IMG/VR virus record: IMGVR_UViG_3300017756_000027
Coordinates: 1 to 41,511 of that record
Source of the DNA: a virus
Reading direction: 5' to 3' (one strand)
Length of the DNA stretch: 41,511 nucleotides
The notes below the pieces were generated by a model. That model saw only the letters and a list, made by a program, of their open reading frames with translations, was not told the origin of the DNA and did not search any database. Below are positions 1-41,511 of this stretch, one piece after another. Numbering within the stretch: the first letter of the stretch is position 1; every line of letters starts with the position of its first letter. The position numbers were made by a program, and so were the translations under genes.

Positions 1-12
1 AATTGATTACTT

Positions 13-258
13 TCATGAGGATACGACCACTCTGGCCGTCAAGCTCGCACTCGCCACGTAGCAGGCGCCCGTTCCTACCCGCACCAGGGCCTCGCCGCGC
101 TTCAACGTGTGAAAAGGGGCATTGGCCGCGGGGGCGGCTGCCTGGAGCGTCACCTTAACGTCTCCCTGGCCGGTGTTCTCCACCAGGAAATCATCTGCGG
201 AGCCAGCCACTTCCACCCAGCCACCTGCCCGTGTCAAATCATGTACTTGCGTAGTCAT
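13..258 (-). CDS. 81-aa paralogue of the tail-module 80-aa protein
   Basis: Small soluble protein of unknown fold. It is clearly related to the protein at 26045-26287: by eye 38 of 58 residues are identical over the central alignment, including the block RVGTGACYVA and the segment APxxNAPFH. The C-terminus is beta-like. The stop (TGA, 13-15) overlaps by ATGA with the next start when the genome is circularised (ATG at 41506-41508), the same coupling seen between 26045-26287 and 25203-26048. The gene has its own promoter (314-342) and lies outside the structural operon. A role as chaperone or adaptor for the following RPWWLGV-tagged protein is inferred from this pairing. Start ATG at 258 has GAGG about 10 nt upstream. 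Confidence 0.85.
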   Translation of the reverse strand: MTTQVHDLTRAGGWVEVAGSADDFLVENTGQGDVKVTLQAAAPAANAPFHTLKRGEALVRVGTGACYVASASLTARVVVSS

Positions 259-260
259 TT

Positions 261-291
261 GAGGCGCCTCTAGGTTGCCTTGTTACGTAAC
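261..291. promoter_or_regulatory. Two perfect 10-bp palindromes in the leader of the 13-258 gene
   Basis: GAGGCGCCTC (261-270) and GTTACGTAAC (282-291) are each perfect palindromes, 11 bp apart. They lie between the -10 box at 314-319 and the start codon at 258. This is a typical place for repressor or regulator sites in a leader. The sequence shows the palindromes; the operator role is inferred. Confidence 0.45.
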
Positions 292-313
292 GTTTTGCCG
301 CTTAAGCCCCTCA

Positions 314-342
314 ATTGTAGGCAGGGGCAGGGGGGCAGTCAA
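314..342 (-). promoter_or_regulatory. Sigma70-type promoter for the 13-258 / 41200-41508 unit
   Basis: On the minus strand TTGACT (337-342) is followed after exactly 17 bp by TACAAT (314-319). Each hexamer matches five of six consensus bases. It points at the gene at 258-13 with a leader of about 50 nt. It is the best host-type promoter I can see in the window. Confidence 0.7.
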
Positions 343-417
343 TTTACGCGTGGCGCTATTTTTCTGAGGGGTCAAGGTTTCTACGGCGAAAATATTATTT
401 TTTAGAGAGGTTTCTCA

Positions 418-491
418 GGGGAGGGGGTTACCTGGGCTAATGGGGTTACATTAGGAAAATATAATCTGGGGAGATTGGGAGCGGGGGCGGG
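418..491 (+). other. Two tandem G-quadruplex motifs
   Basis: The first motif (418-445) has G runs of 4, 5, 3 and 4 separated by loops of 1, 6 and 5 nt. The second (468-491) has G runs of 4, 3, 5 and 3 with loops of 5, 3 and 1 nt. Both fit the G3+N1-7 rule, and both lie on the plus strand in non-coding DNA. A further G-rich stretch, without four runs of three, sits at 320-336. Whether they fold is unknown. Confidence 0.6.
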
Positions 492-558
492 CCAAAATAA
501 TTGCGCCCCGCCGCGCCAAAGGACCGGGGGGCCTCCGGCCTGCTGCCCGGGACCGCGA

Positions 559-582
559 AGCCAGCCAGCCAGCCAGCCAGCC
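559..582 (+). repeat. AGCC microsatellite, six units
   Basis: Six perfect tandem copies of the tetranucleotide AGCC in non-coding DNA. Such tracts vary by slippage; no function can be read from the sequence. Confidence 0.8.
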
Positions 583-827
583 ACCCCAGGTTGTATATTA
601 GCAACACACCTATTTAACATAATGTATGTTACGCGAACCCTGAAGCGCGGCACCTGCATGCCCAGGCTCCCGCTGTCACCCTCAACCAACGAGCGCGTAT
701 AAGCCACGCTATCACGCCACCCTATGCCTACCTACTGCCCACCACCTGATCGTGGCACCAGCGAGCTGTTTGGCGATGTCTTGGTGCCCTGCTACCTGCT
801 ACCTCTCCCCTCCCCCGCCGACCAGGC

Positions 828-855
828 AAAAGAAAACCCGGCACATTGGCCGGGT
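828..855 (-). terminator. Rho-independent terminator of the 877-1302 gene
   Basis: Read on the minus strand, a 7-bp stem ACCCGGC/GCCGGGT with a 6-nt loop is followed by TTTTCTTTT. It lies about 20 bp after the stop codon of the minus-strand gene at 877-1302, so that gene forms its own transcription unit. Confidence 0.8.
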
Positions 856-876
856 CTGGTACTGCTGGTTGCGAGG

Positions 877-1302
877 TTAGGCGAAGTGAAAAGCGATATC
901 GGTGCCGCTGATCGTGGTGGATGCGTCATACTCCCGGCCTTGCTCGCATAGCGCTAGCGTGCCGATACGCTCGCGGCTGCCGTTGGGGAAGTAAAGCGCG
1001 CCTACTGTGCGGCCAGTAGCGGGCAGCGTGCGCACTACCAGAATGCATTCCTGCTCGAACGCTGCGCCGCACGCCACTAGCCATTCCACTGCATCAGCAT
1101 TGCAGAGAACTAGGTAACTGCGTTCCGGCGTGCCTTTGTACTGGCCACTGCACTTAACCACACTGTCAACGCGCCCCGCTGCCAGTTCAGCGGTTAACTG
1201 GTGGCGCAACCACTCAGTGGCGTTAGCGTTTTGTGCGTCGGACTTATCGGCCTGCTCGGCTGACAGAATAACAATGCGTTTTTCGTTGGTTAGGTTGAAC
1301 AT
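877..1302 (-). CDS. 141-aa protein, possibly DUF3293-like
   Basis: Isolated minus-strand gene with its own terminator. The layout resembles the DUF3293 family from memory: an N-terminal strand (RIVILSAEQ), then DAQNANATEWLRHQL with the Asn/Arg helix, then a short strand with SGQYKGTPERSYLV and an alternating helix. That family is common in phages and bacteria and has no settled function. Upstream on the minus strand (1367-1384) lies an 18-bp element shared with two early plus-strand sites, so it is probably expressed early. The start is ATG at 1300-1302. The family assignment is uncertain. Confidence 0.7.
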   Translation of the reverse strand: MFNLTNEKRIVILSAEQADKSDAQNANATEWLRHQLTAELAAGRVDSVVKCSGQYKGTPERSYLVLCNADAVEWLVACGAAFEQECILVVRTLPATGRTVGALYFPNGSRERIGTLALCEQGREYDASTTISGTDIAFHFA

Positions 1303-1366
1303 GGTAGGGCTCGCTGTGTTGGTTTATTTAACTTACGCCACCAGTATCGCCGCCCCCTGGCCACCC

Positions 1367-1384
1367 CGCCATTAGACTTTGGTC
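1367..1384 (-). promoter_or_regulatory. Copy 3 of the GACYAAAGTCTAATGGCG element
   Basis: The minus strand reads GACCAAAGTCTAATGGCG, 17 of 18 bases identical to 4701-4718 and 15 of 18 to 2191-2208. Counting 17 bp beyond the TGGCGG hexamer gives GATACT, which could serve as a -10 box, at the same relative position as TATAGT in the other two copies. It faces the gene at 1302-877. Confidence 0.5.
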
Positions 1385-1445
1385 GAATACGCGCAAATTT
1401 CTCGGCCCGTTCGCAATCACGCCCTTAGGCCCGCCAGCCACCCCA

Positions 1446-1490
1446 GAACCCTCAGAACCCTCATAACCCTCATAACCCTAAGTAACCTAT
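1446..1490 (+). repeat. Tandem 9-bp iteron array
   Basis: Five consecutive 9-mers read GAACCCTCA, GAACCCTCA, TAACCCTCA, TAACCCTAA and GTAACCTAT, the last being degenerate. The array runs directly into the first arm of the inverted repeat (1491-1502). Short tandem iterons like this are typical initiator-binding sites. Confidence 0.7.
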
Positions 1491-1628
1491 GAATGACGGG
1501 TGTGACGGCTAGAATGACAGGTTACAAAATCGGCAAACGCTCGTAAGTATGGATTTTACCTCAAGTAATGACACCGAATGACACCTGTGACGGGTGTTTA
1601 GGGCAAAACCTTACTATAGGGTCTAGGG

Positions 1629-1829
1629 TGTAACCCCCTACCTGTAACCTATGTCCTACACATACCTTTAGACCCTGGTGAAAAGGTTTTCAAAGTAGCT
1701 TAGCCGAACCGTCATAAACAGCCATAAACCGTTGAATCAGCTAAGGTTATCGTGTAACCCCTACGTGTCATCGCACCCGTCATTCGTGTAACTGAATTGT
1801 AACTATGGCCTAGGTCACTCTGTAACCCC
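1629..1829 (+). promoter_or_regulatory. Three TGTAACCCC sites
   Basis: Exact copies lie at 1629-1637, 1753-1761 and 1821-1829. Two more, on the minus strand, are at 442-450 and 41116-41124, and near matches (GTAACC cores) lie at about 1644, 1896 and 1923. All exact copies I found are intergenic. They are probably binding sites of a DNA-binding protein. Confidence 0.55.
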
Positions 1830-1957
1830 AGTTACGACGGCAGCTAGCTTGTAGCCCCGTTACATGAAAATGGCAGTGTATTCCTGGCCGATTAGCGTAA
1901 CCCTTGCTATCCTGCACTTGTACGTAACCCGTAATCACAACCTTTATAGGTGCCAAA

Positions 1958-2191
1958 ATGGCCAAGTTAAAAGCGTTAGTATATGCCACTGATCCGCCAG
2001 CGACTGTCGATGCCCATAGTATCCCAGAAGCGGGAGTAGGACGCACCCCTGGCTCCACCTGCATTTGGATTGTCTGGGGTAACCGCTATCGCCGGGTGAT
2101 TAGGACGCCCAAGCATGGCGCTTATATAAGGAGTGCAAACGCACCTGACGGAAGTGGGCGCATAAAAGTAGTGATAACCAACCTGCTTTAG
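1958..2191 (+). CDS. Hypothetical protein, 77 aa
   Basis: First gene of the plus-strand early block. Start ATG at 1958 follows TAGGTG. The protein is basic (PKHGAYIR, GSGRIK) with an aromatic stretch CIWIVWGNRYRR; no family recognised. The stop is at 2189-2191, where copy 1 of the repeated promoter-like element begins. Confidence 0.6.
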   Translation: MAKLKALVYATDPPATVDAHSIPEAGVGRTPGSTCIWIVWGNRYRRVIRTPKHGAYIRSANAPDGSGRIKVVITNLL

Positions 2192-2236
2192 ACCAAAGTA
2201 GCATGGCGCGATAAAACAGCATTACCTATAGTGAAC
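2191..2236 (+). promoter_or_regulatory. Copy 1 of a 46-bp promoter-like element
   Basis: Aligns without gaps to 4701-4746. The conserved core is ATGGCGCGATAA, then TTACCTATAGTGAAC. TATAGT is a plausible -10 box; the hexamer 17 bp upstream (TGGCGC) is a poor sigma70 -35, so an activator or other recognition may be needed. It immediately follows a stop codon and precedes the gene at 2306. Confidence 0.6.
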
Positions 2237-2305
2237 GCATAGAAAGACGAACCCAACGAAGCCAAAGAATCAAACGGACCCTAAGAAGCAAACGGAGCAA
2301 ACATC

Positions 2306-2671
2306 ATGCGTAAAATAGAACAGCAATTAGTAAATGCCCTACGCAACGGCCAAACGTTCAAAAGCGGCAACACCCAAGTGAAGGCTATCAGCGATCCCGG
2401 CGAACCTGTGAACCTAGGCGTACACCTGCACGGCCATTATATCGCCAGCTGGTGCCCGGAAACGGAAACGCTCACTATCCGCGATGCAGGCTGGCAAAGC
2501 GTCACCACCAAAAGCAGGCTAAATGCGCTATTAAGTACCTTCGCGCCAGCCTTTGGCATACGCCAAGCCAATTTCAAGTGGCTGCTGCTGGTATGGAATG
2601 GCACCGCTTTTAATGTACGCGATTGGTCGGGCAGCGCCGGATTCAAAAACAACCAACTGCTATGGAGCTAA
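2306..2671 (+). CDS. Conserved phage protein with GW-x-TTKSRLNALL motif, 121 aa
   Basis: Begins RKIEQQLVNALRNG, has a central LGVHLHGHYIA strand and the signature GWQSVTTKSRLNALL at about residues 63-77, and ends with a Trp-rich FKWLLLVWNG segment. From memory this layout belongs to a small family scattered through tailed phages of Gram-negative bacteria, of unknown function. It is the first gene after promoter-like copy 1 and is followed by the start at 2676. Confidence 0.8.
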   Translation: MRKIEQQLVNALRNGQTFKSGNTQVKAISDPGEPVNLGVHLHGHYIASWCPETETLTIRDAGWQSVTTKSRLNALLSTFAPAFGIRQANFKWLLLVWNGTAFNVRDWSGSAGFKNNQLLWS

Positions 2672-2675
2672 CATC

Positions 2676-3044
2676 ATGGCCAAGATCATCACTATCAAAG
2701 CGCCCGCCGTGCACACCAGCCAAAGCGCCGCGCTAGCGGAATGGGCAGCGCAACCGGGCGACCCGACCACCATCGACGTAATTGGCCAAGTGGCATGGCT
2801 AAAGGTAGCAGGCAAGCGCCACAAATGTTTCATCAACAGGGAGGGCAACGCCGTGAGCGACTACTCAACTGGCGCCCGCATTAGCACGCTAGGAGGTGCC
2901 TGGATCGACCTGCAAATGATAACTGGCCGATACCCGCGCCCACGCGACGCCGCGCAGTACCGCATTGACGCAATAGAGCGGGAGCATGGCCCGACCAGCA
3001 TACCCGACCGGATAAGCGGCAACTTTCCTACGCTAAATAAGTAG
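2676..3044 (+). CDS. Hypothetical protein, 122 aa
   Basis: I place the start at ATG 2676, after GGAGCTAACATC. A longer frame from 2553 would overlap the upstream gene by 119 nt without a better ribosome site. The protein begins MAKIITIKAP and has a strand-rich middle (VIGQVAWLKVAGKRHKCFINREG) and a basic C-terminal half with RYPRPRDAAQYR. No family recognised. It lies in a tightly packed early operon. Confidence 0.75.
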   Translation: MAKIITIKAPAVHTSQSAALAEWAAQPGDPTTIDVIGQVAWLKVAGKRHKCFINREGNAVSDYSTGARISTLGGAWIDLQMITGRYPRPRDAAQYRIDAIEREHGPTSIPDRISGNFPTLNK

Positions 3045-3057
3045 AGGAGCACTAATC

Positions 3058-3246
3058 ATGACCAAGCCTATTTATGCCACGCTGAAAAACGGTAAGCGCA
3101 TCGGTGCCACCCTCTTACCGGAAGGCAACGCCGCTATGGTCCACGTCGTAAAGGGACCGCGTGTTGGTGTGTTTAACCTAACGCGTTTTGAGGGTGGCAA
3201 GTTGACCTCCGACACACTGGCCAAGTTATTCAACGGCGATAGCTAA
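3058..3246 (+). CDS. Hypothetical protein, 62 aa
   Basis: Small basic protein beginning MTKPIYATLKNGKRIGATLLPEG, with a second strand pair VHVVKGPRVGVFNL. GAGGAGC precedes the ATG by about 7-8 nt. No family recognised. It is the fourth gene of the early run. Confidence 0.7.
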   Translation: MTKPIYATLKNGKRIGATLLPEGNAAMVHVVKGPRVGVFNLTRFEGGKLTSDTLAKLFNGDS

Positions 3247-3260
3247 CGGGAGCACTAATC

Positions 3261-3500
3261 ATGACTAACACTAAACTGTTAAACGCCAACGCGAGCAAAG
3301 CATCAAAGCGCCAGCACCGTAAACGCCTAGCGTGCCTAGTGCTAAGCCTCCTGGTAGCGGGCGCCATCGGAGCCTTAGCTTTCCAGCTGTGGGGTGAAGG
3401 CCGGGAAGTGGCGGCGATAGTGGTATCGCTCGGCGCCTTGTTCGTCCTGGTCACCATTGACGACATTGAAAGCCTGATAGGAGAGACACCATGCGATTAG
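3261..3500 (+). CDS. Small membrane protein, 79 aa
   Basis: A basic N-terminus (KASKRQHRKR) is followed by two hydrophobic segments at about residues 23-42 (LACLVLSLLVAGAIGALAF) and 49-66 (VAAIVVSLGALFVLVTI), with an acidic tail. By the positive-inside rule both ends should lie in the cytoplasm. Made early, it could modify the host membrane, for example in superinfection exclusion; this is inference. It overlaps the next gene by 10 nt. Confidence 0.75.
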   Translation: MTNTKLLNANASKASKRQHRKRLACLVLSLLVAGAIGALAFQLWGEGREVAAIVVSLGALFVLVTIDDIESLIGETPCD

Positions 3501-3709
3501 CTATCACTAATGACCTAGGTGGCGCGAGTCTGGTGGAATTGGTGTACCGGCCAGTCGCTAAGCGCGAAGGCGCCAACCGTACCGCTACCCGCTACGTGGC
3601 TAATATCAGAAACGTGGAAAAACGTGCACGCCGCGTCTATGAGGACTCACCGGGCAATTACTACGTAAACATCAAAGGCAAGCGGTATTACCTGGAGCTA
3701 AGATTATGA
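3491..3709 (+). CDS. Basic Arg/Tyr-rich protein, 72 aa
   Basis: Strongly basic, with RYVANIRNVEKRARRVYED and a C-terminal strand YYVNIKGKRYYLELRL. Composition suggests nucleic-acid binding, but no domain is recognised. The start overlaps the previous stop by 10 nt, with GGAGAGAC upstream, and the stop overlaps the next start by ATGA. Confidence 0.7.
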   Translation: MRLAITNDLGGASLVELVYRPVAKREGANRTATRYVANIRNVEKRARRVYEDSPGNYYVNIKGKRYYLELRL

Positions 3710-4071
3710 CGGATCTTGACCAATGGAGCCGCGCTAGTCAGCGCGCCAAACGGTACGGTAAGCCAGTGCTAGCCAAAATAGGCGATAACTGGCTACTGGT
3801 GCCTGAGACCCTGAACGGTGGCGCCCAAGCGCGAGCCATGTTCAAAGCCTATATTGACCGGCGCAATGGCATCGACACCGAGCCCCAATTGGTTGACTGC
3901 TGGAATTGCATAGTTAACGTCGTTAACACGTTAGATGCCCGAAAGCAGATGCCCGACGCCGTTAAAGTGCTTGCACGGTATCGCGTTAAGAAAGTAGACG
4001 AGCTGCCACGCGAATGGCGCCCAGCGCTACTGTATGACCTGAAACAACTACTAAAGGAGACCCGGCCATGA
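3706..4071 (+). CDS. Hypothetical protein, 121 aa
   Basis: Mostly helical, with no signal or membrane segment. It contains KIGDNWLLVPETL near the N-terminus and a Lys/Arg-rich C-terminal half (VLARYRVKKVDELPREWRP). It is coupled to both neighbours by ATGA overlaps. No family recognised. Confidence 0.7.
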   Translation: MTDLDQWSRASQRAKRYGKPVLAKIGDNWLLVPETLNGGAQARAMFKAYIDRRNGIDTEPQLVDCWNCIVNVVNTLDARKQMPDAVKVLARYRVKKVDELPREWRPALLYDLKQLLKETRP

Positions 4072-4484
4072 AACCTAAAAACGTAAAAATCCCTAGCCCC
4101 AGCAAGCCACATTTACACAAGTGGCAAGGGTACTGGCGCCTGGAGCCGCCGCTAAGTGGGCGCCAGTGCGACAGCGTTAGCGACTGGGAAAAGGCGCATT
4201 TCTTCCGGCACCGCCTCAACAATGACATTAATGCGGCACTGCCGCCTGGAGAGCTGGACGCTAGGCGTAAGCAATTCCAGCTCCCTTGGCCGCGAGACTG
4301 GGTAGACGATATCCTGGACGCTGCGCGACCTATCGGCGTTACCCGGTCTAATTGGGTAGAGGACGCACACCGGGTAGAGGAGCAAATGCGCCCACCTAAA
4401 CCGCCTAGTATCTGGCCATTTGCGCTAAGCTCGCTGATAGTGCTAGCGATATTTATGACAGTATTAGCTTATATAACCCAATGA
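4068..4484 (+). CDS. Tail-anchored membrane protein, 138 aa
   Basis: A soluble basic N-terminal part (about 110 aa, Trp- and Pro-rich) ends in one hydrophobic segment at about residues 115-136 (WPFALSSLIVLAIFMTVLAY). This predicts a C-terminal membrane anchor with the body in the cytoplasm. It starts in an ATGA overlap with the previous gene and is followed at 4494 by another membrane protein. No family recognised. Confidence 0.7.
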   Translation: MKPKNVKIPSPSKPHLHKWQGYWRLEPPLSGRQCDSVSDWEKAHFFRHRLNNDINAALPPGELDARRKQFQLPWPRDWVDDILDAARPIGVTRSNWVEDAHRVEEQMRPPKPPSIWPFALSSLIVLAIFMTVLAYITQ

Positions 4485-4493
4485 GGTGACCCC

Positions 4494-4706
4494 ATGCGCA
4501 AGCACTATTTAACCGACGCCCTGGTAACGTTACTGCCAGCCCTGATAGCAGGTGGCATAGGATACGGCGCCACCATTACCCTAGGCCGCATATCGCTGCT
4601 AGTAAGCGGTGCCAGTGGCATCACCTATACCCTGGCGCATTTAGCGCTACCTTTTGCCATCCTGGTGGTGTGCGTATGGGTAATAAATTATACGGATATA
4701 GACTAA
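4494..4706 (+). CDS. Small membrane protein, 70 aa
   Basis: Two or three hydrophobic segments cover most of the length (LVTLLPALIAGGIGYGATI; LALPFAILVVCVWVI). GAGGTGACCCC precedes the ATG. The stop at 4704-4706 lies inside copy 2 of the promoter-like element. Size and hydrophobicity resemble small holins, but its early location argues for a membrane-modifying role. Function unknown. Confidence 0.7.
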   Translation: MRKHYLTDALVTLLPALIAGGIGYGATITLGRISLLVSGASGITYTLAHLALPFAILVVCVWVINYTDID

Positions 4707-4746
4707 AGTCTAATGGCGCGATAAGACGCCTTTACCTATAGTGAAC
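4701..4746 (+). promoter_or_regulatory. Copy 2 of the 46-bp promoter-like element
   Basis: Gapless alignment to 2191-2236 and, over its first 18 bases, to the minus-strand site 1367-1384. It starts with the dyad GACT-AA-AGTC, which is perfect only in this copy. It precedes the gene at 4796 with a leader of about 50 nt. Confidence 0.6.
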
Positions 4747-4795
4747 ATGTAAGCAACGCAACGCCCTACACCAACGGTTTAACGGAGTACATACC

Positions 4796-5140
4796 ATGAG
4801 CGCAATTATAAACGCCATCCTGCAACACAAAGCTGGTCAAGCAAGCAGCCAGCGGGAGATTAACCATGTAGGCCCTACCACTGGCCACCATGAAACCGCT
4901 GGCGGCCTACGCGGCCATAGCATTGACCAGGAAACCTACCCATGGCGCACCCTCGGCCACCCCGGCGGCGCCTGGAGCGTGGTCGATGCCAATAGTAGGG
5001 AGCAAGCGCGTTTTACATACCAACGGCATGTAGGAGGTGGAGTTAACCTGACCCCTGAATACCTGGACGATATAGCTTGCGAGGAGGCCCATAGCCTAGC
5101 GCGCCGCCTTAAAATTGACTTCCCAACTGGCCGGGTTTAG
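4796..5140 (+). CDS. Hypothetical protein, 114 aa
   Basis: Soluble, His-rich N-terminal half (GHHETAGGLRGHS). It has an aromatic strand WRTLGHPGGAWSVVD and an acidic helix near the C-terminus. AACGGAG lies about 9 nt before the ATG. It is the first gene after promoter-like copy 2. No family recognised. Confidence 0.7.
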   Translation: MSAIINAILQHKAGQASSQREINHVGPTTGHHETAGGLRGHSIDQETYPWRTLGHPGGAWSVVDANSREQARFTYQRHVGGGVNLTPEYLDDIACEEAHSLARRLKIDFPTGRV

Positions 5141-5150
5141 GAGAGCTGAC

Positions 5151-5273
5151 ATGCCCTATGCACCTTGGGAAATGTGGGCGGCTGTACTAATCGGCCTGTT
5201 TGGGTGGGACGTGGCGCGCTATTGCTGGCGCCGCGCTACCGGCAAAATTGGACGCAAGGGAGAACGGCTATGA
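5151..5273 (+). CDS. 40-aa single-span membrane microprotein
   Basis: A short frame, MPYAPWEMWAAVLIGLFGWD, continues as VARYCWRRATGKIGRKGERL. AGGAGAG lies about 5 nt upstream of ATG 5151. There is one hydrophobic segment (residues 6-20) and a strongly basic C-terminal tail, so the tail should face the cytoplasm. Its TGA overlaps the next ATG (ATGA at 5270-5273), which supports both starts. Confidence 0.7.
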   Translation: MPYAPWEMWAAVLIGLFGWDVARYCWRRATGKIGRKGERL

Positions 5274-5692
5274 CCCTTTACCGTGATATGAGCAACCGGG
5301 AACTGGTGACCGCTGCCTTAGACTGGAAATCTGGCCGTAGTGCACAAGAGGCCGCGGCAAAGAGGCTACTGTACGCACTGGCCAAGCGGCTGGAGGAAAC
5401 GAGCAAACCTGCTAACGTAGTATGCCCGTCTAAGCGTGACATTGCCGCCGTGAACACACTGGAGGCCAAAGGATACGAATGGCGTGGAGGTGAGCAGTGG
5501 GCACCGCCGTTAGGCAAAATACCGGACCACCTGAATGATGAATCTGGGCTACCGCCACCTAACGTCCGGCCCACGTCGCTAGTTGACTTGTACGACCAAA
5601 AAGGGCTAAGCGTTGAGGTCCGCGAATGGCTAACGAAGCATAGGCCGGAGACGTGGCGCGAGTGCCTTAGCCACGGCGTAAACGTCAAGTAA
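5270..5692 (+). CDS. Hypothetical protein, 140 aa
   Basis: The start is taken at ATG 5270 (GGGAGAACGGCT upstream, ATGA overlap with the 40-aa protein), not at 5165, which would overlap that gene in another frame. It begins MTLYRDMSNRELVTAALDW. The N-terminal third is helical, the middle (GYEWRGGEQW) could be a small strand pair, and the C-terminus contains VREWLTKHRPETWRECL. No family recognised. Confidence 0.7.
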   Translation: MTLYRDMSNRELVTAALDWKSGRSAQEAAAKRLLYALAKRLEETSKPANVVCPSKRDIAAVNTLEAKGYEWRGGEQWAPPLGKIPDHLNDESGLPPPNVRPTSLVDLYDQKGLSVEVREWLTKHRPETWRECLSHGVNVK

Positions 5693-5729
5693 CCCATACT
5701 GTCAACCATTGAATTACTGGAGAACGACC

Positions 5730-6080
5730 ATGAATAGAGCAACTATAGCAATCGCCGCAGCAACCGGCCTAGTGATAGGACTATGGATAGCGGATGCCCT
5801 AGCCACTGAGCCCGACGCCGGTATTACGGTAACAGCTACCAATTACTGCGAGTTTGTCGGCGCTTTCTCCTATGCCGCGGGCCTGGACCGCGACCAAGGC
5901 GTTACCAAACGGGAGTCAGTGGCCACGCTATTGGCTGACGGCAGTCACCTGGATGATAGGCTGCAAGACGACCTACTGACGGCCATAGACCTTGTATATC
6001 TCGTTGACCTAGGCACGCCTAGCGAGGTAAGCGGGCTAGTGTTCGACGTGTGCCAAGAGACGTATGGGGAGCCCCTATGA
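5730..6080 (+). CDS. Predicted exported protein, 116 aa
   Basis: Start ATG 5730 follows TGGAGAACGACC. The N-terminus MNRATIAIAAATGLVIGLW looks like a signal peptide with possible cleavage after ADALA at about residue 25. The mature part has two cysteines (NYCEF and DVCQE) that could form a disulfide. An early exported protein could act in the periplasm, for instance to block a second infection; no family recognised. The stop overlaps the next start by ATGA. Confidence 0.7.
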   Translation: MNRATIAIAAATGLVIGLWIADALATEPDAGITVTATNYCEFVGAFSYAAGLDRDQGVTKRESVATLLADGSHLDDRLQDDLLTAIDLVYLVDLGTPSEVSGLVFDVCQETYGEPL

Positions 6081-6313
6081 CACCGCAGCACTATTTGCCC
6101 CCTGGCCGGTTAGCCCCGGCCATGCTCGGCTACTATATGTCGGACAATGTGCCCGGTACCGTGGTGGTGGCGTATCCGCATGCAGTGTTAGCGGCTTACG
6201 TAGAGAGCCCGCCCCCCGGTACCACAATGGACATGCTAGTGGCGATTTACGCTAGCAAGAAAGCAATAGAGGAGGTAGACGACGTACTAAAAAGATTGTT
6301 TAACGTGAAATAA
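6077..6313 (+). CDS. Hypothetical protein, 78 aa
   Basis: Start ATG 6077 is coupled to the previous stop (ATGA) and preceded by GGGGAGCC. The protein begins MTPQHYLPPGRLAPAMLGYY, has a strand VPGTVVVAYPHAVLAAYV and a C-terminal helix KKAIEEVDDVLKRLF. No family recognised. It ends the second early sub-operon; a 104-nt gap follows. Confidence 0.65.
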   Translation: MTPQHYLPPGRLAPAMLGYYMSDNVPGTVVVAYPHAVLAAYVESPPPGTTMDMLVAIYASKKAIEEVDDVLKRLFNVK

Positions 6314-6417
6314 GCGGTTGCATTAACCGTAAGACTACACTACCTTTAACTTACTGGCATTTAGCCAGCCACTAAACCCAAGAAAGACTTTTTAACCGAC
6401 ATAGGAAGGCCCTAGCC
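6314..6417 (+). promoter_or_regulatory. Intergenic gap with possible weak promoter
   Basis: A small hairpin CGGTT-GCATT-AACCG lies at the start of the gap. TTGCAT followed 17 bp later by TACCTT is a weak sigma70-like match upstream of the 6418 gene. No U-tract follows the hairpin. This is a candidate only. Confidence 0.25.
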
Positions 6418-7020
6418 ATGACCAAGCAAATAACTGCCGCCCAGTTTACAGAAGTAGCCGACCGCCTAGCCGACGAATGTGGCGAAAGCTGGCGCGCTAA
6501 CTTGGACGCCGCGGATCTTAGCGGCACAAATGAGTTAACGGCATCTTTGTTCCGCGATAACCGAGAGGAGTTTACCCGGCGCATTAATCAATTAGTCATC
6601 GCGTTAACCTCGCCGCATGGCGCTGTCATTGAGACGTTAGAGAGCCAGCTAGGCGACACAGTAGAGATAGCCGCTACTGAGGGGGGCGCGCCCGCTGTAC
6701 GTACCGCGGTGGCCGTAGTGGACGACGTAGGCGAGTTCAAGCTATTTTCGGACGCGCTGTTTGCAGGACTAACGGAAGCAGTAGCTGCCTTCGACAGCCA
6801 CGGGTACGCGATACAAGAGCTGGTAAAAGGATCTGGACGCGACAACAGCACTGAGTCACCTGAGATATTCTGGGGGATTGTGGCATCGCACGGGACGTTA
6901 GCAGGCGCGGCAATCGCTAAGCTTGGTGGCGACGAAAACGCCCCTGCTTACTGGTACGCCTTGAGTAAAAAGGCCCCTCGGTCTTCCGGCCTGGAAGCGC
7001 TACTCGCTGGCCTGAACTAA
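6418..7020 (+). CDS. Hypothetical protein, 200 aa
   Basis: Acidic, Ala-rich, mostly helical protein starting MTKQITAAQFTEVADRLADE. AGGAAGG lies about 9 nt upstream of the ATG. No membrane segment, zinc site or enzyme motif is visible. It stands alone between gaps of 104 and 83 nt. No family recognised. Confidence 0.75.
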   Translation: MTKQITAAQFTEVADRLADECGESWRANLDAADLSGTNELTASLFRDNREEFTRRINQLVIALTSPHGAVIETLESQLGDTVEIAATEGGAPAVRTAVAVVDDVGEFKLFSDALFAGLTEAVAAFDSHGYAIQELVKGSGRDNSTESPEIFWGIVASHGTLAGAAIAKLGGDENAPAYWYALSKKAPRSSGLEALLAGLN

Positions 7021-7103
7021 ACACCGTAAGATATAGTGCTGTGACGGGCTACCCAGGCGGCCCGCTACCCTAACCTAACTAGTGAACCTCATGGAGCATC
7101 ATC

Positions 7104-7628
7104 ATGACCACGAAGAAAACTACCTCGAAAAGCACCACCGCAAAAAAGACGACTGGCAAGGCAAAGACGGAGGATCTAGCCAAGGGGTACGGAGCGGGCC
7201 AGCGCGAGCCGTCATCCACCAAAACGGTAGCGCCAGAGTCATCTACCGCGCCAGCCACGTCCGACGGCCCCGCTATCACTAACGAGTCGGGCAACACTCA
7301 CCCTCATACCAAAGAGGAGGAGATTGGCCAAGCACTGCACCACGACGACGCGCACAGCCAGCTGGACGCCACTAACCGCGAGGTGCCGGAGCCGGAAGTA
7401 GAGGAAGCGCCAGCGGAACTCAGTCAGATTGAGCAGGAGGACTACCAAGCAGGCCGTGAAGCCTCGCAACGAGGTTTCCCGGTAAGAGTATGCCCTCACC
7501 CCCAGGGCAGCGAGCAACGCGAAGTGTGGCTGCGCGGGTACCACGACCATGCCCACCCAAAGTCTAACGCTACCGTGGTGCCGGACGACGGCAACACCGA
7601 AGGTGGCCCGTACCGAGGGAGCTACTAG
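7104..7628 (+). CDS. Protein with C-terminal RMF-like domain, 174 aa
   Basis: The first 25 residues are Lys/Thr-rich, like a histone tail (TTKKTTSKSTTAKKTTGK). A low-complexity Pro/Glu/Thr region follows. Residues about 112-153 carry YQAGREASQRG, CPHP and REVWLRGYHDH, which fits the ribosome modulation factor pattern (AxxAG, CP, R-x2-WLxGW). RMF itself is about 55 aa and dimerises 70S ribosomes in stationary phase. Here the domain is fused to a long basic/acidic extension. GGAGCATCATC precedes the ATG. The domain assignment is by pattern; a role at the host ribosome is inferred. Confidence 0.7.
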   Translation: MTTKKTTSKSTTAKKTTGKAKTEDLAKGYGAGQREPSSTKTVAPESSTAPATSDGPAITNESGNTHPHTKEEEIGQALHHDDAHSQLDATNREVPEPEVEEAPAELSQIEQEDYQAGREASQRGFPVRVCPHPQGSEQREVWLRGYHDHAHPKSNATVVPDDGNTEGGPYRGSY

Positions 7629-7630
7629 GC

Positions 7631-7846
7631 ATGTCCGACTTAGCCGATAGAGCAGATGCGTATATCCAGAAAGCGGTGCAAGAGGGCATCGCTTCTGCCC
7701 TGGTCAATGAGAACGGACTAAAGCCCATCGGCGTATGCCGGTGGTGTGGTGACCCGGTAGACCAGGGCAGGACGCACTGCCGACCCATCGACAATGCTTG
7801 CGCTGAGGACCACGCCAAGTATCAACGTAACAAGCAGGGAGTATAG
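7631..7846 (+). CDS. DksA/TraR-like zinc-finger protein, 71 aa
   Basis: The N-terminus MSDLADRADAYIQKA followed by a helix fits small TraR-type proteins. The second half has CRWCG (residues about 36-40), then HC and CAEDHAKY, giving up to four Cys plus His as zinc ligands. TraR/DksA proteins enter the RNA polymerase secondary channel and mimic ppGpp/DksA control. The spacing of the second cysteine pair (C-x6-C) differs from the classical C-x2-C, so it may be a divergent member or another zinc ribbon. It starts 2 nt after the RMF-like gene. Confidence 0.6.
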   Translation: MSDLADRADAYIQKAVQEGIASALVNENGLKPIGVCRWCGDPVDQGRTHCRPIDNACAEDHAKYQRNKQGV

Positions 7847-7850
7847 GACC

Positions 7851-8078
7851 ATGCCCAAAGCCAAAGTTAGCCATGACGCGGAGCTAACAGCCCTGGTAGA
7901 CCGGGCCAAAGCGTTACGCGTACCCATTAGTGAAATGTGTGATGCGTGTGGTGAAACCCACGTCACTATCTGGCGCTGGCAGTACAGTGATATTGCCACC
8001 TGGAAGCGCCGCGAAGCCTTCATCAGGGCCGCCACGCAGTACCTGGACGACGCCCAAACTAAGTACGCTGAGCTATGA
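7851..8078 (+). CDS. Small helix-turn-helix protein, 75 aa
   Basis: Start ATG 7851 follows TATAGGACC. A longer frame from 7794 overlaps the previous gene. Residues about 22-50 (ALRVPISEMCDACGETHVTIWRWQ) look like a helix-turn-helix of the Cro or transposase-helix type, with a basic second half. It is the best candidate in the window for a phage transcription regulator, possibly acting at the TGTAACCCC sites; that link is speculative. The stop overlaps the next start (ATGA). Confidence 0.65.
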   Translation: MPKAKVSHDAELTALVDRAKALRVPISEMCDACGETHVTIWRWQYSDIATWKRREAFIRAATQYLDDAQTKYAEL

Positions 8079-8596
8079 GCCCCCACCGGGAAGTCATCAT
8101 CGCCGCTGACCCCGGTGCGCTGGGGGCGATAGCAGTAGTGGTAGACGGCCAATTGGCCGAGGTGGAAGACATGCCGTATCACACCATGGAGATAGGAGGC
8201 ACTAACCGTAAGCGCGTGGACCCGTATACGTTGGATGGGATTCTACGCAGCATGGTGACCAGCCATGTTGGCCCGCTAGATGACTTTTTCTGTGTGGTGG
8301 AGGAGGTAGGCCCTATGCCTAAAGACGGCCCCACCCAGGCGTTTAACTTTGGCGCCGCCTACATGGCCGTGGTGATGGCATTTGTGGTACACCGTTGGCC
8401 CATGCACCGCATCACCCCGCCAGTGTGGAAGCGTGGCCTAAAGTTGCGCAAGGGGAAGGACGCAGCACGACAGCGTGCCAGTGAGCTGTTTCCCAGCCAT
8501 AGCGCTGAGTTCGCCAGGGTAAAAGACGACGGCAGGGCGGAAGCCGCGTTACTGGGCTACTACATTCACCTGCAACGCGTAAAGGGGGAGTTATGA
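8075..8596 (+). CDS. RuvC-like Holliday junction resolvase, 173 aa
   Basis: RNase H-fold nuclease of the phage RuvC type. It begins with a strand carrying the first catalytic Asp (IIAADPG, D12). It has E76/E77 in CVVEEVGPM, the PTQAFNFG segment typical of RuvC, and the C-terminal acidic cluster KDDGRAEAALLG (D151, D152, E156). Length matches bacterial RuvC. It should cut branched DNA during replication, recombination or packaging. The start overlaps the previous stop, and the stop overlaps the zinc-ribbon gene at 8593. Confidence 0.85.
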   Translation: MSPHREVIIAADPGALGAIAVVVDGQLAEVEDMPYHTMEIGGTNRKRVDPYTLDGILRSMVTSHVGPLDDFFCVVEEVGPMPKDGPTQAFNFGAAYMAVVMAFVVHRWPMHRITPPVWKRGLKLRKGKDAARQRASELFPSHSAEFARVKDDGRAEAALLGYYIHLQRVKGEL

Positions 8597-8772
8597 CCAA
8601 GGTCACCACCAAGGCGTGCTGGAACTGCGGCAGTACCCGGCTGCGCGAGTATAGCAGCATCAACGAGAAACACTGTGACGAGTGCCTATCCATCATGCCT
8701 TGGCATACGGAAGGCGACCAGAAACCCACGGTAGGCCCTAGCCGTGACCGTGACACTATAACGAGAGAGTGA
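8593..8772 (+). CDS. Zinc-ribbon protein, 59 aa
   Basis: A short frame in ATGA overlap with the RuvC-like gene (stop 8594-8596) and preceded by GGGGGAGTT. It has CWNCG near residue 9 and HCDEC near residue 27, a CxxC...CxxC zinc ribbon of 19-residue spacing, followed by a polar tail. No specific family. A zinc ribbon next to a resolvase suggests DNA or RNA contact. Confidence 0.7.
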   Translation: MTKVTTKACWNCGSTRLREYSSINEKHCDECLSIMPWHTEGDQKPTVGPSRDRDTITRE

Positions 8773-8782
8773 GGCCGTACCC

Positions 8783-9514
8783 ATGGAACTACTAAAGCAA
8801 GATTTGATACGCGTTGTAACTCGGTTACCGAAAGATGTTCGTAACCTCATTAAAACGCACGGGCTGTACTTAGCAGGGGGGTTTATAAGGGAGCAAGTAG
8901 CAGGCAATGAGCCTAAAGATATCGACTTGCTAGCGGTAGACACAGCGACGCTGTACACAGCCGGTAACGACCTGGAATCCGTAAGACTGCGTGAGGGCGA
9001 GAAGACTCGGCAACTGAAAACAGACAACGCGGTGACAGTCATCACCCCTAATCGCATATCCGTGCAGCTTATCCACCGCTGGCTGTTTAGCACCCCGGAG
9101 GAGTGCGCTGCTAGCTTTGACTTTACGGTGTGCCAAGCCGTTGTGTGGTGGGCGGATGACGCATGGCATAGTTACGTGGTGCCGGAGTTTTACCCGGATC
9201 TAGCTTCCCGGCGCTTGCGGTATACGTTTCCAGACCGCAATGAGGATGCTGGAGGCAGTATCCTTCGGGTACGCAAGTTTTTGCATCGTGGATATCATAT
9301 TGACGCTGACGAACTAGCTAAGGTCATTGCGAGATTGGCCGGGGCGGTGGACTGGACCCGTTCGATAGTTAAGACCGACGAAGGCGCAGCCCAGGTACTC
9401 AAGGGGCTGTTGCGCGAAGTTGATCCACTGTTAGTGGTGGACGGCATTTTCCCCGAAGACGAGGGGGGTATCATATCGTCGGAATTCAAGCAGACACCCC
9501 CGATAGAGGATTAA
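8783..9514 (+). CDS. Nucleotidyltransferase-like protein, 243 aa
   Basis: Residues 29-50 read YLAGGFIREQVAGNEPKDIDLL. The pattern GGF-x-R plus D-x-D (D46, D48) is that of the poly(A) polymerase/CCA-adding nucleotidyltransferase fold. FDFTVCQAVV (about residues 112-121) could supply the third acid. The remainder has no clear RNA-binding domain, and the protein is shorter than cellular CCA enzymes. Substrate unknown: it could modify tRNA, nucleotides or protein. Confidence 0.75.
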   Translation: MELLKQDLIRVVTRLPKDVRNLIKTHGLYLAGGFIREQVAGNEPKDIDLLAVDTATLYTAGNDLESVRLREGEKTRQLKTDNAVTVITPNRISVQLIHRWLFSTPEECAASFDFTVCQAVVWWADDAWHSYVVPEFYPDLASRRLRYTFPDRNEDAGGSILRVRKFLHRGYHIDADELAKVIARLAGAVDWTRSIVKTDEGAAQVLKGLLREVDPLLVVDGIFPEDEGGIISSEFKQTPPIED

Positions 9515-9518
9515 CCCA

Positions 9519-9791
9519 ATGGCCCGTTATAAATCCGTTTGGCAAGCCGAAGACGGCAGCTACCACGAAGACGAGCAAGCCGCTAAGTTACACGAAGCTA
9601 ACTGCCACTTGGCAGAGAACTTACGTCGGTTCATCCCACCGGAAGCCGTTGGCACAAAGCACTTTGCCAGGGCGATAGACTGGATACTTAGCGAGTACGA
9701 CCGCAAGCCTCCGGCTAATCGACCCCCCACTGCCAAGGGACCAGAACCCATCATATGCGCCGAGGACGAAGATCATGGCTACCACGTTTAG
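9519..9791 (+). CDS. Hypothetical protein with W-x-AEDGS-DE motif, 90 aa
   Basis: The N-terminus (KSVWQAEDGSYHEDEQAAKLHE) resembles that of the protein at 10038-10520 (KTVWVADGSKDEFATESEAIHWE), so the two are probably paralogues of a small domain common in phages. A helical part LAENLRRFIPPEA follows. Function unknown. It overlaps the next gene by 17 nt. Confidence 0.7.
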   Translation: MARYKSVWQAEDGSYHEDEQAAKLHEANCHLAENLRRFIPPEAVGTKHFARAIDWILSEYDRKPPANRPPTAKGPEPIICAEDEDHGYHV

Positions 9792-10038
9792 GGCAGAGTG
9801 GGTGCATAGGTCCGGGTACCGATGCCCTGTGCTGCCGGAAACAGGTGGACCGCGGAGCGAATGGCACCGGGAATTTACCCTTAGCGCTAAAGTGGATGGC
9901 ATACAGTTCCACGCCCGCCACAAAGAGCTTTCCTCATCGCCCAGAGTTGAGGAGGTAGAGTTTACAGAGTTCATAAAGCGGCAGCTAGCAAAGAAAATAG
10001 CGGCCCACGTAACTACCCGGATACTAGGAGAATTATAA
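9775..10038 (+). CDS. Hypothetical protein, 87 aa
   Basis: Basic protein starting MATTFRAEWVHRSGYRCPVLP, with a C-terminal helix FIKRQLAKKIAAHVTTRIL. It overlaps the upstream gene by 17 nt and the downstream start by one base (TAATG). No family recognised. It sits between two related genes (9519 and 10038). Confidence 0.65.
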   Translation: MATTFRAEWVHRSGYRCPVLPETGGPRSEWHREFTLSAKVDGIQFHARHKELSSSPRVEEVEFTEFIKRQLAKKIAAHVTTRILGEL

Positions 10039-10520
10039 TGGCTACTAAGAAAACTGTATGGGTGGCAGACGGCAGCAAAGACGAGTTTGCGACTGAATCC
10101 GAAGCCATCCACTGGGAGCGTGTTCTGTTCACAGCGGAACGGTTACGAGGCATAGCCTCCGGTTTAACCGAAAAAGACCGCCGCGCCATAGCAGCCTGGA
10201 CGCTGACGCATTTTGTGCCCAAGTCCAGCGACGGCCCCCAGGCCGCTTACCCGCCAAAGGTACACGGCCCTGGTGCGCCGCAGCCATACGCTCAGCCGCA
10301 ACCGCCAGCGCCCGCCAATCAGCACTCTGGCAACTGCACATGCGCGAACTGTGTGCCCAAGTCCAGCGACAGCCCCCAGGCCGCTTACCCACCAGCGCCT
10401 TCTGCAGTGCCCCCGGCCCCAAAGCATCCAGTGGGAGCGTGCAACTGCGGAGGCGTGGGCTATTACGACGCCAGTAGGCACGACGACACCTGTCCTTACC
10501 GCGCATCATACGGGCAGTAG
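10038..10520 (+). CDS. Pro/Cys-rich protein with internal repeat, 160 aa
   Basis: The N-terminal domain (about 55 aa) is related to the protein at 9519. A Pro/Gln/Ala-rich linker follows, in which VPKSSDxPQAAYPP occurs twice. The C-terminal part has CTCANC, then ACNCGG and DDTCPY, which could form one or two metal sites. It appears to be a modular fusion of a small conserved domain, a repeated linker and Cys-rich segments. Function unknown. Start ATG 10038 is in a one-base overlap with the previous stop. Confidence 0.7.
   Translation: MATKKTVWVADGSKDEFATESEAIHWERVLFTAERLRGIASGLTEKDRRAIAAWTLTHFVPKSSDGPQAAYPPKVHGPGAPQPYAQPQPPAPANQHSGNCTCANCVPKSSDSPQAAYPPAPSAVPPAPKHPVGACNCGGVGYYDASRHDDTCPYRASYGQ
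10213..10394 (+). repeat. Direct repeat of about 41 bp inside the 10038-10520 gene
   Basis: The unit beginning GTGCCCAAGTCCAGCGAC at about 10216 recurs at about 10354 with two or three mismatches over 41 bp, and encodes VPKSSDxPQAAYPP both times. The spacing of 138 bp is a multiple of three, so recombination between copies would keep the frame. Confidence 0.8.
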
Positions 10521-10522
10521 CC

Positions 10523-10762
10523 ATGGCCAAGTCGTTCGGGTGCCACTGCGGCGAAGGCTACCGGCCCGTTAAGGCTAGGGCGTGGGTAGCCATCACCCGC
10601 AGGATACATAACGAACCCCCGCGCTCGGCCACTGTGAAGTGCCTGGAGTGCGGGAAGCTTGGCCGGTCTAACGCCGCATACGTGGATCTAATACCTTACG
10701 CACCAACGTGGCAGGAGCTGGCGAAGCTGCAATCTGCCCACCTAGATAAAAAGGATAGTTAA
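10523..10762 (+). CDS. Zinc-binding-type small protein, 79 aa
   Basis: Contains CHCG near residue 7 and CLECGK near residue 40, a possible four-Cys zinc site with a long insertion, and a basic stretch ITRRIHNEPPR between. It starts 2 nt after the previous stop and shares one base with the next start (TAATG at 10760-10764). No family recognised. Its tie to the helicase gene suggests a replication-related accessory role, but this is only context. Confidence 0.7.
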   Translation: MAKSFGCHCGEGYRPVKARAWVAITRRIHNEPPRSATVKCLECGKLGRSNAAYVDLIPYAPTWQELAKLQSAHLDKKDS

Positions 10763-12117
10763 TGCCGACGCTTGAGCCGGAACAGTGGGAAGGCGTGGCG
10801 TTCCTGAGAGGGAATACCCGCGCCATACTGGGCGACCGCCAGGGGTACGGCAAGACAGCCCAGTTCCTGACCGCAGCAAAGGAGTTGGGCGCCCAGCGCA
10901 TCGTGGTAGGGTGCCCAGCGGTAGCCAGGATCAACTGGGAGCGGGAAGCGGTTAAGTGGGGCCTGGATCTGCCCGTGGTACGCATCACAGGCCCCCAGGA
11001 CCATGGCAAGCCTCATCCGACCAAGCCCCAGCTAGTAATCACCAGCTATGATGCTGTTGCCAGATCCGCCAAGTTACGCAGGAGCCTTAACGCGGGCGTG
11101 TGGGACGTTTTAGGGCTAGATGAGGCCCACCGCCTTAAGACGCCTGACGCTAACCGCACAAAGGCTATTTACGGCAGTAGGATCGACGGCCAGAAGTGTT
11201 TGGCTGGCAAGGCGTTATATCGGTGGCTATTGACAGCCAGCATCATGCCAAACGGCCCGCACGAACTGTGGACGCACCTAGCTGCAAATTGGCCGGAGCT
11301 AATTTCTGACAATTTATCGAATATCGTACTTGACATAGAGGGGTTTCTTAACCGATATTGTCTTACACAGTATTCAGAATACGGAGTACCAAAGGTTATA
11401 GGGTACAAAGACGCCGAAGGGCTCCGGCAGATACTGCAGCAAATTATGTTACGGCGAACATTCATCAAGGGGCTACCACCCGCCGTCGTAAGGGAAGACC
11501 CGTACTTGGTAGAGGTGGAAAGCGAGGAGCTGAAAGCGCTGGAAGCCCATGAGGAGTTTGAGGATCTGCGGGCGGTACTGGAGAGTGCCAGCGCACGAAG
11601 CCAAGGGCTGGAGGGGATAGACGACGAATACCTCTACTTGGCCACGCTACGCAGGCTGACAGGGCTCCTCAAAGTAAAGCCGGTGGCGGAGCGAGTAGAG
11701 GCAGAATGGGTACCGGGCACTAAGCTAACGATATTCTGCCTGCACCGGGAAGTGATAGAACAGTTACAGCTGGCTCTGGCCAAATACCAACCGGCAGTCA
11801 TACATGGCGGCGTACCAGACAGCAAGCGTAACGAGGAGATAGACCGGTACAACACTGACGAGAATTGCGGCGTTTTTATTGGCCAGATACAAGCCACTAA
11901 GGAGGCCATCAACTTACCGGCGACCACCAATGTTTGGCTAATGGAGTCAAGCTGGTCACCGGAAGACAACGCGCAGTGTATAGCGCGAGCAAGACGGCGG
12001 GGCAGCACGCACCAAGTGTTTGCAGAAGCAGTAGCCATCGCCGGTAGCATTGACGAAGTAGTAGCAATCGTAAACCTAAGAAAGACCCTAAACGTTAAGA
12101 TTCTATTGGAGCAATAA
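10762..12117 (+). CDS. SNF2-type superfamily 2 helicase/ATPase, 451 aa
   Basis: Walker A variant GDRQGYGKT (24-32), motif Ia-like IVVGCPAVARINWEREA, DEAH box D120-H123, a second RecA lobe with FCLHREVIEQL and a motif VI-type QCIARARRRG (about 405-414). The order and spacing match small phage SNF2-like helicases, which lack accessory domains. It should translocate on duplex DNA with ATP, removing proteins or helping fork or recombination steps. It heads the replication module. It is compact compared with bacterial SNF2 proteins (over 900 aa) but complete. Confidence 0.9.
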   Translation: MPTLEPEQWEGVAFLRGNTRAILGDRQGYGKTAQFLTAAKELGAQRIVVGCPAVARINWEREAVKWGLDLPVVRITGPQDHGKPHPTKPQLVITSYDAVARSAKLRRSLNAGVWDVLGLDEAHRLKTPDANRTKAIYGSRIDGQKCLAGKALYRWLLTASIMPNGPHELWTHLAANWPELISDNLSNIVLDIEGFLNRYCLTQYSEYGVPKVIGYKDAEGLRQILQQIMLRRTFIKGLPPAVVREDPYLVEVESEELKALEAHEEFEDLRAVLESASARSQGLEGIDDEYLYLATLRRLTGLLKVKPVAERVEAEWVPGTKLTIFCLHREVIEQLQLALAKYQPAVIHGGVPDSKRNEEIDRYNTDENCGVFIGQIQATKEAINLPATTNVWLMESSWSPEDNAQCIARARRRGSTHQVFAEAVAIAGSIDEVVAIVNLRKTLNVKILLEQ

Positions 12118-12120
12118 ACC

Positions 12121-12639
12121 ATGACTACCCGTATCCACACACAAGTAACGCTGTTCGGCCTAGCCTGTGAAGCGATTATCGAAGCTGACTCAGCCCAGGC
12201 AGCGCGTCACGAACTTGAAACGCTAACGGGCGGCGCAGGTACACCGGCTGCTGACACCCCAAAGCCCCAAGCAACGCCGGAGCCAGCGAAAGCAGAGGCT
12301 CAGTCAACCCCGGCAAAAACGGCCCCCGCTGCCACTCAAAGTGCCCCTGCAACACCCTCCGCGGCGGCTTCTGCCCCGACACCGGATGCTACCGCCTCTG
12401 CCACGACAACGCCTACGCCCAACAGTCAAGCTGCACCGACTCCTCCACCGGCAGCCGCGGAACAGCCAGCTGGCGAGAGCATCATCAACAAGGCGCGTGA
12501 GCTGTTAGGCCGTGAAGGCGGCGAAGCGTACCTGCAGTGGGCCTTGGGCCAAGTAGGCGCGGCAACGGTAGGCACCACGCCCGCCGACAAGCAGGGTGAG
12601 CTGCTACAGCACATCAAAACCGGCCTAGGCGAAGCGTAA
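12121..12639 (+). CDS. Pro/Ala/Thr-linker protein, 172 aa
   Basis: A short N-terminal domain (about 38 aa, TQVTLFGLACEAIIEADSA) is followed by about 80 residues of Pro/Ala/Thr-rich disordered linker and a C-terminal helical domain (SIINKARELLGREGGEAYLQ to the end). The layout suggests two small binding modules on a flexible tether. It lies between the SNF2-type and DUF2800 genes, so it probably bridges replication or recombination proteins. No family recognised. Confidence 0.7.
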   Translation: MTTRIHTQVTLFGLACEAIIEADSAQAARHELETLTGGAGTPAADTPKPQATPEPAKAEAQSTPAKTAPAATQSAPATPSAAASAPTPDATASATTTPTPNSQAAPTPPPAAAEQPAGESIINKARELLGREGGEAYLQWALGQVGAATVGTTPADKQGELLQHIKTGLGEA

Positions 12640-12675
12640 GAATTACAATTCACCAGTCAACTGGAGTAACGAACT

Positions 12676-14133
12676 ATGACTGAGCCCGCCCACTACCCAC
12701 GCGGCCCCTCTGGGGCCCATAGGTGGCTTTTGTGCACAGACAGCCCCGCTGCTGAGGAAGGCTATCCAGACAGCACCAGTGATGCCGCTGACGAAGGTAC
12801 CGCGGCCCACTGGTTGCTGGAACAGTGCCTCAATGCTGGCCTGGACGCCCAGGATTGGGTAGAACAGACAACCGATCCTATCGGCACTGACGGCGCCAAG
12901 GTGGTACCCGCTGGCAAGGAAACGGGTGCCGTTAAGCCCTGGCCCATTACGGGTGAAATGATCGAAAGCGTGCAGATACATATTGACACCTTCAAACCTG
13001 ACCTGGAGAAAAAAGGCACCCGTGCGTTCTTTGAGGAGCGGGTGCGTATCGACCACGCACTGGGACTGAACGTACCCATTGGCGGTACCGCTGACACTAT
13101 CATTTACTTGCCCCGGTCCAAGACGCTTAAGGTCGGTGACTTTAAGTATGGCAAGGGTCACGTCGTTGAGGTGAAGGGCCAAGGCGGCACCGTCTATGAA
13201 CGTGATGAAGTTACCGGCAAGTGGAACGAAGTAAAGGCGCCTGACTGGGGCATCAACCCACAGCTGGGTATGTACGCCCTAGGCGCCCTGGTAGAGCTGG
13301 AGCGGCTGCTAGGTGAAAAGCGCGAAGTTAAGACCATTGAGCTTATCGTCGTGCAGCCACGGGCGTACCACAAGAAAGGTGCCGTGCGTAAGGTGAAGCT
13401 GGCCCCCGCGGACCTAATGAAACTGGAGTTTGCCATCGTTAACGCGGTGACCGGCCCCCAGGTACGGGTACCGGGCGATCACTGCCACTTCTGTAAGGCG
13501 AAACTGGACTGTGAGGCGCGTGCCGAAGCGCTGGGGGCCAAGGCTACCGCTGACTTTGAAGGCGAAGCTAACCCGCTGGCAGAAAACGACACAGCACCTG
13601 AGTCAAAGGCCGTGGTGCCCGCAGAGTCAGCTAACTTGGTGACCGTGCTAGGCCACCCGGCCAAAGGGCTGTCGCTCAACGATCTGGGCAACGTGCGTAA
13701 ACTACTGCCCGCCATCAAGGAGTGGATCAAGGAGGTTGAAGCCGAAATAGCGGTACGCCTTAAACATGAGTATAAGGTTCCCGGTGTACGCTTAGGCATT
13801 GGCCGAGGCAGCCGTGCTTACGGCGGTAACGAGGACGACTTACGCATCGCCGCGGCCCGTACTGCCCAGGAATTAGGCGTAGAGTTTAGCGCACTGCACG
13901 AACCGGCTGTGCTAAAGTCCCCGGCCAAGCTGGAAAAAGAGTTTGGCGAGAAAAAGTTCAAGACGACCACGCTATCCACTCTGGTCACTAAGACCGAAGG
14001 CGGACCCGTGGTAGTTGACGAAGACAGCGACACCCCTGACTGGGTGCCCCACAGTGGCTTTGGGGAAGCGGAACAAGCACCTACGGTGCCCGACGAACCT
14101 AAGCCGGACGTAGCCGGTAGCCACCTGCTGTAA
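12676..14133 (+). CDS. DUF2800 PD-(D/E)XK nuclease with probable Fe-S cluster, 485 aa
   Basis: Starts with the DUF2800 signature SGAHRWLLC. The nuclease core is GGTADT (D140) followed by VGDFKYGKG (D155, K157), the D-(D/E)xK pattern of RecB/Cas4-type exonucleases. C20, C270, C273 and C279 give the one-plus-three layout with C-x2-C-x5-C that binds a 4Fe-4S cluster in Cas4 and AddB. The C-terminal 150 residues are variable. It likely processes DNA ends next to the ssDNA-binding protein encoded directly downstream. GGAGTAACGAACT precedes the ATG. Confidence 0.85.
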   Translation: MTEPAHYPRGPSGAHRWLLCTDSPAAEEGYPDSTSDAADEGTAAHWLLEQCLNAGLDAQDWVEQTTDPIGTDGAKVVPAGKETGAVKPWPITGEMIESVQIHIDTFKPDLEKKGTRAFFEERVRIDHALGLNVPIGGTADTIIYLPRSKTLKVGDFKYGKGHVVEVKGQGGTVYERDEVTGKWNEVKAPDWGINPQLGMYALGALVELERLLGEKREVKTIELIVVQPRAYHKKGAVRKVKLAPADLMKLEFAIVNAVTGPQVRVPGDHCHFCKAKLDCEARAEALGAKATADFEGEANPLAENDTAPESKAVVPAESANLVTVLGHPAKGLSLNDLGNVRKLLPAIKEWIKEVEAEIAVRLKHEYKVPGVRLGIGRGSRAYGGNEDDLRIAAARTAQELGVEFSALHEPAVLKSPAKLEKEFGEKKFKTTTLSTLVTKTEGGPVVVDEDSDTPDWVPHSGFGEAEQAPTVPDEPKPDVAGSHLL

Positions 14134-14186
14134 CTAGCAGGCGTAAGTACCCTAAGTAACCAACGTATCCAGAGAGGAACGCCCCC

Positions 14187-14954
14187 ATGGGACGAGTGAC
14201 AACTAAACCAGTGCAAACCACGTTCGGCTACCTATTCCAGCCTAAAGTGGATAACGTGAAAGACAACGCCACCGGCCAAACGGTCCAAAAGCAGAAATGG
14301 CAGATCACTCCCATTTTTGACCAGGACAGCCCGGAGCAAGCGGCATCACTGCAGGAGTGCATTAACGACGCCTACGCGGTGGGATTGGAGGAGTTTGGCG
14401 AGCATTTCTGGGCCATGGTCCAGCAAAATTCGGTACGCTGGCCTTTCCGCAATGGTTCCGATATCAACCCTAAAACTGGCCAGCCACGTTTCTCCGGCAA
14501 CAAGGTGTACATCAACTGCTCCAGCCAGTCTAAGCCTGACGTAGTAAGCCGTTACGCGGCCCAGGGTGACGCCGGGCTCAAGCCGCGTAAGATCGAAGAC
14601 GCCAGCGAATACTACTGGGGCCAGTTTGCACGGGTTAACATAACGTTCAAGGCGTACAAGCGCTCTGACGGTCGGGGTATCGCGGCCTACGTTAACGGCG
14701 TTCAACTGTGGCACGAAGGCGAACGTTTAGGCGAAGGCCAGTTCGACGGCCAGGAGCACTTCGACGCCGAGGGTGCCCCAGAAGCCGCATACGGTCCTGG
14801 TGGTGGTGGCGCAGCGCCTACGCCTCCCGCAGCTGCTGGTGGCCCGCCGACGCCTCCCCCTGGAGTGGCAGCACCGGCAGCACCGGCAGCGCCAGCCCCC
14901 TCAGCACCACCGGTACCGCAGCCGCCCCAGGTAGGCGGAGGCGGTTTACTGTAA
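14187..14954 (+). CDS. DUF2815 ssDNA-binding protein, 255 aa
   Basis: OB-fold-type phage single-strand DNA-binding family. Diagnostic stretches are QTTFGYLFQP near the N-terminus, NPKTGQPRFSGNKVYINCSS in the middle and GQFARVNITFKAYKRSDGRG plus GIAAYVNGVQLWHEGERLG at the end of the core. The last 60 residues are a Gly/Pro/Ala-rich tail. SSB tails usually end in acidic or hydrophobic residues; this one ends GGGLL. It follows the DUF2800 nuclease, the pairing expected for phage replication/recombination modules. The start may also be ATG 14187 only, as GAGAGGAACGCCCCC precedes it. Confidence 0.85.
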   Translation: MGRVTTKPVQTTFGYLFQPKVDNVKDNATGQTVQKQKWQITPIFDQDSPEQAASLQECINDAYAVGLEEFGEHFWAMVQQNSVRWPFRNGSDINPKTGQPRFSGNKVYINCSSQSKPDVVSRYAAQGDAGLKPRKIEDASEYYWGQFARVNITFKAYKRSDGRGIAAYVNGVQLWHEGERLGEGQFDGQEHFDAEGAPEAAYGPGGGGAAPTPPAAAGGPPTPPPGVAAPAAPAAPAPSAPPVPQPPQVGGGGLL

Positions 14955-14960
14955 GGCCCT

Positions 14961-15055
14961 TGCCCCTTGGCGACAGGGGGCATCGGGTTGACGACACCCA
15001 ATAACCGTTTCACAGCGGGTGATCTAGCGCTCACATTGGTGTCGTCAACCCGATG
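14961..15055 (+). promoter_or_regulatory. Tandem hairpins with an 18-bp perfect inverted repeat before the DNA polymerase gene
   Basis: A first hairpin pairs TGCCCC (14961-14966) with GGGGCA (14977-14982). A second, much larger one pairs CATCGGGTTGACGACACC (14981-14998) perfectly with its complement at 15038-15055; one bulged C allows four more pairs (CAAT/ATTG). The spacer is about 39 nt. No U-run follows, so it is not a normal terminator. It ends 20 nt before the polymerase ATG (15076) and could be an operator, an RNA control element or an initiation site. Confidence 0.8.
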
Positions 15056-15075
15056 ATAATGATAAGGACCCTACC

Positions 15076-17130
15076 ATGACCGTAAGCATCGACTTTGAAA
15101 CCCGCAGCGTGATTGACCTACCGCAAGCGGGTGGCCACCGTTACGCTGAGCACCCCTCCACCCGCGTACTGTGCATGTCGTGGAGCGTTGGCGTCGGTTC
15201 TACCCAGTTATGGTGGGCTGGTCAGCCGTTTCCTCAGCGACTGGGCGAAGCCATATTAGCCGGAGACGTGGTACAAGCCTGGAACGCTGCCTTTGAGCGG
15301 GTTATCTGGCCCATTATGGTTAGGCGACACGGTGCCCCAGAGGTAAAGCTGGAGCAATGGCGCTGTACGATGGTGCGCGCTCTACTAATGGGCTATCCCG
15401 GCAAGCTGGAGAACGCTGGCCCGACGCTCGGCCTAGGTGTCTGTAAGGATGCCGCTGGCCACCGGGTAATGCTCCAGGTGAGCAAACCGCGTAAAGTGCA
15501 TAGGCCAGGAGACGGCACCTATGAAGACGCGCTTACCTACGCTGCCTTGGCGGGGGGCGCGGCGCTGCCTGAATATGAAATTTTCTTTGAGGACGACGTT
15601 CGCTGCGTGGCCCAGTGGTGGGTGGACGAGGAGCGATTAAGCAAGCTAGGCGCCTACTGTGTTACCGATACCGACGTAGAGCGGGCTGCCGCTGACGTGC
15701 TAGATCCTATGCCGGAACGTGAGCTGCGCGGCTGGCAATTAGACCAGCGCATGAATGATCGTGGGTTTCAGGTAGACATGGAGCTGGTGGAGTCGGCCCG
15801 TAAGATGGTGAAACCCGCCACCAAGGTAGCCAACAAAAAGCTGACTGAGCTGACAAACGGCGAGTTGAAGTCAGTTACTAAGCCTAATGAGATACGAGAC
15901 TGGATTAATCGCAAGCTGGGCCTGGAGTTAGACAGTATTAAGAAAGACGTGCTGACCATCCTATTGGCGGAAATGCCCATGGACGGGGTAGTACGTGACG
16001 TTATCAAACTTAGATTAGCGGCTGCTAAAACATCGGTGGCTAAACTAAACGCATTGGTGCGCGGTACCCAGGCCGATGGGCGGCTGAGGGGTGGGCTACA
16101 GTACGCCGGGGCTGGCCGGACTAACCGCTGGGCTGGGCGTCGGTTTCAGCCACACAACATACCCCGGCCCCCCAAGTGGGCCATCCAAGCCGTGCCGTTT
16201 GTGCACGATAACCGTATCGAGTGGCTGGATATACTGTTTGACACGCCCTTGGAAGTAATCAGCGCCATCCTACGGTCGTGCATCATCGCGGCCCCTGGAA
16301 ACGAGCTAACCGTAGCGGACTATAACGCCATTGAGGCGCGCATCGTGGCATGGGTGTCGGGCGCCCAGAAGATGTTAACTGCTTACCGTAACAAGGAAGA
16401 CCCCTACCGCATCATGGCCGCTGCGGTGTTTGGCATTGCCGACTGGCGGACCATAGATAAGGAATCGTTTGAGCGGATGCTGGGCAAGAAAATCATCCTT
16501 GGTTGCGGCTTCGGCATGGGCGACAAACGATTCTGGGAGAGCTGCCGGGAGGGTGATCTGTTCATTGAGCGAGAGTTGGCTAAGCGCTCGGTGGAGGCGT
16601 ACCGCAGTGATAACCCGGAAGTGCCCGCGGCGTGGAAGGCGCTGGAACGTGCAGCCATCCAGGCCGTGCAAGATCCTGGCGTTTGGGTAGCGTGCCTGGA
16701 GGGAAAGGTTCACTTTTTCATGGATGGCTATTACCTGCGTATGCGTTTACCCTCTGGCCGGTTGCTGAGCTACCTATCTCCTCGGCTACTGGACGCAGAG
16801 ACGCCATGGGGAACGCCTACCCTTAAGCTAATGTTCTGGGGCTGGAACGGCCAGAAAAACCGTATGGAGTGGCAAAATCTGTACGGTGGGCGCATTATGG
16901 AAAACCTGTGCCAAGCCATCGCCAGAGACGTTATGCTAGATGCCATGTTGCGCCTTGACGAAAGGAACTGGTCACTCATACTTACCGTTCACGATGAAAT
17001 ACTGTCAGATAATCCAATAGGCGTTAAGCAGCTACCAGATATGTTAGACACCATGACCCTAGAGGAACCGTGGCACGCAGGGCTCCCATTGGCGGCAGAG
17101 GGCTGGCAAGGTCACCATTACCGTAAGTGA
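15076..17130 (+). CDS. Family A DNA polymerase with 3'-5' exonuclease domain, 684 aa
   Basis: The N-terminal exonuclease has Exo I IDFETRS (D6, E8), Exo II WNAAFER and Exo III YCVTDTD. The polymerase has motif A ADYNAIEARI (D415), motif B with K471/K472 before GCGFGMG, and motif C TVHDE (H639-E641). Length matches phage polymerases of this class, without the 5' nuclease of Pol I. Exo II has Glu where Asp is usual. It copies the phage genome together with the primase-helicase encoded 9 nt downstream. AAGGACCCTACC precedes the ATG. Confidence 0.95.
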   Translation: MTVSIDFETRSVIDLPQAGGHRYAEHPSTRVLCMSWSVGVGSTQLWWAGQPFPQRLGEAILAGDVVQAWNAAFERVIWPIMVRRHGAPEVKLEQWRCTMVRALLMGYPGKLENAGPTLGLGVCKDAAGHRVMLQVSKPRKVHRPGDGTYEDALTYAALAGGAALPEYEIFFEDDVRCVAQWWVDEERLSKLGAYCVTDTDVERAAADVLDPMPERELRGWQLDQRMNDRGFQVDMELVESARKMVKPATKVANKKLTELTNGELKSVTKPNEIRDWINRKLGLELDSIKKDVLTILLAEMPMDGVVRDVIKLRLAAAKTSVAKLNALVRGTQADGRLRGGLQYAGAGRTNRWAGRRFQPHNIPRPPKWAIQAVPFVHDNRIEWLDILFDTPLEVISAILRSCIIAAPGNELTVADYNAIEARIVAWVSGAQKMLTAYRNKEDPYRIMAAAVFGIADWRTIDKESFERMLGKKIILGCGFGMGDKRFWESCREGDLFIERELAKRSVEAYRSDNPEVPAAWKALERAAIQAVQDPGVWVACLEGKVHFFMDGYYLRMRLPSGRLLSYLSPRLLDAETPWGTPTLKLMFWGWNGQKNRMEWQNLYGGRIMENLCQAIARDVMLDAMLRLDERNWSLILTVHDEILSDNPIGVKQLPDMLDTMTLEEPWHAGLPLAAEGWQGHHYRK

Positions 17131-17139
17131 GGTTTCACG

Positions 17140-19617
17140 ATGAGAAACGCCCTACCTTATTACGACGCGGGCTTCACCGCGCAAGTATCAGTCATACCTC
17201 CAGGCGGCTCGGTATCACCCAATAGCACACTGGACCAAAAAGACGCAGGCAAGGCTCCCGGCAAGATGAATTACCAGGGCCAGTACGTCGGCTATCCGTG
17301 GATGAAGTATCAGCCCTCACGCGACGACGTGGCCCTGTGGGTATCCCAAGGCAGTAACATTGGTTTTGGCGCGTGGGAGTATCCGGCTATCGACGTGGAT
17401 ATCGTGGATCATGTCGCCGCCAAGGCCGTGGAGGAGCGCTTACTGCAGCTATTCGGCCCATGCCTGATACGTGTAGGCCAAGCGCCGAAAGCACTGCTTA
17501 TTTTCCGCTCGGATGAGCCGTTGCGCTCGTTCGACATACGTTTCACCCGTACCAATCCGCTACTGGGTACCGAGGAGCACCAGCTGGTCCAGTTCCTTGG
17601 CCAAGGCAGGCAGTACGTCATGGACGGCATACACCCGGTAACGCGCCAGCCATACCAGATCCATGACCCGCTCCACGCGCTTAGCCTACTCGGCCCGCAA
17701 GCACTGCCCGTGCTGACAATGGAGCGTGTCGTGGAGGCGTTCAAGGCTATTGAGGAGGTGATGGTGGGCCTTGGGTACACGGCTTCGACTGACGCAGAGG
17801 CTAGGGCCACTGCGGGCGACGTTTCCCAGGAGGAGCTTAAGGCGCCGAACATGGAGGTACTGGCGGAGCTAGTATCAACGATCCCTAATGAAACCCCGGA
17901 TCGGCATGAATACGTGGCGGTAGGCTACGCCATCAAAGGCGCCAGCCAGGACGACCCAGGTGCGGGCCTTGACATATTCCAAGAGTGGTGCAGCCGCTGG
18001 ACGCAGGGCCACAACAGCCCTGAGCAAGTTAGCACTGACTGGGAAAAAATGGCGCCGCCTTACCGTGCCGGATACCCATGGCTACTGAGTAAAGGTAAGG
18101 CGTGGGGCGCCGACGTAAGCATATTTGAGTTTGGTGCAGCGGAAGCTCAGCCAGAACCGGGCTCGGCCCCGCAGGAGTCGGCGGCAAAGTCCGATGAGGA
18201 AGGCAGCTCCGGTCGCTGGAGCGACATAGACTTGGCCGAACGGTTCACCAAAGCCTTTACCGGCCACTTGCTGTATGTGCCGGAATCGACCAATGAGTAC
18301 CGGTGGGACGGCAAACGCTGGGTGATTGAGGCAGGGCAGCCCATCCAGGCCGAGGTGATTAAGTTCCTTAAGCGCGAAACCGCTAAGATGATGGCCTCAG
18401 TAGAGACGCCCAGTAAGCAGGCAGAGTTGGCCATGAAGCTAGGGGGGCGTCGTACCCTGGACAACGTGCGCGCCTTGGTCGTGTCGTCTAATGGCGTGCG
18501 CGGCAATCTGCCGGACCTGGACGCTGACCCGGACGTGCTGAATACGCCAGTGGGCGCCTACAATCTCGCTAACGGTGAGTGGTTGCCCAGTGAAGTGGCC
18601 CAGCGCTGCCTCAAAGCTACGTCAGTGGCACCGGCTGGCATTGTCCACTGCCCGCGGTGGCTACAGTTCTTAGAGGAGTCGATGCAGGGTGACCGTGACG
18701 CGATAGAGCACTTACAGATCCTGGCCGGGAACGCATTGACTGGGCACACCCGCGACCAACGGTTTCCGTTTTTCCTTGGGGCTGGGGGTAATGGCAAATC
18801 AGTATTCATTAATGTTCTGCAGCACATCATGGGAGACTACTTCAAATCGGCGCCATCCGAGCTGTTCCAGGCCACCAAAGGGGGAATCCAAAAGGCCCCA
18901 GAGTACACCCTGGCCATGCTGGCGGGCGCACGATTGGTAGCCACTAACGAGACGAAGTTAGGCGCTACGTGGGACGAACAGCGCATCAAGCAGCTAACCG
19001 GCGACGATATTATCTCGGCCCGTTTGCCTTACGGTAAGCCGTTTGAGTTCCGGTCCCAGGCCACGCTCATCGTGGTGGGCAACTACTCGCCGGAACTGGA
19101 AACGGTCACCCCGGCCATCACGCGCCGCATGTATCTGGTGCCGTGGAACAACAGGCCGGTATCACCTGACCGTGACCTAATGGACAAGCTGGAGGTTGAA
19201 CTGCCGTCGATCCTAACGTGGTGCATGGAAGGGGCGCGCAAGTGGTACACGCTGGGCCTTAGCCCCCCGGCCAGTATCATGGACGCGACGCAAGAATACT
19301 TCGCTGAGCAGGACCATCTAGGCCAGTGGGCGGAGGCGTGCTTAGCTCCGGTAGACAGGCAGCTCATAGACGAGGTGCCGGTAGTGTCATCACGGGAACT
19401 GTACGACTCCTATAATATGTGGCGTACCGAAAACTTCGGCCCACATTACAAGATAGAAACCTTTGCTAAACTGGTGGGCACGGCGCTGGCGGCAATGGGT
19501 GCCAGGAAGTTCCGCAATTCAAAAGTCAGAGGCTGGCGGGGAATCATGGTCAAAGAGGGCGCCACAAACGCACCAAGCAATGTGGTACCGTTCACGGCGG
19601 TTGCGCCTAAAGGTTAA
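17140..19617 (+). CDS. AEP primase / SF3 (D5-type) helicase, 825 aa
   Basis: The N-terminal archaeo-eukaryotic primase/polymerase domain (about 1-200) has the catalytic pair AIDVDIVD (D85, D87) and the GRQYVMDG segment. A PriCT-like linker follows near 235-300 (YVAVGYAIKGA, EWCSRW). A D5_N-type region and an SF3 helicase come next: Walker A GAGGNGKS (547-554), a sensor region ATNETKLGATW and VVGNYSP. The fusion of primase and hexameric helicase primes and unwinds for the polymerase. It is the last gene of the plus-strand operon and is followed by a strong terminator. Confidence 0.92.
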   Translation: MRNALPYYDAGFTAQVSVIPPGGSVSPNSTLDQKDAGKAPGKMNYQGQYVGYPWMKYQPSRDDVALWVSQGSNIGFGAWEYPAIDVDIVDHVAAKAVEERLLQLFGPCLIRVGQAPKALLIFRSDEPLRSFDIRFTRTNPLLGTEEHQLVQFLGQGRQYVMDGIHPVTRQPYQIHDPLHALSLLGPQALPVLTMERVVEAFKAIEEVMVGLGYTASTDAEARATAGDVSQEELKAPNMEVLAELVSTIPNETPDRHEYVAVGYAIKGASQDDPGAGLDIFQEWCSRWTQGHNSPEQVSTDWEKMAPPYRAGYPWLLSKGKAWGADVSIFEFGAAEAQPEPGSAPQESAAKSDEEGSSGRWSDIDLAERFTKAFTGHLLYVPESTNEYRWDGKRWVIEAGQPIQAEVIKFLKRETAKMMASVETPSKQAELAMKLGGRRTLDNVRALVVSSNGVRGNLPDLDADPDVLNTPVGAYNLANGEWLPSEVAQRCLKATSVAPAGIVHCPRWLQFLEESMQGDRDAIEHLQILAGNALTGHTRDQRFPFFLGAGGNGKSVFINVLQHIMGDYFKSAPSELFQATKGGIQKAPEYTLAMLAGARLVATNETKLGATWDEQRIKQLTGDDIISARLPYGKPFEFRSQATLIVVGNYSPELETVTPAITRRMYLVPWNNRPVSPDRDLMDKLEVELPSILTWCMEGARKWYTLGLSPPASIMDATQEYFAEQDHLGQWAEACLAPVDRQLIDEVPVVSSRELYDSYNMWRTENFGPHYKIETFAKLVGTALAAMGARKFRNSKVRGWRGIMVKEGATNAPSNVVPFTAVAPKG

Positions 19618-19659
19618 GCGGGTTATATTCTCTTTAACGGGTAGGGCCGTTGATAGGTT

Positions 19660-19689
19660 CCCCGGTGGCTTCGGCTACCGGGGTTTTTT
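19660..19689 (+). terminator. Rho-independent terminator with UUCG loop
   Basis: A 10-bp stem CCCCGGTGGC (19660-19669) / GCTACCGGGG (19674-19683), with one G-U pair, is capped by TTCG and followed by six T. It ends the early/replication transcript. It is nested in an 8-bp outer inverted repeat, GGGCCGTT (19644-19651) / AACGGCCC (19695-19702), whose second arm enters the end of the converging minus-strand gene. I see no U-run for the minus direction. Confidence 0.9.
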
Positions 19690-19692
19690 CGT

Positions 19693-22600
19693 TTAACGGC
19701 CCCTAACCCTGTTGTACATGTCCTCAAATCCTGCGCCTGCGGGCGCTGAGGCTGCCGGGGCAGGGGTAGGTGCAGGGTTAGGCATTTGCGGCGCTTGGGG
19801 AAGCGGGTTGGCCGCAGGAGCAGGCCCGTTTCCTACCGGTGCCATAGGTTGCTGGGTTACCGGTTGATTCTGAGATTGCTCCTCGCTATCTAAGATCGGT
19901 CCCATGCCTTCGATCCAATTGGCCAGGGTACGACGGTGGTTAGGGGTAAGATCTTCTCCCTTCACTCCCCGTAGCAACACGTCCATGCGGTCCTTATTGC
20001 CCAGCGCATCAATAATCATACGGCGAGCCGGATCATTCATGCCTCGCTGCACCATGCCCTTGAACAGTCCAGCGCCAGCGCCCGCTATCTGGATACTAGC
20101 GCCGCCACCGCCCCCACCAGGGAGTGCCGTAGCTGCACGCGCACCCGCGAACCGGGATAGGAACTCTGTCACTCGGCCAGTGAAGTCACCGGAAACCGCA
20201 TCCGCTGGACTAACCGCAATGTCACGTTCCAACTGGAACGCTGTGTTGGCCAAGCGGCGTAGTTGCGCTAGCTCCTCAGTGCTGTACAGCTCGTTTAGTA
20301 CCCGGCCAACGCGACGAGTCTCGGCGGTGCCCTGGTCCTGGCCCAGCCCCAGCACTTGTCGCAGGTAGCTGCCGGATAGGTACTCCCCACTACCGCTGTT
20401 GCCCATGAGCTGATCTGACCGGCGAGTAGCCCGTGCTAGCAATCCGTCATTAACTGCGGCCTTAAACCCGCGCAACGCCTCCCCTGTACCGTCCTCCTGC
20501 AGTCCCTGGATGATCTGGCGCGTCACCACGTCGGAGTCGGTAGAGGAAAATACCTTGGTTACCCCTTCATCTACGGAGCCCTGGCCTGCTTTGGCCATGA
20601 ATACCTCGGCCCGACTAATCTTGGGGTCGTTGAGGCGCTTGGCCAAGTCGCTACTCTGCAGCTGCAAATCGGCGGCGCTACGCTCCCCCTGGATAATGTC
20701 ATCGAACACGGCACGTAGGTTAGGCCGGTTACGGAATACCGCCTCATTCTGGCGCATAAAGGTTTCAGCGGCTGCCCGGTTAAGCTGGCCTCCCTGGACG
20801 GCCTTTTGCGCGAAGTCATGGCGCATGAAGTCGTCCATGGCCTCCCATACGACGGGGTTGTTGCCCACTGCCGTAGTGAGGTCGCGCTCCCTGATACCGC
20901 GCACAATAGGCTTACCGCTCAGCAACTGGGTTAGAGTGGCCTCATCGGGCACTGCAGGAGCGCCGTTAGCGTTACGGCGTAACAGTTCGCCCACGGTACC
21001 TTGGCGGAACCGTTTGTTGTATCGGGCCGTGTAGTCACGCGCACGGTCATAGGCTGCCCGGCCTTCGTCACTGAGGCCCGTCATGTTGTCTTGGAAGTCA
21101 GCTGCGATAGAATCCGCTGCGTCCTCCAGCAACCGGGCTCGATTAAGGTCCGGCGTAGCGCCGCCACGGTAGGCACGGGCACTGCGCAGCATTTCAGATC
21201 GGATAGTCTGCAGCTCACCAAACGTAGAGGGCAGTATCTCCGGCTCCTCTGGCACTTCCCGCATAGGACGGCCACGGGCATCCAGAATCTGGGGCGTCTC
21301 CGGCTCCTCTGGCACGGCTTTGCTAAAGAAACGACGGGCGCTGGCCGGTAGCACGTTGGCAATGTCCGCGTCGTTCATATCCGCTAGACTTTCGTCATAC
21401 CACTGCTGGAACCCGGTAGGCACCACGGCAGCGTCCTTGGGCAAGTCTTTAGACTCCCAAAGGGCTGTCTGAACGCCACGGCTCTGATTCTTGGCAGCCT
21501 CCAGTTCCCGACGCACGATGCTAGACGCCTGCTCTGGAGGAACGTCCGGGCCGAGCTGCTGGATGCGCATGGACGCATTAGTGGCCGCTAACGTAGCCGC
21601 ATCGTCCATGTTCTGGATAGCGTCATCCTTGGCCTTATTTAAGGCGGAGACTGCCACCGCGGGGTCGGCGTCGGTCGTATTGGTGGCAGCGCGCAGTTGC
21701 TCCCTGATAGCGTTAAACGACCGATTAGTGACGGTGCGCCACTCCTCAAAGGCGCGGGGGTCGTCGGCACGTACTTTAGCGCCAATGGCCATGATTCCCT
21801 CGTCACCCGTTTGTTGGGCTGCTGACAGCAAATCCTCAGCTACGTCGTCGCCCTCTCGGCCTAGTAGGCGCAATCGTGCCTCAGCGGGATTGCTAGCGGC
21901 TTCTGCCAGCGATTGAGACGCCCTGGTGTTGCCGCCTCGGTTACCTCCCATACCGATGGCACGGCGGAGGGTGTTGATAGCTTGGCCCGCCACGCCGTCA
22001 GACATTACGTTGTAGCCGGTTTTCACGCCACTGGCCACCAGATCCGGCGTGACAGCCAAAGCGCCCCCGGCCAGTACCTCGGCCACGGGAACGGTCCATG
22101 AGTTTTCGCCATTTGCTTCGCGGGCCACTTCGCCTGCACCAGCGGCGCCGGTACCTGCGGCCAGCTCGGTAGCGCCGGTAGCCACGGGACGACCCGCGGC
22201 TGGGGTGCCTATTACTTGGCCAATCTGGCGCAAGTTATCTGACAAAGTGCCGGACGGTACGGCGTTAGCGTTGCGGCTGGCTAGCTGACTGGCGCTAGGG
22301 AGGCCGCGTATCGCGCCAGAACCGCTACGGGTGGCCTGGGTCGCCATGGGCACAGCTCGGCCCGCTGCAGCCATTAGCGGCGCCGCTACCGTACCCGCCA
22401 GGGCAGCACCGGAGCCTGCTACGCCCGCTATGCCCTCCGGTTGCACACCAGGGGCGTTGGTAACACCTAACTTTTCGCCCTGACGGCGCAGCATATTGGC
22501 ACCGCTGGTGTCTTCAAAGTCGGTAATACCCGTTAAGTTCCCAAGCTCCATGGCGGCGCCGGGAACGATACCCACCGTATCGGCCAACGTGCTACCAAAG

Positions 22601-22767
22601 CCACGGGCAAACCGGTCAAAGGCGCCTCTCTCCTCCGGCTGTTCGGCAGGTAAGTTCTTAATCAAGGTAGCAAGCCGTCGTGCGTCAGCGGCTGCTGCCT
22701 CATCCCCTGCGTCAGCTGCACTAGAAGCATTGCGCAAGGCTTGCATTAGCTTTTCACGATTGGCCAT
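19693..22767 (-). CDS. Large internal virion / ejection protein, 1024 aa
   Basis: Ala-rich, mainly helical protein of the type ejected by podoviruses before the DNA. It starts MANREKLMQALRNASSAADAG. It has an Ala/Gly-rich hydrophobic stretch at about residues 110-145 (GIAGVAGSGAALAGTVAAPL) that could insert in a membrane, and a Pro-rich C-terminal tail. No enzymatic motif recognised. I choose ATG 22767, in TAATG overlap with the previous stop and with AGGTGG about 8 nt upstream, over GTG at 22779. It is the last late gene and converges on the primase-helicase gene. Confidence 0.8.
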   Translation of the reverse strand: MANREKLMQALRNASSAADAGDEAAAADARRLATLIKNLPAEQPEERGAFDRFARGFGSTLADTVGIVPGAAMELGNLTGITDFEDTSGANMLRRQGEKLGVTNAPGVQPEGIAGVAGSGAALAGTVAAPLMAAAGRAVPMATQATRSGSGAIRGLPSASQLASRNANAVPSGTLSDNLRQIGQVIGTPAAGRPVATGATELAAGTGAAGAGEVAREANGENSWTVPVAEVLAGGALAVTPDLVASGVKTGYNVMSDGVAGQAINTLRRAIGMGGNRGGNTRASQSLAEAASNPAEARLRLLGREGDDVAEDLLSAAQQTGDEGIMAIGAKVRADDPRAFEEWRTVTNRSFNAIREQLRAATNTTDADPAVAVSALNKAKDDAIQNMDDAATLAATNASMRIQQLGPDVPPEQASSIVRRELEAAKNQSRGVQTALWESKDLPKDAAVVPTGFQQWYDESLADMNDADIANVLPASARRFFSKAVPEEPETPQILDARGRPMREVPEEPEILPSTFGELQTIRSEMLRSARAYRGGATPDLNRARLLEDAADSIAADFQDNMTGLSDEGRAAYDRARDYTARYNKRFRQGTVGELLRRNANGAPAVPDEATLTQLLSGKPIVRGIRERDLTTAVGNNPVVWEAMDDFMRHDFAQKAVQGGQLNRAAAETFMRQNEAVFRNRPNLRAVFDDIIQGERSAADLQLQSSDLAKRLNDPKISRAEVFMAKAGQGSVDEGVTKVFSSTDSDVVTRQIIQGLQEDGTGEALRGFKAAVNDGLLARATRRSDQLMGNSGSGEYLSGSYLRQVLGLGQDQGTAETRRVGRVLNELYSTEELAQLRRLANTAFQLERDIAVSPADAVSGDFTGRVTEFLSRFAGARAATALPGGGGGGASIQIAGAGAGLFKGMVQRGMNDPARRMIIDALGNKDRMDVLLRGVKGEDLTPNHRRTLANWIEGMGPILDSEEQSQNQPVTQQPMAPVGNGPAPAANPLPQAPQMPNPAPTPAPAASAPAGAGFEDMYNRVRGR
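21237..21315 (-). repeat. 19-bp direct repeat within the 1024-aa gene
   Basis: TCTCCGGCTCCTCTGGCAC occurs at 21237-21255 and 21297-21315, exactly 60 bp apart. It encodes VPEEPE twice (VPEEPETP and VPEEPEIL), which looks like a short in-frame duplication. Confidence 0.8.
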
Positions 22768-24800
22768 TACTCTGCCCACCTGTTGATTAGTTCTTCATCT
22801 TCCGGGGTTAGGTCGGCACCTGCGGCAGTAGAGGAGCCCCACGCGCCGAGCACAGAGTCTAATTCGGCCTTGTACTGTGTCAGCTTCTCCTCGGCTAGAC
22901 GAGCGTCACGTTGCGTAGTTTTACCCTGGCGAGGATCTTGCGCCATATACTTATTGCGCTCCAAGTCCCGCTCCACTAACCGGCGCATTTCCTCAAAGCG
23001 CGCACGGCCTCGGCTGGGACCTTGGAAAACACTGGCTGGGCTCGCCTTAAGTTCGCCTATCATATCCAGTAACTGGTTAGACACCCGGCCAGAGAACTGT
23101 TCACTCAGTAACACGTCACCTTGGATGCCCAGAGACTTGACGCGGGTGATAGCCTGTTCTACCTCTGGCCGTGGCAGCTCAGCGCCCAGTACGTCGTAAG
23201 CTGTATTGACAGCGTTATCCCACACGGCCCCTACGCCAAACGCACGCTCCACGTCCACCTCATCCTCTGGAGTAGTAGTGGCGGGGCGCTCTGGCACCTG
23301 TGTCGGGGTGCCTACTCGCTCACCAGTGATCTGGTCAAACACCCCGAACTCACCCGTAATCGGGTCGGTAACGCCCCGTGTCCGGCCAAACACTTGGTTA
23401 TACGCGTCATCCCGTGACAGCGTAGGGTCGGCATCCATAAGCGCGTCTATCTGGAGCAACTTAGTCTGGTGGGCAGCGGTGGCGTCATCGGCCTCGGTGT
23501 ACTGGCCTATCCCCTCCATTTCCGCCAGAATGTCGCCCACGTCCCGGCCTGTGGTAGCGGCTATACGCTCCGCCATTACCAGCTTATCGGGCTGCTTGTC
23601 GCCGCCCATACCTGCGCGCTGGGTTATGAACTCCATTTGCTGCTCTGGTCCCATAATGGCCAGGATCTGGCGCTCACGCTCCGTTAAGTTGAGATCCGCT
23701 ACTAGCCCACCTGACTGCGGCGCCGCCTGCTGTGAGCGCTGCGCGACGGCATCACGGCCCTGCTGGCCAACGTCGCCCAGTAACCGTTTAACGTTACGGC
23801 GTTCACGCTCGTACCGGCCACTGCCTGCTGCCTCGCTCACGAACTGGTCGGCATAGGCACCCCGTGCATCATAGAGGGCGTCGATTAACTGCTCCTCGTT
23901 AGCCCCTTGGGGCAATCGCGCAATAGCATCATTGAGGATCTGTACGTTACCCTCACCACTGTGCTGCACCGACATGCTATATAGCGCCTCGGCCACGGCG
24001 GGGTTATCCACCGGGATGCCCAGTTGCTGTGCTTGCTCGGCTACGGGCTGGAAGTGAGTGCGCATAAGGAAACCGCGCTGGGCTTCGTCCAGGGCAGATC
24101 CTTGGTCGGCTACCAGCTGGTCATACGCACGCGTAAACTCCGGCGTACCGGGCTCCATACCTACGAATCGGGTGCTAAACGCCTTGCCCTCTGGCGACTG
24201 CAAGAAGGCGTCCATGGTACCGGCGTTGGACGATATTTGGTGACGCCCGTAAGATACGCCGCCTGGGTCGTCCTGGCCGGTAGACACGGTACCTACCCCG
24301 CCCCCGCTAGACTCGTATTGCTCGGATATGGAGCCTAGTCGGTACTGGGTGGGGCGGCTAGACACTTGGCCGCGTTGAGAGGCGGGGGATGCCTGAGCGC
24401 CTCCGGCCCTGCCGTCAACAGACGCCATGAAGTCAGGGACGGCCACGTCACCGAATAGCTGCTTTTGCCACGCTTCATTGCGCGCTTGCTCAGCTTCAAA
24501 TTGCTGTTGCTGGCGGTCAGCCTGTTGCTGCTGGATGCCCATTTGCTGTTTCTGGAGCGCCTGCTGCTGTTGCTGCGCTTGTTGCTGCTTAAATTGGCCG
24601 TCGGCTTGCATCATGCCCGCAGCGCCCCCGCCCAGCTGCTGAGCAAAGTTACCTTGCGTACCTGTCATGCCTGCGCCAATGCCAGCAAGCGCCTGGATAA
24701 GGCGCTCCTGGTTAGTAGAAGGGGCGGGAGCAGGGTCGCCGCCGAATAGCGTCCCCTGGCCGAATATTTGCTTTAGCTTATTGGGGTCCATGAACGCCAT
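22767..24800 (-). CDS. Internal virion protein with muramidase-like domain, 677 aa
   Basis: The N-terminal region (about 60-110) is extremely Gln-rich (QQQAQQQQQALQKQQMGIQ), probably a coiled coil. Residues about 160-300 contain YESSGGGVGTVSTGQDD and PGGVSYGRHQISSNAGTM, a pattern seen in phage and secreted cell-wall lysozyme-like domains, with E at the start of the motif as probable acid. This protein probably opens peptidoglycan during DNA ejection. Ile/Leu/Glu-rich helices follow to the end. AGGAGA precedes ATG 24800; it overlaps the upstream gene by 23 nt. Confidence 0.8.
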   Translation of the reverse strand: MAFMDPNKLKQIFGQGTLFGGDPAPAPSTNQERLIQALAGIGAGMTGTQGNFAQQLGGGAAGMMQADGQFKQQQAQQQQQALQKQQMGIQQQQADRQQQQFEAEQARNEAWQKQLFGDVAVPDFMASVDGRAGGAQASPASQRGQVSSRPTQYRLGSISEQYESSGGGVGTVSTGQDDPGGVSYGRHQISSNAGTMDAFLQSPEGKAFSTRFVGMEPGTPEFTRAYDQLVADQGSALDEAQRGFLMRTHFQPVAEQAQQLGIPVDNPAVAEALYSMSVQHSGEGNVQILNDAIARLPQGANEEQLIDALYDARGAYADQFVSEAAGSGRYERERRNVKRLLGDVGQQGRDAVAQRSQQAAPQSGGLVADLNLTERERQILAIMGPEQQMEFITQRAGMGGDKQPDKLVMAERIAATTGRDVGDILAEMEGIGQYTEADDATAAHQTKLLQIDALMDADPTLSRDDAYNQVFGRTRGVTDPITGEFGVFDQITGERVGTPTQVPERPATTTPEDEVDVERAFGVGAVWDNAVNTAYDVLGAELPRPEVEQAITRVKSLGIQGDVLLSEQFSGRVSNQLLDMIGELKASPASVFQGPSRGRARFEEMRRLVERDLERNKYMAQDPRQGKTTQRDARLAEEKLTQYKAELDSVLGAWGSSTAAGADLTPEDEELINRWAE

Positions 24801-25206
24801 GTGTGGTGTCTCCTAGAGGGCTTTCGGTGCGCACAAGCCCGTATTCAGCAATGTGCTGCTGCGCTGTTTCCGTGCGAGGGCCGAGGCGCACTGCGATATG
24901 GTCAGGGCTGGGTAACTTATCGTTAATGCTCAGCAGTGCTTGGGCACGTGTGGCGGCGGCAATATCAGCGTGCGGTGCGTGATCAGGCGCAACCAGCGCC
25001 TTACCCGCCATCTCGCTAAAGACGGACTTAACAACGGTGCTAACAACACAGTATTGTTCATTAGTTTCGGGGTGTACATAATTAATATTACTGAATGATT
25101 GATCATCAGCTGCCCTTTCGCCTAAAACTAGCGCTAATTGATTCAGTTCACCCAGCATCGCAGGTGGCCCAAATATAGTGACGCGCTGGACGTAGGCAGT
25201 AGTCAT
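24778..25206 (-). CDS. Hypothetical tail-region protein, 142 aa
   Basis: It begins MTTAYVQRVTIFGPPAMLGE and is coupled by ATGA to the receptor-binding candidate upstream (25203-25206). The middle has ETNEQYCVVSTVVKSVF, the end a polar tail (TTHGVHGPQ). No family recognised. Location suggests a chaperone or cap for the tail protein, or a virion component. Confidence 0.7.
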   Translation of the reverse strand: MTTAYVQRVTIFGPPAMLGELNQLALVLGERAADDQSFSNINYVHPETNEQYCVVSTVVKSVFSEMAGKALVAPDHAPHADIAAATRAQALLSINDKLPSPDHIAVRLGPRTETAQQHIAEYGLVRTESPLGDTTHGVHGPQ

Positions 25207-26048
25207 AGCATCACTCCAGCCCGGCCAGCGTAATAGTTTTCGAGGTTACTCAAATCATCAACTTGCTCATAGCCAATGTAAATGCCGAACAGGTCTGCTG
25301 AGGAGAAGTCAGCCCTATCTCGCCCCACGACGATCTTTCTAGTTCCAAAATTGCCAAAACTCCCAGATGCCGTGCCATCCGCCGCTAATACGCCGTTGTA
25401 CCGCAATCGCGCAGTATCAGTGTCTACATTACGACCTGTTAGCACCGCACTGGCAGGCGCGCTTATATTCGGAGAATCCGCAATTGCATAGTTAGTTCCC
25501 GACGAGTGTGTAGTGAACGACGCGCCTGTTATAGATGACGTTCTGGGAAAATAGATTGCATAATTGGGTGCAACTGTAAGGTCTCCGTCAAGACACACCA
25601 GGGGACTCCTTGAATTAGACGGCTTTCTTGCTGCCGCGCAAACTGTCACTCTATTAACGCCGACAACAATTGGGACGGTTTCGTACTGGGTGTTCACCCC
25701 GTTGAACTCAATCCAATGCAATTCACCGTCAGTTCTATAAACGCCCCTTGCCGAGCTTGTGGGCGCCCGCAAATGATAGCCCCAAGGGCTGAAATCCCTA
25801 ATCGCGCCCACTGGGTCGCCTGCCGAGAGAACAGGGTCGGTCATCGCTGCATCTTTGTAAAGAGCTGTTTGGCCTAAAACCGTTGGCTGAATAACAACCA
25901 TAATGCCTGTCTGACCTGCGCCAAAACGAGCATCCAGCAACACCTGCAGCGGATCAACCGGCGGCGGCGGAGTTGGGCCTTCGCCCCTACGCGTGACCCC
26001 CAGCCACCACGGCCGGTAGGTGGTGGACGGGAACCCTAATACGTTCAT
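25203..26048 (-). CDS. LamG-like tail protein, candidate receptor-binding protein, 281 aa
   Basis: The N-terminal tag YRPWWLGVTRRGEG (residues 10-23) is followed by a Pro linker (PTPPPPVDPL) and a beta-rich body. The last 45 residues (RKIVVGRDRADFSSADLFGI... DLSNLENYYAGRAGVML) match the end of concanavalin/LamG-type phage tail proteins. The tag is shared with the 102-aa protein at 41200-41508, so it is probably a docking segment for the tail or for the 80-aa protein. It is likely to contact the host surface. Lower GC than its neighbours in the body suggests exchange by transfer. Confidence 0.75.
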   Translation of the reverse strand: MNVLGFPSTTYRPWWLGVTRRGEGPTPPPPVDPLQVLLDARFGAGQTGIMVVIQPTVLGQTALYKDAAMTDPVLSAGDPVGAIRDFSPWGYHLRAPTSSARGVYRTDGELHWIEFNGVNTQYETVPIVVGVNRVTVCAAARKPSNSRSPLVCLDGDLTVAPNYAIYFPRTSSITGASFTTHSSGTNYAIADSPNISAPASAVLTGRNVDTDTARLRYNGVLAADGTASGSFGNFGTRKIVVGRDRADFSSADLFGIYIGYEQVDDLSNLENYYAGRAGVML

Positions 26049-26287
26049 TTTGACACCACCACGATAGCCTGATCATCGGCCGCTACGTAGCAGGCGCCCG
26101 TGCCCACCCTGACGAACGCGCTACCGTGCTTAATCCGGTGGAAGGGCGCGTTGGTGGCAGGAGCCGAGGACTGCAGTGTTACCTGCGCGTCACTGCCCCC
26201 GATGTTCTCCAGTAAGAAGTCCTCACCGGCTGCGGCTACCTGCACCCATCCGTCTGCCCGCTCTACTATCACTTTGCTTGTGGCCAT
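26045..26287 (-). CDS. 80-aa tail-module protein, paralogue of 13-258
   Basis: Start ATG 26287 (AGGT about 11 nt upstream) is preferred over GTG 26296, which sits too close to the site. It contains APATNAPFH and RVGTGACYVA, shared with the protein at 13-258, and the WVQV...EDFLLEN segment. It is joined to the LamG-like gene by an ATGA overlap. The paired inheritance suggests an adaptor or chaperone for the RPWWLGV tag. No named family recognised. Confidence 0.85.
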   Translation of the reverse strand: MATSKVIVERADGWVQVAAAGEDFLLENIGGSDAQVTLQSSAPATNAPFHRIKHGSAFVRVGTGACYVAADDQAIVVVSK

Positions 26288-26369
26288 GCTGTGCACTACC
26301 TATTAGCTGTGCCGAACCATTTCGGCGTCTTACCTTCGCCAGGGCACACCTTCTGCCCTGCCCACTGTC
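26288..26369 (-). other. 82-nt gap with two small hairpins
   Basis: On the minus strand GGGCA...TGCCC and GCCGAA...TTCGGC can form stems of 5 and 6 bp. No T-run follows, so a terminator is not supported. They may slow ribosomes or protect mRNA between tail genes. Confidence 0.3.
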
Positions 26370-27341
26370 TTACCCGAACATGCCGCCTAGTAACCCCAGC
26401 CCGCCACCTACCGCCATGCCCATCGGACCCCCAACGGCGCCACCAGACATGCCCGCTAGCATGCCTCCCATAGCTGCGCCACTTGATGCCCCTCCGATAG
26501 CATTGCCTAACCCGCTGCCACCTGACTGCGACGAGCTGGACGTACCGATCATGGGGATGCCTTGAATGGCTGAGGACTCCATTTGCGCCAGAATACGTGG
26601 GTCTTGGAACGCCTGCTGATACTGCTGAAAAGCGAAGTCCCGCATAGCCTGCTCTTGGCTCTGGCCCATCTGAGCCGCCTGCTGCCCTTGGCCCACCATG
26701 CCTTGGCCTGCGCCCAGCAGCCCTTGACCTGCCAACATCTGCAATCGGCCAGCATCGAGACCGGCGCTCTGATTAGCCTGTTGAGCCGCCATGTCCATGC
26801 CTTGCTGGTTCTGCGCTGCCTGTAGGGCAGTGTTATACCCCTGCTGGTTGAGCTGTCCTACGGCCGCCGCCGTACGGTCGGCAAAGCCTCGGTTAGTCTC
26901 GCCTTCCACGATGGCCTGCCGACTGCCCCCGAACGCGCCGGAAGCGATAGCTTGGTCCTCTGTCTGGCCCACCGCCATCTGCCGAGCGCGGTCAAGGTCG
27001 TTGATCGTCTGGTCTACCACCTGCTGTTGGTAGGGGTTCTGAAATTGACTAAGATCCGCTTGGCCCGCGGACACCTGCTGAGGGGTGATGCCCGCTACGT
27101 TCTGCAGCGTGTCCGCACCCTGGTTCATCAGGCCATACCCCTGCTGCCCCATTTGCTGCATCTGCTGCATCTGCTGTTGCATCTCGGGCGTGAAACCGGC
27201 AATCGCCTGTTCAGTAGGATACGCTTGGTACCCTTCCAGGCCCTGGATGGTGCTTAGGTTCTGGCCGATCTGCTGCTTGAGCCAAGGATCTAGCTTCTGC
27301 GTTTGCGTTGAGCTGCCGCCGCCGCTGCCACCTGTTGACAT
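26370..27341 (-). CDS. Gln/Gly-rich tail or ejection protein, 323 aa
   Basis: It starts with a Gly/Ser linker (GGSGGGSSTQTQ), followed by KLDPWLKQQIGQNLSTIQGLE and AIAGFTPEMQQQMQQMQQ, then long Gln/Ala helices and a Gly/Met-rich hydrophobic C-terminus (SGAAMGGMLAGMSGGAVG). The layout is that of small DNA-ejection or inner tail proteins of podoviruses, which can insert in membranes. No sequence family is certain. It lies between tail hub accessory genes and the receptor-binding cassette. Confidence 0.75.
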   Translation of the reverse strand: MSTGGSGGGSSTQTQKLDPWLKQQIGQNLSTIQGLEGYQAYPTEQAIAGFTPEMQQQMQQMQQMGQQGYGLMNQGADTLQNVAGITPQQVSAGQADLSQFQNPYQQQVVDQTINDLDRARQMAVGQTEDQAIASGAFGGSRQAIVEGETNRGFADRTAAAVGQLNQQGYNTALQAAQNQQGMDMAAQQANQSAGLDAGRLQMLAGQGLLGAGQGMVGQGQQAAQMGQSQEQAMRDFAFQQYQQAFQDPRILAQMESSAIQGIPMIGTSSSSQSGGSGLGNAIGGASSGAAMGGMLAGMSGGAVGGPMGMAVGGGLGLLGGMFG

Positions 27342-27342
27342 A

Positions 27343-27720
27343 TTACACCTCTCTCACTAAATGGACCGCGGCCTCTCGATACCCGCGGTGCGCAAGGGCT
27401 CTGGTCCACCCACGGCGTCCTATAATCTCTATTGCATCTGCTCCTACCAGTTTAGCAAACTTTTCAAGCCCGCTGTCGGCTTCTACCAGCGCCTCCAGTT
27501 TACCTCCTGCCAAGAGTACCCTAACGGCGCGGCTATGGGGATAATTGATAATCTCGGTAATGCCTGCATACCCGTCACCTACCCATAACTGCATGTCCTC
27601 GGCCAAAACCCATTTACGGTAGTCGGCCAACGTAGTACCGCCGAACCCGCAGTCTACGGCGGGCTGCAGTAAGTGGGCTACTGAGTCGAATAGTTCGCTT
27701 AACGAAGTAGGGGTACCCAT
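27343..27720 (-). CDS. Small tail-region protein with possible GNAT-like fold, 125 aa
   Basis: The sequence has a strand (DMQLWVGDGYAGITEIINY), an RAVRVLLAGG strand-turn and a C-terminal VGADAIEIIGRRGWTRAL...GYREAAVHLVREV. The GRRGW-x-RAL...GY ending is shared by a family of phage proteins found beside ejection genes, some annotated as acetyltransferase-like. The acetyl-CoA loop is not clearly present, so an enzyme role is doubtful. Start ATG 27720, 3 nt after the previous gene. Confidence 0.65.
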   Translation of the reverse strand: MGTPTSLSELFDSVAHLLQPAVDCGFGGTTLADYRKWVLAEDMQLWVGDGYAGITEIINYPHSRAVRVLLAGGKLEALVEADSGLEKFAKLVGADAIEIIGRRGWTRALAHRGYREAAVHLVREV

Positions 27721-27723
27721 AGG

Positions 27724-28314
27724 TTATTGCTCCGCGTAAAAACGAATACCGTCTAGGGACACCCAGCCGGGGTCAACACTACGGCCTAAAACGTCCCCGC
27801 TGGGCACAACGTCTACCCTGCCAATAGCGTTAGGAGAGGTTACCGCAGGGAATATCAAATTGGCCGTGGGCCGATACCCGCTTGGTAAATTGAAGATAGG
27901 AACGCCTGTTGCCCCCGATTTCACAAGACCACTCAGCACCACTAGCCCTGACGACAGTTTACGGTACCTAGCTGTTATGTAGCCAGCTTCGTAATTAATC
28001 CACCCATTCTGTAAGGTAGGTATCTGCCAACTTTCGTCACCCGCTTCCACTATGCTACCGCCGTTAGACGCTAACTGAGCTGCGGTTAAGATGTTTCCTC
28101 CCTCAGATACTAACTGGCCGGTGGTCAACAGCTTATATTGGTTACCGTTCTCGTCCACATACACATACGGTACATCATGGCCTATGTACATCACTCCGTC
28201 TTGCTGCACCGCTGGACGGCGCTTTAGCTCACGTTCTAGCTGGCGTATCAGCTCAATAACGTAGGTAGCCTGCGGCCCTTTGAACGCAGAAGGTACTTTC
28301 GGTAATAGGCTCAT
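27724..28314 (-). CDS. Tail accessory protein, 196 aa
   Basis: The N-terminal helix ATYVIELIRQLERELKRR is followed by strands with VMYIGHDVPYVYVDENGNQYKLL and a beta-rich C-terminal half (GYITARYRKLSSGLVVLSGLV, FNLPSGYRPTANLIFPAV). The second part resembles the pattern of tail fibre end domains. It is coupled to the hub gene by ATGA. It could be a short fibre or plug; no family is certain. Confidence 0.7.
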   Translation of the reverse strand: MSLLPKVPSAFKGPQATYVIELIRQLERELKRRPAVQQDGVMYIGHDVPYVYVDENGNQYKLLTTGQLVSEGGNILTAAQLASNGGSIVEAGDESWQIPTLQNGWINYEAGYITARYRKLSSGLVVLSGLVKSGATGVPIFNLPSGYRPTANLIFPAVTSPNAIGRVDVVPSGDVLGRSVDPGWVSLDGIRFYAEQ

Positions 28315-29822
28315 CGCTTACCCCCCGCCTTAGTGTCAGCCCTGAGCACCCCTAAACGCCAGTCTGTGTCTTGGTGGGACTCCACCTTAAGTGTCATCTG
28401 CCGTCCTGAAAACCGTACTGGCACGAACCCGCTGTCGTTGGGGTAAAACGGCCCATGAACGGTAGGAGGCAGGCGTGGCGCATATCGCGTGGTAAACTCA
28501 AATCGTAACGCGCTTACATTGTCGCTGTCCCGGTCCGGTATCAGGTTAGTGACCACCATGATGTTTTCCCCATTACCCAGCTCAAAAGGGGCTGACCTCA
28601 CATAAGGCCGTGGGCGAGGCTGAACTGCTAGATCGTGCATATCGTGCTCATGCTCATATACGTGGCCGTCTTGGCCTACTGCCACCGGCCAGTCACTGAC
28701 GCCTTTGGCCTGCCACGCATTGCGTTCCATATACCCGGTATACCAGATACCATCGCGGTAGTTCCACACCACGTAGCGGGTGTTTTTCGTCTCGCCTTTA
28801 GCGGGGAAGAACCACCATACCTCGGAAAACCCGGAATTGTGGCCCGCTACTATGAGGGCGCGCTGGCCGTAGTTAAGGTCCCTGAACACAAAGTCCCATA
28901 CGTCGCACTTAACCGGCTCCACTTGGCCACGGAACATATAGAACCCGTCGGCGCTCATCCACACCGCGAAGTCTGTTACCGCCACTGCCGCGTGGGCACT
29001 TATGGCCCCACAACCATCCCCGACGTGCTCACGGCCGTACCCATAGGGCTGGCCGACGTACCTGACGCTGAACACGTCTACATCTGACAGTACCAACAGT
29101 TCATCGCCAACGGTTACCGCTGTTTGCAGGACACCTCCCGTCTCCAGTTCCAGGTCACCGGCTAGATTGAGTGCGCTAGGCGTCCACTCGTTATAATCCT
29201 CCCTGGCGCTCCACTGTATCTTGCGGGAATTGCCCCCCGCGCCAAGTAACATTAGATGCCGCTCATTAGTGACAATTAGTGCCCTGTTGTCCACTGGGGC
29301 GTTAGGTATTGGCGCCAGTACGTCATCTGCAGGCGTCTCTAAATCACCCGGTTTCCACACAAATATTCGACCATCGGATATACAGGTAGCCAGTAGGAAC
29401 TCCCCCCACCGAGCCATTGACCAGGAATTAGCCTCTAGCGTCAGGCCGGTTGGTGCAGTCCTGGGGGTGCCATACTCCTCCATGCCATAGTTAGCCGCAC
29501 CAAAACCACCGCCTGCGTAAGTAACATCGTACCCTGGTTCAAAGTCTACAGGGGTCACGTCGTTAACATCTGACCCTGCTAGCACGTAACACTTGTTGTG
29601 AGTACCCACCGCCATCCAATCTCGGAACACATTGTCCTGCAGGGTAATGATGGCAGAAGCTCTACCGGCCAACGGGGCTTCTGATATACGCACCCACTTG
29701 CCGATGGGCTGCATAATGCCCTCTATCCACCGAACAAAATTGCAGTCAGTCCACCGGCCTTTGGCTTTAAGCTCTGTACCGGCGTCTCGTATGCCAGGGG
29801 GCAGATTAAATGGAATTAGCAT
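28311..29822 (-). CDS. Tail hub / nozzle protein, P22 gp10-like, 503 aa
   Basis: Beta-propeller-like protein resembling the packaged-DNA stabilisation family (P22 gp10) and T7-type nozzle proteins. Typical pieces are IPFNLPPGIRDAGTELKAKGRWTDCNFVRW at the start (here cut into IPFNLPPG and GRWTDCNFVRW), MAVGTHNKCYVL, WSAREDYNEWTP and LVLSDVDVFSVRYVG. It closes the channel of the filled head and carries later tail parts. The next upstream gene is the holin-like one, with 1 nt between. Confidence 0.75.
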   Translation of the reverse strand: MLIPFNLPPGIRDAGTELKAKGRWTDCNFVRWIEGIMQPIGKWVRISEAPLAGRASAIITLQDNVFRDWMAVGTHNKCYVLAGSDVNDVTPVDFEPGYDVTYAGGGFGAANYGMEEYGTPRTAPTGLTLEANSWSMARWGEFLLATCISDGRIFVWKPGDLETPADDVLAPIPNAPVDNRALIVTNERHLMLLGAGGNSRKIQWSAREDYNEWTPSALNLAGDLELETGGVLQTAVTVGDELLVLSDVDVFSVRYVGQPYGYGREHVGDGCGAISAHAAVAVTDFAVWMSADGFYMFRGQVEPVKCDVWDFVFRDLNYGQRALIVAGHNSGFSEVWWFFPAKGETKNTRYVVWNYRDGIWYTGYMERNAWQAKGVSDWPVAVGQDGHVYEHEHDMHDLAVQPRPRPYVRSAPFELGNGENIMVVTNLIPDRDSDNVSALRFEFTTRYAPRLPPTVHGPFYPNDSGFVPVRFSGRQMTLKVESHQDTDWRLGVLRADTKAGGKR

Positions 29823-29823
29823 G

Positions 29824-30159
29824 TCATTTGCCTCGGATGGGCAGCCACTTGGCTAGGGCGGCTTTCATGGATTCAGGCCCTAGCCACCCCATAAACGTGG
29901 TGACCGCCACTGCTTGGCCCGTGGGTAGCGCATAGTATTCCGCTACCCCCCACCCTATGAGCGCGATCATACCTACTACGGGCACCTCTAAGAATAGTTT
30001 ACTCGACCAAAACTTATCCCTGGCGCCGCTCTTAACGTCCTCTGCTATCTTAGCTAACATGCCAATGCCTGCTGCAGCTAGAGCTGCTAGTATGCCTACC
30101 GCCCACTGTACCCAGTCTGGGGCGTGCGTTAGCCACTCTGGGAAATTTCTCCATGGCAT
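29824..30159 (-). CDS. Holin-like membrane protein, 111 aa
   Basis: Hydrophobic segments lie at about residues 18-36 (VQWAVGILAALAAAGIGML), 57-74 (VPVVGMIALIGWGVAEYYA) and 80-93 (TGQAVAVTTFMGWLG). The end GWLGPESMKAALAKWL fits the LydA/lambda-S-type holin pattern. It sits among tail genes, away from the amidase, so it is a second holin candidate. An antiholin or a virion-linked role is also possible. No catalytic residue. Confidence 0.7.
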   Translation of the reverse strand: MPWRNFPEWLTHAPDWVQWAVGILAALAAAGIGMLAKIAEDVKSGARDKFWSSKLFLEVPVVGMIALIGWGVAEYYALPTGQAVAVTTFMGWLGPESMKAALAKWLPIRGK

Positions 30160-30161
30160 AT

Positions 30162-30914
30162 TTAGGCTCCGATGCCAATGAATTTGACGAAAGCTAGTGC
30201 GTAGTAAGGTGGCTTGTTCTCGTGGGCCTGACTGCCGCCCGTAGCATTTACCGTCACCCCGTGGACGTGCGATCCCCCCGTGCTAGTGGCAAAGGTATGT
30301 GCATGACTGCCCGCAACAGAAGTAGAAAACGAGTGTGCGTGATCGCCCACTCCACTCGTACTTTGACCTGCGCTATTGATATCCCCTATCTGATTGCCCG
30401 CTTGTATGTTAGAACCTGAGCCAGAAGAACTGCCCCTCCTGTAGGTCTGTACGTGAGAGTGGCTCCCAGCGCCACTGGTGCTTCCGCTATGAGCGTGATT
30501 CCCGGCACCAGCGGTAGTGCCCGTATGGCTGTGCGCGCCCGCTGACGTCACAGACGTCCCATGGGCGTGGGAAGGCAGCTGCGCTTCGGTAAGAGTTACC
30601 GTGCTAGCGCCCCCTACGTCTCCTGGCGCGTACGCGCCTCCCGCCCCCACTGCAAATCTATCTCGCAAGTCGGGCGTGCCATTAGTGCCGTCACACAGCG
30701 CCCACCCCGCTGGTATATCGGCTGCGAGACCTTCGTACATGGCTATGATGCCGCCCATGTTGGGCACGTCTACGCTCGCTAGCGCCTCGTCTACGCTCGC
30801 TAGCGCCTCGTCTAATGCACTGAAATTTGCGTTTACCTTATTGCCCCATGTGTCAAAAGACCCGCCTATCTCCGGCAACGTCAGGTTGAAATTGGGCGTG
30901 AACGCGTCGGCCAT
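30162..30914 (-). CDS. Tail collar-fibre protein with His repeats, 250 aa
   Basis: A phage tail collar domain is visible at about residues 50-110 (GIIAMYEGLAADIPAGWALC, DGTNGTPDLRDRFAVGAG). The C-terminal half repeats short units ending in SHxH or GxHxH (SHAHGTS, GAHSHTG, GNHAHSG, GSHSHVQ and others), the usual His-rich stem that binds metal in trimeric fibres. The last residues YYALAFVKFIGIG resemble collar-fibre tips. An in-frame tandem duplication (ALASVDE twice) lies near residues 36-49. Likely a short tail fibre. Confidence 0.85.
   Translation of the reverse strand: MADAFTPNFNLTLPEIGGSFDTWGNKVNANFSALDEALASVDEALASVDVPNMGGIIAMYEGLAADIPAGWALCDGTNGTPDLRDRFAVGAGGAYAPGDVGGASTVTLTEAQLPSHAHGTSVTSAGAHSHTGTTAGAGNHAHSGSTSGAGSHSHVQTYRRGSSSGSGSNIQAGNQIGDINSAGQSTSGVGDHAHSFSTSVAGSHAHTFATSTGGSHVHGVTVNATGGSQAHENKPPYYALAFVKFIGIGA
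30768..30809 (-). repeat. Perfect 21-bp tandem duplication in the fibre gene
   Basis: GTCTACGCTCGCTAGCGCCT plus C occurs twice head to tail at 30768-30788 and 30789-30809, seven codons per unit (ALASVDE). The lack of any divergence suggests a recent event. Confidence 0.9.
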
Positions 30915-30926
30915 CGTGTGTCTCCC

Positions 30927-31562
30927 TTAAAACCCGCGTATGCGGCGCTGTAGTGGCGCGCCACTGAACCTGGAGTCAGTATCGCTCATATTAGCCGATT
31001 CAACCGCTGTACGCAGCATTTCCCCCCACGTCGCCACTCGCGCATCGTCCTGCAGGAACGGGGCACTGTGGATAAGTGCGCCGTAAATCAGGATACTGGG
31101 GTAATTTTCTAACAGCCAGTTAGTGTCGGTATCCCCGTCTAAGTGCGGCACCTTGGCGTAATATATCATTTCAAGATCGTGAGGGTCACTGGCCGTGGGG
31201 GCTGGCGCTAGCTCCATCGTCTCGCCTACTAACGCGAAGTGTCTCGGCCCTTTATCGACTTCTGCTGTCGGGTTGTGTGCTAGCCAATACCGATATTTGT
31301 CTATCTCGTCGTAGGCCATGATGCCCAACGCAAAGTCGTCAGCCACCCGCTGCACGTTCTTAGCCTTGCGCCAGTCATCCGGCAAGTCCACGTATCGCGC
31401 ATTTGCAGTGAGCGTGACGCGTTTAATCATTTCCCGCGTGCGCAAGTTACTGTTGCAGAACTCCTCGGCCATCTGGATGAAAATGGGTATCTCATCGGTC
31501 AAGTCGTCCCGCATTAGCCAGGAGGCTATCTTTGACTTAAGTTCTGCGTAATTAGCTATCAT
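30927..31562 (-). CDS. Head-tail adaptor protein, SU10/P22 gp4 type, 211 aa
   Basis: Start ATG 31562 is in ATGA overlap with the previous stop and has GGAAGG 7 nt upstream; a start at 31613 would add 17 unlikely residues. Mostly helical: YAELKSKIASWLMRDDL, IFIQMAEEFCNSNLR, a strand pair RYVDLPDDWRKAKNV and LIHSAPFLQDDARVATWGEM. This is the pattern of phage adaptor proteins (T7 gp11, P22 gp4, SU10 adaptor) that bind below the portal. Confidence 0.75.
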   Translation of the reverse strand: MIANYAELKSKIASWLMRDDLTDEIPIFIQMAEEFCNSNLRTREMIKRVTLTANARYVDLPDDWRKAKNVQRVADDFALGIMAYDEIDKYRYWLAHNPTAEVDKGPRHFALVGETMELAPAPTASDPHDLEMIYYAKVPHLDGDTDTNWLLENYPSILIYGALIHSAPFLQDDARVATWGEMLRTAVESANMSDTDSRFSGAPLQRRIRGF

Positions 31563-31861
31563 ACTCGGCCCTTCCAAGTACGGAACATGGCGTTGTCCGG
31601 GTTGTTGAGCCAACGGCGCCAGTCTTTTTCGTCCCAGCCTTCCATTTCAGCCGTTTCAGCAATCGACAATGGCACCTCTGCCACATGCACCATGCCCTCT
31701 GGTGCGCGCCCGGAGGCAGCGTCACGCTTGGCTGAACAGTAATCGAATAGCTGGTCAAGCTCCTCCGTCGTCTGAACGGTGAACTTATCAGGATCGCTAG
31801 TGTCCGCGTGGATCACGTTACGGACATACTGGTTGCGTTGGTAGGGTAATGTAATTTTCAT
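31559..31861 (-). CDS. Small head/connector-region protein, 100 aa
   Basis: Begins MKITLPYQRNQYVRNVIHAD and contains a Trp-rich end (EGWDEKDWRRWLNNPDNAMF). No family recognised. Located between capsid and adaptor genes, it could be a head completion protein. Its own leader is unusual: no clear Shine-Dalgarno, since the hairpin at 31867-31890 occupies that stretch. Confidence 0.7.
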   Translation of the reverse strand: MKITLPYQRNQYVRNVIHADTSDPDKFTVQTTEELDQLFDYCSAKRDAASGRAPEGMVHVAEVPLSIAETAEMEGWDEKDWRRWLNNPDNAMFRTWKGRV

Positions 31862-31863
31862 AG

Positions 31864-31890
31864 CAAAAGGGAGGCCAAGTGGCCCCCCTT
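31864..31890 (-). terminator. Terminator-like hairpin after the capsid gene
   Basis: On the minus strand AAGGG-G-GGCC, loop ACTT, GGCC-T-CCCTT gives a 10-bp stem with one G-U pair, followed by TT. It comes about 30 nt after the capsid stop and just before the next start. A leaky terminator here would give high capsid and lower downstream expression, as T7 does with its terminator after gene 10. The U-run is short, so termination is probably partial. Confidence 0.6.
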
Positions 31891-31921
31891 ATCCTCCCTC
31901 ACAGTGGGTTTACCCCTCCGC

Positions 31922-32866
31922 TTAAGCGACGGAAGTGGTTAAGTCGGCAATGACGCCATGCGCAGCTTCGTTATCCACCTGCAAACCGTACTCTGCCAGG
32001 ATCATGCGGGTGTCAGCGTCACCGATCTTGGCCAAGGGCACTTGGCGGAAACGACGGTAGTAGGCAACACGCACGTAGTTCGGGTCTAGCAGGAACGCGG
32101 TACGTGGGCGAATCCACCGGCTGGCCATGATCTGCAGCGTAGCGAAGTCACCTGCGTAAATAGACACCGTGGCTTGAACGCGCTCTTTAGCGATGTTCTG
32201 TCGGGTGTTATCTCGGCCTGTGAATTCACTGGTGATGCCCTTGTTGTACGCGCCCACTAGCATACGCGTAGGCTCAGCGCCATTAGTGTAGCAAGACTGC
32301 AGCACCTCTTTGACCATCGCCTCAGACAACTGTCGCTGAGTACCATCGGTAGGTGAAGCGGTTTCATCGACGGCAGAAGCGCCGGTCGCAGCGCGTAACG
32401 CGTTAGTCGAAATCCAAGACTCCAGGCCACGGGTGCGACGGGCTACCGTAGAGCTGCCGTTTTCACGGCCTTGGGGTGAGCACAGAATAGTCTCCATGTC
32501 ACGCTTAAGCTCTTTGGAGCGCATGGCCATCTGGTGCGCCATTTCCTTACGCTTACCGGCTGGATCTGCGGCGTCCTGGGAGCCTGATACAGTGGCATCA
32601 CGCTTGGAAATCTGGCACACGTTAGATACGCGTGAAGTAGGCTGCGCAGCTGAACGAGTCAGCTCGAAACCTTCTAGCTGGGCGTTATCGCTGTCAACCG
32701 CTTTCAGCGATTCTACCTGCCAGTCGTAAGTCACATTAGCCACGTTACGACGGCCCGCCAGTGAAATGAACGGTGTATCGTAAGGGTCAATGTTGTAAAT
32801 GGCGTTGGAGAGGTCTTCTCGGTTCGCCTGTGCGTCATACGATTTGAAGCTGTTGGAAACGGCCAT
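31922..32866 (-). CDS. Major capsid protein, SU10 type, 314 aa
   Basis: Matches the SU10 major head protein pattern: start with SNSFKSYDAQANREDLSNAI, then YNIDPYDTPFISLAGRRNVAN, a strongly conserved segment RVSNVCQISKRDATVSGSQD, MAMRSKELKRDMETILCSPQ and DFATLQIMASRWIRPRTAF, ending with the strand RMILAEYGLQVDNE. These are elements of a HK97-fold shell protein with N-arm, E-loop and P-domain helix (assigned from the family). It follows the scaffold gene by 4 nt. It should be the most abundant late product. Confidence 0.9.
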   Translation of the reverse strand: MAVSNSFKSYDAQANREDLSNAIYNIDPYDTPFISLAGRRNVANVTYDWQVESLKAVDSDNAQLEGFELTRSAAQPTSRVSNVCQISKRDATVSGSQDAADPAGKRKEMAHQMAMRSKELKRDMETILCSPQGRENGSSTVARRTRGLESWISTNALRAATGASAVDETASPTDGTQRQLSEAMVKEVLQSCYTNGAEPTRMLVGAYNKGITSEFTGRDNTRQNIAKERVQATVSIYAGDFATLQIMASRWIRPRTAFLLDPNYVRVAYYRRFRQVPLAKIGDADTRMILAEYGLQVDNEAAHGVIADLTTSVA

Positions 32867-32870
32867 CGCC

Positions 32871-34019
32871 TTAGTCCTCGCTATCCAGTAAAGTTCCGAA
32901 GTAGTCTGCAGCCGCGTCTACGGTGTTCGACTTGGCAAGGTTCTGCGAGGCTTTACGCGTTTTATTCAGTTTGGCCGATTTACGCTGTGGTGAGCCTGCT
33001 TTTAGCTGGCCTACCGAACGTGATCTAACCTTGCCCGCCTTCGCTGACTTGTCCTTATTGGCTGACAGTGCATGGAGCCGTGCCGCATCCCGAAGTGCCA
33101 AAACTGCCCGGTGGTCCACGATTGAGTTGACTTCCTGCTCAGTATACCCAAGTGTCTGTGCGTACTGTAGCATTTTACTTCTCTCGCGGCTTGCCACCTT
33201 GGGGTTGTCCTTCCAGTCAGGTAACGCCTTATACAGCGCTTCCGTTTCCCGTTGGACCACCTTTTTGAACTCGTCTTGGTACTTCTCCTGCTGCTCCTGC
33301 TGGGTCCGCTGCTTCTCGGCCTCGACGGCTGAAAGTCGTTCCTGCAGGGCATGCTCTTTCTGTCGTTCCTCTAAGTACGTGTAACGGTCGGTACGCTCTA
33401 ACTCGGCCCACTGTTCAGGAGTACGTTGCCCCAGTAGTGTTTTGATCGCATTACCCATTTGATCCAGGTACTGATCCCACTGCTGTTTCTGCTTGTCGTT
33501 CTCCTGCTGTTTGGCCTCTAACGCCTTCCGCTCCTCCGCCAACGCTTGCGTCTTACGCGTGTAATCCTGGCTGCGGGAGTATCCGTCCTTAAGTTCCTGG
33601 TAGGTGACCTCAGTCTCCTCGCCGTCAATCTTGACCTTAACTTTAGCTTGCGGGTCAATGTTTAGCGGGTCGGTTGGACTATCGTCATCCTCATCCAGAT
33701 CCTCGTCGTCGGTGTCTTCCTCGTCAGGATCTTCCTCGTCTTGCTCCTCGTCGTCATCGTCCTGGTCGTCTTCACCTGGGTCGTCTTCGTCACTGGCCCA
33801 GTTGTCGTCGTTCCAATCCGTTTCGTGCTGCTGGTCGTCATCTTCATCGACTTCGACCTGCTGGGTTTTACCCCGTGTAGGTGCTGGCTTTTGCAGTTCC
33901 TCGCCTTCATCTAAAGCGAGCTGCTGTTCCCAAGCGTCTACTGCCGCCGCTTCGCCTTCACCGGACCCGAACTCTGCGTCATTGACCGTCGTGCGGGCTG
34001 TCCGTTGCGATTTAGCCAT
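32871..34019 (-). CDS. Scaffolding protein, 382 aa
   Basis: The N-terminal 130 residues are extremely acidic (long Asp/Glu runs such as DDDEEQDEEDPDEEDTDDED). A central helical, Gln/Lys/Glu-rich coiled coil (about 150-255, ALEAKQQENDKQKQQWDQYL) and a Lys/Arg-rich C-terminus (KAGKVRSRSVGQLKAG) follow. Such polarity and position directly before the capsid gene define phage scaffolds, whose basic end binds the coat. It is longer than P22 gp8 (303 aa). GGAG lies 9 nt before the ATG; the AT-rich leader (34020-34055) might hold a weak promoter. Confidence 0.85.
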   Translation of the reverse strand: MAKSQRTARTTVNDAEFGSGEGEAAAVDAWEQQLALDEGEELQKPAPTRGKTQQVEVDEDDDQQHETDWNDDNWASDEDDPGEDDQDDDDEEQDEEDPDEEDTDDEDLDEDDDSPTDPLNIDPQAKVKVKIDGEETEVTYQELKDGYSRSQDYTRKTQALAEERKALEAKQQENDKQKQQWDQYLDQMGNAIKTLLGQRTPEQWAELERTDRYTYLEERQKEHALQERLSAVEAEKQRTQQEQQEKYQDEFKKVVQRETEALYKALPDWKDNPKVASRERSKMLQYAQTLGYTEQEVNSIVDHRAVLALRDAARLHALSANKDKSAKAGKVRSRSVGQLKAGSPQRKSAKLNKTRKASQNLAKSNTVDAAADYFGTLLDSED

Positions 34020-34055
34020 GGTTTATTACTCCACACTTATATAATTAGCATACTT

Positions 34056-34337
34056 TTACTTACGTTTCACGTTTCCATCTGCAATATTTTTTGCCAACTT
34101 ACCCGACTGGGCAAAGGCTTGCAGCTGTTGACGTAGCAGGGCTACCGCCGTAATCATCTGGTAGGCGTGTTCCCGCTCTAACGCAGCGATAGGTTTAGAC
34201 TGTTTCCAGAGGGTAGTGTACTCATCTTCCACTACGTCTAACGCCTCTTTCCAGATAGGGTTATCCACTAACTGGCTTGAGAGGGTCCGTAGACGTTCGG
34301 CCACTTCTGGGTTGGTAGGTTGAAGGGGTGCTGCCAT
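34056..34337 (-). CDS. Small helical protein of the head operon, 93 aa
   Basis: All-helical and polar: MAAPLQPTNPEVAERLRTLS, an acidic helix LDVVEDEYTTLW and a C-terminal LRQQLQAFAQSGKLAKNIADG. Small genes of this type lie between portal and scaffold in many podoviruses; function unknown. No enzymatic motif. Starts 3 nt after the portal stop. Confidence 0.7.
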   Translation of the reverse strand: MAAPLQPTNPEVAERLRTLSSQLVDNPIWKEALDVVEDEYTTLWKQSKPIAALEREHAYQMITAVALLRQQLQAFAQSGKLAKNIADGNVKRK

Positions 34338-34340
34338 GGT

Positions 34341-36560
34341 TTATGCTCCTGTGCTCGGACCAGTGCCCGGTTGGGCTTGCTGGCTACCCTGCTGCTGTTG
34401 CTGTTGGCTCTGGGCCGCTTGTTGGCGAGCGGTCAAGGCGTCCTGCATCATATTGTGCAGGAACCCGTGCTGCTCGCGGTTACGCTCTATTTCCGCTTTT
34501 GCCTGCGCCATAATGGCGTTAGTATCGGCCTCGCCGTGCTTGAGCTTAAGCTCCTCTGCCTTGAGGTAAGCATCCGCCATGATCTTGTCACGCTGACGGT
34601 CGTCCTCCTGTAAGGCTTCCCACGCGGCCAATAGGAATTCTTGGTCTTTGCGGTCCTGCTCCCGCGTCATGCGTTGCTGCTCGGCCTGGGCCAGAATCTG
34701 CTCTGGGGTCGGCGCGGGCGGCTTGGGCGCATACTGCGGGTCGGTCGGATCGCGTAGGTACCGGTCTACGTCCACCAGCCCTGACATTCTGGAAATCTCG
34801 GCCAGGGTGTTGCGGTACTCTGGCAGTCCCGCGACGGGGTTATCCGGCCCGCCTGTCTGGATCGCCATTTCCTGTTTAGCTGCCAGTTCGCGCAGCATCG
34901 CAATGCGGGACTCCATGTTACCGGCGCCAAGCGCAATGGCGGGCTCCACGCCCATGTCCACGTTCCAGCTGGCAGGGTCTACCTGTACGAACCGGCGGTT
35001 AACGCGAATCCATACCTTACGGTCTATGTTCTCCACGGCTAGCCGCAGAATCAGCTTAAAGAAGTCCTTTAACCCGCCTTCGATCATGGTACGGGCGATA
35101 AACTCGATACGGCTGGCAGCCGAGTTAGTAGCGTTCTGGATGGCCGTAGTGGACGTAGACTGCAAGGCGTCGGCGTTAAGGCCCTCAGCGGCCTCATTCA
35201 TGCCGGTACGCGACTCTGCCATGGTGTCCAGGTGCTGGAGGATCGGAAACGCCTCTTTGCCCAAGAAGGGGGCCGGTAAGTAGCGCATCATGCCCGGTTG
35301 CTTGACCCGGATAACGCGGCCTACCTCGGTGTTCAGCACGTCATCCACGTCGACTTGCCCTGACACTATCTCAATGTCTGGGTGAATGGCGGACGCCAGC
35401 GAGTCCATTACGTTCCGCATGGTCATGGTCTTAAGGTGCTGCAGATCCTCCACCAGCTCGCCTAACGACCGGCCAATGACTTGATGCGCTACTGGGCTGC
35501 CACACAGATCGACAATGCACGTATAGTCTGCCAGCTCATTGCGTAGGATCTTAAAGCCGGAGCCCGCAACACAGATACGACGGCGCTCAGCGATGCCGTC
35601 ACCGTCAAAATCCACGTTTACCCATAACTCTGCGTAATCGACTTCTGCTTGGCTGGGGTCGCCTGCGTCTTCTGACGTGTCCATGGTCGTGCTGCCGACC
35701 GACCGGGCTTCCTCCTCCATGTCGTCGTCATCGTCAGCCGAACCCGCCAAATCCTCTACGTCCTCCCACTCATATCCCATCGCTACAAGGTCAGAGAGCG
35801 TCACAGTGCGATAGTGGCCGCTTAGCGCAGACTTGGCCGTACTCTTGGCCTTGCGGCTTACCACAAACTCCTCTGGGGGCACTGCCTCGAAAGCAATGCG
35901 GCCCTTGGTGGTGATTCGGGTAACCTCTGCGTCGTACAGCTCTACGGGCTCAAACGCGCCCTGCGCCGCCGCCTGCTGCAGCTCCTGCTGCTCAGCCATA
36001 GAGGCGCTGGGGTCGGGTGTGGCAGGAGCCCCCGTCTCGCCATTAGGCTCCGCTTCGATGATCGTTACTTCCTCATCCGCCGCCAATAACTCCAGATCCT
36101 GGGCCGTCAGGTTGCGGTGAGTCGTCTTGACAGGGGTGTCATCTTCTTGCCACCACGCCTTTAGCACGCCGGTTTTGCGGATCAACAGATCCTCCACCGC
36201 GGAGAGCATTTCCCGGTAACCATCGTTCTCATTGTTGATAACGTGGTAGGCGTACCGGGTAGCGTCCCTGGCGAAGTCCACGTCATCCGGCGTAGTGGGG
36301 GTAAACTCAATCATCTGGTAGGAGCCAAAAAGCAGCTTCATTAGCTGCGGCTTAGCCGCTTCCACCGCGTCACGCACTTCACGGGTGACGAACTGGCTCC
36401 GCCCCTCTTGCTCATCGCCGTACTTCGCCCCTTCGTAGGCGTCGGTGGTGGCCTCTCGCATGGCCCCTATCTCGTCACGGTAGTCGATGGCGTCCAGCAA
36501 CAGCGCTTTGACTACGCTCTGCAACTGGCTTTCATCCATTTCTTTAGTCGGCTTAGCCAT
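34341..36560 (-). CDS. Portal protein, 739 aa
   Basis: Podovirus-type portal (P22 gp1 is 725 aa). Diagnostic parts are RSQFVTREVRDAVEAAKPQLM near residues 54-73 and the acidic insertion near 265-300 (SADDDDDMEEEAR). GRSLGELVEDLQHLKTMTMR, MNEAAEGLNADALQS and the long C-terminal helices with Gln runs form the barrel end. Twelve copies form the DNA entry channel. It lies directly after the terminase large gene with 15 nt between. Fully intact. Confidence 0.85.
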   Translation of the reverse strand: MAKPTKEMDESQLQSVVKALLLDAIDYRDEIGAMREATTDAYEGAKYGDEQEGRSQFVTREVRDAVEAAKPQLMKLLFGSYQMIEFTPTTPDDVDFARDATRYAYHVINNENDGYREMLSAVEDLLIRKTGVLKAWWQEDDTPVKTTHRNLTAQDLELLAADEEVTIIEAEPNGETGAPATPDPSASMAEQQELQQAAAQGAFEPVELYDAEVTRITTKGRIAFEAVPPEEFVVSRKAKSTAKSALSGHYRTVTLSDLVAMGYEWEDVEDLAGSADDDDDMEEEARSVGSTTMDTSEDAGDPSQAEVDYAELWVNVDFDGDGIAERRRICVAGSGFKILRNELADYTCIVDLCGSPVAHQVIGRSLGELVEDLQHLKTMTMRNVMDSLASAIHPDIEIVSGQVDVDDVLNTEVGRVIRVKQPGMMRYLPAPFLGKEAFPILQHLDTMAESRTGMNEAAEGLNADALQSTSTTAIQNATNSAASRIEFIARTMIEGGLKDFFKLILRLAVENIDRKVWIRVNRRFVQVDPASWNVDMGVEPAIALGAGNMESRIAMLRELAAKQEMAIQTGGPDNPVAGLPEYRNTLAEISRMSGLVDVDRYLRDPTDPQYAPKPPAPTPEQILAQAEQQRMTREQDRKDQEFLLAAWEALQEDDRQRDKIMADAYLKAEELKLKHGEADTNAIMAQAKAEIERNREQHGFLHNMMQDALTARQQAAQSQQQQQQGSQQAQPGTGPSTGA

Positions 36561-36575
36561 CTATCAAGACTCCCA

Positions 36576-38000
36576 TTACACCGTTACTTTAAGGTTTCGC
36601 CTAATCGCGCCACGCACTCGGTAGCCTGACGATCCTTTATTGGTGGTTACAGTATCGTATGGGCTGGCGCTGGAGTACAGCGTCAACATAACGGCATCTG
36701 CTTTATCTGGCGATGCAAACCCGCGTGTGCGCATTTCCCGCTTAGACTCCACCTTTAACCGGCCATTACTCAAATAGTCGGCTAACGGCGTGCATAGTTC
36801 GCTGGCTAGCTCCTCGTCATACGGCAATGCTATGCCCTTGTCCAACAATAACACTTTCATCCGGTACCACAACTCATCACGCAGCCGTGACCCTTGGCCC
36901 AACGGCCCTACTGTCTCAGCTACGTTGACTGCCACGGCAGGCAAGCCCAACTCCTCCAGTCGGTCGCACACGCCAGCGCCCATGCCAATGGCATCCACCA
37001 GAATCTCTACCGGCCTATCGGATACCGCTGTCTGGTCCCAGAGGGCCTTAACCGCGCCCACCGTGGCCATCAAGGTCTTGCCCTTCCAGGCTAGAATCTC
37101 CGGCACCACTACGCCTTTACGGCGGGCCAGGGCTACCCGGTCACCGCCCATACGCGCCACGTCTAGGCCCCACACCTCTGGGGTGTCCTCGGCAGGCTCA
37201 AATATGCGCGCCATCGCCTCGTCCACCACGTCCCTGGATATGTAGGCCGAGCCGTCATCGGTTGGAAACTCACCCAGTACGCGGATGCGGTATTCGTTAC
37301 TGTCCTCACCATATTGGCGCTTAATGCCCGCGATGAAATCGGGGTCAACGTTGGCATTGCCGATGCACGATACGTGGATGGTGTGCCAGAAGTCAGCCAA
37401 TACATGATGCGTCTCAAAGAAATACCCGGAGTTACGCGTTGGGTTTCCGATGAGCACGGTCGTCGCGTTGGTGGTTGACATGGAGCCCGCAGCGGCCTTA
37501 AACACGGCCTCTGGCACGCCCGACGCCTCATCCACGACCAAAAGCACGCGAGGCGCGTGAATACCGGCCAGGGCCTCCGGCTTGTCGCTGGAGCTGGTAC
37601 GGGCGGATATGAAGTTAGACGTGGGGGCTGACTTGAGACGGACGTGCTCGGTGGTGTAGTCGAACAGATCCCTGAGAAAATCGGGCAGCACGGCCAGCCA
37701 CTTTTTGACCTCGGCCATGAGGCCGTCGAACAGCGTACCTGCTGCCGGTGCCGTACAGATCACCTTGCACTCTACGTTGAACAGCTGGGTGTGGACCATG
37801 GCCCACGATAACGCCGTTGTCTTGCCCACCCCGTGGCCGGAACGGACGCTGATACGACGCTTGCGGTTGACGCACACCACTTCCAAAAGCTCCGACTGCC
37901 ACTCTGACGGTACGGCTTTGAATACGTCCTTGACGAACAGTACCGGGTTCTTGGCGTACTTTCGCACGAACTCGTCAAAGGGGTTGGCCTTTTGGATCAT
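36576..38000 (-). CDS. Terminase large subunit, 474 aa
   Basis: ATPase domain: Walker A GHGVGKT (55-61) and Walker B LLVVDEASG (D157, E158). The coupling motif is probably LIGNPTRNSG. The nuclease domain has three acidic residues: GLDVARMGGD (D280), VDAIGMGAG (D336) and DKADAVML (D435). It is the packaging motor and DNA cutter, acting with the small subunit at the portal. Length and motif layout suggest a headful or short-repeat packager; I cannot decide. Starts in ATGA overlap with the holin gene. Confidence 0.95.
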   Translation of the reverse strand: MIQKANPFDEFVRKYAKNPVLFVKDVFKAVPSEWQSELLEVVCVNRKRRISVRSGHGVGKTTALSWAMVHTQLFNVECKVICTAPAAGTLFDGLMAEVKKWLAVLPDFLRDLFDYTTEHVRLKSAPTSNFISARTSSSDKPEALAGIHAPRVLLVVDEASGVPEAVFKAAAGSMSTTNATTVLIGNPTRNSGYFFETHHVLADFWHTIHVSCIGNANVDPDFIAGIKRQYGEDSNEYRIRVLGEFPTDDGSAYISRDVVDEAMARIFEPAEDTPEVWGLDVARMGGDRVALARRKGVVVPEILAWKGKTLMATVGAVKALWDQTAVSDRPVEILVDAIGMGAGVCDRLEELGLPAVAVNVAETVGPLGQGSRLRDELWYRMKVLLLDKGIALPYDEELASELCTPLADYLSNGRLKVESKREMRTRGFASPDKADAVMLTLYSSASPYDTVTTNKGSSGYRVRGAIRRNLKVTV

Positions 38001-38584
38001 CGCTTATCGCCCCCTAATCCAATCTCGTCCATGAAACTAGCGGGCGCTTTACCCATCCTGAGACGCTTATCGTTACTGCGCTGCTTTATATTGATACCCT
38101 GCACGGCGCCTTGCGCTGCGACGGACCAGATCAATACGTCGATGATAGTGTCCAGTTGATCCGGGCGCATAAACGCCAGCACTATCATGCCTACGTTAAC
38201 GGCAGACAAACTTATCCCCAGCATCCAGCCGTTAAACGGACGCCAGTTGGTGCGGAACCCTGGCTCCGCTGCTAGTTCGGCCTGGGCGGTTGCGTTGACG
38301 GCCTGCATCTGCTTGGTGGTTTCCTCGGCCTGGGCTTGCTCCGCCTTTAATCGGAGCGCCAGCAACTCGCGTTCATGCTCATTGTTAAGCCGTACCAGGG
38401 CCTCACGCTTGACCGGATCTTCCAGGCCCGCCACAAGTGCCTGGGGCGTGTTGCGGACGCCCATGGCGCTAGTGATCATTTCCGCTGCGCCAGCCGTAAT
38501 GCCGCCAACAGCAGGGCCACCTAAAGCGGTGGCCACGGCAGGGGCGTACTTGGCTACTTCCTCAACCGCATCGCGCCAGTTCAT
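37997..38584 (-). CDS. Holin of the 3-TM (GTA-type) family, 195 aa
   Basis: The N-terminal part has a hydrophobic segment about residues 11-38 (YAPAVATALGGPAVGGITAG). A charged helical middle (EHERELLALRLKAEQAQAE) is followed by two segments, NGWMLGISLSAVNVGMIVLAF and IIDVLIWSVAAQGAVQG. RTNWRPFNGWML is typical of the holin-3TM family. It is next to the amidase with ATGA overlaps on both sides (with amidase and terminase large). It should open the inner membrane for the amidase. Confidence 0.8.
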   Translation of the reverse strand: MNWRDAVEEVAKYAPAVATALGGPAVGGITAGAAEMITSAMGVRNTPQALVAGLEDPVKREALVRLNNEHERELLALRLKAEQAQAEETTKQMQAVNATAQAELAAEPGFRTNWRPFNGWMLGISLSAVNVGMIVLAFMRPDQLDTIIDVLIWSVAAQGAVQGINIKQRSNDKRLRMGKAPASFMDEIGLGGDKR

Positions 38585-39054
38585 GTGCGTCTCCCCAAGC
38601 GAGCTTCATCGTACCAAGGGCCTGGGGGGTCATTGACGCTCGCCAGGAAGTCATCGCGCCACTGGCGCCAATCGAAACACGGGCACCCTCTGCTCTCATG
38701 CCCTGGGAAAAAATTATGGCCGACTATCTCCGCTTCCGGCCACTTGGCGTGCAGCTCCACCATGCGCTTACGCAATGTTTGGTACTGGGCAGCGGTGAAG
38801 TTATCTTCAGGCGTTTTAGTACCCTCTTTTAGCCCTCCCACCATACAAATACCGTAGTTGCCGGGATTGAACCCCAGCACATGGGCGCCTTGAATGTGAG
38901 CTGGACGCCCCAACTCTAAGGTGCCATCGCGGCGTATGACTTCGTGATAGCCCACGTCGTTGAATCCGCGTGCCAAGTGCCAATCGCGGATCTCGTCTAC
39001 TCCAATATCCATGCTGGGAAAAGTCGCGGAGGCGTGAATAGTGATATATCGCAT
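38581..39054 (-). CDS. N-acetylmuramoyl-L-alanine amidase (T7-lysozyme type), 157 aa
   Basis: Zinc ligands are visible as H7 (TIHAS), H113 (VGHNFFPGHE) and C124 (RGCPCFDW). GYHEVIRRDG and GICMVGG are typical amidase_2 segments. It cleaves the bond between MurNAc and L-alanine in peptidoglycan, and is the endolysin. T7 lysozyme is 150 aa, nearly the same size. No signal peptide, so it needs the holin encoded next. Compared with T7, a longer Phe/Pro/Gly loop lies between the last two ligands. Confidence 0.92.
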   Translation of the reverse strand: MRYITIHASATFPSMDIGVDEIRDWHLARGFNDVGYHEVIRRDGTLELGRPAHIQGAHVLGFNPGNYGICMVGGLKEGTKTPEDNFTAAQYQTLRKRMVELHAKWPEAEIVGHNFFPGHESRGCPCFDWRQWRDDFLASVNDPPGPWYDEARLGRRT

Positions 39055-39065
39055 GTAAGAATGTC

Positions 39066-39641
39066 CTAAAGTAGTGGATGGCCTGCGGGGTCATCCTGCT
39101 GAGTAGGTACCTCTCGCTCATCATAGTCCACCACCTCCTCAAACTCCGCGTCTTCCGCCTCTACCTCTTGCTCCTGCTGGAAATCGCGTAGCGCTTGCAT
39201 ATGTAGACCGATAACGCCGGTATGATGTACGTTCATACTTGACTTCTGGCCCCACGTATCCGGGTCGGCACGTTCGGCGTACCACTGCCGGATACCGGAG
39301 GCCGCTTTACCTTCGGGGGCGCCTACTCGGCCTGCCTCAATGCTATCCGCCAGATCCAGGTTTTTCTTTACCAGGGAGTCGGCGTAGGCAGCACGCGCTG
39401 CTGCGTACTCGTCGCCACATTGATCCTTAATGACACGGTAGAAAATCAGATACGGGATGCCGTTGAGACGGGCTATGTCAGCTACGCTCATGCCTTCGGC
39501 TATCTGGTCCCATACGCGGGCGCGCCGCTCCCGGTCAGCCAGGAGGGCGCGCATCTTGGTGCGCCCAGGCGCCATCGCTTGGGCCTGAGTGCTGTTCATT
39601 ACCGGACCGACGTTAGGTGGTGGGGCTGTCGGGCTTCCCAT
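39066..39641 (-). CDS. Terminase small subunit, 191 aa
   Basis: Start ATG 39641 has GGAGG 6-7 nt upstream, so an upstream frame to 39731 is not needed; it overlaps the preceding gene by 29 nt. A helix-turn-helix is visible in the N-terminal third (VWDQIAEGMSVADIARLNGI), followed by a helical middle with the YADSLVKKNLDLADSIEAG stretch and an acidic C-terminus (EVEAEDAEFEEVVDYDE). That is the pattern of small terminases that bind the packaging site. Position before lysis genes and terminase large supports this. Confidence 0.75.
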   Translation of the reverse strand: MGSPTAPPPNVGPVMNSTQAQAMAPGRTKMRALLADRERRARVWDQIAEGMSVADIARLNGIPYLIFYRVIKDQCGDEYAAARAAYADSLVKKNLDLADSIEAGRVGAPEGKAASGIRQWYAERADPDTWGQKSSMNVHHTGVIGLHMQALRDFQQEQEVEAEDAEFEEVVDYDEREVPTQQDDPAGHPLL

Positions 39642-40236
39642 GTATGTCCTCCAGGTGCTTACGAACGCGGGTAACCTGCGTTCCCTGCCAAGTACCGGCT
39701 TTGCCGGATGGCAGCGCCACTTGTCTCTCATTCAGTATCTTAGCGCAGCCTTTGGCACTTTGCCCAGACAGTTCCTCAAAGATAGGCTTAAGTCGATCCA
39801 GCTCTTTGCGGTGCTTAGTGGTGGGGCCGGAGCGCCGAGCCCCTTTCTTGGCCACTTTAGGCGCTGGCGCCGCTACTTCCTCTACGTCAGGCGCTGGGCC
39901 TTTGATGGGACCGCCTACCGGTGGAGGCGCACTGGCTGTCACCGCTGGTCGCAGAAGCGAGGGGGCTGCTTTGCCGACAGCTTTAACAGGGGCGTCTTGG
40001 GCCTCCGGCTCCTCGTATTCGTCGCCTTGGGCATTTGCCAGGAACGCAGGACCGCGAACAGGCGTCGTATACACCACTTCGCCGCCGAGGGTGTCACGCA
40101 TGCGGAGTGCCGCATCCTTGTCATCATGGATCGTCGTAACGATAGTATGGCCGTGCTTACGCACCCACTGACGCGCAGACTCCTCTTGTTCAGACAGATT
40201 GCTGTTGCCCGTGGTCACCAGAATAATGTAAGACAT
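39613..40236 (-). CDS. Protein with recombinase-like ends, 207 aa
   Basis: The N-terminal part (YIILVTTGNSNLSEQEESARQWVRKHGH) looks like the start of a serine recombinase, but the expected Arg-x-Ser active site is not visible. A Pro/Ala-rich linker (about 75-125) follows. The C-terminal part (KILNERQVALPSGKAGTWQGTQ) resembles the recombinase DNA-binding end domain (LNxRG-x-PTPRG-x-W). It may be a catalytically dead DNA-binding protein, perhaps helping packaging. It starts in a one-base overlap with the gene upstream (TAATG). Confidence 0.6.
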   Translation of the reverse strand: MSYIILVTTGNSNLSEQEESARQWVRKHGHTIVTTIHDDKDAALRMRDTLGGEVVYTTPVRGPAFLANAQGDEYEEPEAQDAPVKAVGKAAPSLLRPAVTASAPPPVGGPIKGPAPDVEEVAAPAPKVAKKGARRSGPTTKHRKELDRLKPIFEELSGQSAKGCAKILNERQVALPSGKAGTWQGTQVTRVRKHLEDIHGKPDSPTT

Positions 40237-40604
40237 TAGGCAGTGCCCTCCTGGTCAAGCCGCCCCTCCGCCGCCCGTGCTGCGCGTCGCGGATCATTTT
40301 TGTAGTCGTAGTACGGTCCTGCAGGCACCTCCCCCTCGTCCGGCCACTTAGCGTCTTCGCCGGGGCCATCGACCGGCTCCCGGCCAGGGCGGGCGCGGTT
40401 AGTGACGTAATTTAAGGCGAAGCTAATATCTTCCGGGTGCGCACCACCACATTCAGCTTGATGCAACAGCGCTTCCAGGCCCAGAACTAGCTGTATCTGC
40501 GGATCACGGTGCGTCGGGTACACAAGTGTGCAATGGGGCCGACTTGGCGCAACGTCTGCTATCTCGCTGGCGGTAGGGCTCGATGTTGGGTTATGTTTCG
40601 TCAT
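40236..40604 (-). CDS. Hypothetical protein, 122 aa
   Basis: Polar protein with a short helical core (PQIQLVLGLEALLHQAECGG) and an acidic/Pro-rich second half (GREPVDGPGEDAKWPDEGEV) ending in a basic helix (RRAARAAEGRL). No family recognised. Third gene of the late operon; ends in a one-base overlap with the next start. Confidence 0.7.
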   Translation of the reverse strand: MTKHNPTSSPTASEIADVAPSRPHCTLVYPTHRDPQIQLVLGLEALLHQAECGGAHPEDISFALNYVTNRARPGREPVDGPGEDAKWPDEGEVPAGPYYDYKNDPRRAARAAEGRLDQEGTA

Positions 40605-40611
40605 GAGGGGT

Positions 40612-40923
40612 TTACTCCGTGATAGTGTGCAGTAGGCTGAGGTTTCGGATCATGCACTCGGCCATTAGGTGGTTGGGCGCTGCCTCGGTCAGTTGTCTAC
40701 GGGCCTCAGTCTCTACCTTGCGCCGTAAGCGCTCCAGGCCCTCGTTATCGGTGACCGGGTTCTGCAGCGTCACCACTACCTCGAAAGGGGTAGTGTACCG
40801 CTCTAATTTGGCTGAGAGGGGCGGATGCACCATCAAGTGGCCGGAGACGAAAAACGCGTACCACGTAGGTGGCGCAGTGCGGATTGTATGCGCGTGTGGA
40901 TTGTCTACGGGCTTATCGGCCAT
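40612..40923 (-). CDS. Hypothetical protein, 103 aa
   Basis: Contains a strand FEVVVTLQNPVTDNEGLERL followed by a helix RRKVETEARRQLTEAAP; the N-terminal half has WYAFFVSGHLMVHPP. No family recognised. It overlaps the 50-aa gene upstream by 11 nt. Probably the first longer product of the late transcript. Confidence 0.7.
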   Translation of the reverse strand: MADKPVDNPHAHTIRTAPPTWYAFFVSGHLMVHPPLSAKLERYTTPFEVVVTLQNPVTDNEGLERLRRKVETEARRQLTEAAPNHLMAECMIRNLSLLHTITE

Positions 40924-41065
40924 CGGGCTGCTCCAGTTCGGCGGCGAAGTCGTGCGCCTCGCGCTCAGTGATACCGTTATGATCGGCTAGGAGGAGAAAG
41001 TCGTCCCAGTTCTCCTTTAGAAATTGGCTAAACAGGTTAGCCGCGATGGGGTTGATCTTAGGCAT
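40913..41065 (-). CDS. 50-aa protein, first gene of the late operon
   Basis: A short frame not shadowed by any other gene: MPKINPIAANLFSQFLKENW, then DDFLLLADHNGITEREAHDF and an end AAELEQPDGR. It is acidic and helical. Stop TAA at 40913-40915 overlaps the next start by 11 nt, an arrangement of translational coupling. The Shine-Dalgarno is weak (ACGAG region). No family recognised. Confidence 0.6.
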   Translation of the reverse strand: MPKINPIAANLFSQFLKENWDDFLLLADHNGITEREAHDFAAELEQPDGR

Positions 41066-41107
41066 ATAGGTATCTCGTTACGGGTTTATAGGGCTGTACC
41101 CCTTAAG

Positions 41108-41134
41108 CGTATACGGGGGTTACAGTTTAGTCAA
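41108..41134 (-). promoter_or_regulatory. Candidate late promoter with an internal TGTAACCCC site
   Basis: On the minus strand TTGACT (41129-41134) precedes TATACG (41108-41113) with a 15-bp spacer, shorter than ideal. The spacer contains the exact 9-mer TGTAACCCC (41116-41124), found also in the early control region. It lies between the terminator at 41144-41168 and the first late gene at 41065, as expected. A regulator binding in the spacer could hold or activate late transcription. Confidence 0.4.
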
Positions 41135-41143
41135 TCACCCAAT

Positions 41144-41168
41144 AAAAATCCCCTCACTTGGAGGGGGT
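41144..41168 (-). terminator. Terminator of the 13-258 / 41200-41508 unit
   Basis: Minus-strand stem CCCCTC / GAGGGG with a 5-nt loop (41150-41166) is followed by ATTTTTATT. It lies about 35 bp after the stop codon of the 102-aa gene, so the two-gene unit is closed off from the late operon. Confidence 0.8.
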
Positions 41169-41199
41169 CTGTGTCGATCGGTCGTTCTGATTCAAGTAC

Positions 41200-41508
41200 T
41201 TACAGAACTTGGTGAGGTGTTGCCGTCACGATCCAGTTGAAATCCTTGCCTAACAACGCGTGGAAGGTGACCGGCCCGTAAAGCTCTGGGGTTACCAGTG
41301 GTTGGTCAAAAGGCTGGCCGTTAACCGTGTAGCCTTCGTCACACTCAACAGTAAAGGCGTGATCGTATTCGTTAACGTCACCGTCGCCGTAAACGGTGAA
41401 GTGCGTGGGCTTCACGCCGCGAAGGGTGCGCCGTTCTGCATTATCCCGCCGTTTAACGCCCAGCCACCAGGGCCGGAAAACGTCGATGGGGCAATTGATT
41501 ACTTTCAT
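41200..41508 (-). CDS. 102-aa RPWWLGV-tagged protein at the genome junction
   Basis: The N-terminus MKVINCPIDVFRPWWLGVKRR shares the tag RPWWLGV-x-RR at the same position as the LamG-like tail protein (25203-26048), with a 17-of-18 match CCCAGCCACCA-GGCCGG at DNA level (41459-41476 versus 25999-26016). The remaining 80 residues (FTVYGDGDVNEYDHAFTVEC, ELYGPVTFHALLG) are unrelated to that protein, beta-rich and acidic. With its partner at 13-258 it forms a separately transcribed copy of the tail cassette. It could be an alternative tail component or a decoy. Confidence 0.8.
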   Translation of the reverse strand: MKVINCPIDVFRPWWLGVKRRDNAERRTLRGVKPTHFTVYGDGDVNEYDHAFTVECDEGYTVNGQPFDQPLVTPELYGPVTFHALLGKDFNWIVTATPHQVL

Positions 41509-41511
41509 GAG
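41493..41511 (+). repeat. 19-bp terminal repeat of bases 1-19
   Basis: AATTGATTACTTTCATGAG at the end is identical to the first 19 bases. The overlap continues an ATGA gene junction, so the genome is circular as assembled, or redundant at its ends. The length is too short for typical T7-type terminal repeats (over 100 bp). Confidence 0.9.

Follow-up and report, generated by a model that had tools for sequence, protein, structure and literature searches.

Two coupled gene pairs in one short-tailed phage

We analyzed the entire viral record IMGVR_UViG_3300017756_000027 from IMG/VR (41,511 bases; hereafter, the window), an uncultivated short-tailed phage with genes for portal, capsid, terminase, family A DNA polymerase, primase/helicase, and an Enc34-type ssDNA-binding protein. 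A scan of its large genes revealed no phage RNA polymerase. The leftward genes, from about 41,065 to 19,693, are the late genes, and the rightward genes, from about 1,958 to 19,617, are those for replication. Since the two ends of the record overlap by 19 nt, the map is circular. Two minus-strand genes at either end of the window, one of 81 codons (13-258) and one of 102 (41200-41508), adjoin on this map and overlap by ATGA; they are adjacent, as the original prediction had it, but the "genome junction" at which it placed them is a mere linearization point.

We refer to this pair as cassette 1 and to its products as base 1, a putative spike-base (socket) protein, and client 1, a putative alternative spike. 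The main cassette, also on the minus strand, encodes the 80-aa base 2 (26045-26287) and the 281-aa client 2, a LamG-like spike (25203-26048), with an identical ATGA overlap, so that the coupling earlier ascribed to both pairs is present in each. Its neighbors include a tail-fiber-like gene (27724-28314) and an ejection-like gene (26370-27341). A third gene of this cassette, of unknown function, encodes 142 aa (24778-25206, minus strand) and is homologous to gp38 of Cobetia phage Carin1 (43%); no copy of it lies behind cassette 1. Genes of this gp38 family (~130-142 aa) were regularly seen 3' of a LamG-like gene at other loci of our survey (L005, L033-L036, L038-L045, and L052).

Base 1 and base 2 are 59-60% identical, and no third copy was found within the record. 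They are closer to each other than to the other family members found (34-46%), which come from L005, L033/L034, Pseudomonas phage vB_PsaM_M1, and Erwinia Henunavirus phages. Five other phage records hold one copy each, and the window alone holds two; in vB_PsaM_M1, L005, and L033, the base-family gene stands 5' of a LamG-like gene. Different codons are used for 29 of the 48 residues identical between base 1 and base 2, which indicates an old duplication with selection acting. A pattern scan using the 81-aa protein alone returned no relative. Naming the base from PHROG or Pfam was dropped, the sole match being a weak one to phrog_4772, function unknown. Structure prediction of the ~80-aa protein, a check suggested with the original prediction, brought little: the AF2 model of base 2 is all-beta and weak (pLDDT 66.6, pTM 0.56), and Foldseek with this weak model gave no match in PDB or BFVD. 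Likewise, a profile of the family matched no spike base in PDB. No member turned up in bacteria when 275 genomes from the taxonomic family of a Halomonas genome and 369 from its class were searched, with no positive control.

Cassette 1 carries a copy of the late-operon control module

Ahead of cassette 1 lies the consensus-like sigma70 promoter that had been called at 314-342, a minus-strand site (342-314) matching at 10/12 positions with a 17-nt spacer. It is the sole site genome-wide to reach at least 10/12 with 17-nt spacing; when spacers of 15-19 nt are allowed, five other sites reach 10/12. The site forms part of a promoter/leader module, P1 (279-343, minus strand), composed of ATTGACT-N17-TACAAT (343-314), GCTTAAG (307-301), and CGTAACAAG (287-279). 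ATTGACT-N17-TAC occurs with zero mismatch at two genome sites, P1 and 41135-41109, and the latter belongs to P2 (41074-41135, minus strand), a second copy of the module with a weaker -10 than that of P1. Within both P1 and P2, this promoter-like sequence is followed by GCTTAAG and CGTAACRAG; the composite module, a pattern chosen after inspection, did not occur in 300 Markov sequences. P2 is located just behind a hairpin at 41166-41150 and ahead of the first late gene, a 50-aa ORF recognized by its translation (40913-41065, minus strand), where the late operon starts.

The hairpin (41150-41166, minus strand) has a 6-bp stem followed by the T-rich ATTTTTATT and closes cassette 1. A scan of the genome returned fewer such hairpins than shuffled sequences did, so the terminator call is one of position, and cassette 1 probably has its own terminator, as had been proposed. 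The leader palindromes reported earlier are present as sequence, but the predicted folding of the P1 leader does not surpass that of shuffled sequences (z=+1.4).

A 9-mer, TGTAACCCC, lies upstream of P1 (442-450, minus strand), inside the P2 spacer (41116-41124, minus strand), and at three plus-strand positions before the rightward genes (1629-1637, 1753-1761, and 1821-1829). These five genome copies compare with 0.39 expected, and 0 of 100 shuffles reached five; all are intergenic, in a genome that is 6% intergenic by the gene list used, and fall in three control regions only. By its distribution, TGTAACCCC is likely the operator of a phage regulator. It marks both the P1 and the P2 unit, and since it stands upstream of P1 but inside the P2 spacer, the timing of cassette 1 could differ. 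The non-coding stretch preceding the rightward genes (1432-1829) contains, at 1432-1485, a tandem repeat of 9 bp and, further on, iteron-like copies of GAATGAC..TGTGACGG at 1491, at 1576, and, inverted, at 1771; it is a possible replication origin or regulator site.

The original prediction had taken cassette 1 for a moron-like unit expressed outside the late program, with a possible role in superinfection exclusion or receptor masking. Its own promoter and terminator stand as sequence signals. However, P1 and its leader duplicate the module found at the start of the leftward late operon, which leaves expression outside the late program unsupported, as are superinfection exclusion and receptor masking; the tagged partner is, moreover, best read as a virion spike. 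Instead, cassette 1 would most likely be made at or near late time and, most simply, would be a separate unit under the phage's own control, together with the late genes. Nor does its composition look foreign: the GC content of the two genes (0.63 and 0.55) is genome-like (genome, 0.57; late genes, 0.52-0.61; base 2, 0.61), so nothing marks cassette 1 as a moron by origin, and a moron assignment on composition was rejected. No relatives spanning the cassette 1 site were found, the closest, L011 and L053, being fragments that end short of it.

The two clients share an N-terminal tag

Cassette 1 had been described as a second copy of the main cassette, and this applies to the first gene; in the second gene, only a tag matches. 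Similarity between client 1 and client 2 is confined to residues 1-21 (12/21 identical, BLASTP E=3e-7), encoded at 41446-41508 and 25986-26048, respectively. The tags, MKVINCPIDVFRPWWLGVKRR in the 102-aa protein and MNVLGFPSTTYRPWWLGVTRR in the 281-aa protein, have the core ...RPWWLGVxRR, and their match score was reached by 0 of 2000 shuffles. When the client bodies were compared with each other without the tag, the score was below that of shuffles. Full-length paralogy of the clients was therefore ruled out, since the remaining 81 residues of client 1 show no relation to client 2. Of the 12 tag residues that are identical, six have different codons in the two genes, so it is the peptide that has been kept by selection, not the DNA.

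The label "LamG-like" for client 2 draws little from Pfam, where the match to Laminin_G_3 (E=0.078, 13.6 bits) is below the 27.6 cut-off, but homology to Carin1 gp39 is solid (41% over 111 residues, tblastn). For the client 1 body past residue 21, no relative was found in PHROGs, Pfam, PDB, phages, or IMG/VR; a match to the 102-aa protein in Halomonas was discarded, as it falls in an unrelated sugar-metabolism-type ORF. A single-sequence AF2 model of client 1 was poor (pLDDT 51.7), with a low-confidence segment at residues 12-33 followed by beta strands, and at that quality it was not used for a fold search. Such a model would be compatible with a plug, a linker, and a small beta domain. The RPWWLGV tag was found in this phage only: in none of the 20 IMG/VR contigs that match the DNA pattern does it form the N-terminus of a protein encoded after a base, and the tags in other members of the window base family are only loosely alike.

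Bases and N-terminal tags vary jointly around a conserved LamG body

An alignment of the conserved region of client 2 and its relatives led us to 19 viral and 2 genomic loci, and we compared their upstream genes and N-termini. Across these loci, the LamG body is kept, but the base varies, and the first ~20 residues vary with it. Bases of the RcGTA/Carin1 family (alignment A5, which matches Rcc01079 at 2e-11) go with Gly-Leu/Ile-rich tags in 4/4 cases, namely, Carin1, L043, L044/L045, and, in weaker form, L049, and none of the 17 other tags is of this kind; by exact count, the chance of this split is 1 in 5985, for a base/tag division that was hand-sorted post hoc. The LamG bodies of L011 and the window are 87% identical, but the first ~25 residues are unrelated, as is the end of the upstream gene (L011 1-130 against window 25986-26048). 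This reads as a clean plug exchange at the gene start, probably with the socket exchanged along with the plug.

The myovirus locus L069 has two free bases of a third family (5241-5516 and 5538-5831, minus strand) and a LamG gene, all following the gene for the major capsid protein. Another copy of that base, the third (3046-4038, minus strand), is fused in-frame to a LamG body. Together, the fusion, the gene order, and the covariation suggest that base and LamG protein belong to one structure, in which the N-terminal peptide is the plug. Two loci of Halomonas sp. S3-1-1, L051 and L052, have LamG-like spike genes with no preceding small base of the known families; these sites in one Halomonas genome are probably prophages.

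The window base family showed no profile similarity to Rcc01079 or Carin1 gp40 (hhalign probability 0.2), whereas, in the comparison case, a Carin1-type base profile matched Rcc01079 at 2e-11. We therefore do not file the window family as a member of theirs. Judged by its genomic context, however, the ~80-aa family looks like a spike base.

Candidate functions of cassette 1

We propose, with a probability of about 0.6, that the products of cassette 1 form another virion spike in two parts, a second base and an alternative short spike on the same plug. The ~80-aa protein would be the base, or socket, probably forming an oligomer on the virion, most likely at the capsid vertices by analogy with RcGTA and Carin1. 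The client would be a fiber or spike held through its N-terminal ~21 residues (...RPWWLGVxRR), which would plug into the base, and the ATGA overlap would couple the synthesis of plug and socket. Base and tag would have been duplicated together, after which the conserved plug of cassette 1 came to bear a distal domain that is short and unrelated. With an unrelated body on a conserved plug, the phage could display second or mixed spikes beside the LamG-like one. Against this reading stand the absence of profile similarity between the window base family and the known bases, the weak AF2 model, and the restriction of RPWWLGV to one phage.

The same plug and socket could instead sit on the tail, the ~80-aa protein serving as a tail or fiber adaptor and the clients as alternative receptor-binding tips. 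The main cassette lies amid tail and ejection genes, the L068 cassette is found behind fiber-type genes, and in vB_VmeM-32 the LamG-like gene is behind a tail-repeat gene; with no capsid genes beside the cassette in either the window or L068, it may belong to the tail. Conversely, the corresponding Carin1 base is a head spike, the bases and LamG gene of L069 come after the gene for the major capsid protein, and the L005 cassette follows portal and minor head genes. By analogy, Carin1, L069, and L005 point to head placement, and we regard a tail adaptor as rather unlikely. A different role for client 1 would be that of a short cap or assembly competitor, filling the sockets that base 1 or base 2 provides and thereby limiting the number of LamG spikes. 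The identical tag core and the 60% identity of the bases suggest cross-fitting, and the client 1 body has just ~80 aa; however, binding domains of such small size are common, and a competitor would not need the dedicated, coupled base that client 1 has, so that this role appears improbable.

We consider it very improbable that cassette 1 is a moron expressed outside the late program and acting on the host surface in superinfection exclusion or receptor masking. The sigma70-like promoter and the terminator-like hairpin of its own would suit such a unit, as would a difference in timing arising from the unequal placement of TGTAACCCC at P1 and P2. Yet the P1 module is common to the late-operon promoter and the composition is genome-like, a virion-type base and a docking tag would be unexpected for a host-surface factor, and inspection of the translations by eye revealed no evident signal peptide or hydrophobic stretch.

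A second virion spike thus remains our preferred reading of cassette 1. Tailed phages and gene transfer agents grip host capsules with the aid of head spikes, and, to our knowledge, the exchange of head-spike parts has hardly been described. Across phages, the spike body is retained and plug and socket vary jointly; in this phage, conversely, one plug type carries two unrelated bodies. This pattern suggests a short docking code for phage surface proteins and a possible route by which a phage could diversify its binding, and it gives hypothetical proteins in several phages a candidate function. In its fullest form, which we offer tentatively and with some doubt, the window would hold a new socket family with a swappable ~20-residue plug, duplicated such that spikes of two exchangeable kinds occur on one virion, perhaps in mixture on shared sockets; the second of these kinds would have a new, short binding domain.

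Comparison with known two-part spikes

Carin1 gp40 is annotated in its record as a head spike base, structurally identified and validated, and is identical to chain 8cjz_h, "Spike Base Protein"; the Carin-1 structure paper is cited in a later paper (PMC13317679). In Carin1 (PQ119497), gp40, the cryo-EM-verified head-spike base, is followed by gp39 and gp38. The window's main cassette resembles this set in having a small base, a LamG-like spike, and a ~135-142-aa gene in the same order, with genes overlapping or nearly so, and in the homology of its spike and third gene to gp39 and gp38. It differs in that its base comes from another sequence family and in that gp39 begins with MLGLGLG, not with an RPWWLGV tag; moreover, the Carin1 record contains no further cassette with a base from the window's family.

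In RcGTA, the N-terminal peptide of the fiber binds, or plugs into, a base pentamer (PMC7296036). Rcc01079/Rcc01080 (GhsA/GhsB) are thus like the window pairs in combining a small base with a fiber anchored via an N-terminal peptide, although the RcGTA base has no sequence relation to the window's and both peptide and fiber body differ. Carin1 gp39 opens with a Leu-Gly repeat, the same as the RcGTA fiber peptide, whereas the tags of client 1 and client 2 lack this repeat and have RPWWLGVxRR in its place. L069, a 77-kb IMG/VR record, also has several base paralogues around a LamG body in one phage, but they are of a third base family and one of them is fused straight to a LamG body, with no separate tag. 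In L005, L033/L034, and vB_PsaM_M1, a LamG-like gene comes after a window-family base, and L005 and L033/L034 have the third gene next in line; these cassettes, however, occur as a single copy per record and with other tags. In both window pairs, the small base gene lies directly upstream of the fiber gene, as in the RcGTA/Carin1-type system, and the cassette 1 pair is most likely a variation on the known two-part spike.
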